Assembly: GCA_905221615.1 (NCBI GenBank)
Contig: CAJNDT010006001.1
Span: forward strand, 322,501 to 386,500
Length of the DNA stretch: 64,000 nucleotides
DNA from: Symbiodinium sp. CCMP2592
Lineage: Eukaryota; Sar; Dinophyceae; Suessiales; Symbiodiniaceae
Reading direction: 5' to 3'
Part shown: in pieces, positions 1 to 64,000 of the stretch
How positions within the stretch are numbered: the first letter of the stretch is position 1
How the letters are laid out: the number at the start of each line of letters is the position of its first letter
The notes under the pieces: generated by a model
The model's input: the letters and a program-made list of their open reading frames with translations, nothing else
The model's database searches: none
Told to the model about the DNA's origin: nothing
Position numbers and translations under genes: made by a program

Positions 1-676
1 ATTGGAGGACCAGGCCTATGTTGCTTCTGCGGTCCTATGGGCATTGCTTCAGACTGCAGAAGTCTGGCTGCTAGGTCAGACAAGCCAGTACACAGACTCA
101 GGTACAGGAGTTGCGAGAGTGATCCGACTCCGACAATACCCTCAATGGCTCGCAGCTTGCGGTAGCGGATACATGCCAGACTGCCCGCTTGCCTTACTGT
201 AGCGCGGCCAATGGCAGCGAATGGCCTCTGTGGTTCGGAAGTATGCCGAGTTGGCGACGACGGTGTTTTGGATCCTTCCCTCGTGTCCCGCAGCAGTAGT
301 CTCCCAGCTTAACATTAAGAAGTCCAGCGCCTTTTCTGCTTCGAAGGATGTATGCAGGCGTGTCCCACATTTGGCCAAGGACAGCCTATGCTTTCCTGCG
401 CTGACCTCAGCCTTGCATGGTATTCGTCCAGCTGACAGTGGAGTCTGCAGGGCCGGAGGGATGCTTGTCAGGACGGAAGCTTCTCTCGCAGCTACTGCTG
501 TCAGCCACCTACAGGACAGGAGGGAAGTCGGGTGTAGACTCCTGACGTGCGCGGAACGTGCTTTCATGGGTGAGACTTGTTTGTCCGGAGGGTCCGCAGA
601 TTGCTGGGACACCTGGAACAGCTACCAATTCTGCTGTGGCAGCGAGCCTCCGAGCAGCTTGGCATAAGTAGTCTGG
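1..676. other. No recognisable gene
   Basis: Mixed-composition DNA with open frames on both strands but no recognisable domain, codon pattern or repeat. The longest frames (142-612 minus, 221-667 plus) overlap each other antisense and look like chance frames. Confidence 0.5.
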
Positions 677-770
677 GTTGTCCTTTGGGATCTTTTTTAA
701 TTTCCCCTACTATTTTGTAGAGAACCATAATTGTAGATAATTTTCAAAGGGCCTAAAGGACAACTTAGTA
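677..770. repeat. Short imperfect inverted-repeat element
   Basis: A GTTGTCCTTTGGG-like arm near 677-690 is matched in inverse orientation by CCTAAAGGACAAC near 757-770. The interior is AT-rich. This looks like a small foldback/MITE-like relic. Just downstream (780-880), AGTCTAGAGTC and GAGTCTAGAC form a second, looser inverted pair around CCCTTATATAGAACCC-type sequence. Boundaries are approximate. Confidence 0.35.
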
Positions 771-880
771 GTCTAAGTAAAGAAGTCTAGAGTCGCCTTG
801 CAAGCCCTCATAGTAGCCCTTATCGAACCCTTATATAGAACCCGTATAGTAGCCCATTAGAGTCTAGACGGTGCTTGCAC

Positions 881-1900
881 GCTGCTGAATGCCAGAGTGC
901 GTCCATCTATCGAACGCATGATACTAGTATCGTGTTGCATAGAGACTTTCCTCTAGTTGTGTTCGTAGTGCTGACATGCAGGTAACCAGCTATTGGACAA
1001 CTGCAGTACATATGTGCGATGGTGCACACCAGGACTCTGCCAGCAAGCGATTTGAAACATCTAGCCTGTGCGTCTTCTTCAGTTGCAGCATCCCTTCCTG
1101 CGAGTGACGGCAGGAGTTTCGTCACTAGCTTGCGACCTTGCTGCAGATGCCCTCATACAGTCGTTGGGCCTCCTTGCAGAGAAGGCTCCCTGACTTTCGG
1201 ATCGATTGTGCGACCTCCCGTGCGGGTGAGACAATGGCTTTGCAGTCGCGGATGCTATAGCTTTCTCATTGCCAGGCACCTGCTTGCCACATGCCACGTT
1301 GCTGTGGATGGGCACTGCTACGATTTACGGCAGCAGAGATGATTTCAAGCTTGGTCCATCCTTCTTGCAAGCTGTTCTGAGATTCTGCGCAGGATAGCCC
1401 TGGGTTGTCAATCTCCTGGCCCGGTCATAGCGGACTGTTGCGGTCGATCATGGAACTCCAGTCTTCGCCACTCTTTCAAGACCCTCCCCTCTCTTGACTC
1501 CTTGGCTGCGAAACACTTAAGTACTTGTAGCAGGGTTAGTTGGTGTATGTCGGTACTACTAACTATCTCCTCAGCCATAGCTCGCGCGTGTGACGACCGA
1601 ATAGAGCACGTAGCTAAGGATCCTGGGATGCACAGACGCGTGAGACGCGAAACGACAAGCTGTCCCCGGCCCGCCGCTTCTTGGCTGCCTCAACAAGTAT
1701 CAACTCTTGTGCGATGGAGGTATCACAGAAAATCCTGAATCCTTCAAAGTTGCACAAAGGATTATAAGGATCCGTGCTCAAAAACTCTCATATCTCTAGA
1801 AGCAGCTTGTTCACAGAGTCGCGATCTGTGGAGGTGTTGCATGGTGCACAGAACGAGCTGCGATGCTGCAGGAGCTCAGTCTTCAAGTCTTCTTACCTTT
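881..1900. other. No recognisable gene
   Basis: No domain, RNA gene or clear repeat was seen. Short frames on both strands (for example 1019-1342 plus and 1079-1315 minus) overlap antisense and carry no family signature. Confidence 0.5.
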
Positions 1901-1904
1901 GGTT

Positions 1905-2060
1905 GGTATCCTTACAAGGGCTCCTTTAAAAGGGGTCTATAAGGGCTACTATAAGGGCTATTATATGGATTTTGTATAGGGGCCTTGGTAGGGAATGGAA
2001 GAATGGTAGTAACAGTAAGTATATAATCGTACCCCACTGCTCCATTCCCTACTATCCAAA
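1905..2060. repeat. Degenerate TATAAGGGC repeats and inverted GGTAGGGAATGG arms
   Basis: 1909-1985 holds several copies of an AAGGGCTNNTATAAGGG-like phrase. Next to it, GGTAGGGAATGG (about 1987-1998) is matched inversely by CCATTCCCTACTA (about 2042-2055), giving a small hairpin-forming element. The CCCTTATAG/AAGGG vocabulary recurs in other small elements of the window (3290-3345, 5097-5490, 9605-9793). Confidence 0.35.
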
Positions 2061-3029
2061 GGTAAGTCTTGGTTTCAGTCAGAAACTTACAGGCCCGTGG
2101 TTTGGGCTCCTGCGAGTCAGGATCCTGATTTTTGAGGTTCTAAAGTAGGACCTCCTATTTTCTGAAAATATTGCGTGATTTGCAGGCGAGCTTTACATGG
2201 TCCTTGCGTGTCTTCGCTGAGCTTTGTGGATTAGTAGCTCTCGTACCCCGTTCTGTTTCAGGAGCTGATGATGTCTGGTGGTTCTTTATCAAAAGCTGTA
2301 TGGGCTGTTAGTCAATCTTGCTATGCGCTTTCCAGATCCGCAATCCCTGCTCTGTTGCCGTGATATACTTCACAGTCCTCCATGCAACCGCCGACGCAGC
2401 CCTCTAGGGGCAGGTTGGGATTGCTGAGGAATGTACTTTCGCATGAACGGCCAGCAAGGGACAAGAATCAAGCAAAGGAATGAAGCGACCCTGCTGCTGC
2501 TGCAGCTGCATGTTTTCAGAGGATTGGAGCAACAAAGACATGAGTCGTCGATGAGGTGTCCGCATAGTATGTCTGTTCGGGATCGGCCCGGCTCAACGAC
2601 TCATGGCTGCCTCGTTGAAGTGTCTGGCATGGTATAGCATAGTATAGTACATTATAGTACGACGGAGTGCAGTATATGTATATACACATATTATAGTTAT
2701 GTTGTTATCTAGTACAACATGGATCAGCCGCAGGCGTGGGATCCACAACGCTTCTTGCCTCACGACGGGCCGAGCGATCTCGAGCATCGGCGTGCTGCCA
2801 GTATGTTGCTTGCACAGACATTGGTGTGGCGCTCATGGTCGTTTTGCAAATTCTGGAAGGTATGATATTATATTGGCATGATGTTATGCTACACTATACT
2901 TTATTAGTTTTGCTATATTATGACGTCGCTTGGCTCTTCCAGCCCCTGAGGTTCCGGCATTGGCTGCAGCACTGCAGCTTGTCGAGCAAACTTTGTCTTG
3001 CTTTCATTCCTGCAGCCAAAAACCATTAC
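2061..3029. other. No recognisable gene; AT-rich patch
   Basis: No supportable gene. 2630-2710 is an AT-rich run of TATAGTA/TATATA-type sequence. The short frames over the stretch have no recognisable features. Confidence 0.45.
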
Positions 3030-3130
3030 CATAAGCACTAAAACCCTAACACCCTTGAACACTCCAACCCTGAAGCGCTAAACCCTTAGACCCTAAACAT
3101 TGAATCCTTGAACCCTTGAGCCCTAAGCTT
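3030..3130 (-). repeat. Degenerate telomere-like (CCCTAAA)n island
   Basis: A run of CCCTAA, CCCTTGAA, CCCTGAAG, CTAAACCC and CCCTTAGA variants, clearly derived from the CCCTAAA telomere-type heptamer but too degenerate to be an active telomere. Similar islands lie at 4847-4918, 8148-8190, 8625-8735, 11948-11990 and 61688-61765. Confidence 0.6.
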
Positions 3131-3143
3131 TCACCTGGGCCCA

Positions 3144-3366
3144 CTACTTAAAGGATCATGGGACTCAGTAACTAGGGTTATAATTAGGGAAACTATACTT
3201 AAAACCCCCAATGAAGGTACTTATAAGCTTACTTACTATGTCCCATGATCCTCCCAAGTAGACCCTAAAACCTGAACCTTGTAGATCCCTGTAAGGAGCC
3301 CTAAAGATCCCTTTAAGGAGCCCTTTAAGGAACCTTACTTACTAAGTCCCATGATCCTCCAAGTAC
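3144..3366. repeat. Foldback element with GGATCATGGGAC arms
   Basis: TACTTAAAGGATCATGGGACTC at about 3147-3168 is matched inversely by TGTCCCATGATCCTCCCAAGTA at about 3238-3260. The same right arm recurs at about 3342-3365. The interior carries AGATCCCTTTAAGGAGCCC-type palindromes. A further isolated arm (TACTTGAAGGATCATGGGAC) occurs near 6259-6279, which suggests a dispersed family. Confidence 0.5.
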
Positions 3367-3429
3367 TTTTCCCGTTGAAGGCCGCGCCTTGCAGCAGGAG
3401 CGCTTGCGCGAGTTCCGGCCGCTGCTCAA

Positions 3430-3535
3430 GGTGCCTCAATCAGGGGTTTTAGGGTTTGGGGGTTTACAGGTTCGGGGGTGTTTTGCGGTTTACGGATTTT
3501 TGGGGTTTGGGGTTTTGGTTTAGGGGCTTGGTTGA
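3430..3535 (+). repeat. Degenerate TTTAGGG/TTTGGGG-like island
   Basis: GGGGTTTTAGGGTTTGGGGGTTTA and further TTTGGGGTTTTGG variants: G-rich-strand telomere-like low-complexity sequence. Confidence 0.45.
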
Positions 3536-4030
3536 AGTCACTCTGCGAAGCATGGGGTCTAGGCATAGCCTAGCTTTACACGGCAACTCGGGTGATCGTT
3601 TGGCGGTGTCGTAAGTTTTTGTGGTCAGCGCACTCGATCTTGCTTCGGGAGGTTCGGACTGGTAGCACTTCGCGGCTTGCCCGGCAGGAGCACTTGCTGA
3701 ACTCCATCCACAGTGATTGGCCAGCCGGCACCGCAGACGGCAAGGCTTCACAACCAAGGAACGATTGCTAGCTTTCCCAGTGCTGCCTGATTTTGTGGTG
3801 TCCAGCAGGTGGGATTATTAGTGGCCGTGGCCGGGCCTGTTGCCGACGAAATGGCGGACTTCATCCGGTGACCCAGCAGCAGGAGACCAACAAAAACACA
3901 AAGTCGACTAGGCTGAATGTTTGCTACTGATGTTCTGCCATCGCGAGAGAGTGTCACAATGTGTTACTTTTTTGGTACTGGGCATCATGCCATTGCCGGA
4001 ACTTACCATAGTAGTATTATAGTTATCTAT
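3536..4030. other. No recognisable gene
   Basis: Normal-complexity DNA without a supportable gene. The frame at 3464-3757 (minus) partly reads the low-complexity telomere-like sequence next to it. Confidence 0.45.
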
Positions 4031-4132
4031 ACTACTCTTTTGGGAACTATAGTAATATAATCACCTATTATACTATACTACTCTTTTGGGAACTATAGTA
4101 ATATAAACACCTATTATACTATTTTGGGAACT
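4031..4132. repeat. 46-bp tandem repeat, about 2.2 copies
   Basis: A unit starting ACTACTCTTTTGGGAACTAT at 4031 repeats at 4077 and in part near 4120 (TTTTGGGAAC). The two full units differ at about one base. Confidence 0.65.
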
Positions 4133-4270
4133 TTCCCATCCGGATGGGCTTCGTTGGGACCTCCGCATTTGTCGCAGGTGGTGGAAGTGCTATGCCGACC
4201 GCCACGGATACCTCTTTCTGCAAGACGATGAGGAGCCGGAGGACTTGGTGAGGGCCCCAGTGCAGCCTGC

Positions 4271-4368
4271 AAGTAATAGTAATAATAATAGTAATAATAA
4301 TAATAATAGTAATAATAATAGAAATTATAGTAACGCCAGCAATAACAGTAATAGTAGTAATAATAGTG
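4271..4368. repeat. AAT/AGT trinucleotide microsatellite
   Basis: An imperfect run of AGTAAT and AATAAT triplets. It yields poly-Asn, poly-Tyr and poly-Leu frames that should not be called as genes. Confidence 0.85.
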
Positions 4369-5094
4369 AGCCACTTGAAGAACTGCAGCTGCTAAATTTG
4401 AATGGAAGAACAGAGAACGCCGGAAGCACGCAGTCTACTCCAATTGTGTCTCCTGTCTGTCTTCGGGGCTGTAGTACTCGTTTCTCGCTCGAGGTTCCCC
4501 CAGCTTTTGGACAGCTGCTGGAAGCGACTGCAGTGCGTGGTGTGGACAGGACGGAGTCTTCGTGAAGTGGGATTTGCTGAGGATCCAATCCCGTAGTCTT
4601 TACCCCCCGCTGGATTGCAGCAGACGACTCTTTAGTCCCTTCAGAACGCGGACATGGTCTTCCCGGCTGGCGTTTTTAGCAGAAGAGTACTTGAGTAGAT
4701 AATATGATTCTCGAGCATATTTCATGGGCGACAGAGCAGCTCTGATCCGATTTTGCACCGCAGGCTAAGCCTCAACACCCTGAAACGGCACTTGGGCCGC
4801 ACTGGGCATTGCTTGGTACTTCATGCAAGTTCACCAAGTTGAGCGGACCCTAAACCCGAAGCCCATCTCAACCCCAAACCCATCTAAACCCTAAATCTAT
4901 CTAAGCCTATCTGAGCCCCAAAATGGCAGATCTCTCAGGCAAGTCTCTCGATACGCCTGGCTGAAGTGGCTTTCAGCAAAGCGGCATCTTCACGAAGCTG
5001 GGTTCTTGTTAACGAACGTAATTTAAGTTACCATAATAGGCATCTATAGTAAACACTGTGGTTTGATTCTTATGGTAACGTAAACTAAATGCCT
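4369..5094. other. No recognisable gene; telomere-like patch at 4847-4918
   Basis: 4369-4845 has no identifiable gene. 4847-4918 is a degenerate CCCTAAACCC/CCATCTAAACCC island. The remainder is normal-complexity sequence. Confidence 0.45.
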
Positions 5095-5490
5095 ACACCC
5101 TTAAACCTTTATAGATCCCCTAAAGGAGCCCTTATACATTGGCCCAGGGAGGTTTCCGTATTATGGTGACTTGAATTATGTCCCTAAACCCTTATAGAAC
5201 CCTTAAAGGAAGCCTTATTCTGGTACCTTAACTTAAATCCCTAAGCCCTTATAGAACCCTTAAAGGAACCCTTGTTATGGCAACTTAACATAAATCACTA
5301 AACCCTTTCAGATCCCTGAAAGGAAGCCTTATTCTGGTAGATTAAGTCCCTGAGCCCTTAAGGGAACCCTTCTTATGGTACCTTAAAGTAAATCCCAAAA
5401 CAAGAGCCAAGGAAGTGGATTATATCCCTCAACCCTTATAGAACCCTTAAGGGAACCCTTATTATGGCACCTTAAAGGAAATCCCAAAAC
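5095..5490. repeat. Degenerate tandem array of CCCTTATAGAACCCTTAAAGG units
   Basis: At least five imperfect units of about 60-90 bp, each with CCCTTATAGAACCCTTAA followed by GGAACCCTTATTATGG and CACCTTAA-like sequence. Each unit contains small palindromes (CCTTAAAGG type). The AAATCCCAAAACAAGAGCC phrase occurs twice (about 5391 and 5479). Confidence 0.55.
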
Positions 5491-5582
5491 AAGAGCCGAG
5501 GAAGTGGATTGGCTTTTGCTGGTGGACCCGGCTCCTCGGCAGCCTCGGGGTGTCTGCGACGTAAATGGCTGCGTTGGCAAAA

Positions 5583-5692
5583 GGGGGTTTCCGAGAACTA
5601 GGGGGTGGCTTATTTTGGGGTCCCTATAATCAGGATCCTACTATGTAGAGTACTGAGTACTATATTAGGGTCCCCTATTTTCGGAAACTCCC
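5583..5692. mobile_element. MITE-like element with GGGGGTTTCCGA arms
   Basis: GGGGGTTTCCGAGAACTAGGGG at 5583-5604 is matched inversely by CCCCTATTTTCGGAAACTCCC at 5672-5692, with a few mismatches and one gap. The interior is AT-rich with TAGTACTC motifs. About 110 bp is typical of a non-autonomous foldback element. No clear target duplication was seen. Confidence 0.5.
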
Positions 5693-5828
5693 GTATGAAG
5701 ATTAGTATAATATGATAGGCGATTAAGATGAGATACTTGCATATAGTATCACTTAATGTAGAATCTTAATCTAATATGATATGCTAGAATATAGGCAAAA
5801 AGTCAAGAAGAGAGATACTTGCACATAG

Positions 5829-5998
5829 TAGATTTGAATGAGCTGCCTGAGGACATGTATCCGACTCCGGGTTGTGGCATGGATGTGCCCGTGGTCGAAA
5901 CGTACGAGAAGATTTGCAGCGGTACGTCCGCCTGCAGCGTGATCTCCAACGATATGTGGCCACGAGATTGGGCCGCGATTGAAAAGGAGAGGCGCCAG
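5829..5998 (+). CDS. Candidate exon of an unidentified gene
   Basis: After ..CACATAG, an open frame reads D-L-N-E-L-P-E-D-M-Y-P-T-P-G-C-G-M-D-V and continues with a mixed, natural-looking composition to ..KERRQ. It stops at an AG|GTGGGAGG donor-like site at 5998/5999. The next candidate exon (6101-6216) follows a GCAG acceptor-like site, and the two join in phase. No family is recognised. Exon status is inferred from composition and splice-like borders only. Confidence 0.3.
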
Positions 5999-6100
5999 GT
6001 GGGAGGCGGCTATCTTTCTGGTGGTCAGGACCTGCAGAATGGCAGTTTTCGTCGTGCGAGGGAGTTTAGACTGCAGTGAGCTTGTCCGTGCACTCCGCAG

Positions 6101-6216
6101 GACAAAAATGCCGGGTTCACCATGATCCGGAACGACCAGTGGCTTGGCTGCACGATCTGCCATGCAGCATGCGCAGCGCAAGATGCGTGCCTGGGAATTT
6201 GGTCTTCAGAACTCGG
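6101..6216 (+). CDS. Candidate exon, cysteine-rich, in phase with the previous one
   Basis: Preceded by CACTCCGCAG, the frame reads D-K-N-A-G-F-T-M-I-R-N-D-Q-W-L-G-C-T-I-C and continues with C-H-A-A-C. It ends near a GG|GTGTTCC donor-like site. C-x2-C-H-x2-C suggests a small metal-binding segment. A 102-nt intron-like gap separates it from 5829-5998. The gene is unidentified and the call is tentative. Confidence 0.3.
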
Positions 6217-7744
6217 GTGTTCCGGCACAGACGCAGATTGCGCGCCATCAGACTACTTACTTGAAGGATCATGGGACTCGGCATACGACGAGCCCAAACC
6301 TACCACACAAATCAAACTGAGCTTCAGGGCGGCAGCCCATTTCGGACAGGTCGGGCATCTCCCCAACCTCAAACTCCGTCACGCAGTGGCGCAAGGGTGC
6401 TCCTGAAGCAACACAAGAACAAGAGGATGATGCTGGTGAGAAGACATCGCACCGCTCCACTCACACGGGAAACGCTCAGACGCTTGATGGGGCCAAACTC
6501 CACGACCCCCTTGAGTGACGCGCAGCATGCTGCACGCGACACTTTGATTCCAGCGCTGTTGCTTGGAGCATGTGCCCCCACTCGAGGCTGCACTGAGTTC
6601 CGGTTCCGGCTTCATACTCTGAGGTTGGGACATCTCTTCTTGGACCTCGTGCTGGCGGGGCTGTAGGGAAGCTTTCGTACCAGTTTCTGTGTCACTCGTC
6701 TGACCAGGAGCGGAGGTCGTGGTTTGGGCTCGGAATGCCTGACCAGGCGCATCGGTCTCTTAATCAGATGCAACTGTGTTTCCATCTGGCCGCTGCAGTG
6801 TGCTAACGGTGGCGTGCGTTGCCGGCATCAGCGACAGCAGGATGCAGCCGGGGAAGCGCTGCTGGAGCTTATCTCCCTGGAAAACTCTTTATCCGGCAAA
6901 CCGCTCTACGCCGCTTGGCTCATTCTGGATTTTAACACAGTTTCATGAGAGTGCCACCGACATGCATCTGCAAGACAAACACCTGGATGCGAGGACAATG
7001 GCTGCATGGTCAACATGTTTTTGGCCGATGCCTTACAGCATTGCGTGCATCCTGCAAGACACGAAGGACGATTATAGTAAGGTATAGCAAAGTATATTGT
7101 AGTGTACTGCAATGGGCTAGACTGTAAGATCACTGTAAGTGTCAGTGCATTGTGTATTACAGTAGATTGTCGTGTCACACAAGACCAGGTCACCTGCCCG
7201 ATTCTGCGTTCAGGGTGCATGTTCATGTTATGTTGTCCATTCCGGTTCTTTGCTGCTGTGATTGATGCAAGCGTCACCATGCTGAGACACCTGCAAGCTC
7301 GCTGCTGCTGCAACTGGCCTGCACTATTCCACGATGCTTTCTTCGATAGTTGGCCTTGTGCTCTTGTTGTCCAAGGCCGCTGCTCGCAGCTTCTTGTGTA
7401 GAGCTTCTCTGCCGTTTCCGCATCTGAATCTGGTCTAAGGCCAAATGGGGATTCCGTGTCCAGCTACCGCCCGGCCGACTACGGAATGTGCAGCTTGGAC
7501 CGTGGAAACCATGGCAGCGGCTGAGAGCAAAAGTTTCAACTCTGTACCTACAGGGCTATCCTCTACTCCTTTTTTCGGGGGCACCTGCTTTGCCGCATAT
7601 CAGATCCTAACCATAAAGCAGTCCATCCATGCTCGCAGTCTAAGGCTGGCTGCGCCTTTCCGTTGAAGTGGCAGGAGCTGTATCATGTTTGTTCCGGGGG
7701 CTGCCTGTGGCCGCCCCATCTTCCTCCGAACGATCTTGTGTTGT
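6217..7744. other. No recognisable gene; isolated foldback arm near 6259-6279
   Basis: No supportable gene or RNA. One arm of the GGATCATGGGAC foldback family lies at 6259-6279. 7075-7170 is enriched in TATAGTA/GTATAG words. Confidence 0.4.
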
Positions 7745-8032
7745 CGAGAACTGGTTCGAGTAGAGTTAGAATCCAGTTAGAAGATTCGGATGCTACTGCT
7801 AGGGCCCTGCACCAGATGGTCGTGCAAAGTCTTCAGTTGGATGGATCGAGGGTTTGTCTGTGGGGTTTCTGGAGACATACACGTTGCTGACGGAGGACCA
7901 GTCGGACATCGGCAATCAGCTGTGGTTGGATTTACGAACCCGTTGCTTGCGAATCTGCAGCTTGCCACGCAATTCGGAGTACAGGGAATACTACCCATTA
8001 CATCTTATGCATGGGGGTCTTGGCAACAATTA
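7745..8032 (+). CDS. Candidate coding stretch, frame changes near 7850
   Basis: One frame reads an acidic/helical segment (..L-E-D-S-D-A-T-A-R-A-L-H-Q-M-V-V-Q-S-L-Q) up to about 7849. From about 7868 a different frame reads L-E-T-Y-T-L-L-T-E-D-Q-S-D-I-G-N-Q-L-W and stays open to about 8032. This could be two exons or a decayed gene. No family was recognised. Confidence 0.2.
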
Positions 8033-8147
8033 AAGGTTTTGGTAGCTGGCCTCTTAAACGAGACATATGCTCCTCCCTCGACTCCTCCCTCCACCAGAAC
8101 CAGCTACTGCGCGGGGACATGACAATCTGGGATCTAACAAGGCTCCC

Positions 8148-8190
8148 ATGGCTAAACCCTAAACCCCTAAACCCTAAACCTCAGGATCCT
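8148..8190 (-). repeat. (CCCTAAA)n telomere-like island
   Basis: CTAAACCCTAAACCCCTAAA followed by further CCCTAAACC copies: a short interstitial telomere-type repeat just before the next inverted-repeat element. Confidence 0.7.
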
Positions 8191-8213
8191 GGAACCTGAC
8201 TGGTTGGGAGTAA

Positions 8214-8322
8214 TGTGGGAACCTGATGAAAAAACCCTGGGCCCTATAACCCCCAATACATTCATTATGATTCTTATAAGGAACCCTAGTAAGGCCCAAG
8301 GTTTCTTCATCATGTTCCTACA
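8214..8322. mobile_element. MITE-like element with 30-bp terminal inverted repeats
   Basis: The left arm 8214-8243 begins TGTGGGAACCTGATGAAAAA. The right arm 8293-8322 is its inverse with about four mismatches (GGCCCAAGGTTTCTTCATCA..). The 49-bp centre is AT-rich and includes CCTATAACCCC and TTATAAGGAACCC words shared with other small elements here. Target duplication is unclear. Confidence 0.6.
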
Positions 8323-8600
8323 CTAGGTTCACAGTGGAAGCATCTCTGGTTCTGGATTCTGTCAGCACCAGAACGGGATGACGACGGCCACACTTTTTCA
8401 TACCACACCACCACTGGTGTCTCAGATGATCACGGCGTGCATTGTGCCGTATTCATGCTGCCGTCGATCGTGGCTGTTGCATGCATTTGCCAAGGAATGT
8501 GAATCCAATATTTTCGCAGCTGCTTGGCAGCTTTCATGGCTATGTTGGTTTGCCGAGCACCACCTCCTCTCTATCGTGGTGAGGCCCGCAATTCCTAAAA
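8323..8600. other. No recognisable gene
   Basis: Normal-complexity sequence with short antisense-overlapping frames and no identifiable feature. Confidence 0.4.
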
Positions 8601-8960
8601 CCATGTAACCCGAAACCTTGAAACCCCAAACCGCAGAAGCCTGAACCAGTTGCACACCTGTGTCCTTAACCCCTAAACCCTCAAACCCTGAAGCCCTAAA
8701 CCCTTACATCCTCCAAACCCTTAGACCCCCAATGCCAAGGATCTGGCAAGTGCCACCGGGTGGCTGGAGCAGTCGACCTTCGGGCCCCGCCAAGGCCTCG
8801 TTGTGGAGTTTAGGGCTTCGGGCTTTAGCGTTGAATCCAGGGCCTTTAGGAGTCGAGAAGGGTCTTGCGGTACATGGAAGATACACTCTTCTGTATCGGG
8901 CACGAACAGTTTTAAGGGTTTTAGGATTTGGGCTTTGAGGGTTTCAGGGTTTGTGGCAAG
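8601..8960. repeat. Degenerate telomere-like islands, C-rich then G-rich
   Basis: 8605-8735 carries CCCTAAACCC, CCTTGAAACCCC and similar heptamer variants. 8805-8960 carries the opposite orientation (GTTTAGGGCTT, GGGTTTTAGGATTTGGG, GAGGGTTTCAGGGTTTG). The pair may be an old inverted arrangement of interstitial repeats. Confidence 0.45.
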
Positions 8961-9341
8961 CTCTTGGCGGAATGCCTGCAGGCACCCCGGAGCGCCAACG
9001 ATGCCACCATGGTGTTCCTGCATTTCGCTGGGGTGGGCGAGGCAGGAGAGGGTTCGTAATAATTTGAATAGTATTGTTAAGTACTGTTGTCATTAACTAT
9101 TCTTAAAATGTAATTGAAATGCCCTCTTGGGCAAGAGGGTTGTAAGCTTTCAGGTTCCCAGTTCATTGCTCTTCTGCGCATGGTTCTCCAGATCGCCTGC
9201 CTCGCATATGCTGCGGACACCCACCCACTGCATATCACTGCATCTCTGCTCCTGCATAATCAGCAGCCTCGCGATTCAGATGTTGTTGTGGATTCCTGAT
9301 TATGCATATTCAAATTACTACAAAAACAAGTACAAATACAC

Positions 9342-9371
9342 GTATGTATGTATGTATGTATATATATACAC

Positions 9372-9402
<31 letters not shown>

Positions 9403-9417
9403 TTTACACACATATGT
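9342..9417. repeat. TATG/CATA microsatellite
   Basis: Two (GTAT)n runs flank a TATATATACACATA centre. The Tyr/Val/Cys/Met-rich frames across it are repeat translations, not genes. Confidence 0.85.
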
Positions 9418-9430
9418 ATTCCCCGTCCAG

Positions 9431-9595
9431 CGAGGCGAAACAAAGCCTGATGGAGTGGTTCGCGCTCGCCTACTACGGGCTTCGCCCCAATGCAAGTTGC
9501 AGCGAGTTGCAGGCTGTGTCATTCTCTGTCTCAGATTCTGTTGCTGGCAGTTACGAAGCCCCGAAATCGTTACCTCAAGTCTCGAACGCGCCTTT
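9431..9595 (+). CDS. Candidate exon, unidentified
   Basis: After a CCCCGTCCAG acceptor-like site the frame reads E-A-K-Q-S-L-M-E-W-F-A-L-A-Y-Y-G-L-R-P-N with natural composition and stays open for about 165 nt. There is no domain match and the 3' border is uncertain. Confidence 0.22.
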
Positions 9596-9604
9596 GATGA
9601 GTTA

Positions 9605-9793
9605 CTATAGGGGCCCAAATAACTACCAATACTATTTTATATAAGGGTTCTTCTATAATGATAGCATAATATACCCCAAAACCCTATTGTAATTACTAAG
9701 GCCCTTATATGATAGAACCCTACTATAGATCCCTTCTGCGGTTTAGAGGACCCTTCAAAGGAACCCTATTGTAATTATTAAGGCCCCTAAATC
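9605..9793. repeat. Direct-repeat element built on AACCCTATTGTAATTACTAAGG
   Basis: AACCCTATTGTAATTANTAA followed by GGCCC occurs twice (about 9679 and 9763). The outer sequence TAGGGGCCCAAATAACTAC is weakly inverse to the right end. CCCTTATATGATAGAACCC words link it to the other small elements. Confidence 0.4.
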
Positions 9794-9904
9794 ACCTGCT
9801 GCCTTGGAGGAGGTTTCTGCACGGCCTCGGCGGAAGCACCAGCCGCGCTGTGCCGTGCAGAGACTTTCACAGAGACCTCCAAGACATGCTGGGTTCTCTG
9901 CTTG

Positions 9905-10045
9905 CAATAATATCTTATAATGTATTGTTAACAGACTATAACTACTATAATATACCTACTCTAGTATGTTATAATATAACTACGATAATATAACTACTAT
10001 AGTATGCAATAATGTACTTTTAACATACTGTAATATACTATATTC
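9905..10045. repeat. AT-rich degenerate TATAATATACTA repeats
   Basis: Repeated ATAACTACTATAATATA and TACTGTAATATAC words form a low-complexity AT-rich tract. Confidence 0.5.
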
Positions 10046-11312
10046 TACTCCATGGAGCTACGATGTGATGAGAATCCGAGGCAGAAGAGCCGCGCCTGCC
10101 GCTGCAGCGCTGCTTGGCAACCGGTGTTGCAAGCCCTGCGCTCAACGAACGCCTCGGGCGCTGGCCGGGGCCTCGGCATTATATCGTATTCCTGTCCAAA
10201 GCTGTCAAAAAGTTTGCGAAAGACGCAAACCCATTGCATGGCAAATGTCGATGGCATGTGCACCGATGGTTGCAGGCTGCAGCTTGCGCCGCGACGACGG
10301 CAGCTGTGCAGCCGGGCGCGCAGCAGCCGTCGCTGCTTGCGCCAGGTAGGTCCGATCTAGCTATCTTCATGTCGATTCCAGGCTGTTTGGAGAGACCAGG
10401 CTTGCAATGATCCGGCAGAGATGGAATTCTGCAGAGGCGCAAGCTTGGCTTAGTTACATCCGATCTGAACAATGCCAGCCTGTTCTTTCTCGACTCGCCA
10501 ATCGCCCGATGCGCGCAGAATCGATGCCAGGTGCTCCTGCAGAAAGCCCTGCGAATTTCGCTTAGTGCTGGCGAATGTGGAAGGCGCGAGGGAATGCCAC
10601 TGTGTAGATGCGGTGCGATGCGGTGACTGCACTTTAGAAAAACGCATGCACGACAGCGGCAAGCCATGTGCTAATCACTGCTGTGCTCGGACTTTTCCAA
10701 CCTTGTACTTACCGAAACTCGCATCGTGAGCGTTCTGAATCTGAGAACGCCTATCACGAAATCTCATGACGCGCAACATCTTTGCCTTTTCGTGACAGCT
10801 CCGCTTGGCCGACGCCGTCTGTTTGGTCCGAAAACCTCTTGGTGCCGGAGCTGCAGTTGGTGACATTCATCTGTGTCCAGGAATGAGGTTTCGCCTGAGC
10901 TTGCTGCTTGCTGCAATGGCAGGCTCTGAAACGCCGTGAGCTGATGTGCAAGCTGGCAGATTGCGCAGCCGTGAAGTGGAGTTGGGAAGATTCAGGCAAG
11001 GAGCCTCAACAGCCAGGAGCCGAACGGAAGCTGTGAATTCTTCTTCTGCCAGGGCTCTTCTCAGCCGACCCAGCGCTGCCACCAGATGCTGCCCGTGGAC
11101 AAGCTGCTCGTGCGGCGGCGCAATGGGCGACAGAAGGCTGTCTACCAGCCTTTGTTTGGAACTTCTGCACCATTTCGACGGACTGTAGCCCCTGCCAAAA
11201 GCAGGCGAGTCCGGCAAATGCCAAGCAGTCAGACTCTTCGCTGGAAGGCTTGCAGAACGAGCTTGCCTTCTGGAAGCTTTGGCTCAGGAAACACAAGGCT
11301 CTCCGCGTTAGT
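10046..11312. other. No firmly supported gene; weak coding-like patches
   Basis: Two patches have natural-looking composition: plus strand about 10170-10270 (..L-S-K-A-V-K-K-F-A-K-D-A-N-P-L) and minus strand about 11000-11130 (..L-R-R-A-L-A-E-E-E-F-T). Neither has convincing borders, a start or a recognised domain. They may be exons or relics. Confidence 0.25.
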
Positions 11313-11459
11313 GTTTCTTGCTGCAAGTTCGTGGTGAGCGACGGCTGCTTTGTGGAGTCTAAGTATAGCGTGAGAGCGAAGTAAGGCAGGACGAAGAAGC
11401 ACAAGGGATCCAGGGAATTCCAGGGAGTGATCCCCAGCAACAGGTTTTCGGAATGGTGG

Positions 11460-11572
11460 CTAGGATGCCCAGTAGTACCCTTATTCCCCTTTATGTAGTC
11501 CTAGTCTCCTCATAAAGATACCCAATACCTAAAAGGGAGCCCTTATTTTCCTTAGGTTACTGGGCATCCTAG
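11460..11572. mobile_element. 113-bp MITE with perfect 15-bp TIRs and GTGG target duplication
   Basis: CTAGGATGCCCAGTA at 11460-11474 is perfectly inverted at 11558-11572. The element is flanked by GTGG on both sides (11456-11459 and 11573-11576), which fits a 4-bp target-site duplication. The interior holds CCCTTATTCCCC and AAGGGAGCCCTTATT words. A second copy lies at 41202-41314 in the duplicated segment. Confidence 0.75.
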
Positions 11573-11616
11573 GTGGAAACTGTCACTCTTCCTCTGCTTT
11601 TTTGGGTCTCTGGCAG

Positions 11617-11700
11617 GAGGGCAGCTGGGTGGCTGCAGTGAGCACGGAGGCCCTCTGTGTCGTTTCCCGGTGCAGGGTTGCGCTGTTGCCTGATGCAATG
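11617..11700 (+). CDS. Candidate exon, unidentified
   Basis: A pyrimidine-rich tract and CTCTGGCAG precede an open frame E-G-S-W-V-A-A-V-S-T-E-A-L-C-V-V-S-R-C, which looks like natural protein. The 3' border is unclear. A second candidate (11831-11878, H-D-L-L-Q-T-E-F-S-G-D-V-W-N-F-H) starts after CGGGCAG and ends at CAT|GTGTTC. Confidence 0.25.
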
Positions 11701-11724
11701 TGTATATGACATGACATTATAGTA

Positions 11725-11800
11725 TATGATTGTACATTCTAGTACATTCTAGATATTCTAGTACATTCTAGTATATTCTAGTATATTATAGTAGTTATAG
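11725..11800. repeat. ATTCTAGTAC tandem repeats
   Basis: About six imperfect 10-bp units of ATTCTAGTAC/ATTCTAGTAT, surrounded by AT-rich sequence. Copied near 41467-41542. Confidence 0.65.
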
Positions 11801-11947
11801 TCTGTTAACAATACATATCATGGCGGGCAGCACGACCTGCTGCAGACAGAGTTCAGCGGCGACGTCTGGAATTTTCATGTGTTCCTGCCTTGCTCCTAAC
11901 TTGACGTTCAGTGGGTCTACTGCAGTTGGAGCCGAATTCACTGCTAG

Positions 11948-11990
11948 TTAGGGTTTAGGGTTGTGCTTTAGGGTTTAGGACCCTAAACCT
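11948..11990 (+). repeat. TTTAGGG island with an inverted CCCTAAA end
   Basis: TAGGGTTTAGGGTTGTGCTT, then TAGGGTTTAGGACCCTAAACC. The last part is a small palindrome of the telomere-type heptamer. Copied near 41690-41732. Confidence 0.65.
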
Positions 11991-12039
11991 TATCTCTAAG
12001 CTAGTTTCAGAGCTGCAGCATGCCCTGAGGCCTCGCAGT

Positions 12040-12040
12040 G

Positions 12041-12074
<34 letters not shown>

Positions 12075-12075
12075 G

Positions 12076-12123
<48 letters not shown>
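12040..12123. repeat. CT/GA microsatellite
   Basis: Long (CT)n runs broken by three GT interruptions. A shorter (CT)13 run lies at 12331-12356. Copies are near 41782-41865 and 42072-42097. Confidence 0.9.
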
Positions 12124-12127
<4 letters not shown>

Positions 12128-12329
12128 CTAAAGGGGGCCTAAAGACGAGCTTTATCGGACTCTATCGACGCCCGATTGCCTGCGACTGGCGACATCTGGT
12201 TCTGAGTCGCTGCTACAAGCATCATCTACAGAGATACACAGACATGATACGTGTGTATCTCGGAGTTATGTGGCTTCAAACTATCGTCGATCCACGAATC
12301 TATCTATTTGCCTGTCTATGGGTCTAACA

Positions 12330-12361
<32 letters not shown>

Positions 12362-12493
12362 AAGTGTCTGTGTTCCTGGGTTCCACTGTGTTCGAAAATC
12401 ACTTCGGCCATTGTTGTTTGTGTTTGAGAATTCCCGCCTGCCTCTGAATACATCCGCTTTTTCACAAGCTGCTTTGCCAAGCTGTGCCTGTAG

Positions 12494-12587
12494 GACTGGA
12501 CCTACGACGACCTCTGCGCACTCGCGCCGCGGCCCTCCGCCAGCCTGCTGAACGCTGGAAGTGGACCTGTCGTCCCTGGAGACATAC
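12494..12587 (+). CDS. Candidate exon, unidentified
   Basis: After a GCCTGTAG acceptor-like site the frame reads D-W-T-Y-D-D-L-C-A-L-A-P-R-P-S-A-S-L-L-N and ends ..V-V-P-G-D-I at a CATAC|GTTGAC donor-like site. The next candidate (12773-12874) reads ..I-E-V-I-S-T-D-G-L-A-D-L-Y-E-R-G-A-P-N and ends at GTG|GTTATG. Composition is protein-like but no domain is recognised. Confidence 0.28.
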
Positions 12588-12772
12588 GTTGACGCTGTGC
12601 TGAGATAGCCAAAGCCCAAGAGTACTAGCATAGGTATTACTACTAATTACTATTGCTATTATTGTTAGTGATATTGTTCCCGTTATTACGATTATTATTG
12701 CTATTGTTCTCACTGCTGATTTTGAAGATAAAAGCAATGATTCTTCATGCTGCTTGGCCCTTTGAGGCGAAG

Positions 12773-12874
12773 ATGGGAGGATCGAAGTCATCTCCACGGA
12801 CGGCTTGGCCGACTTGTACGAACGCGGGGCGCCGAACGTGGAGAGACGGAGAGGACTGAAAGTTACACCGAGTG
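12773..12874 (+). CDS. Candidate exon, unidentified
   Basis: The frame following GCGAAG reads G-R-I-E-V-I-S-T-D-G-L-A-D-L-Y-E-R-G-A-P and then N-V-E-R-R-R-G-L-K-V-T-P-S. It is bounded by AG before and GT after. It may belong to the same intron-rich plus-strand gene as the exons at 12494, 13720, 13872 and 14011. Confidence 0.28.
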
Positions 12875-13719
12875 GTTATGACTTATGATTGTTGTGTGGT
12901 TCTATCGCTGCCATCAGGCTGGCACACCTCTGCGAACGGCCGAACTCGTAGCAAACGGGAGCTCGTGGGCACAAATTTTGGTTCTGGACTGCATTGCATA
13001 GAACTGGGATGGAGCGGACCATCAATGCCGACAAACGCCCGCAACAAACGAGAGAACTCCCTTACAGGAGATGGCATTATTCTGTCGCCAAAAATGGATC
13101 GGGGTGCCGGGAAGCTGTCATCTCTGAGAGTATGCTTCCATTCCGCTGGCCCATGCCCCATCCTTTGCAAACCAAAGTCCGGCCATCAGAAGAGCAGTAA
13201 TCATGCAAAAACAAAAGCAATAGTAAGAATAATAAATCATATCAATAATCACAATATAATTAATATTGGTGATAGTGATAATGTGCCTGGTTTGCCTTGC
13301 CAAGGTCTCTACAAGCAGCTCGACCTGTCACCTCCGAAAAAGTTGATGCACTGCTCTTTGGAGGACCTTTGTTATTTTTATTATGATTACTTTTGCTATA
13401 TGGTTTTTTAGAACTGTGGTTATAACCGTTGTTATTCAAATTATGCTATTCATATTTTAGTGATGAGTTTTATGAGTACTGCTATTCTTTCTGTTATTAT
13501 GATGGCCAGCAAGCAGCAAGCATGAGCTTTGGTTCCAGAGCCTTCAGCGTCTTCCTGATGAGAATGCTGTCCCGACTGCTAGGAGCTGAGCACGTGCCTT
13601 CCCAACCAGAAATTTGATACTTGGCAGAGCACTGTGAGTGAGGCTCGTAATCAGTTTATTCTGGTCTTCGGTATTTATGCATTCCTGCGGCTTATGATTT
13701 CATGCACATTGGAGAGCAG

Positions 13720-13826
13720 AGCAGCCGAGGACCTGGTCCATGTTCGCAACGCGCTGGATCACGCTTTGCAGCCAACCCGTGCCATACGAGAGATGCTGAA
13801 GGCGGGACTAAGCTGGAAAGAGCCAG
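13720..13826 (+). CDS. Candidate exon, unidentified
   Basis: The frame R-A-A-E-D-L-V-H-V-R-N-A-L-D-H-A-L-Q-P-T continues R-A-I-R-E-M-L-K-A-G and ends at GAGCCAG|GTGTGT. It is helical, protein-like and flanked by AG..GT. Its phase does not fit the next candidate exon cleanly, so one border may be wrong. Confidence 0.28.
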
Positions 13827-13871
13827 GTGTGTTGGAGGTGGCTTTCTGAATTAATTGCAAACTGGAAGCAG

Positions 13872-14150
13872 GTCAACATGTACGGAGATGCCAAGCGTGC
13901 AATTGCCAGGTGACCCGACCTGGCGGTCAGGTACTTCTTCGACATGCCAGGCCTTTTCTCTGGTGTTCGTGCAGTTTAGGGTTTAGGGTTTTCCCCCGTG
14001 CCTCGTGCAGGGATGAGGCCGCGTACATGAACTTCACCGGTATGCACCAGTGGTCCTTTGAGCTGGACGAGGAGAGTCCCCATCACGCGCAGCTGCTCTT
14101 TGGAAGAGAGAGGCACCGCGTGGACCTGCACGCAGAGTTTCGACAAGATG
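13872..14150 (+). CDS. Two candidate exons (13872-13909, 14011-about 14150) that join in phase
   Basis: A 38-nt exon-like piece (V-N-M-Y-G-D-A-K-R-A-I-A) lies between GAAGCAG and AG|GTGACC. After a 101-nt intron-like gap containing a TTTAGGG patch and ending CTCGTGCAG, the frame resumes D-E-A-A-Y-M-N-F-T-G-M-H-Q-W-S-F-E-L-D-E. The split codon (AG|G, Arg) closes in frame. No family was recognised. Repeated at about 43605-43883. Confidence 0.35.
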
Positions 14151-14377
14151 CCTCAGTGTCATCCTCCGTTGTGCGCCTTCGCTTCTGTGGAATCAAGGCA
14201 TTTCTTTCTGCTGTTTTCTGTATAATTCTAATGCTACGCAGCCCGCCTCGGCCGCCGGCTGCAGTAGGGCCAGCAGGGGCGCAGAGCAGGGGCCAAACTG
14301 CGAAGGGCCTCTCAAGGCAGGTGTAATTTAGTTGCAGGGTCAGGGCTACTTGGAGAAGTGTGGTAAGTGTAGAGCAA

Positions 14378-14635
14378 AGCCCGCGAACGAAGCATAAGAA
14401 GAAAAGGCAGTGGAGCCGGCCCGGGGGGGGGAGGCCGAAAAAGCCAAAGCACGCGAACGAAACATAAGAAGAAAAGGCAGTGGAGCCGGCCCGGGGGGCG
14501 GCAGGCCGGAAGAGAAGAAAAGAGGAAAGAAAACGAGCAGGATAGAACAAAAAACGAGGGGAAGCCGGAGGAGGAAGAAGGGGCCGGAGGAGGAAGGGGG
14601 GGCCAGCAAGGGGGGGGGGGAGGAAGGGGGGGGGG
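14378..14635. repeat. 70-bp tandem duplication and purine/poly-G tract (insertion site)
   Basis: GCGAACGAAGCATAAGAAGA at about 14383 repeats at about 14453 with GCGAACGAAACATAAGAAGA (period 70). This is followed by about 130 bp of GA/G-rich sequence ending in two runs of ten G. E1 starts directly after the last run. The counterpart at about 44111-44369 is followed by E3. Confidence 0.75.
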
Positions 14636-14884
14636 TGAAACCATAAACCTCTAAAGGGGTAGCTCTAACAGGTACCTACAGCAATGGCTGCATGCTCATA
14701 CATATACATTCCGCTGCCCATTGGCTCACAGTGGTTTTACCATATTGAGACAAGACAAGCTCTCCTTGCGTAGCAAGACAAAACAACTACTGTCCGTGTG
14801 CAGGGCGCTGCCCTTTGATCCTTAGGGAATAAACTGGTCATACACCTCCTTACAAGGAGTATCCCTTGGGGGTGTATCGGCACA
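14636..14884 (+). repeat. E1 5' LTR
   Basis: TGAAACC..GGCACA, 249 bp. Near the 3' end, ATACACC (14840-14846) pairs with GGTGTAT (14871-14877) and encloses a CTCCTT-AC-AAGGAG hairpin (14846-14859), a candidate RNA structure in R/U5. CTTGCGTAGCAAG forms another small hairpin. It has one extra A (GAATAAACTGG) compared with the other LTRs. Confidence 0.9.
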
Positions 14885-14986
14885 GTTTTCTGGTAGCGGA
14901 GCCCGGAAAGGGCCGCCCGCCTCACAAAGTCCGCTACAGCGGTCGGCCTCGCCGAACGCTTAACCAAGCGGATAAGAGGCAGCACA
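14885..14986 (+). promoter_or_regulatory. E1 leader: tRNA primer-binding site and hairpins
   Basis: Six bases after the LTR, TGGTAGCGGAGCCC (14891-14904) closely resembles the complement of the initiator tRNA-Met 3' end, the usual primer of copia elements. Downstream are two perfect hairpins, CCGCT-AC-AGCGG (14931-14942) and CGCTT-AACC-AAGCG (about 14957-14970). In E3 the second has GACC in the loop with the stem unchanged. The gag ATG follows at 14987. Confidence 0.75.
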
Positions 14987-17900
14987 ATGTCGAGCTCGCA
15001 TAGCGAAGCCGACGGCAGTTCCCAATCCTCCGGGGGATATGAGAACGAAGAGACCTCCCAAGGTCCAGCTACTTATGTCGCACAGTCATATGCAACATCT
15101 GACCGCATGCTTGCATCATTAGGCATAACGCCCAAGATCGCGCCTGCCTATGATGGCACCACTTCGTGGTTTGAGTATGAACAGTTGATTGACGACTGGT
15201 GCGACATAACAACGCTGGATGACACCAAAAGAGGTCCGTCTCTCAAGACGAGGCTCTCCGGATTGGCCGCAGTACAAAAGGAATCACTGAACCGAGAAAG
15301 GCTTGCAGCCCCAGATGGAGTAGATTACTTCAAGAAGAAGATGCGTCCATTTTTCGTGAAAGGAGAACAGTACGTTTTCCTGTGGCGTTTCCTCGGCCTA
15401 TTCAAGGCATGGAAGGGCAACCAAGACTTTGTGACTTGGATTGCTAAGTTTGAGATCGTGCTACAGCGCGTGAGAAACTCATGGATGGATCTCTTACCAG
15501 AGATAGTTCTGGAAGATGCCCATCCGGATTTCATGCAGGCTGTGCAGGCAGATCAAACCTTCATGCGCCTACAGGATGCAACCGAGAGAGACACATACGC
15601 CGCACGTTTCTTCGAAACATGGAACAAGGAACGCCTTGATAATCATCGAAGAGCGTTTCCTCTAAATGATAATCTCCTAGCTCTCCTCTTCCTAGTGCAG
15701 TCCGACCTAAATGAGATGCAACGTGAGAGGTTGGTAACAGCATTGACCAACCAAGGTTACCGAATTGAGACCTACACGTACCCTATAGTACGGCAGACCA
15801 TGTTCGATCAGTTCTCAACGACCAGAACTGGTCTGCAGGATCCCAATATTCGGCACACTTCTCACAAGAAGGACCGCCATGGAAGGAGAGATCAACGCCG
15901 CAAACGCGGAGGTCGAAACTTCCTCATCCTCGATCAGGGTGAATACGACGGAGTCGATGGATTCTGGCTCCAAGACGAAGACACCCTTGAGGAAGGCTTT
16001 CTTGCCGCCGAGGATGAAGAAGCTGTCTTCTGGACAGTTGACGACCATGAAGCCTTCGTTGCAAGGAGATTCAAAAAGGGAAGAAGACCAAGAATGCGTC
16101 CCGGATCACCGGGAAGAGCAAAGGGTGGCAAGCGAAAAGGACGTGGCCGTTTTAGGTCATACCGCGGAAAAGGGAGAGCCAACCAGGCAGAACATGATCC
16201 AACTGATTCCAGCTATTTCGGTAAAGGTAAAGGAAAAGAAAAAGGAAAAGGTGGAAAAGGCAAAGGAAAAGGAAAGGACAAAGGAGATAAAGGAAGCTCC
16301 TTCAAGGGTACAAAATCAAAAGGCAAAGGTAAGGATACAGCTAAGTCTGCCTCCTTACAAGGAGACCAAACTGGATCTCCACAGGCCTATGAAAGTTCCA
16401 CCGCACCGAGCTGGGATTCATGGTATGAGGACAGTTATTATACTGACTCCAGTTGGAATTATGCCGCTTATGACGATCAAACGTCTTATACATACTATGC
16501 ATCACAAGCCTCACGAAGAAAGACACGGAGAAAGAAGAGAAGAAATCAAGCAGGATCATCAGGTAGAGGCACAGATCCGAGCGCGCACCAAGAACCCGTG
16601 TACAACTCATCAGTGAGTTACGTGCCCCAGGTCTTTGAACCATCCGAGGGGCAAGGTGTGGAGACTGCAACAGCAGTGTTTCCGTTGCAGCACACCGTCC
16701 TATCTGCTCTCACAGAGCGGATCAATCTTGATAAGAGCCCTACCTTTGTCATACTTGACTCTGGTTGTACTAGGGCTATGGGTTCCCGCTATGCGGTGAA
16801 CAGGCTTATCAAGGCCGTGAAGCAACATGCCCCAGGCATGATTGATTTCACTTTTTCACCTTCGAACACGAAGTTCTCTTTCGCAGATAGTGAAACAGCT
16901 CTTATCAAGGAGCGTGTAACTCTATGGTTTAACACAACTCCAAGAAGAGATACAACCATAGAAGTTCTGGATCAGGGGAGAGTTCCCATTTTGTTCTCCA
17001 TTGAACAGATGAGAAATCTAAGAATGACCCTCGAGTGTAGTCCAACAGCTGACCTAGCAACGTGTGAAGCTTTCGGTTTGTATAAAACCCCTCTTCCGAT
17101 TAGTACCAATAACCATTTGGTATTGGACCTTCTAGGCTTTACTTCCACCAGGAAGTACCTCCCTAAGTCAGGTACGTCGTTCAGTGCGACGGAGACTGCT
17201 CTAGGAGCCAATAAGCCTTATGTTAGGATACCGGAAGGTCGCTGTCCAGCCTGTGCCGGACAGAAAAAGGCTCACACGTACCTTAAGGGTTGTGACAAAG
17301 CACCTGAGGGAGCAGCTGATCCACCACCGAAGAGGATTTCAGGGAAAAAGAAGCCTCTTCCATCTGATCCGGCAGAATCATCTGCCAAGAAACTTGATCC
17401 ACCAGAACCATCTGGTGATGTTCCTGAGCCTTCCGGACCATCGGAACCATCATCAGGTTCTAGGGACAAACCTGCAGAATCCTCTGCATCACATGAACCT
17501 CCAGAAGAAGAAAGACTTGAGGTTCCACCTGCGAAGATAAAGACTCCAAAGGGTCTTAAAAACCTTCTGAAGAAATCCCGCAAATATGCGGTTAAATCTC
17601 CTGTTGAAGAGAAGTCTAAGGTCCCAGGAGCTGATGACGGGACGGAGGTAAGACCACTTGAGTCAAGAGAATACCCGGCTCCTGGTACAGACTCACCTAC
17701 AGGTGAAGAGATTGTCGCAGAACCATCGCCATCTCTTCCCATTGCTCTTCGCAGGATTCATGAGAAGCTTAAGGACCCTGTAGAACTCTATAAGCTTCAC
17801 CTTAAGCACCGTCATATGAGTACGGATCAGTTCAAGCGACGCACAAAAGCCTTACAGATCCCAAAGGAGATCTACGAGCTATATGACCAACTGGTCAAAA

Positions 17901-19741
17901 AGTGTTCAGCCTGCCAGGAACATGTGAGAGCTCCTTCAAGAGCGAAGATTTCTGGTTTAAGATCAGAGACTTTCGGTGATCTCACCTTCGTAGATCACGG
18001 TGAGCTTCCAATTCCCGGCAAGGATAGTCGCTTAGTATTTCTTATTCTCTATGATGGAGCAACAAACTTGTTGACTGCCGAAGTAGTCCAGGATAAAGAA
18101 GAACATACCACAATGTCGATTATGAATGACTACTTTGAGAAATTTCAGATCAACCCAAAGGTTGTAGTTGGAGATCAAGCATTCATGACTCCAAAAATGG
18201 AGGCCTATTACAATCGGCAGAATATCAAGCCTGTAGCAACAGGACCTGGAACACCATGGCCCAACAGGGCCGAAGCTGCTGTAAGATTACTGAAGCATCA
18301 GATTAAGCTCATACTTCAGATCCTGAAGGATGGTGACCCACAGTATAACGGAATCACCATGAAGTATGGTAACCTCGTTCGCCAAGCATGTTTGGCAAGA
18401 AACTCTTCGATTACCTACGGAGGAGTTACTCCTTTAGAAATGGCCTTTGGAAGGCGTCCTCGAGATGTTATAACACCAGAGAACGCTGATCCCAATCAGT
18501 TGACAGGTAATCCAACTGATACGGAAGTCACTGCGAGAGCCATTAAGGAGCTTGCCAACAGGGCTTACCAAGAGGCACGCCAATCTGATGATCTGCGTAG
18601 AGATCTTGCAGCCAGACTGTCAATGACCCAAGGACCTTTCTCTTTGGGAGATAAGGTTTTCTACTGGTCAGAAGATAAGTCTAAGATTGGATCCACTGGG
18701 TCCAAACATGGATCTTGGCTAAAAGGAAAGGTGATCTCCGAACTCGGAGGATCCATGGTAGGTGTGGATCTTGGAACACGCATCGTCCGCGTCAATATCT
18801 CAAAACTGAGGAAAAATTATGACATAACATCTGATGTGGAGATTCCTCTCGCGCCTGATGAGGAAACTCTGACGTCAGAAGGTTCTGACCACGCAAGTTG
18901 CATGGTCACCTTCGATGCTTCCCTGCAGTCGACAGACCTAACGATTCCACATCAAGAGTGTCACTGGCAGGTCACCAGCACTGGGAAGATTGACTTCCTA
19001 GAACTCTACGGCGGATCTCCCCGCATGAGTCACAAGGCTGCCCTGTCAGGTCTTCGAGTAGGTCAGCCAGTCGATTTGCGTAGCGGTCTAGATCTTGAGC
19101 AACCGCAAGGTCGCTCCAATCTTCTTAGGATCATCAAGGAACAAGAACCTACTATTATTGTTATGTCACCGGACCATTCTCAGTGGTCTAGCTGGTACTC
19201 ACAGTGGAAGAAAGGCTCTGCCAAGAGACTTTCTGTTTTAAAATTCTGTGAATCGGTCGCAGACCACCAAATGAAGCTCGGACGTTACTTTGTTCTTGAG
19301 AACCCATACTACAGCAGGCTCTGGTCTTCACCAGAAGCAAAACGCCTGTTTTCTAATCATAAGATCAGCTATGAGGTCTGTAACCTACAGGCCTATGGCA
19401 TGAAAGATCCAACAGGATACTATGAATCGAAATCCTCGATTTTTATGCACAACTTGCCACCGCAAGTTTTAATTCCTCTCCAGAGGCATTCTGCCAAAAC
19501 GAAATCTCCAACATCTCCACCAGGAGACGAAAAGGGTATTCAAGGCTACGGTCTTAAAACGAAACTCGCACAAGTGTATCCTTATGAATTCTGTGAGACC
19601 TTTGCCTCGTGTTTGGCAAGATTCCTGAAACGAGATGCGTATGCATCTCATCTGTCTTTAGTCACAGACATACTAGAATACTCTGGAGATGAATGCCTCC
19701 AGGGACTTTCGGAACTTCTTGATCAGGAGTATTCACTTTGA
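14987..19741 (+). CDS. gag-pol: E1 gag-protease-integrase part of the copia polyprotein
   Basis: 1584 codons from the first ATG after the leader. Residues 1-300 are a helical Gag-like region. About 412-455 is a Gly/Lys-rich basic linker (GKGKGK type), probably the nucleic-acid-binding part, as no CCHC knuckle is seen there. D591-S-G is the aspartic protease motif. C753-x2-C-x6-H-x5-C769 is a zinc-finger-like motif. H938/H941/H943 with C973-x2-C976 form the GAG-pre-integrase HHCC region. D1003, D1063 and E1096 fit the integrase DDE triad. About 1335-1500 is a Rossmann-like, methyltransferase-resembling segment. It ends in ..YSL because a base is missing (CTT-TGA) where E2 and E3 read through into the RT frame. 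Confidence 0.9.
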   Translation: MSSSHSEADGSSQSSGGYENEETSQGPATYVAQSYATSDRMLASLGITPKIAPAYDGTTSWFEYEQLIDDWCDITTLDDTKRGPSLKTRLSGLAAVQKESLNRERLAAPDGVDYFKKKMRPFFVKGEQYVFLWRFLGLFKAWKGNQDFVTWIAKFEIVLQRVRNSWMDLLPEIVLEDAHPDFMQAVQADQTFMRLQDATERDTYAARFFETWNKERLDNHRRAFPLNDNLLALLFLVQSDLNEMQRERLVTALTNQGYRIETYTYPIVRQTMFDQFSTTRTGLQDPNIRHTSHKKDRHGRRDQRRKRGGRNFLILDQGEYDGVDGFWLQDEDTLEEGFLAAEDEEAVFWTVDDHEAFVARRFKKGRRPRMRPGSPGRAKGGKRKGRGRFRSYRGKGRANQAEHDPTDSSYFGKGKGKEKGKGGKGKGKGKDKGDKGSSFKGTKSKGKGKDTAKSASLQGDQTGSPQAYESSTAPSWDSWYEDSYYTDSSWNYAAYDDQTSYTYYASQASRRKTRRKKRRNQAGSSGRGTDPSAHQEPVYNSSVSYVPQVFEPSEGQGVETATAVFPLQHTVLSALTERINLDKSPTFVILDSGCTRAMGSRYAVNRLIKAVKQHAPGMIDFTFSPSNTKFSFADSETALIKERVTLWFNTTPRRDTTIEVLDQGRVPILFSIEQMRNLRMTLECSPTADLATCEAFGLYKTPLPISTNNHLVLDLLGFTSTRKYLPKSGTSFSATETALGANKPYVRIPEGRCPACAGQKKAHTYLKGCDKAPEGAADPPPKRISGKKKPLPSDPAESSAKKLDPPEPSGDVPEPSGPSEPSSGSRDKPAESSASHEPPEEERLEVPPAKIKTPKGLKNLLKKSRKYAVKSPVEEKSKVPGADDGTEVRPLESREYPAPGTDSPTGEEIVAEPSPSLPIALRRIHEKLKDPVELYKLHLKHRHMSTDQFKRRTKALQIPKEIYELYDQLVKKCSACQEHVRAPSRAKISGLRSETFGDLTFVDHGELPIPGKDSRLVFLILYDGATNLLTAEVVQDKEEHTTMSIMNDYFEKFQINPKVVVGDQAFMTPKMEAYYNRQNIKPVATGPGTPWPNRAEAAVRLLKHQIKLILQILKDGDPQYNGITMKYGNLVRQACLARNSSITYGGVTPLEMAFGRRPRDVITPENADPNQLTGNPTDTEVTARAIKELANRAYQEARQSDDLRRDLAARLSMTQGPFSLGDKVFYWSEDKSKIGSTGSKHGSWLKGKVISELGGSMVGVDLGTRIVRVNISKLRKNYDITSDVEIPLAPDEETLTSEGSDHASCMVTFDASLQSTDLTIPHQECHWQVTSTGKIDFLELYGGSPRMSHKAALSGLRVGQPVDLRSGLDLEQPQGRSNLLRIIKEQEPTIIVMSPDHSQWSSWYSQWKKGSAKRLSVLKFCESVADHQMKLGRYFVLENPYYSRLWSSPEAKRLFSNHKISYEVCNLQAYGMKDPTGYYESKSSIFMHNLPPQVLIPLQRHSAKTKSPTSPPGDEKGIQGYGLKTKLAQVYPYEFCETFASCLARFLKRDAYASHLSLVTDILEYSGDECLQGLSELLDQEYSL
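18989..19490 (+). other. Methyltransferase-like Rossmann segment between integrase and RT
   Basis: Codons about 1335-1500 read I-D-F-L-E-L-Y-G-G-S-P-R-M-S, then a V-D-L-R-S-G-L-D-L block, then I-I-V-M-S-P-D-H-S-Q-W-S. This follows the order of C5-cytosine-methyltransferase/SAM-binding folds (glycine loop, acidic second strand, P-x motif). The catalytic Cys expected after Pro is replaced by Asp1396, so methylation of cytosine by the classical mechanism is unlikely. It may be a decayed or re-purposed binding domain. Conserved in E2 and E3. The assignment is inference from motif order. Confidence 0.5.
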
Positions 19742-22700
19742 CAACAAATCCTCTCAAGGATTCAAAACTCCTGCAAGATCCGAAAATCAGATCACTTGTT
19801 GCTAGAGTAAATTCTTTATCGAGTAAAACTGAATTACCATTGCATCATTCCAAACCATCACCGTCCCTTGATGCCTTGGTGTCAGACATTACTCGCCTTA
19901 GATCAAGACTCTTACCAGGGTCTGGTTTCGAACAGTGTACTCTATACAGAGGTACATTTGGAACAGTTAAAGCACTCACCAGTGTAACTGATGGCGTTCT
20001 TGTCTTCTGGAACAAGAAGAAGCCCAATTCGACTATGACGTGTTGCTTGCCGCACCAGGTTTCCTGGAACAAGGTACACCCATCAACCTTCTCGGGGGTG
20101 CTATTCCAGATGACAGGCGGCAAGACTTCACCGTCCGTGCGAACACCGCCGGATGTAATCATGTCGGACGAAGAGGTTTCGCCGTCAGACCCGTCGGAAC
20201 CAATGAGCACTAATCGCTCACGGATCACATCTGACGATGTTTCTATGCCGGAACCAGATCAGCCGATGCCTCCCGGCACGCCGCCGTCGCGTCCTCCTCC
20301 TCCCATACCTCCACCGCGACTACCGGCCGTTTCCTCCGATGAGCCCGTGGCTCCTGCTCGGGCTAAGCCTCGCGTGCATCCGCCTCCTCGCGTTCCGTCT
20401 CCTCGGCGTCTGGGGGGTGATGTGTCGCCAAGGTCTTCATCGGAAAGGAAAGTTTCGCCGCACAAACAGAAATCACCTTCACAGGTGCCGACACCAAAAC
20501 CTAAACCGAAGGCACATCCACAGGGACCCATTCTTCCGTTACAACAAGATGAAGAAGACACTGAAGAAGAACTGGTCCCAGACGACCCCGGACAACCGTC
20601 CGCTCCTCCTCACACTTCTGGTTCACCAGAACCGGAGAGCGATGCCGAGTCAGAAAACACAAGGTATTACTCTGATGAGGAAGGTGACTTGGTCGTAGAT
20701 GAGAAGGACTGGGTCCTTCTCACAGAAGAACAGAAACTGTGTAGTAACACAGGTTCTTTCTCCATGCCTCGGTACATGCATGGCGGACCCGTAGACATCA
20801 GAGAGGTAACATCAAGAGTGAGGTCAGACCGAACACGGTATAAACCCACTAAAAGGTTTCGATCTGACATCCGTGAAGAGTATGATCTTCTCACGGAAGA
20901 GGACAAGGCCTTATCTCTAAGTTCCCCCAGGAACTCAGCGAATTTAACCCAGAAGGCACAGCGGAAGGAGGCAACCGCCAAGGAAAAGCGTGAGATGAAG
21001 AAACAGTTTGATGAAGCGAAAGCAGCAGAATATCAGAGCTGGCTAGACAATGATGTCTTTGAGCTCGTTGATACACGGAAACTCGGAAACATCCGAAATT
21101 ATGTCACTGGTCGATGGGTCCTGACTCTAAAAAGAGACAAGGACGGAAACTTCCTTAAGTGCAAGGCCCGATGGGTCCTGAGAGGTTTCCAGGATCGACA
21201 GAAGGACATTCAGCAAACTGATAGTCCTGCTGCGAGTCGCCCAGGTTTCCGCTTAGCGATTCAACTAGCAGCTAACAAGCTGTGGAATCTGACACACATC
21301 GACTTAAAGACTGCTTTCCTGCAGGGTGAAGCCTATGATGAGTCGAGAGACATAATCTGTCAGATTCCTCCTGAAGCAGGTTATCCTTCCTACATTGCAG
21401 CGAGGATGAAGAAACCCGCTTATGGACTTAACGATGCACCTCGAAGATGGTGGAACATCGTTGATAAGGCACTCCTGTCTTATGGCCTGGTGCCAACCCG
21501 TGCGGATCGCTGTACATATGTTCTGTATGGTAAGAAGTCTGCAACAGCAGATGCTGAGCTCAAGAAGTCTCAGCCAAAGACCATGGAATCAGCGATTGAC
21601 TATCTCCTAGATCCCATAGCAGGCAACAATGCCAAGGGTAGACAGGTACATGGAGTAGTCTGTTTGCATGTAGATGACCTGTGCATGGCCGGTGATGACA
21701 CCTTTCGTAAGGCCGTGATTGAATCGATCAAAAAGGAATTTGCAGTAGGTTCTGAAGACACGAATGATATCATGTTTGTAGGACAGAGATTAGTCTGGAA
21801 GGATGCTACAGCATCAGTGCCAGCACATATCTCAGTAAATCAGAACCTAGCTGTTGAAGCTCTAGAAGAAATTGTTTTTGACAAGAAGCTCAACAATGAG
21901 CAACAATGCACACCACAGCAGCACACTGCTTATAGAAGTGTTTTAGGACAGATCAACTGGCTACAAAGCCGGACTCAAGCTCACATCTGTTATCGCTTCA
22001 GTCGGTGTGCGAGCAAGGCTGCCAAGCCTACTATCGGTGATATTCGAGAATTGAACAAGCTTGTTAGGATTTTGAAGTCTACCGAAGTAGAATTGCGTTT
22101 TTGGCCGCTGAAGGGAAATCTCAGAATCCTCGGTTACCCTGATGCTTCCTACAGGAACAATGATGACAAATCATCTCAGAGAGCACATGTTATTTTCCTT
22201 GCTGAAGATCGAAATCCAAAGCTAAAAGGAATGAAACAATCAGCAGCAGCTGCTTCTTCCAAGAAGAACGATTTCTCTGAATCCTCTATTAAGGAAACAT
22301 CCTCGAGAGGTAGCCTGGTGGATTATGAGTCTCACAAGATTACGACAACCACAATGTCCACAACAGTGGCAGAGCTTAACGCACTGATGCGTTGCTTTGG
22401 TACCTGCCTGTTCCTCAAGGGACTTTGGGCAGATCTCTCATCAGAGACCGTACCTATACATATCAGAACAGATGCGAACAATCTTGTGACAACAGCAGGC
22501 ACGACACACCTTCCAGAGCAAAAGGAAACTCACCATCTTATACAGATGCTTCGTAAGGAATCCAACTCTGGATCTCTAGATGACCTAGCTCATGTAAGCT
22601 CGAAGTACTGCCTAGCTGATGCATTAACAAAGCATTCGGCACAACCTGATGAGCTTATCAAGGCTCTGGAAACAGGAAACTTACCAGAAACAGACATTCA

Positions 22701-22854
22701 TCCACCCTTCCGTGAACTCCTTCAACATAAAGCTTTCACTGTTCGGTGGATCATAGACAACCTTAAGAATGCCGCTACAGCGGTAGCCTTCCTTGGAATT
22801 GATGTCTCAACAGAGATTTACCGATTATTTTACTGCCAAGGAACATGGTGGTAG
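19738..22854 (+). CDS. gag-pol: E1 reverse transcriptase-RNase H part of the polyprotein
   Basis: In E2 and E3 this continues the gag frame. In E1 a 1-nt deletion near 19738 puts it in another frame, with no ATG at the junction. Numbered from 19738, residues about 130-330 are a Pro/Ser/Glu-rich linker. Reverse transcriptase (RVT_2 type) spans about 437-700 with D522 (HIDLKTAF) and the HVDD box D646-D647. RNase H follows with D802, E879, D912 and D961. These catalytic residues are all present, so the enzyme module itself looks intact. Stop at 22852-22854. Confidence 0.9.
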   Translation: MTTNPLKDSKLLQDPKIRSLVARVNSLSSKTELPLHHSKPSPSLDALVSDITRLRSRLLPGSGFEQCTLYRGTFGTVKALTSVTDGVLVFWNKKKPNSTMTCCLPHQVSWNKVHPSTFSGVLFQMTGGKTSPSVRTPPDVIMSDEEVSPSDPSEPMSTNRSRITSDDVSMPEPDQPMPPGTPPSRPPPPIPPPRLPAVSSDEPVAPARAKPRVHPPPRVPSPRRLGGDVSPRSSSERKVSPHKQKSPSQVPTPKPKPKAHPQGPILPLQQDEEDTEEELVPDDPGQPSAPPHTSGSPEPESDAESENTRYYSDEEGDLVVDEKDWVLLTEEQKLCSNTGSFSMPRYMHGGPVDIREVTSRVRSDRTRYKPTKRFRSDIREEYDLLTEEDKALSLSSPRNSANLTQKAQRKEATAKEKREMKKQFDEAKAAEYQSWLDNDVFELVDTRKLGNIRNYVTGRWVLTLKRDKDGNFLKCKARWVLRGFQDRQKDIQQTDSPAASRPGFRLAIQLAANKLWNLTHIDLKTAFLQGEAYDESRDIICQIPPEAGYPSYIAARMKKPAYGLNDAPRRWWNIVDKALLSYGLVPTRADRCTYVLYGKKSATADAELKKSQPKTMESAIDYLLDPIAGNNAKGRQVHGVVCLHVDDLCMAGDDTFRKAVIESIKKEFAVGSEDTNDIMFVGQRLVWKDATASVPAHISVNQNLAVEALEEIVFDKKLNNEQQCTPQQHTAYRSVLGQINWLQSRTQAHICYRFSRCASKAAKPTIGDIRELNKLVRILKSTEVELRFWPLKGNLRILGYPDASYRNNDDKSSQRAHVIFLAEDRNPKLKGMKQSAAAASSKKNDFSESSIKETSSRGSLVDYESHKITTTTMSTTVAELNALMRCFGTCLFLKGLWADLSSETVPIHIRTDANNLVTTAGTTHLPEQKETHHLIQMLRKESNSGSLDDLAHVSSKYCLADALTKHSAQPDELIKALETGNLPETDIHPPFRELLQHKAFTVRWIIDNLKNAATAVAFLGIDVSTEIYRLFYCQGTWW

Positions 22855-23077
22855 TCTTGTTTGCTGGTAGCACAACCATGTGCTGGATTTTCTATTTAGA
22901 CTGTTTTTCGTCTAAAAGAAAATTTGTGTCTGCAAGCTGCGTTTTCATCAAGATCGGACATGTTCATGAGAACTATATGTTCTGTATCATCCGCAGCCGC
23001 TTTCAGCCTCGAGCCTCACAGCAATCAGCTTTTGAGCTAACCAAGCATTCCTGATCCTGTTTGGTCATCGTGCCGTA
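22855..23077 (+). promoter_or_regulatory. Spacer with hairpin and internal polypurine-like motif
   Basis: TTTAGAC (22895-22901) pairs perfectly with GTCTAAA (22910-22916). The overlapping 20-mer TAAAAGAAAATTTGTGTCTG (22913-22932) recurs with one mismatch two bases before the 3' LTR (30285-30304). This is the arrangement expected of a central plus a 3' polypurine tract, as known for Ty1. It could alternatively be a processing or trans-splicing signal for ORF3. Confidence 0.5.
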
Positions 23078-24601
23078 ATGAGCACACGATCAAACTTCCG
23101 TAGCCGTGATGGACACGCCCTACCAAGGGCAGTACAGGCGTACCATGAGCGACATCCACACATGGATAGCTCTTACCCCGAGTCTCGTCGGGACGCATCA
23201 CGTCGACACACCGAACACGGTGGACACCGATTTCACAAACGTGAGAAAAATAACGAGCCTCCATACATTTACATGGGTCACCAACAGGTGTTCAATCCGC
23301 GTCCAAGAGATCTTGCTGACCTGATCTTACGATGTGGCCATGCGAGTCGAGCAAGGCTCACTCCAATCTCCAGACATGGAGTCAGGCTCTACGAAGGAGT
23401 CCTTCAAGGACCATGGGACAACAGTCCCCTTTTATACTGGGATAACAACGTGGGTAATCACGCTCGTGATCCACGCCAGTTTTGTACGATGCTTGCACAT
23501 CACCTTCAGACTGGCCTCCCACAGGAGGTAAAACAATGTGTGAGTCTTGATGCATCTGGAGAATATGACTATTCCTCCTCAGTGCCAAGACTGACAGAGG
23601 TAACAGGTCTCTCACCAGAGATGTGCTTCCACATTCTTTCCAAGACCAACAAGTCGGAAGGTGGTTGGCACACTCAACAAGACACCTTCAGAACCAGCGC
23701 CAAGATCTCTTTGCTGGCCAACACAATTATCTTCTGGACATGTCCAAGTTGGCCGATGCAGAGCTCGCACAATATTCACCACAAGAGATCGCGCTTGGTG
23801 TCCTCCTTAACACTAAGTCCAGGTTCGTGGTCACTATGGTTTATGACCAAGATGGCAAGGCCGAAACAACAATTGCCGCCGTTACCATCCCACAGGATGC
23901 AAATGTGCTGACCATGACCAAACTTTTCCTCTCGGCAGTGGGAGGACACGGTTCACGACGAACTCTACCAAGAGCTGAAGAACCAGATCCTGAAGAAGAG
24001 AGGCCAAGGTCACACATGACCATCTCAGACTTCATGGCAACGGGGAGCAATCCTGTGCAGTCCCATGCACAGCGTCTCTCCACTAACGCGCCAAGGCCCG
24101 TAGGCATGGAAGATTTTGTTCGACAGAACAACCCTTGTTACATCATGCATGCCACGGACTTACAGGCATTATCCTCAATCCTGAGGCATGGTCTGGTACC
24201 ATCAAACCTCCTATCGCAGGTGGTTACCTCACCAGGTCTTCAAGCTCTCGTGAATGAAAACAGTCGTTCCAACAGGGACACTGTTCAGTTTTCAACGCTA
24301 AACCTGGCGAATCCTAATCCGACTTTGCTGCGTGCCAACAAGGCACTGCTTCTAGTATTCGACGCAAATAACGTAGTGAACGAAGTCACAAACATGTGGC
24401 AGTCGCAAGCAGGGATGTTTGCTACACCAGATGTAGTGCATGCCCGTACTCTTAGCGCCGTATTTGCACCCTCTGAAACACTCTGGGTATCATCGCAATA
24501 CGATGAGCTCAAGAGCATCGGACCATGGTGGGCAGACCACTGCTCCGAACAAATGCCGTCAGCGACTTACGAGTCGAAGAAATGGTGCTCAAATTACGGC
24601 A
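23078..24601 (+). CDS. E1 ORF3, N-terminal part with Tpt1/KptA-like domain (frameshifted)
   Basis: ATG at 23078 is the first in the frame and is kept in all copies. The frame runs to about 23654, where a G is missing (CAACAAGTCGG versus CAACAAGGTCGG in E2/E3). It continues in a second frame to about 24601, where an A is missing (GGCAAGAG versus GGCAAAGAG in E3). The first 60 codons are basic. A segment reading L-N-T-K-S-R-F (about 23810) and then M-H-A-T-D-L-Q-A-L-S-S-I-L-R-H-G-L-V-P (24145-24201) followed by L-L-L-V-F-D-A resembles the two lobes of RNA 2'-phosphotransferase (Tpt1/KptA). That enzyme moves the 2'-phosphate of a spliced tRNA onto NAD. Function here is inferred. Confidence 0.7.
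23730..24510 (+). other. Tpt1/KptA-like (ART-fold) domain of ORF3
   Basis: Family pattern: an N-lobe with LL..t.e.i..v...K.RF, then a C-lobe with H-G-T..SI...GL, a ..LL.iDa strand and a late G..f...-V.. segment. Here: S-P-Q-E-I-A-L-G-V-L-L-N-T-K-S-R-F, H-A-T-D-L-Q-A-L-S-S-I-L-R-H-G-L, A-L-L-L-V-F-D-A-N, and G-M-F-A-T-P-D-V-V. The His of HxT is kept and the Gly is replaced by Ala. Another ADP-ribosyltransferase-fold family is possible. A profile search would decide. Confidence 0.5.
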
Positions 24602-27600
24602 AGAGATCGAATCGACACTTCGCAAGATGTCAAGGCGAAATCTGCCTCCAGAGCCTCCCAAGGCTAGATCTTCTCACAAGAAGTCTTTCTCTCTGCCAAA
24701 TACAGAGGCTGACACAGCTCCAAACCTGGAGCAAACCGCTTCTGCAGGTGAAGTACCTCCGAAAACGGAGACTACTGCAAAGGAGATCCATCCGAGATCC
24801 AAGCTCGCCCGGCAGGCCGAGGCCGACAAGGATCCGGACAGTCTTATGGGACAGCTCTGGAACTCCGACGGCACCAGAAGCGCCACTGAAGTTCTTAAGA
24901 TAACGACAGGTCACAAACCTCCAGAACCTGTCCAGGATACTTCTGCCAATGTAGTTCCTCCCAAGGAAGAATCTTCTGGAACAGAGACGGAACCTGAGGA
25001 ACCAGATCCTAACCAGGATTGTGACGAAGAATCAGACGTTGAGTCGGCATCAAGCGAAAAGAGCGAGAAGAGCGAAAAGAGCTCAAAATCTTCGTCATCC
25101 TCAGAACTCCGAGTTGATGTTAATCCGTCTCACAAGACGAACTCTGCACCTGCAGCGTCAGAGGAGAAGAAAGAATCTCCCACGGAAGAGATCACAGAGA
25201 AACTTGAGAAGGTCAAACTTGACCAACCAAAGCCTGAAACAGAATATGTTCAGAGCTCAGACGAAGAGCCAAGAAAACCAAAATCTCCTAAAAAGGAGAA
25301 GGAAAAATTCCTAGTTCTCTTCGATCCTGAAACAGAAACCTATTATCGAGTCAACAGAAGCAAGCTCAACCTCGAATACGAGGAGCCTGCTGATGAGGAA
25401 GACCTCGTAAGAGAACATGAGCGCATCAGCGCTCGAATTCGAGAAAATACCAAGCACCGAATCTCGAAGTCACCGTCTAACCCGGCTATGCAACAGGAAA
25501 TGCAAGAGAGAATCTGGGTTAGTCGATGGAATCGAAAAATCCGAAGTCCACTCATGATCAAAGATTCTGAGGCTCCTGACGAAGAGGAGTGGGACAGACC
25601 CAGAGAGTCGGCATCTTCCTCCTCTGCACCTCCTAACAAGGAGAGATTTGTAGGAGTACGCAGGACAGCCATGAGCCTTAACCAAAGGATACGAATGTTG
25701 CCTCGACCAGACAATCCTCTCTGCGATCTCTGCAAACAGCCTACAGGCTATTTTTGCTATTCCTGTGGAACGATTGTATGTGCAGACTGTCGACTTACCC
25801 CACAGGGTAAACAACGGATGTGCGAGTGCGTCTTGCCAATCGATTGCCTTGAGACCTCCAAAGTGAGAGCAGGAATGACCTCAGAAGAGCGTCAGTTTTT
25901 ATACGAGGCCATCCTCACACATGAGGACGTAGATTTGGCAGTCCAGAAAATCAACATGTATTGCGAACACGCAAGAAGTCTGTTCGAAAAGGACCATCCA
26001 GGCGTTGATCCATGCAGCCTTGATGATATTAGGAACAATCCTCCGAATACGTATGACAGCTCCACAGAGGCTCCAACCCTGGAGGAATATAAGAGCATTA
26101 ACAAGAGTCACATCAATATCAAGGACTCTAGAACAAGCCACCCGGCTTCTTTTCTCTCTCTTACTGGCTACGAAGACAAACTGGTGCTCGACGCACATTA
26201 CGAGATAGTTCGCAATAGGATGGCCGGTGTTAACGAGAAGAGAGAATACATTGAAGGCTCAAACCCAGACAGCGTATCGCTAAACCTAGTGGTATTCAAC
26301 TGGGGAAATATGGATCGAGCGCCGGTGCCCGCAGGGAATCCCAAAAAGAAGCTCAAACCTGAGAAGGGATTCGATTATCACCCTCTTATTGACATGTGCT
26401 TCAACAATTCAGCTCATATTACCCTCGTACTCGAGGCAGGAGCACTTGCGTCAGAGTATTCAATCGCAACCATGCGACAACATGAATACAGGGGGATGCT
26501 AATCCATTCTCCTCCCAAGGAGCCTGAGGCACCCTCAATGTATATTGGAGTCAAGGGTGACCCAACAACAGACATCGCTCTCGTCCACCACTTTTACCGT
26601 CATCGAACAATGAAGCCTAAGAATGGTGGTCCCAAGAAGCGACTGTGGGCATGCCACGGTGCGGTATGCCGCCTCACCTTTGGGTACCACAGTACCATAC
26701 CAGAGGCAAAAGAATGGGTCCACCCATATTCTGGCCAAAGGATGACGAGAGACGAGTTCATGCAGATTATCGGATATGACCCACTCAAGGGCAAAAATCC
26801 TGACAAGGATGGACCCACTGATGGCTCTTACCTCTCACCAGAGGCGTGCCTGACACTGTCGAACCTCGACCCCTCGCCGGTTCTCTGTGAATGGAACGGC
26901 CATGTCGAGGGTGATGAGCCACCAGAGGAAGACTTTGAGTCATACGCAGAGATCTTCTCACAAGAAGCATCGAACGATCTTGACGAGATGTGGTGTACAA
27001 AAGGGCCTTACAAGGTCATCACCATCGCGATCGTCCATTTCAACTCATTCATGACTCATAAGGAAGAACAGAGACGCGAACTGGTGAACGCGTTCCTCAA
27101 CGAGATTCTCCCTTTTAAACCGGATGTAATAGCGGGAGATCTCAATAATATTGCGTCGAGGCTCACCTTAAAAGGTGGAGACGTTCACCCGCGAAACAGT
27201 TTGTTTTCTCTATACCTGGAGAAGAAACTTGCAGCATTCAACAAAATAGCAGGAAGGCACTCACAAGTGCGACATCTTTGCTTGAACAACTCCGACCAGC
27301 ACAGACTGGCACGTGCAGATCGTCTACCGGCGGACCCGGCGAAGAAAGTTGCTGACCTTGACTGTATCAACAGTTATATCCTTGACTGGAGTAAAACGCC
27401 GCACACGGCGTCACCTAGTCCAAGAGAGGTCACACCTGCCGCTGAAAGAACATACTGGGAACGAATCTCAGATATGTGGCAGGACACGAACAACAACAGG
27501 GATATTGATATCCGTCTGTTTGTTTCAGTCAAGCAGTACTATTCAACTTTTTCTAACCTTGACCTATGGTTGAGTCCCTCTGACAAAGATTGGCACAGCC

Positions 27601-29999
27601 CTTTGGGCTTCACGATACAACCAATCCTTACAAAAGGGAAACACAACCGGTCAGATGCCCAGGTCCAAAAGATCGCTGACAAGCGAAAGGCTTACAAGCA
27701 GCGTAATGCTGAATACTGGGGTTACAACGATTCATTCGTTTACTCATCCGGCAACAGCTGGTACGACAAATCGCAACCATCAGGTAGCCATCACAGATAT
27801 GGAAGATTCTGGGAGTGGCCACAGCCTGAACGTCCCAGCGAGCCTGAAGGTCCTCCTCCAAGAAGGAACCAGGAATCATCGTCCTCTTCACAACAAGATC
27901 TACCAAGATCAAGGTCCAGGCCTCAAAGAACCAATATTGTTGACAAGCTCAACATGTCTTTGGAAGAGCTGGATGGACTAGAAGAAGAACCGTCACCAAC
28001 AAAAAGTGACATCGAAGAACACGAAAGAGAAACATCAAACTTGATGTCTGCTCAGAGAGATGAAGAGGAACAAGAGGACGAATCCTCCAGCCGGAGAAGA
28101 AGAAGGAAGGCATCGCGTCCACCGTCTGCTCCGAGCGGCAAGGCACTCAGAACAGCTGCTACAGCAGCGGGGTTGTCGGGCTGGTTCGGACACCGCAACC
28201 GAGGTGGAGCGAACGCAGAGTCTATCAAGACTGATGAAACTTCACTTCCAAACTCACTAACCAGTGAGCAGGACTTCTCCGTCTTCAGCATCGCGTGGAA
28301 TGTGTTCCTGCTGCTAATGGGCTTACACTGGATGTGGAAGCAGATTACCAGGCCTCCTATCAGATGTATGGAGCGCCAACAACCAAAATCAAAAGCAGCA
28401 GCGAACCAAAGAGTTCCATTCCTCGAACCCGAGGATGAACCGCAGACGCGTGAACCTTTAGGACCCAACAGGGTCAATTCCGGAGAAACAACTGATCTGC
28501 GACCTATCTGGCATACTTCCCGAAGCGAAGTCTACCATCTCTCAGACAGCTGTTACCAGCTCAAGCAAGCAAGAGATGTTTGCAAGAAGGTGCTGTGCAA
28601 AAACTGCCTCCATGCAGTACAAGTTGCGGAGATTCGCAGGAACGATCCTTTCCAAAGAGGTGATACACGACCACGTGGCACCGAAAGAGACATTGAGCGC
28701 TTCCAGACCTACGATGATGCAAGTAACACTCCTCACATGACACAATTGTTCAAGGATGCCTTGCATGCACAAATGGCCGAAGAAGCCATGCAGATTACCT
28801 ACACATCGATCCCCAAGGGATCCTCGGCAAAGGCCAGAGGTACATCTGCACTCTCAAGTGCCGCATCGTCATCAGCGCCCAAGGCAATGCCACCAGGGCC
28901 TAACAAGGCAAACATATCACCTCCACCTAAGAGTCCTCCGCCAAAGGCGAAAGGAACAGTACCTTCTGATCCTCCAAGACCAAAAGGTCCTACCAGAAGA
29001 GGAGGTCAAAATCGGCGCATTCAACGAAAGGCAGCTAGAGAAGCCCACAACAGTGGACTCTGCACCTATGCAGACGCTGCACTTGACGAAGCCAATCAAG
29101 GCCAGGCAATTAACGTTACGTGCCGAAACATAGTAGCAAGACACGTCAGCTCTATCGATGCAACGGTAGAAGCAGCCGGCCAGTTTACACAACGCGTGCT
29201 ACAGCACGTAGAAACATATGATGAAGAGGAACCGTGGAGCACGGAGTTCCTACCAGTCGTGGAAGTCCTATTCAGGAACTTAAGCGGCGACGAAACAACT
29301 GTCATACATGACAATCAAACGGTAACTATGCCTCTTGCGAAATACACAGACCTCCTCAGAATCGCACAATCATTGCGAAGCTCTATCCAGAGAGACAAGG
29401 AGGAAAGGAAGGAACATCTTGACACCATCCAAGATACTCTATCCAGAGTGGAAATCCTTCTAACAGCACTGAAGGACTCAAGGACAGTCTTTAACCAATT
29501 GGTCCATTCCTCACTAGAGATAGAGCGAAGAAATAACAATCTCAAAAATGTCCTCGAGACACTCTTTGACGACCAAAGCTCTGAGGAAGACCAGTCAGAA
29601 TCTGACAATGAAGAAGTCCTAACTCCTTCTGCAGCACAGTACTGGAATAGCCTTTATGCCCACGCCTTATCTCCTTCAGGAGATGAAAGTGAAAGATCAT
29701 GGGCGTCCTCAGACGGACAGCTTGAAAGAAGAAGGGCTGAACGGGCAAAGGCTAAGCAGCCGCAACCGGCAAAAGCCAAGGCAACTCCAGCCAGCTCACA
29801 AGCTGCTCCAAAGGCCGAGCCAAAGGCGACAACATCCAAGCATGGATATGATACTGCAGTTGCCGCCTTCACCAGGGCGGAGAACAGATTACTCGGAATC
29901 TTTTCAAGTTCCGAAGAAGACCACTCAGACCCGGATGAGCCACATCCGAACGTCTACGCTCGAGCCTATGATCCAAACCTGGATCCAAATCTGAGATAA
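24525..29999 (+). CDS. E1 ORF3, main part: cysteine finger, EEP nuclease, TM segment, coiled coil
   Basis: Open for 1824 codons (authentic coding from about 24602). Numbered from 24525, 30-290 is acidic/Ser-rich and probably disordered. C400-x2-C403-x7-C411-x2-C414-x4-C419-x2-C422 is a cross-brace-like zinc finger. About 590-1030 is an EEP-superfamily domain with N592, E637, H838/N840, G-D872-L-N874 and a D1020..D1022-W-H1024 SDH-like end. About 1090-1240 is basic/acidic low complexity with an Arg run. 1251-1271 is one hydrophobic, probably membrane-spanning segment. H1338/C1343/C1353/C1358/C1361 form a metal-site-like motif. About 1605-1690 is a coiled coil. The position downstream of pol is where env-like genes sit, but no envelope protein family is recognised. 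Confidence 0.8.
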   Translation: MVGRPLLRTNAVSDLRVEEMVLKLRQEIESTLRKMSRRNLPPEPPKARSSHKKSFSLPNTEADTAPNLEQTASAGEVPPKTETTAKEIHPRSKLARQAEADKDPDSLMGQLWNSDGTRSATEVLKITTGHKPPEPVQDTSANVVPPKEESSGTETEPEEPDPNQDCDEESDVESASSEKSEKSEKSSKSSSSSELRVDVNPSHKTNSAPAASEEKKESPTEEITEKLEKVKLDQPKPETEYVQSSDEEPRKPKSPKKEKEKFLVLFDPETETYYRVNRSKLNLEYEEPADEEDLVREHERISARIRENTKHRISKSPSNPAMQQEMQERIWVSRWNRKIRSPLMIKDSEAPDEEEWDRPRESASSSSAPPNKERFVGVRRTAMSLNQRIRMLPRPDNPLCDLCKQPTGYFCYSCGTIVCADCRLTPQGKQRMCECVLPIDCLETSKVRAGMTSEERQFLYEAILTHEDVDLAVQKINMYCEHARSLFEKDHPGVDPCSLDDIRNNPPNTYDSSTEAPTLEEYKSINKSHINIKDSRTSHPASFLSLTGYEDKLVLDAHYEIVRNRMAGVNEKREYIEGSNPDSVSLNLVVFNWGNMDRAPVPAGNPKKKLKPEKGFDYHPLIDMCFNNSAHITLVLEAGALASEYSIATMRQHEYRGMLIHSPPKEPEAPSMYIGVKGDPTTDIALVHHFYRHRTMKPKNGGPKKRLWACHGAVCRLTFGYHSTIPEAKEWVHPYSGQRMTRDEFMQIIGYDPLKGKNPDKDGPTDGSYLSPEACLTLSNLDPSPVLCEWNGHVEGDEPPEEDFESYAEIFSQEASNDLDEMWCTKGPYKVITIAIVHFNSFMTHKEEQRRELVNAFLNEILPFKPDVIAGDLNNIASRLTLKGGDVHPRNSLFSLYLEKKLAAFNKIAGRHSQVRHLCLNNSDQHRLARADRLPADPAKKVADLDCINSYILDWSKTPHTASPSPREVTPAAERTYWERISDMWQDTNNNRDIDIRLFVSVKQYYSTFSNLDLWLSPSDKDWHSPLGFTIQPILTKGKHNRSDAQVQKIADKRKAYKQRNAEYWGYNDSFVYSSGNSWYDKSQPSGSHHRYGRFWEWPQPERPSEPEGPPPRRNQESSSSSQQDLPRSRSRPQRTNIVDKLNMSLEELDGLEEEPSPTKSDIEEHERETSNLMSAQRDEEEQEDESSSRRRRRKASRPPSAPSGKALRTAATAAGLSGWFGHRNRGGANAESIKTDETSLPNSLTSEQDFSVFSIAWNVFLLLMGLHWMWKQITRPPIRCMERQQPKSKAAANQRVPFLEPEDEPQTREPLGPNRVNSGETTDLRPIWHTSRSEVYHLSDSCYQLKQARDVCKKVLCKNCLHAVQVAEIRRNDPFQRGDTRPRGTERDIERFQTYDDASNTPHMTQLFKDALHAQMAEEAMQITYTSIPKGSSAKARGTSALSSAASSSAPKAMPPGPNKANISPPPKSPPPKAKGTVPSDPPRPKGPTRRGGQNRRIQRKAAREAHNSGLCTYADAALDEANQGQAINVTCRNIVARHVSSIDATVEAAGQFTQRVLQHVETYDEEEPWSTEFLPVVEVLFRNLSGDETTVIHDNQTVTMPLAKYTDLLRIAQSLRSSIQRDKEERKEHLDTIQDTLSRVEILLTALKDSRTVFNQLVHSSLEIERRNNNLKNVLETLFDDQSSEEDQSESDNEEVLTPSAAQYWNSLYAHALSPSGDESERSWASSDGQLERRRAERAKAKQPQPAKAKATPASSQAAPKAEPKATTSKHGYDTAVAAFTRAENRLLGIFSSSEEDHSDPDEPHPNVYARAYDPNLDPNLR
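26280..27640 (+). other. EEP (DNase I/APE-like) nuclease domain of ORF3
   Basis: The motif order matches the endonuclease/exonuclease/phosphatase superfamily: V-F-N-W-G-N (metal-site Asn), L-V-L-E-A-G (Glu), I-V-H-F-N-S (His/Asn), V-I-A-G-D-L-N-N (the GDxN motif) and S-D-K-D-W-H-S-P (SDH-like terminus). Insertions between motifs make it longer than the usual 250-300 residues. EEP domains are normal in non-LTR elements, where they nick the target, but LTR elements integrate by integrase and do not carry one. The same motifs are intact in E3 (56025-57370). Confidence 0.65.
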
Positions 30000-30306
30000 G
30001 AGAATCTCAGAGTTTCACAATAGTGACTCACAAAGCTCTAACAAGAGCAAAGTGAAAGGCTGCATAATTCGATGTAGAAAACATCACTAGACATGATCTT
30101 GTACAGATGATCTCTCTGACCAACATGCATGAGTGTGTGTGCAAAATGAGTGGAGTGTCCTCAGCAGTGTACTTCAGTGCTATACCTAGCATAAATAACA
30201 TGCTGTTTTTATCATGAGTCCAAACTCCGCAACTGTGACAGTGGGCATAATAGTATATGTGTGAATGTGCGGCCATGCTTCCGGTAAAAGAAAATTAGTG
30301 TCTGTT
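30000..30306 (+). promoter_or_regulatory. E1 3' untranslated region and 3' polypurine-like tract
   Basis: 307 nt with no frame. TAAAAGAAAATTAGTGTCTG (30285-30304) sits two bases before the 3' LTR and is the likely plus-strand primer region. It nearly repeats 22913-22932. AGAATCTCAGAG just after the stop is a small direct/inverted motif. Confidence 0.5.
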
Positions 30307-30554
30307 TGAAACCATAAACCTCTAAAGGGGTAGCTCTAACAGGTACCTACAGCAATGGCTGCATGCTCATACATATACATTCCGCTGCCCATTGGCTCAC
30401 AGTGGTTTTACCATATTGAGACAAGACAAGCTCTCCTTGCGTAGCAAGACAAAACAACTACTGTCCGTGTGCAGGGCGCTGCCCTTTGATCCTTAGGGAA
30501 TAACAGGTCATACACCTCCTCACAAGGAGTATCCCTTGGGGGTGTATCGGCACA
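30307..30554 (+). repeat. E1 3' LTR
   Basis: 248 bp, TG..CA. Compared with the 5' LTR it lacks one A, has CAGG for CTGG near 30505 and has TCAC for TTAC in the hairpin loop. It is directly followed by a 20-bp G/A tract. Confidence 0.9.
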
Positions 30555-30574
30555 GGGGGGGGGAGGGAGGGGGG
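30555..30574. other. 20-bp G-rich spacer between E1 and E2
   Basis: GGGGGGGGGAGGGAGGGGGG is all that separates the E1 3' LTR from the E2 5' LTR. It resembles the poly-G tracts on the outer sides of E1 and E3. Confidence 0.85.
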
Positions 30575-30821
30575 TGAAACCATAAACCTCTAAAGGGGTA
30601 GCTCTAACAGGTACCTACAGCAATGGCTGCATGCTCATACATATACATTCCGCTGCCCATTGGCTCAAGTGGTTTTACCATATTGAGACAAGACAAGCTC
30701 TCCTTGCGTAGCAAGACAAAACAACTACTGTCCGTGTGCAGGGCGCTGCCCTTTGATCCTTAGGGAATAACTGGTCATACACCTCCTAACAAGGAGTATT
30801 CCTTGTGGGTGTATCGGCACA
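30575..30821 (+). repeat. E2 5' LTR
   Basis: 247 bp. Relative to the other copies it has one base lost (GGCTCAAGTGG), an A in the hairpin loop (CTCCTAACAAGGAG) and TATTCCTTGTGGG in place of TATCCCTTGGGGG. The hairpin stems are unchanged. Confidence 0.9.
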
Positions 30822-30923
30822 GTTTTCTGGTAGCGGAGCCCGGAAAGGGCCGCCCGCCTCACAAAGTCCGCTACAGCGGTCGGCCTCGCCGAACGCTTAA
30901 CCAAGCGGATAAGAGGCAGCACA
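30822..30923 (+). promoter_or_regulatory. E2 leader with primer-binding site
   Basis: TGGTAGCGGAGCCC at 30828-30841 is identical to the E1 primer site, with the same CCGCTACAGCGGT hairpin before the ATG at 30924. Confidence 0.7.
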
Positions 30924-33900
30924 ATGTCGAGCTCGCATAGCGAAGCCGACGGCAGTTCCCAGTCCTCCGGGGGATATGAGAACGAAGAGACCTCCCAAGG
31001 TCCAGCTACTTATGTCGCACAGTCATATGCAACATCTGACCGCATGCTTGCATCATTAGGCATAACGCCTAAGATCGCGCCTGCCTATGATGGCACCACC
31101 TCGTGGTTTGAGTATGAACAGTTGATTGACGACTGGTGCGACATAACAACGCTGGATGACACCAAAAGAGGTCCGTCTCTCAAGACGAGGCTCTCCGGAT
31201 TGGCCGCAGTACAAAAGGAATCACTGAACCGAGAAAGGCTTGCAGCCCCAGATGGAGTAGATTACTTCAAGAAGAAGATGCGTCCATTTTTCGTGAAAGG
31301 AGAACAGTACGTTTTCCTGTGGCGTTTCCTCGGCCTATTCAAGGCATGGAAGGGCAACCAAGACTTTGTGACTTGGATTGCTAAGTTTGAGATCGTGCTA
31401 CAGCGCGTGAGAAACTCATGGATGGATCTCTTACCAGAGATAGTTCTGGAAGATGCCCATCCGGATTTCATGCAGGCTGTGCAGGCAGATCAAACCTTCA
31501 TGCGCCTACAGGATGCAACCGAGAGAGACACATACGCCGCACGTTTCTTCGAAACATGGAACAAGGAACGCCTTGATAATCATCGAAGAGCGTTTCCTCT
31601 AAATGATAATCTCCTAGCTCTCCTCTTCCTAGTGCAGTCCGACCTAAATGAGATGCAACGTGAGAGGTTGGTAACAGCATTGACCAACCAAGGTTACCGA
31701 ATTGAGACCTACACGTACCCTATAGTACGGCAGACCATGTTCGATCAGTTCTCAACGACCAGAACTGGTCTGCAGGATCCCAATATTCGGCACACTTCTC
31801 ACAAGAAGGACCGCCATGGAAGGAGAGATCAACGCCGCAAACGCGGAGGTCGAAACTTCCTCATCCTCGATCAGGGTGAATACGACGGAGTCGATGGATT
31901 CTGGCTTCAAGACGAAGACACCCTTGAGGAAGGCTTTCTTGCCGCCGAGGATGAAGAAGCTGTCTTCTGGACAGTTGACGACCATGAGGCCTTCGTTGCA
32001 AGGAGATTCAAAAAGGGAAGAAGACCAAGAATGCGTCCCGGATCACCGGGAAGAGCAAAGGGTGGCAAGCGAAAAGGACGTGGCCGTTTTAGGTCATACC
32101 GCGGAAAAGGGAGAGCCAACCAGGCAGAACATGATCCAACTGATTCCAGCTATTTCGGTAAAGGTAAAAGGAAAAAAAAAGGAAAAGGTGGAAAAGGCAA
32201 AGGAAAAGGAAAGGACAAAGGAGATAAAGGAAGCTCCTTCAAGGGTACAAAATCAAAAGGCAAAGGTAAGGATACAGCTAAGTCTGCCTCCTTACAAGGA
32301 GACCAAACTGGATCTCCACAGGCCTATGAAAGTTCCACCGCACCGAGCTGGGATTCATGGTATGAGGACAGTTATTATACTGACTCCAGTTGGAATTATG
32401 CCGCTTATGACGATCAAACGTCTTATACATACTATGCATCACAAGCCTCACGAAGAAAGACACGGAAAAAGAAGAGAAGAAATCAAGCAGGATCATCAGG
32501 TAGAGGCACAGATCCGAGCGCGCACCAAGAACCCGTGTACAACTCATCAGTGAGTTACGCGCCCCAGGTTTTTGAACCATCCGAGGGGCAAGGTGTGGAG
32601 ACTGCAACAGCAGTGTTTCCGTTGCAGCACACCGTCCTATCTGCTCTCACCGAGCGGATCAATCTTGATAAGAGCCCTACCTTTGTCATACTTGACTCTG
32701 GTTGTACTAGGGCTATGGGTTCCCGCTATGCGGTGAACAGGCTTATCAAGGCCGTGAAGCAACATGCCCCAGGCATGATTGATTTCACTTTTTCACCTTC
32801 GAACACGAAGTTCTCTTTCGCAGATAGTGAAACAGCTCTTATCAAGGAGCGTGTAACTCTATGGTTTAACACAACTCCAAGAAGAGATACAACCATAGAA
32901 GTTTTGGATCAGGGAAGAGTCCCCATTTTGTTCTCCATTGAACAGATGAGAAATCTAAGAATGACCCTCGAGTGTAGTCCAACAGCTGACCTAGCAACGT
33001 GTGAAGCTTTCGGTTTGTATAAAACCCCTCTTCCGATTAGTACCAATAACCATTTGGTATTGGACCTTCTAGGCTTTGCTTCCACCAGGAAGTACCTTCC
33101 TAAGTCAGGTACATCGTTCCGTGCGACGGAGACTGCTCTAGGAGCCAATAAGCCTTATGTTAGGATACCGGAAGGTCGCTGTCCAGCCTGTGCCGGACAG
33201 AAAAAGGCTCACACGTACCTCAAGGGTTGTGACAGAGCACCTGAGGGAGCCGCTGATCCACCACCGAAGAGGATTTCAGGGAAAAAGAAGCCTCTTTCAT
33301 CTGATCCGGCAGAATCATCTGCCAAGAAACTTGATCCACCAGAACCATCTGGTGATGTTCCTGAGCCTTCCGGACCATCGGAACCATCATCAGGCTCTAG
33401 GGACAAACCTGCAGAATCCTCTGCACCACATGAACCTCCAGAAGAAGAAAGACTTGAGGTTCCACCTGCGAAGATAAAGACTCCAAAGGGTCTTAAAAAC
33501 CTTCTGAAGAAATCCCGCAAATATGCGGTTAAACCTCCTGTTGAAGAGAAGTCTAAGGTCCCAGGAGCTGATGACGGGACGGAGGTAAGACCACTTGAGT
33601 CAAGAGAATACCCGGCTCCTGGTACAGACTCACCTACAGGTGAAGAGATTGTCGCAGAACCATCGCCATCTCTTCCCATTGCTCTTCGCAGGATTCATGA
33701 GAAGCTTAAGGACCCTGTAGAACTCTATAAGCTTCACCTTAAGCACCGTCATATGAGTACGGATCAGTTCAAGCGACGCACAAAAGCCTTACAGATCCCA
33801 AAGGAGATCTACGAGCTATATGACCAACTGGTCAAAAAGTGTTCAGCCTGCCAGGAACATGTGAGAGCTCCTTCGAGAGCGAAGATTTCTGGTCTAAGAT

Positions 33901-36506
33901 CAGAGACTTTCGGTGATCTCACCTTCGTAGATCACGGTGAGCTTCCAATTCCCGGCAAGGATAGTCGCTTAGTATTTCTTATTCTCTATGATGGAGCAAC
34001 AAACTTGTTGACTGCCGAAGTAGTCCAGGATAAAGAAGAACATACTACAATGTCGATTATGAATGACTACTTTGAGAAATTTCAGATCAACCCAAAGGTT
34101 GTAGTTGGAGATCAAGCATTCATGACTCCAAAAATGGAGGCTTATTACAATCGGCAGAATATCAAGCCTGTGGCAACAGGACCTGGAACACCATGGCCCA
34201 ACAGGGCCGAAGCTGCTGTAAGATTGCTGAAGCATCAGATTAAGCTCATACTTCAGATCCTGAAGGATGGTGACCCGCAGTATAACGGAATCACCATGAA
34301 GTATGGCAACCTCGTTCGCCAAGCATGTTTGGCAAGAAACTCTTCGATTACCTACGGAGGAGTTACTCCTTTAGAAATGGCCTTTGGAAGGCGTCCGCGA
34401 GATGTTATAACACCAGAGAACGCTGATCCCAATCAGTTGACAGGTAATCCAACTGATACGGAAGTCACTGCGAGAGCCATTAAGGAGCTTGCCAACAGGG
34501 CTTACCAAGAGGCACGCCAATCTGATGATCTGCGTAGAGATCTTGCAGCCAGACTATCAATGACCCAAGGACCTTTCTCTTTGGGAGATAAGGTTTTCTA
34601 CTGGTCAGAAGATAAGTCTAAGATTGGATCCACTGGATCCAAACATGGATCTTGGCTAAAAGGTAAGGTGATCTCCGAACTCGGAGGATCCATGGTAGGT
34701 GTGGATCTTGGAACACGCATCGTCCGCGTCAATATCTCAAAACTGAGGAAAAACTATGACATAACATCTGATGTGGAGATTCCTCTCGCGCCTGATGAGG
34801 AAACTCTGACGTCAGAAGGTTCGGACCACGCAAGTTGCATGGTCACCTTTGATGCTTCCCTGCAGTCGACAGACCTAACGATTCCACATCAAGAGTGTCA
34901 CTGGCAGGTCACCAGCACTGGGAAGATTGACTTCCTAGAACTCTACGGCGGATCTCCCCGCATGAGTCACAAAGCTGCCCTGTCAGGTCTGCGAGTAGGT
35001 CAGCCAGTCGATTTGCGTATCGGTCTAGATCTTGAGCAACCGCAAGGTCGCTCCAATCTTCTTAGGATCATCAAGGAACAAGAACCTACTATTATTGTTA
35101 TGTCACCGGACCATTCTCAGTGGTCTAGCTGGTACTCACAGTGGAAGAAAGGCTCTGCCAAGAGACTTTCTGTTTTAAAATTCTGTGAATCGGTCGCAGA
35201 CCACCAAATGAAGCTCGGACGTTACTTTGTTCTTGAGAACCCCTACTACAGCAGGCTCTGGTCTTCACCAGAAGCAAAACGCCTGTTTTCTAATCATAAG
35301 ATCAGCTATGAGGTCTGTAACCTACAGGCCTATGGCATGAAAGATCCAACAGGATACTATGAATCGAAATCCTCGATTTTTATGCACAACTTGCCACCGC
35401 AAGTTCTAATTCCTCTCCAAAGACATTCTGCCAAAACGAAATCTCCAACATCTCCACCAGGAGACGAAAAGGGTATTCAAGGCTACGGTCTTAAAACGAA
35501 ACTCGCACAAGTGTATCCTTATGAATTCTGTGAGACCTTTGCCTCGTGTTTGGCAAGATTCCTGAAACGAGATGCGTATGCATCTCATCTGTCTTTAGTC
35601 ACGGACATACTAGAATACTCTGGAGATGAATGCCTCCAGGGACTTTCGGAACTTCTTGATCAGGAGTATTCACTTTTGACTACAAATCCTCTCAAGGATT
35701 CAAAACTCCTGCAAGATCCGAAAATCAGATCACTTGTTGCTAGAGTAAATTCCTTATCGAGTAAAACTGAATTACCACTGCATCATTCCAAACCATCACC
35801 GTCCCTTGATGCCTTGGTGTCAGACATTACTCGCCTTAGATCAAGACTCTTACCAGGGTCTGGTTTCGAGCAGTGTACTCTATACAGAGGTACATTTGGA
35901 ACAGTTAAAGCACTCACCAGTGTAACTGATGGCGTTCTTGTCTTCTGGAACAAGAAGAAGCCCAATTCGACTATGACGTGTTGCTTGCCGCAACAGGTTT
36001 CCTGGAACAAAGTACACCCATCAACCTTCTCGGGGGTGCTATTCCAGATGACAGGCGGCAAGACTTCACCGTCCGTGCGAACACCGCCGGATGTCATCAT
36101 GTCGGACGAAGAGGTTTCGCCGTCAGACCCGTCAGAACCAATGAGCACTAATCGCTCACGAATCACATCTGACGATGTTTCTATGCCGGAACCGGATCAG
36201 CCGATGCCTCCCGGCACGCCGCCGTCGCGTCCTCCTCCTCCCGTACCTCCACCGCGACTACCGGCCGTTTCCTCCGATGAGCCCGTGGCTCCTGCTCGGG
36301 CTAAGCCTCGCGTGCATCCGCCTCCTCGCGTTCCGTCTCCTCGTCGTCTGGGGGGTGATGTGTCGCCAAGGTCTTCATCGGAAAGGAAAGTTTCGCCGCA
36401 CAAACAGAAATCACCTTCACAGGTGCCGACACCAAAACCTAAACCGAAGGCACATCCACAGGGACCCATTCTTCCGTTACAACAAGATGAAGAAGACACT
36501 GAATAA
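30924..36506 (+). CDS. gag-pol: E2 gag-pol, N-terminal 1860 codons
   Basis: Same domain order as E1 through Gag, protease (DSG), finger, integrase DDE and methyltransferase-like segment. Here the frame runs without interruption across the E1 frameshift (CACTTTTGACT) into the proline-rich linker before RT. It ends at a TAA (36504-36506) where E1/E3 have GAA, a single G-to-T nonsense change. It shows that gag and pol are one frame in this family, with no programmed frameshift needed. Confidence 0.88.
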   Translation: MSSSHSEADGSSQSSGGYENEETSQGPATYVAQSYATSDRMLASLGITPKIAPAYDGTTSWFEYEQLIDDWCDITTLDDTKRGPSLKTRLSGLAAVQKESLNRERLAAPDGVDYFKKKMRPFFVKGEQYVFLWRFLGLFKAWKGNQDFVTWIAKFEIVLQRVRNSWMDLLPEIVLEDAHPDFMQAVQADQTFMRLQDATERDTYAARFFETWNKERLDNHRRAFPLNDNLLALLFLVQSDLNEMQRERLVTALTNQGYRIETYTYPIVRQTMFDQFSTTRTGLQDPNIRHTSHKKDRHGRRDQRRKRGGRNFLILDQGEYDGVDGFWLQDEDTLEEGFLAAEDEEAVFWTVDDHEAFVARRFKKGRRPRMRPGSPGRAKGGKRKGRGRFRSYRGKGRANQAEHDPTDSSYFGKGKRKKKGKGGKGKGKGKDKGDKGSSFKGTKSKGKGKDTAKSASLQGDQTGSPQAYESSTAPSWDSWYEDSYYTDSSWNYAAYDDQTSYTYYASQASRRKTRKKKRRNQAGSSGRGTDPSAHQEPVYNSSVSYAPQVFEPSEGQGVETATAVFPLQHTVLSALTERINLDKSPTFVILDSGCTRAMGSRYAVNRLIKAVKQHAPGMIDFTFSPSNTKFSFADSETALIKERVTLWFNTTPRRDTTIEVLDQGRVPILFSIEQMRNLRMTLECSPTADLATCEAFGLYKTPLPISTNNHLVLDLLGFASTRKYLPKSGTSFRATETALGANKPYVRIPEGRCPACAGQKKAHTYLKGCDRAPEGAADPPPKRISGKKKPLSSDPAESSAKKLDPPEPSGDVPEPSGPSEPSSGSRDKPAESSAPHEPPEEERLEVPPAKIKTPKGLKNLLKKSRKYAVKPPVEEKSKVPGADDGTEVRPLESREYPAPGTDSPTGEEIVAEPSPSLPIALRRIHEKLKDPVELYKLHLKHRHMSTDQFKRRTKALQIPKEIYELYDQLVKKCSACQEHVRAPSRAKISGLRSETFGDLTFVDHGELPIPGKDSRLVFLILYDGATNLLTAEVVQDKEEHTTMSIMNDYFEKFQINPKVVVGDQAFMTPKMEAYYNRQNIKPVATGPGTPWPNRAEAAVRLLKHQIKLILQILKDGDPQYNGITMKYGNLVRQACLARNSSITYGGVTPLEMAFGRRPRDVITPENADPNQLTGNPTDTEVTARAIKELANRAYQEARQSDDLRRDLAARLSMTQGPFSLGDKVFYWSEDKSKIGSTGSKHGSWLKGKVISELGGSMVGVDLGTRIVRVNISKLRKNYDITSDVEIPLAPDEETLTSEGSDHASCMVTFDASLQSTDLTIPHQECHWQVTSTGKIDFLELYGGSPRMSHKAALSGLRVGQPVDLRIGLDLEQPQGRSNLLRIIKEQEPTIIVMSPDHSQWSSWYSQWKKGSAKRLSVLKFCESVADHQMKLGRYFVLENPYYSRLWSSPEAKRLFSNHKISYEVCNLQAYGMKDPTGYYESKSSIFMHNLPPQVLIPLQRHSAKTKSPTSPPGDEKGIQGYGLKTKLAQVYPYEFCETFASCLARFLKRDAYASHLSLVTDILEYSGDECLQGLSELLDQEYSLLTTNPLKDSKLLQDPKIRSLVARVNSLSSKTELPLHHSKPSPSLDALVSDITRLRSRLLPGSGFEQCTLYRGTFGTVKALTSVTDGVLVFWNKKKPNSTMTCCLPQQVSWNKVHPSTFSGVLFQMTGGKTSPSVRTPPDVIMSDEEVSPSDPSEPMSTNRSRITSDDVSMPEPDQPMPPGTPPSRPPPPVPPPRLPAVSSDEPVAPARAKPRVHPPPRVPSPRRLGGDVSPRSSSERKVSPHKQKSPSQVPTPKPKPKAHPQGPILPLQQDEEDTE

Positions 36507-38377
36507 GAACTGGTCCCAGACGACCCCGGACAACCGTCCGCTCCTCCTCACACTTCTGGTTCACCAGAACCGGAGAGCGATGCCGAGTCAGAAAACACAA
36601 GGTATTACTCTGATGAGGAAGGTGACTTGGTCGTAGATGAGAATGACTGGGTCCTTCTCACAGAAGAACAGAAACTGTGCAGTAACACAGGTTCTTTCTC
36701 CATGCCTCGGTACATGCATGGCGGACCCGTAGACATCAGAGAGGTAACATCAAGAGTGAGGTCAGACCGAACACGGTATAAACCCACCAAAAGGTTCCGA
36801 TCTGACAGCCGTGAAGAGTATGATCTTCTCACGGAAGAGGACAAGGCCTTATCCCTAAGTTCCCCCAGGAACTCAGCAAATCTGACCCAGAAGGCGCAAC
36901 GGAAGGAGGCAACCGCCAAGGAAAAGCGTGAGATGAAGAAACAATTTGATGAAGCGAAAGCAGCAGAATATCAGAGCTGGCTAGACAATGATGTCTTTGA
37001 GCTCGTCGATACACGGAAACTCGGAAACATCCGAAATTATGTCACTGGTCGCTGGGTCCTGACTCTAAAAAGAGACAAGGACGGAAACTTCCTTAAGTGC
37101 AAGGCCCGATGGGTCCTGAGAGGTTTCCAGGATCGACAGAAGGACATTCAGCACACTGATAGTCCTGCTGCGAGTCGCCCAGGTTTCCGCTTAGCGATTC
37201 AACTAGCAGCTAACAAGCTGTGGAATCTGACACACATCGACTTAAAGACTGCTTTCCTACAGGGTGAAGCCTACGATGAGTCGAGAGACATAATCTGTCA
37301 GATTCCTCCTGAAGCAGGTTATCCTTCCTACATTGCAGCGAGGATGAAGAAACCCGCTTATGGACTTAACGATGCACCTCGAATATGGTGGAACATCGTT
37401 GATAAGGCACTCCTGTCTTATGGCCTGGTGCCAACCCGTGCGGATCGCTGTACATATGTTCTGTATGGTAAGAAGTCTGCAACAGCAGATGCTGAGCTCA
37501 AGAAGTCTCATCCAAAGACCATGGAATCAGCGATTGACTATCTCCTAGATCCCATAGCAGGCAACAATGCCAAGGGTAGACAGGTACCTGGAGTAGTCTG
37601 TTTACATGTAGATGACCTGTGCATGGCCGGTGATGACACCTTTCGTAAGGCCGTGATTGAATCGATCAAAAAGGAGTTTGCAGTCGTTTCTGAAGACACG
37701 AACGATATTATGTTTGTAGGACAGAGATTAGTCTGGAAGGATGCTACAGCATCAGTGCCAGCACATATCTCAGTAAATCAGAACCTAGCTGTCGAAGCTC
37801 TAGAAGAAATTGTTTTCGACAAGAAGCTCAACAATGAGCAACAGTGCACACCACAGCAGCACACTGCTTATAGAAGTGTTTTAGGACAGATCAACTGGCT
37901 ACAAAGCCGGACTCAAGCCCATATCTGTTATCGCTTCAGTAGGTGTGCGAGCAAGGCTGCCAAGCCTACTATCGGTGATATTCGAGAACTGAACAAACTT
38001 GTTAGGATTTTGAAGTCTACCGAAGTAGAATTGCGTTTTTGGCCGCTGAAAGGAAATCTCAGAATCCTCGGTTACCCTGATGCTTCCTACAGGAAGAATG
38101 ATGACAAATCATCTCAGAGAGCACATGTTATTTTCCTTGCTGAAGATCGAAATCCGAAGCTAAAAGGAATGAAACAATCAGCAGCAGCTGCTTCTTCCAA
38201 GAAGAGTGATTTCTCTGAATCCTCTATCAAGGAAACATCCTCGAGAGGTAGCCTGGTGGACTATGAGTCTCACAAGATTTTTTTTTAATTTTTTTTTTTT
38301 TTTTTTTTTTTGGTTTTTTTTTTTTGTTTTTTTTTTTTTGGGGGGGGGGGGGACTTTTTTTTGTGTGTTTTTTTTTT

Positions 38378-38412
<35 letters not shown>

Positions 38413-38938
38413 GTGGTTGTAACCACGAACAACCACAATGTCCACAACAGTGGCAGAGCTTAACGCACTGATGCGTTGCTTTGGTACCTGCCTGTTCCTC
38501 AAAGTACTTTGGGCAGATCTCTCATCAGAGACTGTACCTATACATATCAGAACAGATGCGAACAATCTTGTGACAACAGCAGGCACGACACACCTTCCAA
38601 AGCAAAAGGAAACTCACCATCTTATACAGATGCTTCGTAAGGAATCCAACTCTGGATCTCTAGATGATCTAGCTCATGTAAGCTCGAAGTACTGCCTAGC
38701 TGATGCATTAACAAAGCATTCGGCACAACCTGATGAGCTTATCAAGGCTCTGGAAACAGGAAACTTACCAGAAACAGACATTCATCCACCCTTCCGTGAA
38801 CGCCTTCAACATAAAGCTTTCACTGTTCGGTGGATTATAGACAACCTTAGGAATGCCGCTACAGCGGTAGCCTTCCTTGGAATTGATGTCTCAACAGAGA
38901 TTTACCGATTATTTTATTGCCAAGGAACATGGTGGTAG
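36507..38938 (+). pseudogene. gag-pol: E2 reverse transcriptase-RNase H region, interrupted
   Basis: After the nonsense codon the same frame stays open from about 36627 to 38279, with the HVDD box and the first RNase H Asp. About 145 bp of T/G homopolymer sequence (38280-38424) then separates the first RNase H Asp from the Glu. The rest of RNase H resumes in another frame (38438-38938) and ends at the same stop context as E1. As written, this copy could not make RT or RNase H from a full polyprotein. Confidence 0.85.
38280..38424. other. T/G homopolymer insertion in E2 RNase H (possible artefact)
   Basis: E1 and E3 read CACAAGATTACGACAACCAC. E2 instead has long poly-T broken by short G runs (including about 14 G in a row), ending TGGTGGTTGTAACCACGAACAACC, a foldback on the resuming sequence. 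No gene or known repeat is seen. It could be a read or consensus error rather than biology. Confidence 0.7.
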
Positions 38939-39161
38939 TCTTGTTTGCTGGTAGCACAACCATGTTCTGGATTTTCTATTTAGACTGTTTTTCGTCTAAA
39001 AGAAAATTTGTGTCTGCAAGCTGCGTTTTCATCAAGATCAAACATGTTCATGAGAACTATATGTTCTGTATCATCCGCAGCCGCTTTCAGCCTCGAGCTT
39101 CACAGCAATCAGCTTTTGAGCTAACCAAGCATTCCTGATCCTGTTTGGTCATCGTGCCGTA
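38939..39161 (+). promoter_or_regulatory. E2 spacer with internal polypurine-like motif
   Basis: The motif TAAAAGAAAATTTGTGTCTG at 38997-39016 and the TTTAGAC/GTCTAAA hairpin are unchanged from E1. ORF3 starts at 39162. Confidence 0.5.
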
Positions 39162-40954
39162 ATGAGCACACGATCAAACTTCCGTAGCCGTGATGGGCAC
39201 GCCCTACCAAGGGCAGTACAGGCGTACCATGAGCGACATCCACACATGGATAGCTCTTACCCCGAGTCTCGTCGGGACGCATCACGTCGACACACCGAAC
39301 ACGGTGGACACCGATTTCACAAACGTGAGAAAAATAACGAGCCTCCATACATTTACATGGGTCACCAACAGGTGTTCAATCCGCGTCCAAGAGATCTTGC
39401 TGACCTGATCTTACGATGTGGCCATGCGAGTCGAGCAAAGCTCACTCCAATCTCCAAACATTGAGTCAGGCTCTACGAAGGAGTCCTCCAAGGACCATGG
39501 GACAACAGTCCCCTTTTATACTGGGATAACAACGTGGGCAATCACGCTCGTGATCCACGCCAGTTTTGTACGATGCTTGCACATCACCTTCAGACTGGCC
39601 TCCCACAGGAAGTAAAACAATGTGTGAGTCTTGATGCATCTGGAGAATATGACTATTCCTCCTCAGTGCCAAGACTGGTAGAGGTAACAGGTCTCTCACC
39701 AGAGATGTGCTTCCACATTCTTTCCAAGACCAACAAGGTCGGAAGGTGGTTGGCACACTCAACAAGACACCTTCAGAATCAGCGCCAAGATCTCTTTGCT
39801 GGCCAACACAATTATCTTCTGGACATGTCCAAATTGGCCGATGCAGAGCTCGCACAATATTCACCACAAGAGATCGCGCTTGGTGTTCTCCTTAACACCA
39901 AGTCCAGGTTCGTGGTCACTATGGTTTATGACCAAGATGGCAGGGCTGAAACAACAGTTGCCGCCGTTACCATCCCACAGGATGCAAATGTGATGACCAT
40001 GACCAAACTTTACCTCTCGGCAGTGGGAGGACACGGTTCACGACGAACTCTCCCAAGAGCTGAAGAACCAGATCCCGAAGAAGAGAGGCCAAGGTCACAC
40101 ATGACCATCTCAGACTTCATGGCAACGGGGAGCAATCCTGTGCAGTCCCATGCACAGCGTCTCTCCACTAACGCGCCAAGGCCCGTAGGCATGGAAGATT
40201 TTGTTCGACAGAACAACCCTTGTTACATTATGCATGCCACGGACTTACAGGCATTATCCTCAATCCTGAGGCATGGTCTGGTACCATCAAACCTCCTATC
40301 GCAGGTAGTTACCTCACCAGGTCTTCAAGCTCTCGTGAATGAAAACAGTCGTTCCAACAGGGACACTGTTCAGTTTTCAACGCTAAACCTGGCGAATCCT
40401 AATCCGACTCTGTTGCGTGCCAACAAGGCACTGCTCCTAGTATTCGACGCAAATAACGTAGTGAACGAAGTCACAAACATGTGGCAGTCCCAAGCAGGGA
40501 TGTTTGCTACACCAGAGGTAGTGCACGCCCGTACTCTTAGCGCCGTATTTGCACCCTCTGAAACACTCTGGGTATCATCGCAATACGATGAGCTCAAGAG
40601 CATCGGACCATGGTGGGCAGACCACTGCTCCGAACAGATGCCGTCAGCTACTTACGAGTCGAAGAAATGGTGCTCAAATTACGGCCAAGAGATCGAATCG
40701 ACACTTCGCAAGATGTCAAGGCGAAATCTGCCTCCAGAGCCTCCCAAGGCTAGATCTTCTCACAAGAAGTCTTTCTCTTTGCCAAATACAGAGGCTGACA
40801 CAGCTCCAAACCTGGAGCAAACCGCTTCTGCAGGTGAAGTACCTCCGAAAACGGAGACTACTGCAAAGGAGATCCATCCGAGATCAAAGCTCGCCCGGCA
40901 GGCCGAGGCCGACAAGGATCCGGACAGTCTTATGGGACAGCTCTGGAACTCCGA
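39162..40954 (+). pseudogene. E2 ORF3, N-terminal part (one nonsense codon, cut by gap)
   Basis: Apart from a TGA at 39462-39464 (GGA in E1), the frame is continuous from ATG 39162 to the gap. It shows the uninterrupted join of the basic N-terminus, the Tpt1-like domain and the start of the acidic region. It supports the view that the two frame breaks in E1 and the several in E3 are not part of the ancestral design. EEP and later domains are missing only because of the gap. Confidence 0.8.
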
Positions 40955-41054
40955 NNNNNNNNNNNNNNNNNNNNNNNNNNNNNNNNNNNNNNNNNNNNNN
41001 NNNNNNNNNNNNNNNNNNNNNNNNNNNNNNNNNNNNNNNNNNNNNNNNNNNNNN
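40955..41054. other. Assembly gap, exactly 100 N
   Basis: A fixed-length run of N, normally used when the true gap size is unknown. Left of it is E2 ORF3; right of it is a second copy of 11313-14635. Coding across it must not be joined. Confidence 0.99.
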
Positions 41055-41782
41055 GTTTCTTGCTGCAAGTTCGTGGTGAGCGACGGCTGCTTTGTGGAGT
41101 CTAAGTATAGCGTGAGAGCGAAGTAAGGCAGGACGAAGAAGCACAAGGGATCCAGGGAATTCCAGGGAGTGATCCCCAGCAACAGGTTTTCGGAATGGTG
41201 GCTAGGATGCCCAGTAGTACCCTTATTCCCCTTTATGTAGTCCTAGTCTCCTCATAAAGATACCCAATACCTAAAAGGGAGCCCTTATTTTCCTTAGGTT
41301 ACTGGGCATCCTAGGTGGAAACTGTCACTCTTCCTCTGCTTTTTTGGGTCTCTGGCAGGAGGGCAGCTGGGTGGCTGCAGTGAGCACGGAGGCCCTCTGT
41401 GTCGTTTCCCGGTGCAGGGTTGCGCTGTTGCCTGATGCAATGTGTATATGACATGACATTATAGTATATGATTGTACATTCTAGTACATTCTAGATATTC
41501 TAGTACATTCTAGTATATTCTAGTATATTATAGTAGTTATAGTCTGTTAACAATACATATCATGGCGGGCAGCACGACCTGCTGCAGACAGAGTTCAGCG
41601 GCGACGTCTGGAATTTTCATGTGTTCCTGCCTTGCTCCTAACTTGACGTTCAGTGGGTCTACTGCAGTTGGAGCCGAATTCACTGCTAGTTAGGGTTTAG
41701 GGTTGTGCTTTAGGGTTTAGGACCCTAAACCTTATCTCTAAGCTAGTTTCAGAGCTGCAGCATGCCCTGAGGCCTCGCAGTG

Positions 41783-41816
<34 letters not shown>

Positions 41817-41817
41817 G

Positions 41818-41869
<52 letters not shown>

Positions 41870-42071
41870 CTAAAGGGGGCCTAAAGACGAGCTTTATCGG
41901 ACTCTATCGACGCCCGATTGCCTGCGACTGGCGACATCTGGTTCTGAGTCGCTGCTACAAGCATCATCTACAGAGATACACAGACATGATACGTGTGTAT
42001 CTCGGAGTTATGTGGCTTCAAACTATCGTCGATCCACGAATCTATCTATTTGCCTGTCTATGGGTCTAACA

Positions 42072-42104
<33 letters not shown>

Positions 42105-44369
42105 GTTCCTGGGTTCCACTGTGTTCGAAAATCACTTCGGCCATTGTTGTTTGTGTTTGAGAATTCCCGCCTGCCTCTGAATACATCCGCTTTTTCACAA
42201 GCTGCTTTGCCAAGCTGTGCCTGTAGGACTGGACCTACGACGACCTCTGCGCACTCGCGCCGCGGCCCTCCGCCAGCCTGCTGAACGCTGGAAGTGGACC
42301 TGTCGTCCCTGGAGACATACGTTGACGCTGTGCTGAGATAGCCAAAGCCCAAGAGTACTAGCATAGGTATTACTACTAATTACTATTGCTATTATTGTTA
42401 GTGATATTGTTCCCGTTATTACGATTATTATTGCTATTGTTCTCACTGCTGATTTTGAAGATAAAAGCAATGATTCTTCATGCTGCTTGGCCCTTTGAGG
42501 CGAAGATGGGAGGATCGAAGTCATCTCCACGGACGGCTTGGCCGACTTGTACGAACGCGGGGCGCCGAACGTGGAGAGACGGAGAGGACTGAAAGTTACA
42601 CCGAGTGGTTATGACTTATGATTGTTGTGTGGTTCTATCGCTGCCATCAGGCTGGCACACCTCTGCGAACGGCCGAACTCGTAGCAAACGGGAGCTCGTG
42701 GGCACAAATTTTGGTTCTGGACTGCATTGCATAGAACTGGGATGGAGCGGACCATCAATGCCGACAAACGCCCGCAACAAACGAGAGAACTCCCTTACAG
42801 GAGATGGCATTATTCTGTCGCCAAAAATGGATCGGGGTGCCGGGAAGCTGTCATCTCTGAGAGTATGCTTCCATTCCGCTGGCCCATGCCCCATCCTTTG
42901 CAAACCAAAGTCCGGCCATCAGAAGAGCAGTAATCATGCAAAAACAAAAGCAATAGTAAGAATAATAAATCATATCAATAATCACAATATAATTAATATT
43001 GGTGATAGTGATAATGTGCCTGGTTTGCCTTGCCAAGGTCTCTACAAGCAGCTCGACCTGTCACCTCCGAAAAAGTTGATGCACTGCTCTTTGGAGGACC
43101 TTTGTTATTTTTATTATGATTACTTTTGCTATATGGTTTTTTAGAACTGTGGTTATAACCGTTGTTATTCAAATTATGCTATTCATATTTTAGTGATGAG
43201 TTTTATGAGTACTGCTATTCTTTCTGTTATTATGATGGCCAGCAAGCAGCAAGCATGAGCTTTGGTTCCAGAGCCTTCAGCGTCTTCCTGATGAGAATGC
43301 TGTCCCGACTGCTAGGAGCTGAGCACGTGCCTTCCCAACCAGAAATTTGATACTTGGCAGAGCACTGTGAGTGAGGCTCGTAATCAGTTTATTCTGGTCT
43401 TCGGTATTTATGCATTCCTGCGGCTTATGATTTCATGCACATTGGAGAGCAGAGCAGCCGAGGACCTGGTCCATGTTCGCAACGCGCTGGATCACGCTTT
43501 GCAGCCAACCCGTGCCATACGAGAGATGCTGAAGGCGGGACTAAGCTGGAAAGAGCCAGGTGTGTTGGAGGTGGCTTTCTGAATTAATTGCAAACTGGAA
43601 GCAGGTCAACATGTACGGAGATGCCAAGCGTGCAATTGCCAGGTGACCCGACCTGGCGGTCAGGTACTTCTTCGACATGCCAGGCCTTTTCTCTGGTGTT
43701 CGTGCAGTTTAGGGTTTAGGGTTTTCCCCCGTGCCTCGTGCAGGGATGAGGCCGCGTACATGAACTTCACCGGTATGCACCAGTGGTCCTTTGAGCTGGA
43801 CGAGGAGAGTCCCCATCACGCGCAGCTGCTCTTTGGAAGAGAGAGGCACCGCGTGGACCTGCACGCAGAGTTTCGACAAGATGCCTCAGTGTCATCCTCC
43901 GTTGTGCGCCTTCGCTTCTGTGGAATCAAGGCATTTCTTTCTGCTGTTTTCTGTATAATTCTAATGCTACGCAGCCCGCCTCGGCCGCCGGCTGCAGTAG
44001 GGCCAGCAGGGGCGCAGAGCAGGGGCCAAACTGCGAAGGGCCTCTCAAGGCAGGTGTAATTTAGTTGCAGGGTCAGGGCTACTTGGAGAAGTGTGGTAAG
44101 TGTAGAGCAAAGCCCGCGAACGAAGCATAAGAAGAAAAGGCAGTGGAGCCGGCCCGGGGGGGGGAGGCCGAAAAAGCCAAAGCACGCGAACGAAACATAA
44201 GAAGAAAAGGCAGTGGAGCCGGCCCGGGGGGCGGCAGGCCGGAAGAGAAGAAAAGAGGAAAGAAAACGAGCAGGATAGAACAAAAAACGAGGGGAAGCCG
44301 GAGGAGGAAGAAGGGGCCGGAGGAGGAAGGGGGGGCCAGCAAGGGGGGGGGGGAGGAAGGGGGGGGGGG
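41055..44369. repeat. Second copy of 11313-14635
   Basis: Repeats the whole earlier segment: MITE with 15-bp TIRs (41202-41314), ATTCTAGTAC repeats, TTTAGGG patch, CT microsatellites, all candidate exons (including the in-phase pair at about 43605-43883), the 70-bp tandem duplication and the poly-G tract. A 9-bp deletion near 42102 and G-run lengths of 11 and 11 instead of 10 and 10 distinguish it. Confidence 0.9.
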
Positions 44370-44617
44370 TGAAACCATAAACCTCTAAAGGGGTAGCTCT
44401 AACAGGTACCTACAGCAATGGCTGCATGCTCATACATATACATTCCGCTGCCCATTGGCTCACAGTGGTTTTACCATATTGAGACAAGACAAGCTCTCCT
44501 TGCGTAGCAAGACAAAACAACTACTGTCCGTGTGCAGGGCGCTGCCCTTTGATCCTTAGGGAATAACTGGTCATACACCTCCTTACAAGGAGTATCCCTT
44601 GGGGGTGTATCGGCACA
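44370..44617 (+). repeat. E3 5' LTR
   Basis: 248 bp, TG..CA, with the CTCCTTACAAGGAG hairpin. Identical by eye to the E3 3' LTR. Confidence 0.9.
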
Positions 44618-44719
44618 GTTTTCTGGTAGCGGAGCCCGGAAAGGGCCGCCCGCCTCACAAAGTCCGCTACAGCGGTCGGCCTCGCCGAACGCTTGACCAA
44701 GCGGATAAGAGGCAGCACA
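44618..44719 (+). promoter_or_regulatory. E3 leader with primer-binding site
   Basis: TGGTAGCGGAGCCC at 44624-44637 and the CCGCTACAGCGGT hairpin as in E1. The second hairpin has loop GACC instead of AACC. ATG at 44720. Confidence 0.7.
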
Positions 44720-45258
44720 ATGTCGAGCTCGCATAGCGAAGCCGACGGCAGTTCCCAATCCTCCGGGGGATATGAGAACGAAGAGACCTCCCAAGGTCCA
44801 GCTACTTATGTCGCACAGTCATATGCAACATCTGACCGCATGCTTGCATCACTAGGCATAACGCCCAAGATCGCGCCTGCCTATGATGGCACCACTTCGT
44901 GGTTTGAGTATGAACAGTTGATTGACGACTGGTGCGACATAACAACGCTGGATGACACCAAAAGAGGTCCGTCTCTCAAGACGAGGCTCTCCGGATTGGC
45001 CGCAGTACAAAAAGAATCACTTAACCGAGAAAGGCTTGCAGCCCCAGATGGAGTAGATTACTTCAAGAAGAAGATGCGTCCATTTTTCGTGAAAGGAGAA
45101 CAGTACGTTTTCCTGTGGCGTTTCCTCGGCCTATTCAAGGCATGGAAGGGCAACCAAGACTTTGTGACTTGGATTGCTAAGTTTGAGATCGTGCTACAGC
45201 GCGTGAGAAACTCATGGATGGATCTCTTACCAGAGATAGTTCTGGAAGATGCCCATCC
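44720..45258 (+). CDS. gag-pol: E3 gag, first 180 codons before a frameshift
   Basis: Same start and sequence as E1 up to CCCATCCGATTTC, where one G is missing (CCATCCGGATTTC in E1/E2). The chance frame continues to 45397. Authentic Gag continues in the next frame. Confidence 0.85.
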
Positions 45259-48200
45259 GATTTCATGCAGGCTGTGCAGGCAGATCAAACCTTCATGCGC
45301 CTACAGGATGCAACCGAGAGAGACACATACGCCGCACGTTTCTTCGAAACATGGAACAAGGAACGCCTTGATAATCATCGAAGAGCGTTTCCTCTAAATG
45401 ATAATCTCCTAGCTCTCCTCTTCCTAGTGCAGTCCGACCTAAATGAGATGCAACGTGAGAGGTTGGTAACAGCATTGACCAACCAAGGTTACCGAATTGA
45501 GACCTACACGTACCCTATAGTACGGCAGACCATGTTCGATCAGTTCTCAACGACCAGAACTGGTCTGCAGGATCCCAATATTCGGCACACTTCTCACAAG
45601 AAGGACCGCCATGGAAGGAGAGATCAACGCCGCAAACGCGGAGGTCGAAACTTCCTCATCCTCGATCAGGGTGAATACGACGGAGTCGATGGATTCTGGC
45701 TCCAAGACGAAGACACCCTTGAGGAAGGCTTTCTTGCCGCCGAGGATGAAGAAGCTGTCTTCTGGACAGTTGACGACCATGAAGCCTTCGTTGCAAGGAG
45801 ATTCAAAAAGGGAAGAAGACCAAGAATGCGTCCCGGATCACCGGGAAGAGCAAAGGGTGGCAAGCGAAAAGGACGTGGCCGTTTTAGGTCATACCGCGGA
45901 AAAGGGAGAGCCAACCAGGCAGAACATGATCCAACTGATTCCAGCTATTTCGGTAAAGGTAAAGGAAAGGAAAAAGGAAAAGGTGGAAAAGGCAAAGGAA
46001 AAGGAAAGGACAAAGGAGATAAAGGAAGCTCCTTCAAGGGTACAAAATCAAAAGGCAAAGGTAAGGATACAGCTAAGTCTGCCTCCTTACAAGGAGACCA
46101 AACTGGATCTCCACAGGCCTATGAAAGTTCCACCGCACCGAGCTGGGATTCATGGTATGAGGACAGTTATTATACTGACTCCAGTTGGAATTATGCCGCT
46201 TATGACGATCAAACGTCTTATACATACTATGCATCACAAGCCTCACGAAGAAAGACACGGAAAAAGAAGAGAAGAAATCAAGCAGGATCATCAGGTAGAG
46301 GCACAGATCCGAGCGCGCACCAAGAACCCGTGTACAACTCATCAGTGAGTTACGTGCCCCAGGTCTTTGAACCATCCGAGGGGCAAGGTGTGGAGACTGC
46401 AACAGCAGTGTTTCCGTTGCAGCACACCGTCCTATCTGCTCTCACAGAGCGGATCAATCTTGATAAGAGCCCTACCTTTGTCATACTTGACTCTGGTTGT
46501 ACTAGGGCTATGGGTTCCCGCTATGCGGTGAACAGGCTTATCAAGGCCGTGAAGCAACATGCCCCAGGCATGATTGATTTCACTTTTTCACCTTCGAACA
46601 CGAAGTTCTCTTTCGCAGATAGTGAAACAGCTCTTATCAAGGAGCGTGTAACTCTATGGTTCAACACAACTCCAAGAAGAGATACAACCATAGAAGTTTT
46701 GGATCAGGGAAGAGTCCCCATTTTGTTCTCCATTGAACAGATGAGAAATCTAAGAATGACCCTCGAGTGTAGTCCAACAGCTGACCTAGCAACGTGTGAA
46801 GCTTTCGGTTTGTATAAAACCCCTCTTCCGATTAGTACCAATAACCATTTGGTATTGGACCTTCTAGGCTTTACTTCCACCAGGAAGTACCTCCCCAAGT
46901 CAGGTACGTCGTTCAGTGCGACGGAGACTGCTCTAGGAGCCAATAAGCCTTATGTTAGGATACCGGAAGGTCGCTGTCCAGCCTGTGCCGGACAGAAAAA
47001 GGCTCACACGTACCTTAAGGGTTGTGACAAAGCACCTGAGGGAGCAGCTGATCCACCACTGAAGAGGATTTCAGGGAAAAAGAAGCCTCTTCCATCTGAT
47101 CCGGCAGAATCATCTGCCAAGAAACTTGATCCACCAGAACCATCTGGTGATGTTCCTGAGCCTTCCGGACCATCGGAACCATCATCAGGTTCTAGGGACA
47201 AACCTGCAGAATCCTCTGCACCACATGAACCTCCAGAAGAAGAAAGACTTGAGGTTCCACCTGCGAAGATAAAGACTCCAAAGGGTCTTAAAAACCTTCT
47301 GAAGAAATCCCGCAAATATGCGGTTAAATCTCCTGTTGAAGAGAAGTCTAAGGTCCCAGGAGCTGATGACGGGACGGAGGTAAGACCACTTGAGTCAAGA
47401 GAATACCCGGCTCCTGGTACAGACTCACCTACAGGTGAAGAGATTGTCGCAGAACCATCGCCATCTCTTCCCATTGCTCTTCGCAGGATTCATGAGAAGC
47501 TTAAGGACCCTGTAGAACTCTATAAGCTTCACCTTAAGCACCGTCATATGAGTACGGATCAGTTCAAGCGACGCACAAAAGCCTTACAGATCCCAAAGGA
47601 GATCTACGAGCTATATGACCAACTGGTCAAAAAGTGTTCAGCCTGCCAGGAACATGTGAGAGCTCCTTCGAGAGCGAAGATTTCTGGTTTAAGATCAGAG
47701 ACTTTCGGTGATCTCACCTTCGTAGATCACGGTGAGCTTCCAATTCCCGGCAAGGATAGTCGCTTAGTATTTCTTATTCTCTATGATGGAGCAACAAACT
47801 TGTTGACTGCCGAAGTAGTCCAGGATAAAGAAGAACATACTACAATGTCGATTATGAATGACTACTTTGAGAAATTTCAGATCAACCCAAAGGTTGTAGT
47901 TGGAGATCAAGCATTCATGACTCCAAAAATGGAGGCTTATTACAATCGGCAGAATATCAAGCCTGTAGCAACAGGACCTGGAACACCATGGCCCAACAGG
48001 GCCGAAGCTGCTGTAAGATTGCTGAAGCATCAGATTAAGCTCATACTTCAGATCCTGAAGGATGGTGACCCGCAGTATAACGGAATCACCATGAAGTATG
48101 GCAACCTCGTTCGCCAAGCATGTTTGGCAAGAAACTCTTCGATTACCTACGGAGGAGTTACTCCTTTAGAAATGGCCTTTGGAAGGCGTCCTCGAGATGT

Positions 48201-50727
48201 TATAACACCAGAGAACGCTGATCCCAATCAGTTGACAGGTAATCCAACTGATACGGAAGTCACTGCGAGAGCCATTAAGGAGCTTGCCAACAGGGCTTAC
48301 CAAGAGGCACGCCAATCTGATGATCTGCGTAGAGATCTTGCAGCCAGACTGTCAATGACCCAAGGACCTTTCTCTTTGGGAGATAAGGTTTTCTACTGGT
48401 CAGAAGATAAGTCTAAGATTGGATCCACTGGGTCCAAACATGGATCTTGGCTAAAAGGTAAGGTGATCTCCGAACTCGGAGGATCCATGGTAGGTGTGGA
48501 TCTTGGAACACGCATCGTCCGTGTCAATATCTCAAAACTGAGGAAAAATTATGACATAACATCTGATGTGGAGATTCCTCTCGCGCCTGATGAGGAAACT
48601 CTGACGTCAGAAGGTTCTGACCACGCAAGTTGCATGGTCACCTTCGATGCTTCCCTGCAGTCGACAGACCTAACGATTCCACATCAAGAGTGTCACTGGC
48701 AGGTCACCAGCACTGGGAAGATTGACTTCCTAGAACTCTACGGTGGATCTCCCCGCATGAGTCACAAGGCTGCCCTGTCAGGTCTTCGAGTAGGTCAGCC
48801 AGTCGATTTGCGTAGCGGTCTAGATCTTGAGCAACCGCAAGGTCGCTCCAATCTTCTTAGGATCATCAAGGAACAAGAACCTACTATTATTGTTATGTCA
48901 CCGGACCATTCTCAGTGGTCTAGCTGGTACTCACAGTGGAAGAAAGGCTCTGCCAAGAGACTTTCTGTTTTAAAATTCTGTGAATCGGTCGCAGACCACC
49001 AAATGAAGCTCGGACGTTACTTTGTTCTTGAGAACCCATACTACAGCAGGCTCTGGTCTTCACCAGAAGCAAAACGCCTGTTTTCTAATCATAAGATCAG
49101 CTATGAGGTCTGTAACCTACAGGCCTATGGCATGAAAGATCCAACAGGATACTATGAATCGAAATCCTCGATTTTTATGCACAACTTGCCACCGCAAGTT
49201 TTAATTCCTCTCCAGAGGCATTCTGCCAAAACGAAATCTCCAACATCTCCACCAGGAGACGAAAAGGGTATTCAAGGCTACGGTCTTAAAACGAAACTCG
49301 CACAAGTGTATCCTTATGAATTCTGTGAGACCTTTGCCTCGTGTTTGGCAAGATTCCTGAAACGAGATGCGTATGCATCTCATCTGTCTTTAGTCACAGA
49401 CATACTAGAATACTCTGGAGACGAATGCCTCAAGGGACTTTCGGAACTTCTTGATCAGGAGTATTCACTTCTGACAACAAATCCTCTCAAGGATTCAAAA
49501 CTCCTGCAAGATCCGAAAATCAGATCACTTGTTGCTAGAGTAAATTCTTTATCGAGTAAAACTGAATTACCATTGCATCATTCCAAACCATCACCGTCCC
49601 TTGATGCCTTGGTGTCAGACATTACTCGCCTTAGATCAAGACTCTTACCAGGGTCTGGTTTCGAACAGTGTACTCTATACAGAGGTACATTTGGAACAGT
49701 TAAAGCACTCACCAGTGTAACTGATGGCGTTCTTGTCTTCTGGAACAAGAAGAAGCCCAATTCGACTATGACGTGTTGCTTGCCGCACCAGGTTTCCTGG
49801 AACAAAGTACACCCATCAACCTTCTCGGGGGTGCTATTCCAGATGACAGGCGGCAAGACTTCACCGTCCGTGCGAACACCGCCGGATGTAATCATGTCGG
49901 ACGAAGAGGTTTCGCCGTCAGACCCGTCGGAACCAATGAGCACTAATCGCTCACGGATCACATCTGACGATGTTTCTATGCCGGAACCAGATCAGCCGAT
50001 GCCTCCCGGCACGCCGCCGTCGCGTCCTCCTCCTCCCATACCTCCACCGCGACTACCGGCCGTTTCCTCCGATGAGCCCGTGGCTCCTGCTCGGGCTAAG
50101 CCTCGCGTGCATCCGCCTCCTCGCGTTCCGTCTCCTCGGCGTCTGGGGGGTGATGTGTCGCCAAGGTCTTCATCGGAAAGGAAAGTTTCGCCGCACAAAC
50201 AGAAATCACCTTCACAGGTGCCGACACCAAAACCTAAACCGAAGGCACATCCACAGGGACCCATTCTTCCGTTACAACAAGATGAAGAAGACACTGAAGA
50301 AGAACTGGTCCCAGACGACCCCGGACAACCGTCCGCTCCTCCTCACACTTCTGGTTCACCAGAACCGGAGAGCGATGCCGAGTCAGAAAACACAAGGTAT
50401 TACTCTGATGAGGAAGGTGACTTGGTCGTAGATGAGAAGGACTGGGTCCTTCTCACAGAAGAACAGAAACTGTGCAGTAACACAGGTTCTTTCTCCATGC
50501 CTCGGTACATGCATGGCGGACCCGTAGACATCAGAGAGGTAACATCAAGAGTGAGGTCAGACCGAACACGGTATAAACCCACCAAAAGGTTCCGATCTGA
50601 CATCCGTGAAGAGTATGATCTTCTCACGGAAGAGGACAAGGCCTTATCTCTAAGTTCCCCCAGGAACTCAGCGAATCTTAACCCAGAAGGCACAACGGAA
50701 GGAGGCAACCGCCAAGGAAAAGCGTGA
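45259..50727 (+). CDS. gag-pol: E3 gag-pol central part (protease, integrase, methyltransferase-like, linker)
   Basis: The open frame covers 45214-50727. It carries the remainder of Gag, the GK-rich linker, DSG protease, CCHC-type finger, HHCC/DDE integrase and the Rossmann-like segment. It reads straight through CACTTCTGACAAC, where E1 is broken, into the Pro-rich linker. A one-base insertion near 50678 (GCGAATCTTAACC versus GCGAATTTAACC in E1) throws the frame into an early stop at 50725-50727. Confidence 0.88.
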   Translation, partial: DFMQAVQADQTFMRLQDATERDTYAARFFETWNKERLDNHRRAFPLNDNLLALLFLVQSDLNEMQRERLVTALTNQGYRIETYTYPIVRQTMFDQFSTTRTGLQDPNIRHTSHKKDRHGRRDQRRKRGGRNFLILDQGEYDGVDGFWLQDEDTLEEGFLAAEDEEAVFWTVDDHEAFVARRFKKGRRPRMRPGSPGRAKGGKRKGRGRFRSYRGKGRANQAEHDPTDSSYFGKGKGKEKGKGGKGKGKGKDKGDKGSSFKGTKSKGKGKDTAKSASLQGDQTGSPQAYESSTAPSWDSWYEDSYYTDSSWNYAAYDDQTSYTYYASQASRRKTRKKKRRNQAGSSGRGTDPSAHQEPVYNSSVSYVPQVFEPSEGQGVETATAVFPLQHTVLSALTERINLDKSPTFVILDSGCTRAMGSRYAVNRLIKAVKQHAPGMIDFTFSPSNTKFSFADSETALIKERVTLWFNTTPRRDTTIEVLDQGRVPILFSIEQMRNLRMTLECSPTADLATCEAFGLYKTPLPISTNNHLVLDLLGFTSTRKYLPKSGTSFSATETALGANKPYVRIPEGRCPACAGQKKAHTYLKGCDKAPEGAADPPLKRISGKKKPLPSDPAESSAKKLDPPEPSGDVPEPSGPSEPSSGSRDKPAESSAPHEPPEEERLEVPPAKIKTPKGLKNLLKKSRKYAVKSPVEEKSKVPGADDGTEVRPLESREYPAPGTDSPTGEEIVAEPSPSLPIALRRIHEKLKDPVELYKLHLKHRHMSTDQFKRRTKALQIPKEIYELYDQLVKKCSACQEHVRAPSRAKISGLRSETFGDLTFVDHGELPIPGKDSRLVFLILYDGATNLLTAEVVQDKEEHTTMSIMNDYFEKFQINPKVVVGDQAFMTPKMEAYYNRQNIKPVATGPGTPWPNRAEAAVRLLKHQIKLILQILKDGDPQYNGITMKYGNLVRQACLARNSSITYGGVTPLEMAFGRRPRDVITPENADPNQLTGNPTDTEVTARAIKELANRAYQEARQSDDLRRDLAARLSMTQGPFSLGDKVFYWSEDKSKIGSTGSKHGSWLKGKVISELGGSMVGVDLGTRIVRVNISKLRKNYDITSDVEIPLAPDEETLTSEGSDHASCMVTFDASLQSTDLTIPHQECHWQVTSTGKIDFLELYGGSPRMSHKAALSGLRVGQPVDLRSGLDLEQPQGRSNLLRIIKEQEPTIIVMSPDHSQWSSWYSQWKKGSAKRLSVLKFCESVADHQMKLGRYFVLENPYYSRLWSSPEAKRLFSNHKISYEVCNLQAYGMKDPTGYYESKSSIFMHNLPPQVLIPLQRHSAKTKSPTSPPGDEKGIQGYGLKTKLAQVYPYEFCETFASCLARFLKRDAYASHLSLVTDILEYSGDECLKGLSELLDQEYSLLTTNPLKDSKLLQDPKIRSLVARVNSLSSKTELPLHHSKPSPSLDALVSDITRLRSRLLPGSGFEQCTLYRGTFGTVKALTSVTDGVLVFWNKKKPNSTMTCCLPHQVSWNKVHPSTFSGVLFQMTGGKTSPSVRTPPDVIMSDEEVSPSDPSEPMSTNRSRITSDDVSMPEPDQPMPPGTPPSRPPPPIPPPRLPAVSSDEPVAPARAKPRVHPPPRVPSPRRLGGDVSPRSSSERKVSPHKQKSPSQVPTPKPKPKAHPQGPILPLQQDEEDTEEELVPDDPGQPSAPPHTSGSPEPESDAESENTRYYSDEEGDLVVDEKDWVLLTEEQKLCSNTGSFSMPRYMHGGPVDIREVTSRVRSDRTRYKPTKRFRSDIREEYDLLTEEDKALSLSSPRNSANLNPEGTTEGGNRQGKA

Positions 50728-50728
50728 G

Positions 50729-52588
50729 ATGAAGAAACAGTTTGATGAAGCGAAAGCAGCAGAATATCAGAGCTGGCTAGACAATGATGTCTTTGAGCTC
50801 GTCGATACACGGAAACTCGGAAACATCCGAAATTATGTCACTGGTCGATGGGTCCTGACTCTAAAAAGAGACAAGGACGGAAACTTCCTTAAGTGCAAGG
50901 CCCGATGGGTCCTGAGAGGTTTCCAGGATCGACAGAAGGACATTCAGCAAACTGATAGTCCTGCTGCGAGTCGCCCAGGTTTCCGCTTAGCGATTCAACT
51001 AGCAGCTAACAAGCTGTGGAATCTGACACACATCGACCTAAAGACTGCTTTCCTGCAGGGTGAAGCCTATGATGAGTCGAGAGACATAATCTGTCAGATT
51101 CCTCCTGAAGCAGGTTATCCTTCCTACATTGCAGCGAGGATGAAGAAACCCGCTTATGGACTTAACGATGCACCTCGAAGATGGTGGAACATCGTTGATA
51201 AGGCACTCCTGTCTTATGGCCTGGTGCCAACCCGTGCGGATCGCTGTACATATGTTCTGTATGGTAAGAAGTCTGCAACAGCAGATGCTGAGCTCAAGAA
51301 GTCTCAGCCAAAGACCATGGAATCAGCGATTGACTATCTCCTAGATCCCATAGCAGGCAACAATGCCAAGGGTAGACAGGTACATGGAGTAGTCTGTTTG
51401 CATGTAGATGACCTGTGCATGGCCGGTGATGACACCTTTCGTAAGGCCGTGATTGAATCGATCAAAAAGGAATTTGCAGTAGGTTCTGAAGACACGAATG
51501 ATATCATGTTTGTAGGACAGAGATTAGTCTGGAAGGATGCTACAGCATCAGTGCCAGCACATATCTCAGTAAATCAGAACCTAGCTGTTGAAGCTCTAGA
51601 AGAAATTGTTTTTGACAAGAAGCTCAACAATGAGCAACAATGCACACCACAGCAGCACACTGCTTATAGAAGTGTTTTAGGACAGATCAACTGGCTACAA
51701 AGCCGGACTCAAGCTCACATCTGTTATCGCTTCAGTAGGTGTGCGAGCAAGGCTGCCAAGCCTACTATCGGTGATATTCGAGAATTGAACAAACTTGTTA
51801 GGATTTTGAAGTCTACCGAAGTAGAATTGCGTTTTTGGCCGCTGAAAGGAAATCTCAGAATCCTCGGTTACCCTGATGCTTCCTACAGGAACAATGATGA
51901 CAAATCATCTCAGAGAGCACATGTTATTTTCCTTGCTGAAGATCGAAATCCAAAGCTAAAGGGAATGAAACAATCAGCAGCAGCTGCTTCTTCCAAGAAG
52001 AACGATTTCTCTGAATCCTCTATTAAGGAAACATCCTCGAGAGGTAGCCTGGTGGATTATGAGTCTCACAAGATTACGACAACCACAATGTCCACAACAG
52101 TGGCAGAGCTTAACGCACTGATGCGTTGCTTTGGTACCTGCCTGTTCCTCAAGGGACTTTGGGCAGATCTCTCATCAGAGACCGTACCTATACATATCAG
52201 AACAGATGCGAACAATCTTGTGACAACAGCAGGCACGACACACCTTCCAGAGCAGAAGGAAACTCACCATCTTATACAGATGCTTCGTAAAGAATCCAAC
52301 TCTGGATCTCTAGATGACCTAGCTCATGTAAGCTCGAAGTATTGCCTAGCTGATGCATTAACAAAGCATTCGGCACAACCTGATGAGCTTATCAAGGCTC
52401 TGGAAACAGGAAACTTACCAGAAACAGACATTCATCCACCCTTCCGTGAACTCCTTCAACATAAAGCTTTCACTGTTCGGTGGATCATAGATAACCTTAA
52501 GAATGCCGCTACAGCGGTAGCTTTCCTTGGAATTGATGTCTCAACAGAGATTTACCGATTATTTTACTGCCAAGGAACATGGTGGTAG
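50729..52588 (+). CDS. gag-pol: E3 reverse transcriptase and RNase H
   Basis: 619 codons from an internal ATG. RT with the HIDLKTAF and HVDD motifs, RNase H with the D..E..D..D set, all as in E1. The ATG is probably not a natural start; the frame belongs to the polyprotein and is separated only by the upstream one-base insertion. Confidence 0.88.
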   Translation: MKKQFDEAKAAEYQSWLDNDVFELVDTRKLGNIRNYVTGRWVLTLKRDKDGNFLKCKARWVLRGFQDRQKDIQQTDSPAASRPGFRLAIQLAANKLWNLTHIDLKTAFLQGEAYDESRDIICQIPPEAGYPSYIAARMKKPAYGLNDAPRRWWNIVDKALLSYGLVPTRADRCTYVLYGKKSATADAELKKSQPKTMESAIDYLLDPIAGNNAKGRQVHGVVCLHVDDLCMAGDDTFRKAVIESIKKEFAVGSEDTNDIMFVGQRLVWKDATASVPAHISVNQNLAVEALEEIVFDKKLNNEQQCTPQQHTAYRSVLGQINWLQSRTQAHICYRFSRCASKAAKPTIGDIRELNKLVRILKSTEVELRFWPLKGNLRILGYPDASYRNNDDKSSQRAHVIFLAEDRNPKLKGMKQSAAAASSKKNDFSESSIKETSSRGSLVDYESHKITTTTMSTTVAELNALMRCFGTCLFLKGLWADLSSETVPIHIRTDANNLVTTAGTTHLPEQKETHHLIQMLRKESNSGSLDDLAHVSSKYCLADALTKHSAQPDELIKALETGNLPETDIHPPFRELLQHKAFTVRWIIDNLKNAATAVAFLGIDVSTEIYRLFYCQGTWW

Positions 52589-52812
52589 TCTTGTTTGCTG
52601 GTAGCACAACCATGTGCTGGATTTTCTATTTAGACTGTTTTTCGTCTAAAAGAAAATTTGTGTCTGCAAGCTGCGTTTTCATCAAGATCGGACATGTTCA
52701 TGAGAACTATATGTTCTGTATCATCCGCAGCCGCTTTCAGCCTCGAGCTTCACAGCAATCAGCCTTTTGAGCTAACCAAGCATTCCTGATCCTGTTTGGT
52801 CATCGTGCCGTA
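52589..52812 (+). promoter_or_regulatory. E3 spacer with internal polypurine-like motif
   Basis: Hairpin plus TAAAAGAAAATTTGTGTCTG at 52647-52666. ORF3 ATG at 52813. Confidence 0.5.
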
Positions 52813-54516
52813 ATGAGCACACGATCAAACTTCCGTAGCCGTGATGGACACGCCCTACCAAGGGCAGTACAGGCGTACCATGAGCGACATCCACACATGG
52901 ATAGCTCTTACCCCGAGTCTCGTCGGGACGCATCACGTCGACACACCGAACACGGTGGACACCGATTTCACAAACGTGAGAAAAATAACGAGCCTCCATA
53001 CATTTACATGGGTCACCAACAGGTGTTCAATCCGCGTCCAAGAGATCTTGCTGACCTGATCTTACGATGTGGCCATGCGAGTCGAGCAAGGCTCACTCCA
53101 ATCTCCAGACATGGAGTCAGGCTCTACGAAGGAGTCCTTCAAGGACCATGGGACAACAGTCCCCTTTTATACTGGGATAACAACGTGGGTAATCACGCTC
53201 GTGATCCACGCCAGTTTTGTACGATGCTTGCACATCACCTTCAGACTGGCCTCCCACAGGAGGTAAAACAATGTGTGAGTCTTGATGCATCGGAGAATAT
53301 GACTATTCCTCCTCAGTGCCAAGACTGACAGAGGTAACAGGTCTCTCACCAGAGATGTGCTTCCACATTCTTTCCAAGACCAACAAGGTCGGAAGGTGGT
53401 TGGCACACTCAACAAGACACCTTCAGAATCAGCGCCAAGATCTCTTTGCTGGCCAACACAATTATCTTCTGGACATGTCCAAGTTGGCCGATGCAGAGCT
53501 CGCACAATATTCACCACAAGAGATCGCGCTTGGTGTTCTCCTTAACACTAAGTCCAGGTTCGTGGTCACTATGGTTTATGACCAAGATGGCAAGGCCGAA
53601 ACAACAATTGCCGCCGTTACCATCCCACAGGATGCAAATGTAATGACCATGACCAAACTTTTCCTCTCGGCAGTGGGAGGACACGGTTCACGACGAACTC
53701 TACCAAGAGCTGAAGAACCAGATCCTGAAGAAGAGAGGCCAAGGTCACACATGACCATCTCAGACTTCATGGCAACGGGGAGCAATCCTGTGCAGTCTCA
53801 TGCACAGCGTCTCTCCACTAACGCGCCAAGGCCCGTAGGCATGGAAGATTTTGTTCGACAGAACAACCCTTGTTACATCATGCATGCCACGGACTTACAG
53901 GCATTATCCTCAATCCTGAGGCATGGTCTGGTACCATCAAACCTCCTATCACAGGTGGTTACCTCACCAGGTCTTCAAGCTCTCGTGAATGAAAACAGTC
54001 GTTCCAACAGGGACACTGTTCAGTTTTCAGCGCTAAACCTGGCGAATCCTAATCCGACTTTGCTGCGTGCCAACAAGGCACTGCTTCTAGTATTTGACGC
54101 AAATAACGTAGTGAACGAAGTCACAAACATGTGGCAGTCGCAAGCAGGGATGTTTGCTACACCAGATGTAGTGCATGCCCGTACTCTTAGCGCCGTATTT
54201 GCACCCTCTGAAACACTCTGGGTATCATCGCAATACGATGAGCTCAAGAGCATCGGACCATGGTGGGCAGACCACTGCTCCGAACAAATGCCGTCAGCGA
54301 CTTACGAGTCGAAGAAATGGTGCTCAAATTACGGCAAAGAGATCGAATCGACACTTCGCAAGATGTCAAGGCGAAATCTGCCTCCAGAGCCTCCCAAGGC
54401 TAGATCTTCTCACAAGAAGTCTTTCTCTCTGCCAAATACAGAGGCTGACACAGCTCCAAACCAGGAGCAAACCGCTTCTGCAGGTGAAGTACCTCCGAAC
54501 ACGGAGACTACTGCAA
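52813..54516 (+). pseudogene. E3 ORF3 N-terminal part with Tpt1-like domain
   Basis: A lost T near 53291 (GCATCGGAG versus GCATCTGGAG) shifts the frame. The second frame (53316-about 54516) carries the K-S-R-F and H-A-T..GL motifs of the Tpt1-like domain intact. An extra A near 54516 (GCAAAAGGAG) shifts it again. The breaks differ in place from those of E1. Confidence 0.75.
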
Positions 54517-56025
54517 AAGGAGATCCATCCGAGATCCAAGCTCGCCCGGCAGGCCGAGGCCGACAAGGATCCGGACAGTCTTATGGGACAGCTCTGGAAC
54601 TCCGACGGCACCAGAAGTGCCACTGAAGTTCTTAAGATAACGACAGGTCACAAACCTCCAGAACCTGTTCAGGATACTTCTGCCAACGTAGTTCCTCCCA
54701 AGGAAGAATCTTCTGGAACAGAGACGGAACCTGAGGAACCAGATCCTAACCAGGATTGTGACGAAGAATCAGACGTTGAGTCGGCATCAAGCGAAAAGAG
54801 CGAGAAGAGCGAAAAGAGCTCAAAATCTTCGTCATCCTCAGAACTCCGAGTTGATGTTAATCCGTCTCACAAGACGAACTCTGCACCTGCAGCGTCAGAG
54901 GAGAAGAAAGAATCTCCCACGGAAGAGATCACAGAGAAACTTGAGAAGGTCAAACTTGACCAACCAAAGCCTGAAACAGAATATGTTCAGAGTTCAGACG
55001 AAGAGCCAAGGAAACCAAAATCTCCTAAAAAGGAGAAGGAAAAATTCCTAGTTCTCTTCGATCCTGAAACAGAAACCTATTATCGAGTCAACAGAAGCAA
55101 GCTCAACCTCGAATACGAGGAACCTGCTGATGAGGAAGACCTCGTAAGAGAACATGAGCGCATCAGCGCTCGAATTCGAGAAAATACCAAGCACCGAATC
55201 TCGAAGTCACCGTCTAACCCGGCTATGCAACAGGAAATGCAAGAGAGAATCTGGGTTAGTCGATGGAATCGAAAAATCCGAAGTCCACTCATGATCAAAG
55301 ATTCTGAGGCTCCTGACGAAGAGGAGTGGGACAGACCCAGAGAGTCGGCATCTTCCTCCTCTGCACCTCCTAACAAGGAGAGATTTGTAGGAGTACGCAG
55401 GACAGCCATGAGCCTTAACCAAAGAATACGAATGTTGCCTCGACCAGACAATCCTCTCTGCGATCTCTGCAAACAGCCTACAGGCTATTTTTGCTATTCC
55501 TGTGGAACGATTGTATGTGCAGATTGTCGACTTACCCCACAGGGTAAACAACGGATGTGCGAGTGCGTCTTGCCAATCGATTGCCTTGAGACCTCCAAAG
55601 TGAGAGCAGGAATGACCTCAGAAGAGCGTCAGTTTTTATACGAGGCCATCCTCACACATGAGGACGTAGATTTGGCAGTCCAGAAAATCAACATGTATTG
55701 CGAACACGCAAGAAGTCTGTTCGAAAAGGACCATCCAGGCGTTGATCCATGCAGCCTTGATGATATTAGGAACAATCCTCCGAATACGTATGACAGCTCC
55801 ACAGAGGCTCCAACCCTGGAGGAATATAAGAGCATTAACAAGAGTCACATCAATATCAAGGACTCTAGAACAAGCCACCCGGCTTCTTTTCTCTCTCTTA
55901 CTGGCTACGAAGACAAACTGGTGCTCGACGCACATTACGAGATAGTTCGCAATAGGATGGCCGGTGTTAATGAGAAGAGAGAATACATTGAAGGCTCAAA
56001 CCCAGACAGCGTATCGCTAACCTAG
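54517..56025 (+). pseudogene. E3 ORF3: acidic region and multi-cysteine finger
   Basis: Continues the protein through the Ser/Glu-rich region and the C-x2-C..C-x2-C..C-x2-C finger (about 55459-55530). It ends prematurely at CTAACCTAG, where E1 has CTAAACCTAG (one A lost). Confidence 0.78.
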
Positions 56026-58052
56026 TGGTATTCAACTGGGGAAATATGGATCGAGCGCCGGTGCCCGCAGGGAATCCCAAAAAGAAGCTCAAACCTGAGA
56101 AGGGATTCGATTATCACCCTCTTATTGACATGTGCTTCAACAATTCAGCTCATATTACCCTCGTACTCGAGGCAGGAGCACTTGCGTCAGAGTATTCAAT
56201 CGCAACCATGCGAAAACATGAATACAGGGGGATGCTAATCCATTCTCCTCCCAAGGAGCCTGAGGCACCCTCAATGTATATTGGAGTCAAGGGTGACCCA
56301 ACAACAGACATCGCTCTCGTCCACCACTTTTACCGTCATCGAACAATGAAGCCTAAGAATGGTGGTCCCAAGAAGCGACTGTGGGCATGCCACGGTGCGG
56401 TATGCCGCCTCACCTTTGGGTACCACAGTACCATCCAGGAGGCAAAAGAATGGGTCCACCCATATTCTGGCCAAAGGATGACGAGAGACGAGTTCATGCA
56501 GATTATCGGATATGACCCACTCAAGGGCAAAAATCCTGACAAGGATGGACCCACTGATGGCTCTTACCTCTCACCAGAGGCGTGCCTGACACTGTCGAAC
56601 CTCGACCCCTCGCCGGTTCTCTGTGAATGGAACGGCCATGTCGAGGGTGATGAGCCACCAGAGGAAGACTTTGAGTCATACGCAGAGATCTTCTCACAAG
56701 AAGCATCGAACGATCTTGACGAGATGTGGTGTACAAAAGGGCCTTACAAGGTCATCACCATCGCGATCGTCCATTTCAACTCGTTCATGACTCATAAGGA
56801 AGAACAGAGACGCGAACTGGTGAACGCGTTCCTCAACGAGGTTCTCCCTTTTAAACCGGATGTAATAGCGGGAGATCTCAATAATATTGCGTCGAGGCTC
56901 ACCTTAAAAGGTGGAGACGTTCACCCGCGAAACAGTTTGTTCTCTCTATACCTGGAGAAGAAACTTGCAGCATTCAACAAAATAGCAGGAAGGCACTCAC
57001 AAGTGCGACATCTTTGCTTGAACAACTCCGACCAGCACAGACTGGCACGTGCAGATCGTCTACCGGCGGACCCGGCGAAGAAAGTTGCTGACCTTGACTG
57101 TATCAACAGTTATATCCTTGACTGGAGTAAAACGCCGCACACGGCGTCACCTAGTCCAAGAGAGGTCACACCTGCCGCTGAAAGAACATACTGGGAACGA
57201 ATCTCAGATATGTGGCAGGACACGAACAACAACAGGGATATTGATATCCGTCTGTTTGTCTCAGTCAAGCAGTACTATTCAACTTTTTCTAACCTTGACC
57301 TATGGTTGAGTCCCACTGACAAAGATTGGCACAGCCCTTTGGGCTTCACGATACAACCAATCCTTACAAAAGGGAAACACAACCGGTCAGATGCCCAGGT
57401 CCAAAAGATCGCTGACAAGCGAAAGGCTTACAAGCAGCGTAATGCTGAATACTGGGGTTACAACGATTCATTCGTTTACTCATCCGGCAACAGCTGGTAC
57501 GACAAATCGCAACCATCAGGTAGCCATCACAGATATGGAAGATTCTGGGAGTGGCCACAGCCTGAACGTCCCAGCGAGCCTGAAGGTCCTCCTCCAAGAA
57601 GGAACCAGGAATCATCGTCCTCTTCACAACAAGATCTACCAAGATCAAGGTCCAGGCCTCAAAGAACCAATATTGTTGACAAGCTCAACATGTCTTTGGA
57701 AGAGCTGGATGGACTAGAAGAAGAACCGTCACCAACAAAAAGTGACATCGAAGAACACGAAAGAGAAACATCAAACTTGATGTCTGCTCAGAGAGATGAA
57801 GAGGAACAAGAGGACGAATCCTCCAGCCGGAGAAGAAGAAGGAAGGCATCGCGTCCACCGTCTGCTCCGAGCGGCAAGGCACTCAGAACAGCTGCTACAG
57901 CAGCGGGGTTGTCGGGCTGGTTCGGACACCGCAACCGAGGTGGAGCGAACGCAGAGTCTATCAAGACTGATGAAACTTCACTTCCAAACTCACTAACCAG
58001 TGAGCAGGACTTCTCCGTCTTCAGCATCGCGTGGAATGTGTTCTGCTGCTAA
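56025..58052 (+). CDS. E3 ORF3: EEP nuclease domain to the hydrophobic segment
   Basis: 675 codons. It begins at V-F-N-W-G-N and contains the Glu, H-F-N, G-D-L-N-N and D-K-D-W-H-S-P motifs of the EEP superfamily, then the Arg-rich low-complexity stretch. The frame breaks inside the hydrophobic segment because one C is missing (GTTCTGCTG versus GTTCCTGCTG). It supports the EEP call independently, since the residues are kept. Confidence 0.8.
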   Translation: MVFNWGNMDRAPVPAGNPKKKLKPEKGFDYHPLIDMCFNNSAHITLVLEAGALASEYSIATMRKHEYRGMLIHSPPKEPEAPSMYIGVKGDPTTDIALVHHFYRHRTMKPKNGGPKKRLWACHGAVCRLTFGYHSTIQEAKEWVHPYSGQRMTRDEFMQIIGYDPLKGKNPDKDGPTDGSYLSPEACLTLSNLDPSPVLCEWNGHVEGDEPPEEDFESYAEIFSQEASNDLDEMWCTKGPYKVITIAIVHFNSFMTHKEEQRRELVNAFLNEVLPFKPDVIAGDLNNIASRLTLKGGDVHPRNSLFSLYLEKKLAAFNKIAGRHSQVRHLCLNNSDQHRLARADRLPADPAKKVADLDCINSYILDWSKTPHTASPSPREVTPAAERTYWERISDMWQDTNNNRDIDIRLFVSVKQYYSTFSNLDLWLSPTDKDWHSPLGFTIQPILTKGKHNRSDAQVQKIADKRKAYKQRNAEYWGYNDSFVYSSGNSWYDKSQPSGSHHRYGRFWEWPQPERPSEPEGPPPRRNQESSSSSQQDLPRSRSRPQRTNIVDKLNMSLEELDGLEEEPSPTKSDIEEHERETSNLMSAQRDEEEQEDESSSRRRRRKASRPPSAPSGKALRTAATAAGLSGWFGHRNRGGANAESIKTDETSLPNSLTSEQDFSVFSIAWNVFCC

Positions 58053-59734
58053 TGGGCTTACACTGGATGTGGAAGCAGATTACCAGGCCTCCTATCAGAT
58101 GTATGGAGCGCCAACAACCAAAATCAAAAGCAGCAGCGAACCAAAGAGTTCCATTCCTCGAACCCGAGGATGAACCGCAGACGCGTGAACCTTTAGGACC
58201 CAACAGGGTCAATTCCGGAGAAACAACTGATCTGCGACCTATCTGGCATACTTCCCGAAGCGAAGTCTACCATCTCTCAGACAGCTGTTACCAGCTCAAG
58301 CAAGCAAGAGATGTTTGCAGGAAGGTGCTGTGCAAAAACTGCCTCCATGCAGTACAAGTTGCGGAGATTCGCAGGAATGATCCTTTCCAAAGAGGTGATA
58401 CACGACCACGTGGCACCGAAAGAGACATTGAGCGCTTCCAGACCTACGATGATGCAAGTAACACTCCTCACATGACACAATTATTCCAGGATGCCTTGCA
58501 TGCACAAATGGCCGAGGAAGCCATGCAGATTACCTATACATCGATCCCCAAGGGATCCTCGGCAAAGGCCAGAGGTACATCTGCACTCTCAAGTGCCGCA
58601 TCGTCATCAGCGCCCAAGGCAATGCCACCAGGGCCTAACAAGGCAAACATGTCACCTCCACCTAAGAGTCCTCCGCCAAAGGCGAAAGGAACAGTACCTT
58701 CAGATCCTCCGAGACCAAAAGGTCCTACCAGAAGAGGAGGTCAAAATCGGCGCATTCAACGAAAGGCAGCTAGAGAAGCCCACAACAGTGGACTCTGCAC
58801 CTATGCAGACGCTGCACTTGACGAAGCCAATCAAGGCCAGGCAATTAACGTTACGTGCCGAAACATAGTAGCAAGACACGTCAGCTCTATCGATGCAACG
58901 GTAGAAGCAGCCGGCCAGTTTACACAACGCGTGCTACAGCACGTAGAAACATATGATGAAGAGGAACCGTGGAGCACGGAGTTCCTACCAGTCGTGGAAG
59001 TCCTATTCAGGAACTTAAGCGGCGACGAAACAACTGTCATACATGACAATCAAACGGTAACTATGCCTCTTGCGAAATACACAGACCTCCTCAGAATCGC
59101 ACAAGCATTGCGAGGCTCTATCCAGAGAGACAAGGAGGAAAGAAAGGAACATCTTGACACCATCCAAGATACTCTATCCAGAGTGGAAATCCTTCTAACA
59201 GCACTGAAGGACTCAAGGACAGTCTTTAACCAATTGGTCCATTCCTCACTAGAGATAGAGCGAAGAAATAACAATCTCAAAAATGTCCTCGAGACACTCT
59301 TTGACGACCAAAGCTCTGAGGAAGACCAGTCAGAATCTGACAATGAAGAAGTCCTAACTCCTTCTGCACCACAGTACTGGAATAGCCTTTATGCCCACGC
59401 CTTATCTCCTTCAGGAGATGAAAGTGAAAGATCATGGGCGTCCTCAGACGGACAGCTTGAAAGAAGAAGGGCTGAACGGGCAAAGGCTAAGCAGCCGCAA
59501 CCGGCAAAAGCCAAGGCAACTCCAGTCAGCTCACAAGCTGCTCCAAAGGCCGAGCCAAAGGCGACAACATCCAACCATGGATATGATACTGCAGACGCCG
59601 CCTTCACCAGGGCTGAGAACAGATTACTCGGAATCTTTTCAAGTTCCGAAGAAGATCACTCAGACCCGGATGAGCCACATCCGAACGTCTACGCTCGAGC
59701 CTATGATCCAAACCTGGATCCAAATCTGAGATAA
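58031..59734 (+). CDS. E3 ORF3: C-terminal part (hydrophobic segment, H/C motif, coiled coil)
   Basis: 567 codons from an overlapping frame. L-L-L-M-G-L-H-W-M-W ends the hydrophobic segment. V-Y-H-x4-C-x9-C-x4-C-x2-C follows, then a Pro/Lys-rich linker and a heptad-like helix with many Glu/Lys/Arg/Leu. The last 100 residues are acidic and Ala/Lys-rich. Same stop context as E1. Confidence 0.8.
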   Translation: MECVLLLMGLHWMWKQITRPPIRCMERQQPKSKAAANQRVPFLEPEDEPQTREPLGPNRVNSGETTDLRPIWHTSRSEVYHLSDSCYQLKQARDVCRKVLCKNCLHAVQVAEIRRNDPFQRGDTRPRGTERDIERFQTYDDASNTPHMTQLFQDALHAQMAEEAMQITYTSIPKGSSAKARGTSALSSAASSSAPKAMPPGPNKANMSPPPKSPPPKAKGTVPSDPPRPKGPTRRGGQNRRIQRKAAREAHNSGLCTYADAALDEANQGQAINVTCRNIVARHVSSIDATVEAAGQFTQRVLQHVETYDEEEPWSTEFLPVVEVLFRNLSGDETTVIHDNQTVTMPLAKYTDLLRIAQALRGSIQRDKEERKEHLDTIQDTLSRVEILLTALKDSRTVFNQLVHSSLEIERRNNNLKNVLETLFDDQSSEEDQSESDNEEVLTPSAPQYWNSLYAHALSPSGDESERSWASSDGQLERRRAERAKAKQPQPAKAKATPVSSQAAPKAEPKATTSNHGYDTADAAFTRAENRLLGIFSSSEEDHSDPDEPHPNVYARAYDPNLDPNLR

Positions 59735-60042
59735 GAGAATCTCAGAGTTTCACAATAGTGACTCACAAAGCTCTAACAAGAGCAAAGTGAAAGGCTGCAT
59801 AATTCGATGTAGAAAACATCACCAGACATGATCTTGTACAGATGATCTCTCTGACCAACATGCATGAGTGTGTGTGCAAAAATGAGTGGAGTGTCCTCAG
59901 CAGTGTACTTCAGTGCTATACCTAGCATAAACAATATGCTGTTTTTATCATGAGTCCAAACTCCGCAACTGTGACAGTGGGCATAATAGTATATGTGTGA
60001 ATGTGCGGCCATGCTTCCGGTAAAAGAAAATTAGTGTCTGTT
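59735..60042 (+). promoter_or_regulatory. E3 3' untranslated region and polypurine-like tract
   Basis: No frame. TAAAAGAAAATTAGTGTCTG at 60021-60040 sits two bases before the LTR. Confidence 0.5.
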
Positions 60043-60290
60043 TGAAACCATAAACCTCTAAAGGGGTAGCTCTAACAGGTACCTACAGCAATGGCTGCAT
60101 GCTCATACATATACATTCCGCTGCCCATTGGCTCACAGTGGTTTTACCATATTGAGACAAGACAAGCTCTCCTTGCGTAGCAAGACAAAACAACTACTGT
60201 CCGTGTGCAGGGCGCTGCCCTTTGATCCTTAGGGAATAACTGGTCATACACCTCCTTACAAGGAGTATCCCTTGGGGGTGTATCGGCACA
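60043..60290 (+). repeat. E3 3' LTR
   Basis: 248 bp, TG..CA, identical by eye to the 5' LTR at 44370-44617. Followed by GGGGGAGGGGGGG. Confidence 0.9.
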
Positions 60291-60615
60291 GGGGGAGGGG
60301 GGGGGGCAGGACAAGACGGGGGGGGGGGCCGGGAGGGGGGCCGGGGGCGAGGGGCCGGCAGATCCCGACGACTTACTGGCCGTCGTTCGGTTCGTCACGC
60401 GACGTGACCAGGGAAAGGGCTGGTCCTCGTCGTCGTCGACCTCAGCCCTTCGGCGAGGAGCAGGTGGTGGTGCGGGAGGCGGATTCGCCTGCACCCTCTC
60501 GCGGTCCTGCTCCTGGCGCGCTTTGGCTTTAGCGCGAGCGGCCTTATCGGGACGCAGCTTGCGTCTTGACAGGGAGCTCGTGCTGTGCCATATGCCCCTT
60601 TCCCTTGGGCGCCAT
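60291..60615 (-). pseudogene. Truncated start of a minus-strand frame (possible retrotransposon ORF1)
   Basis: On the minus strand an ATG at 60613-60615 opens M-A-P-K-G-K-G but stops after 23 codons. A neighbouring frame (down to the E3 LTR) reads ..S-R-R-K-L-R-P-D-K-A-A-R-A-K-A-K-A-R-Q-E and then a Pro-rich segment and R-R-R-A-E-V-D-D-D-E-D. One indel near 60593 would join them. The proline codons form the G-rich tract into which E3 is inserted, so this gene's remainder may be cut off. Family not recognised; a non-LTR ORF1 is a guess from its place next to the RNase H frame. Confidence 0.35.
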
Positions 60616-60637
60616 GGTCGCCCTCCTTGAGCCGAAG

Positions 60638-61223
60638 CTAGCGGAAGAACTGAGTGATCGAAGGGCCCGGGGCGGAAGGCTTGGGCTTGGGCTTGGGACG
60701 AGGCTTAGCTTTGGGCTTGGAGGCAGGGGCGCTAGGGAGAGCGAAGCCTGGAGCCTTTAGAGCTGGGGCCTCAAGTGCCAAACCAGGGCTAGCAAGAGCC
60801 TGGGCCCGGGGAACCTCCGAAGGAGACCTGGGGCCTTCGAGAGGGGAAGTGGCTTGGGGGTCTGAAACCTCAACCGAAGTGAGGGCAGAAGCAGACGCAG
60901 AACCCTGAAGCGAACCCCAGGAACAAGGCACGGGAGGGACCTTAGGGGCAGCGGCAGAGGCAGAAGGAGAAGCCTGGAGCCCAGGGGAAGGGGAACCCTT
61001 AGAGAAAAACCCTCGCACCGAAGGAAGCGCACAAGGCGCTACGAGCTTTTTTGGCGCGACGCCCATGCGAAGAGTCACTTGGCCATGACACTGGCCACAC
61101 TTCCAGGACGGCCCCTGGCGCACAAGGCTGTGTGAGGAGTGGACCGCAAAGGGGCACGAAACCGCAGCCGTTCGGCACGGGAATGAAATGAGACGCTCGA
61201 AGGTTTCCGGCGTGTCAACCTGG
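60638..61223 (-). pseudogene. C-terminal tail of a non-LTR retrotransposon polyprotein
   Basis: Open on the minus strand from the transposon border (61223) to a stop at 60638. C-G-Q-C-H-G-Q lies near the start and is half of a possible zinc finger. A long Ala/Ser/Pro linker follows, then K-P-K-A-K-P-R-P-K-P-K-P-K-P and a terminal S-I-T-Q-F-F-R. The frame is exactly in phase with the RNase H frame across the inserted element (one TA kept, split Tyr codon), so both are one broken gene. The I-x-x-F-F end resembles a PCNA-interacting motif but lacks the leading Gln. Confidence 0.6.
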
Positions 61224-61435
61224 TACCCAATAGACCCGGTTAGACAGATTTCTGCCGAACCGGTAACTTGTTAGACTTCGGCAGATTCCTGTCGAATCGT
61301 TAAAACAACAAGTTGCCGAATTCGGCAAACCTGTGTTGTCGAATCGACAAGTCGTTAACCGAAAGTAGTTGCCGAATACGGCAAAATCTGCCGAATACGA
61401 CAAAACTGTGTCCGATCCCTCGACACGCGACCAGA

Positions 61436-61890
61436 GGAAGTTTCGAGGAAGTTTCGCCCAAACTTCGCCCGAAGTTTGGTGGAAGTTTGGGGCGGCTACA
61501 AAGGGTTTGAGAGGAAGTTTGGTGGAAGTTTGAAGGCCTGAACCGAGGAAGTTTGGTGGAAGTTTGAAGGCCTGAACCGAGGAAGTTTGGTGGAAGTTTC
61601 GTGTTGGCGATTTGGAGCACGAAAAGCTAGGAAATCTTGCACACATGACAAAGATTCAAGGGCGAAGTTCTTTCTTGCTGGTATTTACAGGCTTTTCTGT
61701 TTTGGGTTCAGGGTTTAGGGTTTAGGGGTTTAGGGGTTTAGGGTTTAGGGTTTAGGGTTGGGAGAGGAAGTTTGGTGGAAGTTTGGGGGCCCGGGAGAGG
61801 AAGTTTGGTGGAAGTTTTGGGGGCTTGGGAGAGGAAGTTTGGTGGAAGTTTTGGCGGCCTGGGCGAGGAAGTTTGATTGAAGTTTGGCCG
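61436..61890 (+). repeat. GAGGAAGTTTGGTGGAAGTT repeats around a TTTAGGG array
   Basis: Four or more units at 61436-61600 and four at about 61770-61890, each 34-40 bp. Between them 61688-61765 holds TTTAGGG/TTTAGGGG copies. Confidence 0.75.
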
Positions 61891-61898
61891 GGGCCGGG

Positions 61899-61957
61899 TT
61901 GCCGAATCCGGCAGATTCTGCCGGATTCGGCAAACCATGGTTTGCCGAATTCGGCAG
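61899..61957. repeat. Nested palindromes, TGCCGAA family
   Basis: TGCCGAATCCGGCAGA (61900-61915) and its inverse (61917-61932) form a 16-bp stem with a one-base centre. They are followed by AAACCATGGTTT and the perfect palindrome TGCCGAATTCGGCA (61944-61957). Confidence 0.8.
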
Positions 61958-62131
61958 GATGGGTCGAATTCGACAACGATGGATCTGCCGAAGATTCGCT
62001 TCATTTTGGGCTGCCCAAACCTAAGGATTTTGCCGAAGGATCTGCCGAAACGTGTTGCCGAAAACGACCGATTCAGCTGAATCCTACGATTTCGGGATTA
62101 GGCAGCTTTCTGCCTAACCGGGTCTATTGGG

Positions 62132-63996
62132 TAGATGCAAAGAGAGCACTCGGAGCATTTAACACACATGTTGAAACTCTTCTCCTTAGAGGTGCGAGCC
62201 CAAACGTGCCCGCCCGGAAGAGGGGGTTCGTCAAGGAGGGCCTGCAACCTCTGCCTCTTGTTGGGCGAGGGGGAAGAGGAAGACTCAAGAGCGGAGAGGA
62301 GGCGGTTCTTCCGCGGCACGAAATCCTCCTTTTCGGCCTTGGCCAAAATTGCGACCGCGCGGTGACCGAGATACTCGCAAACGAGGGAGGTGACACGGTC
62401 TACCTCCTTCTGGGCGGCAAGACGGTGTGGGGTCTGAACCTCCTCAGCGCGGTCCCTGGCGAGCTTGTCCGCAAGAGAGTTGAGCTCATGGCGCCACAGG
62501 GCGTCAGCGCCAAACTCAAAACAAAAGTCCGAAGGACTAAGGTGAGAGCGAACCCAGTGGGGGTCGGCTCGGTGCCTGTGGTCCCACGCCTTGGCCCACA
62601 CAAGCGAGGTGCGCTTCGTGAAGGGCCCCTGCAGGCTGCGCAGGGCGGGCTGGCAGTCGCAAGTGAGGTCAAAAGTGCCACGGGAAGAGAGGAGGACCTG
62701 AGCAATGGCCTCGCTCTCGCCCTCCGGCACAGAAGCAGGGGCAGGCAAGAGCCCGGACAGGGTGCCCAGCACGACAAGGTCGCCATCGTTCCTGCTGGCA
62801 ACCACCGCAGCCCAGCCAACCGAGCGGAGGCGGCTATCCTTGGAGGCGGGGCCTCCGGAAGCGTCGGTGGCAACGTAGAGCCCGGTTAGGTCCGGGGTGC
62901 CTTCGAGGAAGAGACCTGTACGGCGTACCTCAGCCTCGCGGGCGAGGGGCTCGCGGGTGGTAAGGGGGCGCATACCGCGCAACCAAAGGCAGTCGGCAGG
63001 ATGCCGCCGCTTGTAGGACAGCAGCCACCCCGCGGGCATGAGGGCGCCGGGGATTTTTTCGCACTCGTAAAGGAGGTGGTGCAGGGTGTTGGGGCCGCCA
63101 CAGAACTTGCACCGTTCCTTCCCTCCGTTGCCCGAATGGAGGAGGGCGCCTTGAAAGACGGCCCTAAGGCCATGCCGCCAGGGCTTCGTCCGAGGACTGG
63201 CTAAGAGGCGGCGAGGCACGGTCCAATCGATGCCAGGGGCGGCACCAGCGGCAGTGGAGACGGCGCCGATACGGGACCAGCGCTCGAGCTGAATGACCTG
63301 GCGGAGGAAAGCAGAGGCCTCAAAAACCGCTCCCGGATCGCGGAAGCGGAAGTGAAAGGTAGCCTCGCGGTGTGTCCAGACCTCAGGGGTAGGGGCAGAC
63401 ACCCGCAAGTCCAGCAAGTACTGGATGAGCGCGGAAACGGGACCGTTCACGATTTTCCACCCATGGGTGGCAGAGGCCTGTCTGGACCAGGAGGAGGCCC
63501 AAGTGCGGGTGAGTAACCGCACGCCTTCGGGTGAGGCGCTGGAGGCAAGACGCCCAAGGGCCTGGAGCTGTTCCACTACCACAAGCTGGTGTGGGTCAAC
63601 GGCCTTGTGGGACATGAGGTCGAGAATAACGTCGGCGGAGCCGTGCTCAAAACGACCAGCCTCGCGCGCAACCGCCGAGCGTAAGACCTTAAGGCGCTTA
63701 GGGGCAACCCCTACGGCCTGATGGCCATAAAGGCCAGCCTTAAGGGCGGAGGCTTGGAGCAGCCGGCCACGCACCCACCTGCGGCGAATGCGGAGGCGGC
63801 GCATGTGGCGGACACGGCCGATGCCAGTGCGAAAGCGCTTTTGAGCGGTGGTGATGCGCCGCCGTCGGCCAGCCGCGCAGTCAAGACCTAGGTCCTTAAC
63901 AAGGTCAGCGGTGTCGGGTTCGCCCGGGCGCCGCAGCTGCTGAAGCGCGGCGCAAGCGCGGGCCGTACCGGCGACGAACTTGTGGTCTTCGTGGTC
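62132..63996 (-). pseudogene. Non-LTR retrotransposon polyprotein: RT end, zinc finger, RNase H
   Basis: Open on the minus strand from a stop at 63997-63999; first Met at 63802-63804. From that Met, residues 1-150 look like the region after reverse transcriptase. C232-x2-C235-x6-H242-x5-C248 is a zf-RVT-like finger. RNase H follows with D314 (ATDASG), E365, D383 (TCDCQ), H421 and D446 (NSLADKLA), a full catalytic set. The natural protein continues into 61223-60638 on the far side of the inserted transposon; the 12 codons inside the insert and the stop at 62098 are not original. The RT domain itself would lie upstream of the window or is lost behind the stop at 63997. Confidence 0.8.
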
Positions 63997-64000
63997 TCAA

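Follow-up and report, generated by a model that had tools for sequence, protein, structure and literature searches.

A recently amplified copia-type retrotransposon of Symbiodinium sp. CCMP2592 with a giant third reading frame and a probable Tpt1-like domain

The window analysed here, a stretch of 64,000 nt from Symbiodinium sp. CCMP2592, contains a Ty1/copia-type LTR retrotransposon (element A), the family of which is recently amplified in the host genome and maintains a third open reading frame (ORF3) as part of the element. ORF3 is very probably a functional gene of the element, and there are good grounds to believe that it contains a Tpt1-type domain. The best reading of the whole, namely an amplified copia element whose Tpt1-like ORF3 ADP-ribosylates RNA ends, was assigned a probability of about 0.4.

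Structure of the element and its copies

The following features were located in the window:

14636-30555, forward strand: element A, 15.9 kb
14636-14885, forward strand: 5' LTR of element A, pairing with 30307-30555 (last base ambiguous)
14891-14906, forward strand: candidate primer binding site, beginning with TGG (read by eye, position checked)
14987-19741, forward strand: first frame of gag-pol, an ORF of 1584 aa
about 17987-18256, forward strand: integrase match (rve) in the first frame, E 0.019
19738-22854, forward strand: second frame of pol, the ORF carrying RVT_2
about 21049-21528, forward strand: RVT_2 match in the second frame, PF07727, E 7.2e-18
23078-29999, forward strand: ORF3, starting MSTRSN, a 2307-codon span downstream of gag-pol
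30307-30555, forward strand: 3' LTR of element A, pairing with 14636-14885
30575-40954, forward strand: copy B, beginning 20 bp past the end of A and ending at the assembly gap
40955-41054, no strand: assembly gap, 100 N
44370-60291, forward strand: copy C, beyond the 100-N gap, 99.35% identical to A

The two LTRs of element A (250 and 249 bp) were 98.8% identical over 250 columns, and when a target site duplication was looked for, both ends of the element were found to fall in G-runs. The segment at 14891-14906 may resemble a tRNA 3' end. In the Pfam search the rve match in the first frame was weak (15.7 bits against a cut-off of 32.6), and the order of the domains, with the integrase ahead of the RVT_2-type reverse transcriptase, was the copia order. 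Both the LTRs and the copia-order gag-pol that an earlier note had described from the letters of this DNA were recovered. The ORFs of copies B and C (1860 and 1837 aa) extended further from the gag side than that of A.

ORF3 was located downstream of gag-pol in each of the window copies A, B and C. Copy B was 98.1-98.6% identical to A. Elements A and C showed 90 differing positions and 14 gap openings, and the alignment of the 3.3 kb upstream of each had 9 gap bases and not one mismatch. Because the upstream flanks matched without a mismatch and copy C sits beyond the N gap, C is probably locus A assembled a second time and not an independent copy. The three copies from which the earlier note had drawn a consensus were thus present, although one of them is probably locus A again and B is cut by the gap.

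Open frames, relatives and selection

ORF3 was broken in the window copies; in copy A, indels divide it so that it is read in three successive frames. In a survey of the host genome, the best 80 of 985 first-look candidates, with copy A among them, were scored, and all of these were at least 99% identical over the 540-aa query; this shows that many near-identical copies exist, although the scoring is tilted towards the closest ones. An open ORF3 frame of 2,310-2,330 aa, from stop to stop, was found in 30 of these 80 best-scoring copies, and a frame of at least 2,226 aa in 39. As 30 of the 80 were open, the full ORF3 frame is present in natural copies and is not a mere product of combining broken ones, and the proposal of a giant third ORF (about 2307 codons) past pol was confirmed. 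Longer frames (3,814 and 3,989) were observed in 2 of the 80 scored copies.

Relatives of ORF3 at 55-68% identity were P0011, P0012, P0016, P0018, P0020 and P0021, and all relatives with a named organism came from Symbiodinium. P0010, P0013, P0014 and P0015 are chimeric public gene models that hold pieces of ORF3. The presence of ORF3 beside copia gag-pol elsewhere, which had been suggested for a search, was seen in P0013 (Symbiodinium microadriaticum) and P0015 (Symbiodinium sp. KB8), each of which combines ORF3 sequence with a precomputed RVT_2 domain, but both belong to the chimeric models.

For pN/pS, the 30 loci whose protein scores were highest for the middle piece of ORF3 were used with copy A as the reference; L013 (which is copy A) was left out as a copy, copy C was kept though it is probably the locus of A, and only codons that could be read in at least 20 copies were counted. 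Choosing the copies by the middle piece biases this piece to few changes (pN/pS 0.03-0.04), and only the stretches outside it are cited. There, 28 nonsynonymous versus 80 synonymous single changes were counted among the 30 copies and A, with two codons having more than one change excluded, and pN/pS was 0.10, or 0.13 with a transition bias of 3. In pairwise comparisons, B differed from A by 7 nonsynonymous versus 22 synonymous changes in the Tpt1 half of ORF3 and by 11 versus 47 in gag-pol, and from C by 10 versus 24 in the Tpt1 half; the remainder of ORF3 gave a weaker signal between A and C (13 versus 21, ratio 0.18). These results support purifying selection on ORF3, in agreement with the dN/dS check across copies that the earlier note had called for.

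The Tpt1-like domain and other parts of ORF3

Within ORF3 the following parts were distinguished:

23659-23841, forward strand: Tpt1-like RNA lobe (RWLAHSTRH ... LNTKSRF), suggestive, by a lobe-only HMM
24124-24438, forward strand: Tpt1-like NAD+ (ART) lobe (MHAT ... NRDTVQF ... LRA), by PF01885 and a lobe HMM
25710-25793, forward strand: Cys-rich, B-box-like finger, PF00643, E 2e-4
26280-27614, forward strand: EEP-like region with a weak EEP HMM block, GDLN at 27135-27146
28275-28337, forward strand: single hydrophobic segment, the highest Kyte-Doolittle windows of the 24525-29999 frame
28533-28613, forward strand: His/Cys motif (YHLSDSC ... CKNCLH), read from the sequence

When trimmed pieces were searched against Pfam, PF01885 was the top family for three of the five (copy B, P0011 and P0012), with E values from 8.9e-5 (P0011) to 0.018 and 7.2e-4 for copy B, none of them reaching the 26-bit cut-off. 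With untrimmed sequences PF01885 took no more than second place for P0011 (E 0.025) and P0014 (E 0.15) and was absent for P0012. P0020 and P0021, whose coverage of the NAD+ lobe is small, gave no PF01885 match. The NAD+ lobe HMM scored 19.3-24.4 bits, as against at most 6.0 in 3,000 shuffles (0/3000 as high), which supports a Tpt1-like NAD+ lobe. With the RNA lobe-only HMM, 4-12 of 1000 same-sequence shuffles scored equally high, and the likeness of this lobe to Tpt1 is suggestive. Nothing was returned from the PDB at E 10 with the A6 profile, though the PDB holds Tpt1 chains; PDB sequence searches with ORF3 gave no Tpt1 chain, NCBIfam gave no match for ORF3, and hhalign of ORF3 against the Tpt1 domains of host LINEs, with thin profiles, gave none either. 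In a PF01885 search of the host genome, the window copy was not among the matches listed, for which 150 of 1,550 candidates were scored. AlphaFold gave no usable model of the Tpt1-like piece (5 sequences, mean pLDDT 35.3). The Tpt1/KptA-like domain claimed before thus held for the NAD+ lobe, but with PF01885 below its cut-off and a suggestive RNA lobe.

In the alignment of the catalytic tetrad, the Arg, the His and the fourth Arg aligned with those of Tpt1 (3/4 residues), and the position of the third Arg was occupied by Ser in all five sequences (copy B and four relatives), an assignment that spans an insert of about 30 residues. The domain is therefore termed Tpt1-like and not Tpt1. HAT was found in place of HGT, and HAT and the Arg-His were kept in 5/5 aligned sequences; the fourth Arg was present in the three sequences that cover the position fully, and the HVHL of Tpt1 aligned with VQF. 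A by-eye reading of HHLQ as the Arg-His motif was rejected, given that the HMM places this motif at TRH.

The EEP-like region was the most conserved part of ORF3; across four blocks, 44/60 residues are the same in P0011. When an HMM was built from three E. coli EEP proteins, scores of 4.3-6.9 were obtained for the window piece and for three relatives, compared with at most 4.2 in shuffles (n=1200) and -2.5 for P0018, which is without the block; when a LINE EEP was added to the HMM, the scores were 2.0-4.6 and two of the four fell below the best shuffle (3.0). Pfam at E 10 gave no EEP match in the region, the sole Pfam match in the block being Stealth_CR4 (E 0.027-0.17), PDB sequence searches with ORF3 found no EEP chain, and AlphaFold gave no usable model (6 sequences, mean pLDDT 31.7). 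What was left of the EEP nuclease pattern of the earlier note was one block around H...GDLN, slightly above shuffles with one HMM, and the odds of an EEP fold in ORF3 are about even. The multi-Cys finger and the hydrophobic segment were both found again, the former as a B-box-like match below its cut-off (21.9 bits against 24.1) and the latter, by hydropathy only, as one segment also present in P0011, P0013 and P0016. Pfam had no family at the His/Cys motif.

Possible functions and known systems

The ORF3 protein would accompany the RNP or particle of the element, where the Tpt1-derived domain may use NAD+ to ADP-ribosylate phosphorylated RNA ends (2'- or 5'-phosphate), the candidate substrates being host RNA, the RNA of the element or the tRNA that primes it. 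With Ser for the third tetrad Arg, the dephosphorylation step might be slow or never finished, and the EEP-like region, the finger, the hydrophobic segment and the His/Cys motif might act on that RNA by trimming, binding or positioning it. In RslTpt1 R64A, step 1 was little affected (threefold) and step 2 was slowed 210-fold (PMC6333775), and ADP-ribosylation of the 5'-monophosphate ends of RNA or DNA is known in vitro for some Tpt1 enzymes (PMC8131947). Taken by itself, the ADP-ribosylation mechanism is tentative and unlikely on balance. Its narrower form is a long shot: the transferase would stop at step 1 and leave a lasting ADP-ribose mark or cap, which a linked EEP-type hydrolase would remove or trim.

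A structural or env-like role, in which ORF3 is a membrane-anchored Cys-rich scaffold and the folds derived from Tpt1 and EEP bind RNA or nucleotides but have no activity, is somewhat unlikely. The position after pol, the one hydrophobic segment shared by three relatives, and the Ser and VQF in place of the third Arg and HVHL agree with it, and PMC5408684 considers an env-like job possible for enzymatic ORF3s; however, the retention of HAT, the Arg-His and, where fully covered, the fourth Arg, as well as the conservation of the EEP-like region, argue against it. An ordinary Tpt1 removing RNA 2'-phosphates, as in the healing of RNA ends that the earlier note had proposed, would fit the two-lobe order and the three aligned tetrad residues but is improbable: the Ser in 5/5 sequences speaks against plain Tpt1 dephosphorylation, the third tetrad Arg of RslTpt1 counting mainly for step 2 (PMC6333775).

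Equally improbable is that the enzyme domains of ORF3 were acquired from retroelements of the same genome, such as a LINE with a Tpt1 ORF1 and an EEP ORF2, a reading that concerns origin only and is compatible with several functions. The host genome contains such a LINE, of which ORF1 matched PF01885 at E 8.5e-40 and ORF2 matched Exo_endo_phos (E 0.005) and RVT_1 (E 4.8e-22), and retroelement classes share ORFs (PMC5408684), but hhalign, with its thin profiles, did not match ORF3 to the LINE domains. A functionless passenger or gene-model artefact, to which the four chimeric models and the broken window copies might point, is very improbable in view of the low pN/pS, the conserved relatives and the 30 open frames among the 80 scored copies.

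The roles of Tpt1-type enzymes outside fungal tRNA splicing are an open question (PMC6333775, PMC8131947). A search of the available literature found no paper joining retrotransposon, ADP-ribosyltransferase and dinoflagellate, and the main text of PMC9503650, as available, is without 'retrotransposon', 'retroelement' or 'reverse transcriptase'. Element A is young and abundant in its host, probably a coral-symbiont alga, and the first part of the giant additional gene that it carries is similar to an enzyme of RNA repair. Through such a high-copy element, in which a Tpt1-like domain is under selection, direct tests of RNA-end ADP-ribosylation in the biology of retroelements would become possible, and the LINE with a full Tpt1 match in the host genome adds to this.

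Copia elements of the Sirevirus type carry an env-like ORF, an extra ORF after pol as in element A, which is not known to hold an enzyme domain in those elements. LTR elements with a captured enzymatic ORF3 are already known from bdelloid rotifers (Juno and Vesta; PMC5408684), and element A resembles them in this respect. The bdelloid enzymes are a DEDDy exonuclease and a GDSL esterase, whereas a Tpt1-type domain is probable here; PMC5408684 reports for them no coiled-coil or TM and no significant departure from neutrality, in contrast to the hydrophobic segment and low pN/pS of the present ORF3. Orchid Ty3/Gypsy elements are likewise LTR elements of very large size (25 kbp) that carry an additional RNA-modifying ORF, but theirs is an AlkB-type RNA demethylase with activity shown in vitro, and element A is of the copia and not the Gypsy type (PMC9289625). 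Host-type enzymes were also captured by the Symbiodinium retroelements SymbioLINE-Dnmt and SymbioDIRS-Dnmt3, which, unlike copia element A, are a LINE and a DIRS with DNA methyltransferase; the abundant Copia elements of Symbiodinium are reported to lack any DNMT domain (PMC5890265). With CthTpt1 and RslTpt1 (PF01885), the Tpt1-like domain of ORF3 shares the NAD+ lobe, the Arg-His and the fourth Arg, and it differs from them in the Ser at the third Arg, in the inserts within and between the lobes, and in belonging to a giant protein (PMC6333775).

Element structure and copies in the window

The giant copia element carries ORF3, a frame of about 2,307 codons downstream of pol, and is present in the window as copies A, B and C. 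The features of copy A were as follows:

14636-30555, plus strand: element A, with flanking LTRs of 250 and 249 bp (98.8% identity)
14987-19741, plus strand: gag-pol first frame, weak integrase match (E 0.019)
19738-22854, plus strand: pol second frame, RVT_2 match (E 7.2e-18)
23078-29999, plus strand: ORF3, in three successive frames

A weak integrase match followed by RVT_2 is, as judged from these domain matches, the copia order, and the LTRs and copia-order gag-pol described in the earlier note were thus recovered. In the ORF3-related proteins P0011 and P0021, the counterpart of the interval between pol and ORF3 (22855-23077) is an N-terminal extension containing a hydrophobic segment; copy C has a stop codon ahead of MSTRSN.

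Copy B starts 20 bp past the end of A and ends at a 100-N gap, on the far side of which copy C was found. When the 3.3 kb upstream flanks of A (11313-14613) and C (41055-44346) were aligned, 0 mismatches and 9 gap bases were observed, while the elements themselves showed 90 differing positions and 14 gap openings, which suggests that sequence around the gap was assembled twice. On the simplest reading, A and C would be one locus that entered the assembly two times, its interiors being taken in part from near-identical copies. Of the three copies noted earlier, C is thus probably the locus of A again, which would leave two independent copies. G-rich runs lie directly before the starts of A (14614-14636) and B (30555-30575), possibly reflecting an insertion preference or a tandem origin.

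The ORF3 frame and its constraint

The host genome (1.098 Gb) was searched for copies using a 540-aa middle piece of ORF3 as the query. The best 80 of 985 first-look candidates, copy A included, were scored, and all showed at least 99% identity to the query; at the sequence level this shows many near-identical copies rather than the spread of the family, since only the best were scored. Among these best 80 of 985, open frames of 2,310-2,330 aa were found in 30 copies and of at least 2,226 aa in 39, and therefore the long third ORF, claimed from a three-copy consensus, occurs naturally as an open frame and has been broken in copy A. In copy B, 39162-40954 stays in a single frame where A has its first two frame changes, and contains one stop at another place. 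Far longer frames (3,814 and 3,989 aa) surround the ORF3 piece in two of the 80:

G000:C4929:389326-390945, scored copy in the host genome
G000:C5034:235002-236621, scored copy in the host genome

Selection was assessed by comparing 30 copies, copy C and those of 29 loci, against A in two stretches that the query does not cover; single changes were counted, and two multiply changed codons were omitted. The count was 28 nonsynonymous against 80 synonymous changes, and the pN/pS of 0.10, or 0.13 with a transition bias of 3, points to purifying selection across the copies (a check named in the earlier note) among loci picked by an intact middle piece, A and C probably being one locus. Pairwise nonsynonymous to synonymous counts were 7:22 (B-A) and 10:24 (B-C) in the Tpt1 half and 11:47 and 12:45 in gag-pol; for the remainder of ORF3, A-C gave 13:21 (ratio 0.18), again with A and C probably one locus. 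By these counts, the constraint on ORF3 is nearly equal to that on gag-pol.

Tpt1-like, EEP-like and other regions of ORF3

The Tpt1-like domain consists of two lobes:

23659-23841: putative RNA lobe
24124-24438: NAD+ (ART) lobe

In Pfam searches, PF01885 was the top family for trimmed pieces of copy B (E 7.2e-4), P0011 (8.9e-5) and P0012 (0.018), all below the cut-off. Untrimmed, it was the sole family for protein P0009 (E 0.0039) and for 23623-24900 (E 0.0032), ranked second in P0011 (E 0.025) and P0014 (E 0.15) and was absent in P0012, as it was in P0020 and P0021, searched whole. An HMM built from Tpt1 sequences, three stretches from PDB and three domains from the host genome, gave 21.6 bits for P0011, 18.6 for B and 17.1 for P0012, and 1,200 shuffles reached at most 4.4. 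When the lobes were scored separately, the NAD+ lobe (19.3-24.4) exceeded every one of 3,000 shuffles (at most 6.0), which supports this part of the Tpt1/KptA-like claim. For the RNA lobe, in each of the five sequences scored, 4-12 of 1,000 shuffles of that sequence reached as high a score, and the best shuffle overall lay above it (10.2 vs 5.6). The RNA lobe register was identical in all five.

The joint alignment equates TRH with LRH, LSA.GGH or LSA.GGQ with IRA.QGHS, HAT with HGT, NRDTVQF with SRHHVHL, and LRA with GMR; thus, three of the four tetrad residues are kept and the third arginine is replaced by serine. Because of this replacement, and because R64A in RslTpt1 leaves step 1 near intact and slows step 2 210-fold (PMC6333775), we infer that the domain may ADP-ribosylate its substrate rather than dephosphorylate it; the weak point is the alignment across an insert.

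Tpt1 domains were also found elsewhere in the host genome:

G000:C890:318001-328000, minus strand: LINE-like element, ORF1 653 aa, ORF2 1572 aa

Its ORF1 matched PF01885 (E 8.5e-40) and contains a PARP-like stretch (E 2.6e-4, below the cut-off); ORF2 matched RVT_1, EEP (weakly), zinc fingers and a ubiquitin hydrolase (UCH E 3.4e-8). Many Tpt1 matches genome-wide score the same, three of them on this contig spaced 10,106 bp apart. Eight further loci (L001-L008) belong to another family of open frames bearing Tpt1; the seven that were read (all except L002) have the LRH, RATQGHS and RKHVHF-type motifs in place.

The EEP-like region is the most conserved part of ORF3 (44/60 positions identical to P0011 over four blocks) and contains N, E, H, GDLN and D...H in that sequence, which we take to be the EEP order. 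Pfam returned no EEP match at E 10, the single hit in the block being Stealth_CR4 (E 0.027-0.17), and no EEP chain in PDB was matched. The window piece and three of its relatives scored 4.3-6.9 bits with an HMM built from three EEP proteins of E. coli, vs at most 4.2 for 1,200 shuffles (controls: true LINE EEP 9.0; P0018, an ORF3-related protein without the block, -2.5); with the LINE EEP added to the model, they scored 2.0-4.6 vs a best shuffle of 3.0, two of four falling below it. The EEP nuclease pattern seen earlier thus scores slightly above shuffles with one of the two HMMs, and we give the EEP identity an even chance. As for the remaining parts noted earlier, one hydrophobic segment and the His/Cys motif are present, the latter with no family match, and the multi-Cys finger is B-box-like (E 2e-4), below the cut-off.

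Relatives and comparison with known elements

A set of 5.8 billion proteins was searched three times, with 6, 4 and 2 matches (in the last search, the best 8,000 candidates were scored), and the six with a named organism (P0010, P0013, P0014, P0015, P0017 and P0019) were all from Symbiodinium. P0010 and P0014 (95 and 98% identity over the aligned pieces) are gene models of Symbiodinium sp. CCMP2592, so that this strain or a close one is probably the host. CCMP2592 is S. tridacnidorum in PMC8045281; according to that source, most LTR elements recovered in its hybrid assemblies lie at Kimura distances under 5 and are possibly active. P0011 (1,900 aa) is ORF3-like from the extension upstream of MSTRSN to beyond the hydrophobic segment. 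RVT_2 and ORF3 sequence are joined in P0013 and P0015 (the latter a weak match, 30% over 17%), which suggests that the linkage of ORF3 to copia gag-pol may extend to other genomes, but both models are chimeric. The public models P0010, P0013, P0014 and P0015 appear to be chimeras of the element and other genes; two are named RE2 and one BSL3.

From a limited literature survey, we are aware of no description of an LTR element with a Tpt1-type domain. The closest kind described comes from bdelloids, LTR elements whose ORF3s are of the DEDDy or GDSL type (PMC5408684), and the orchid Gypsy AlkB elements (PMC9289625) and the Symbiodinium DNMT elements (PMC5890265) are other cases of captured enzymes.
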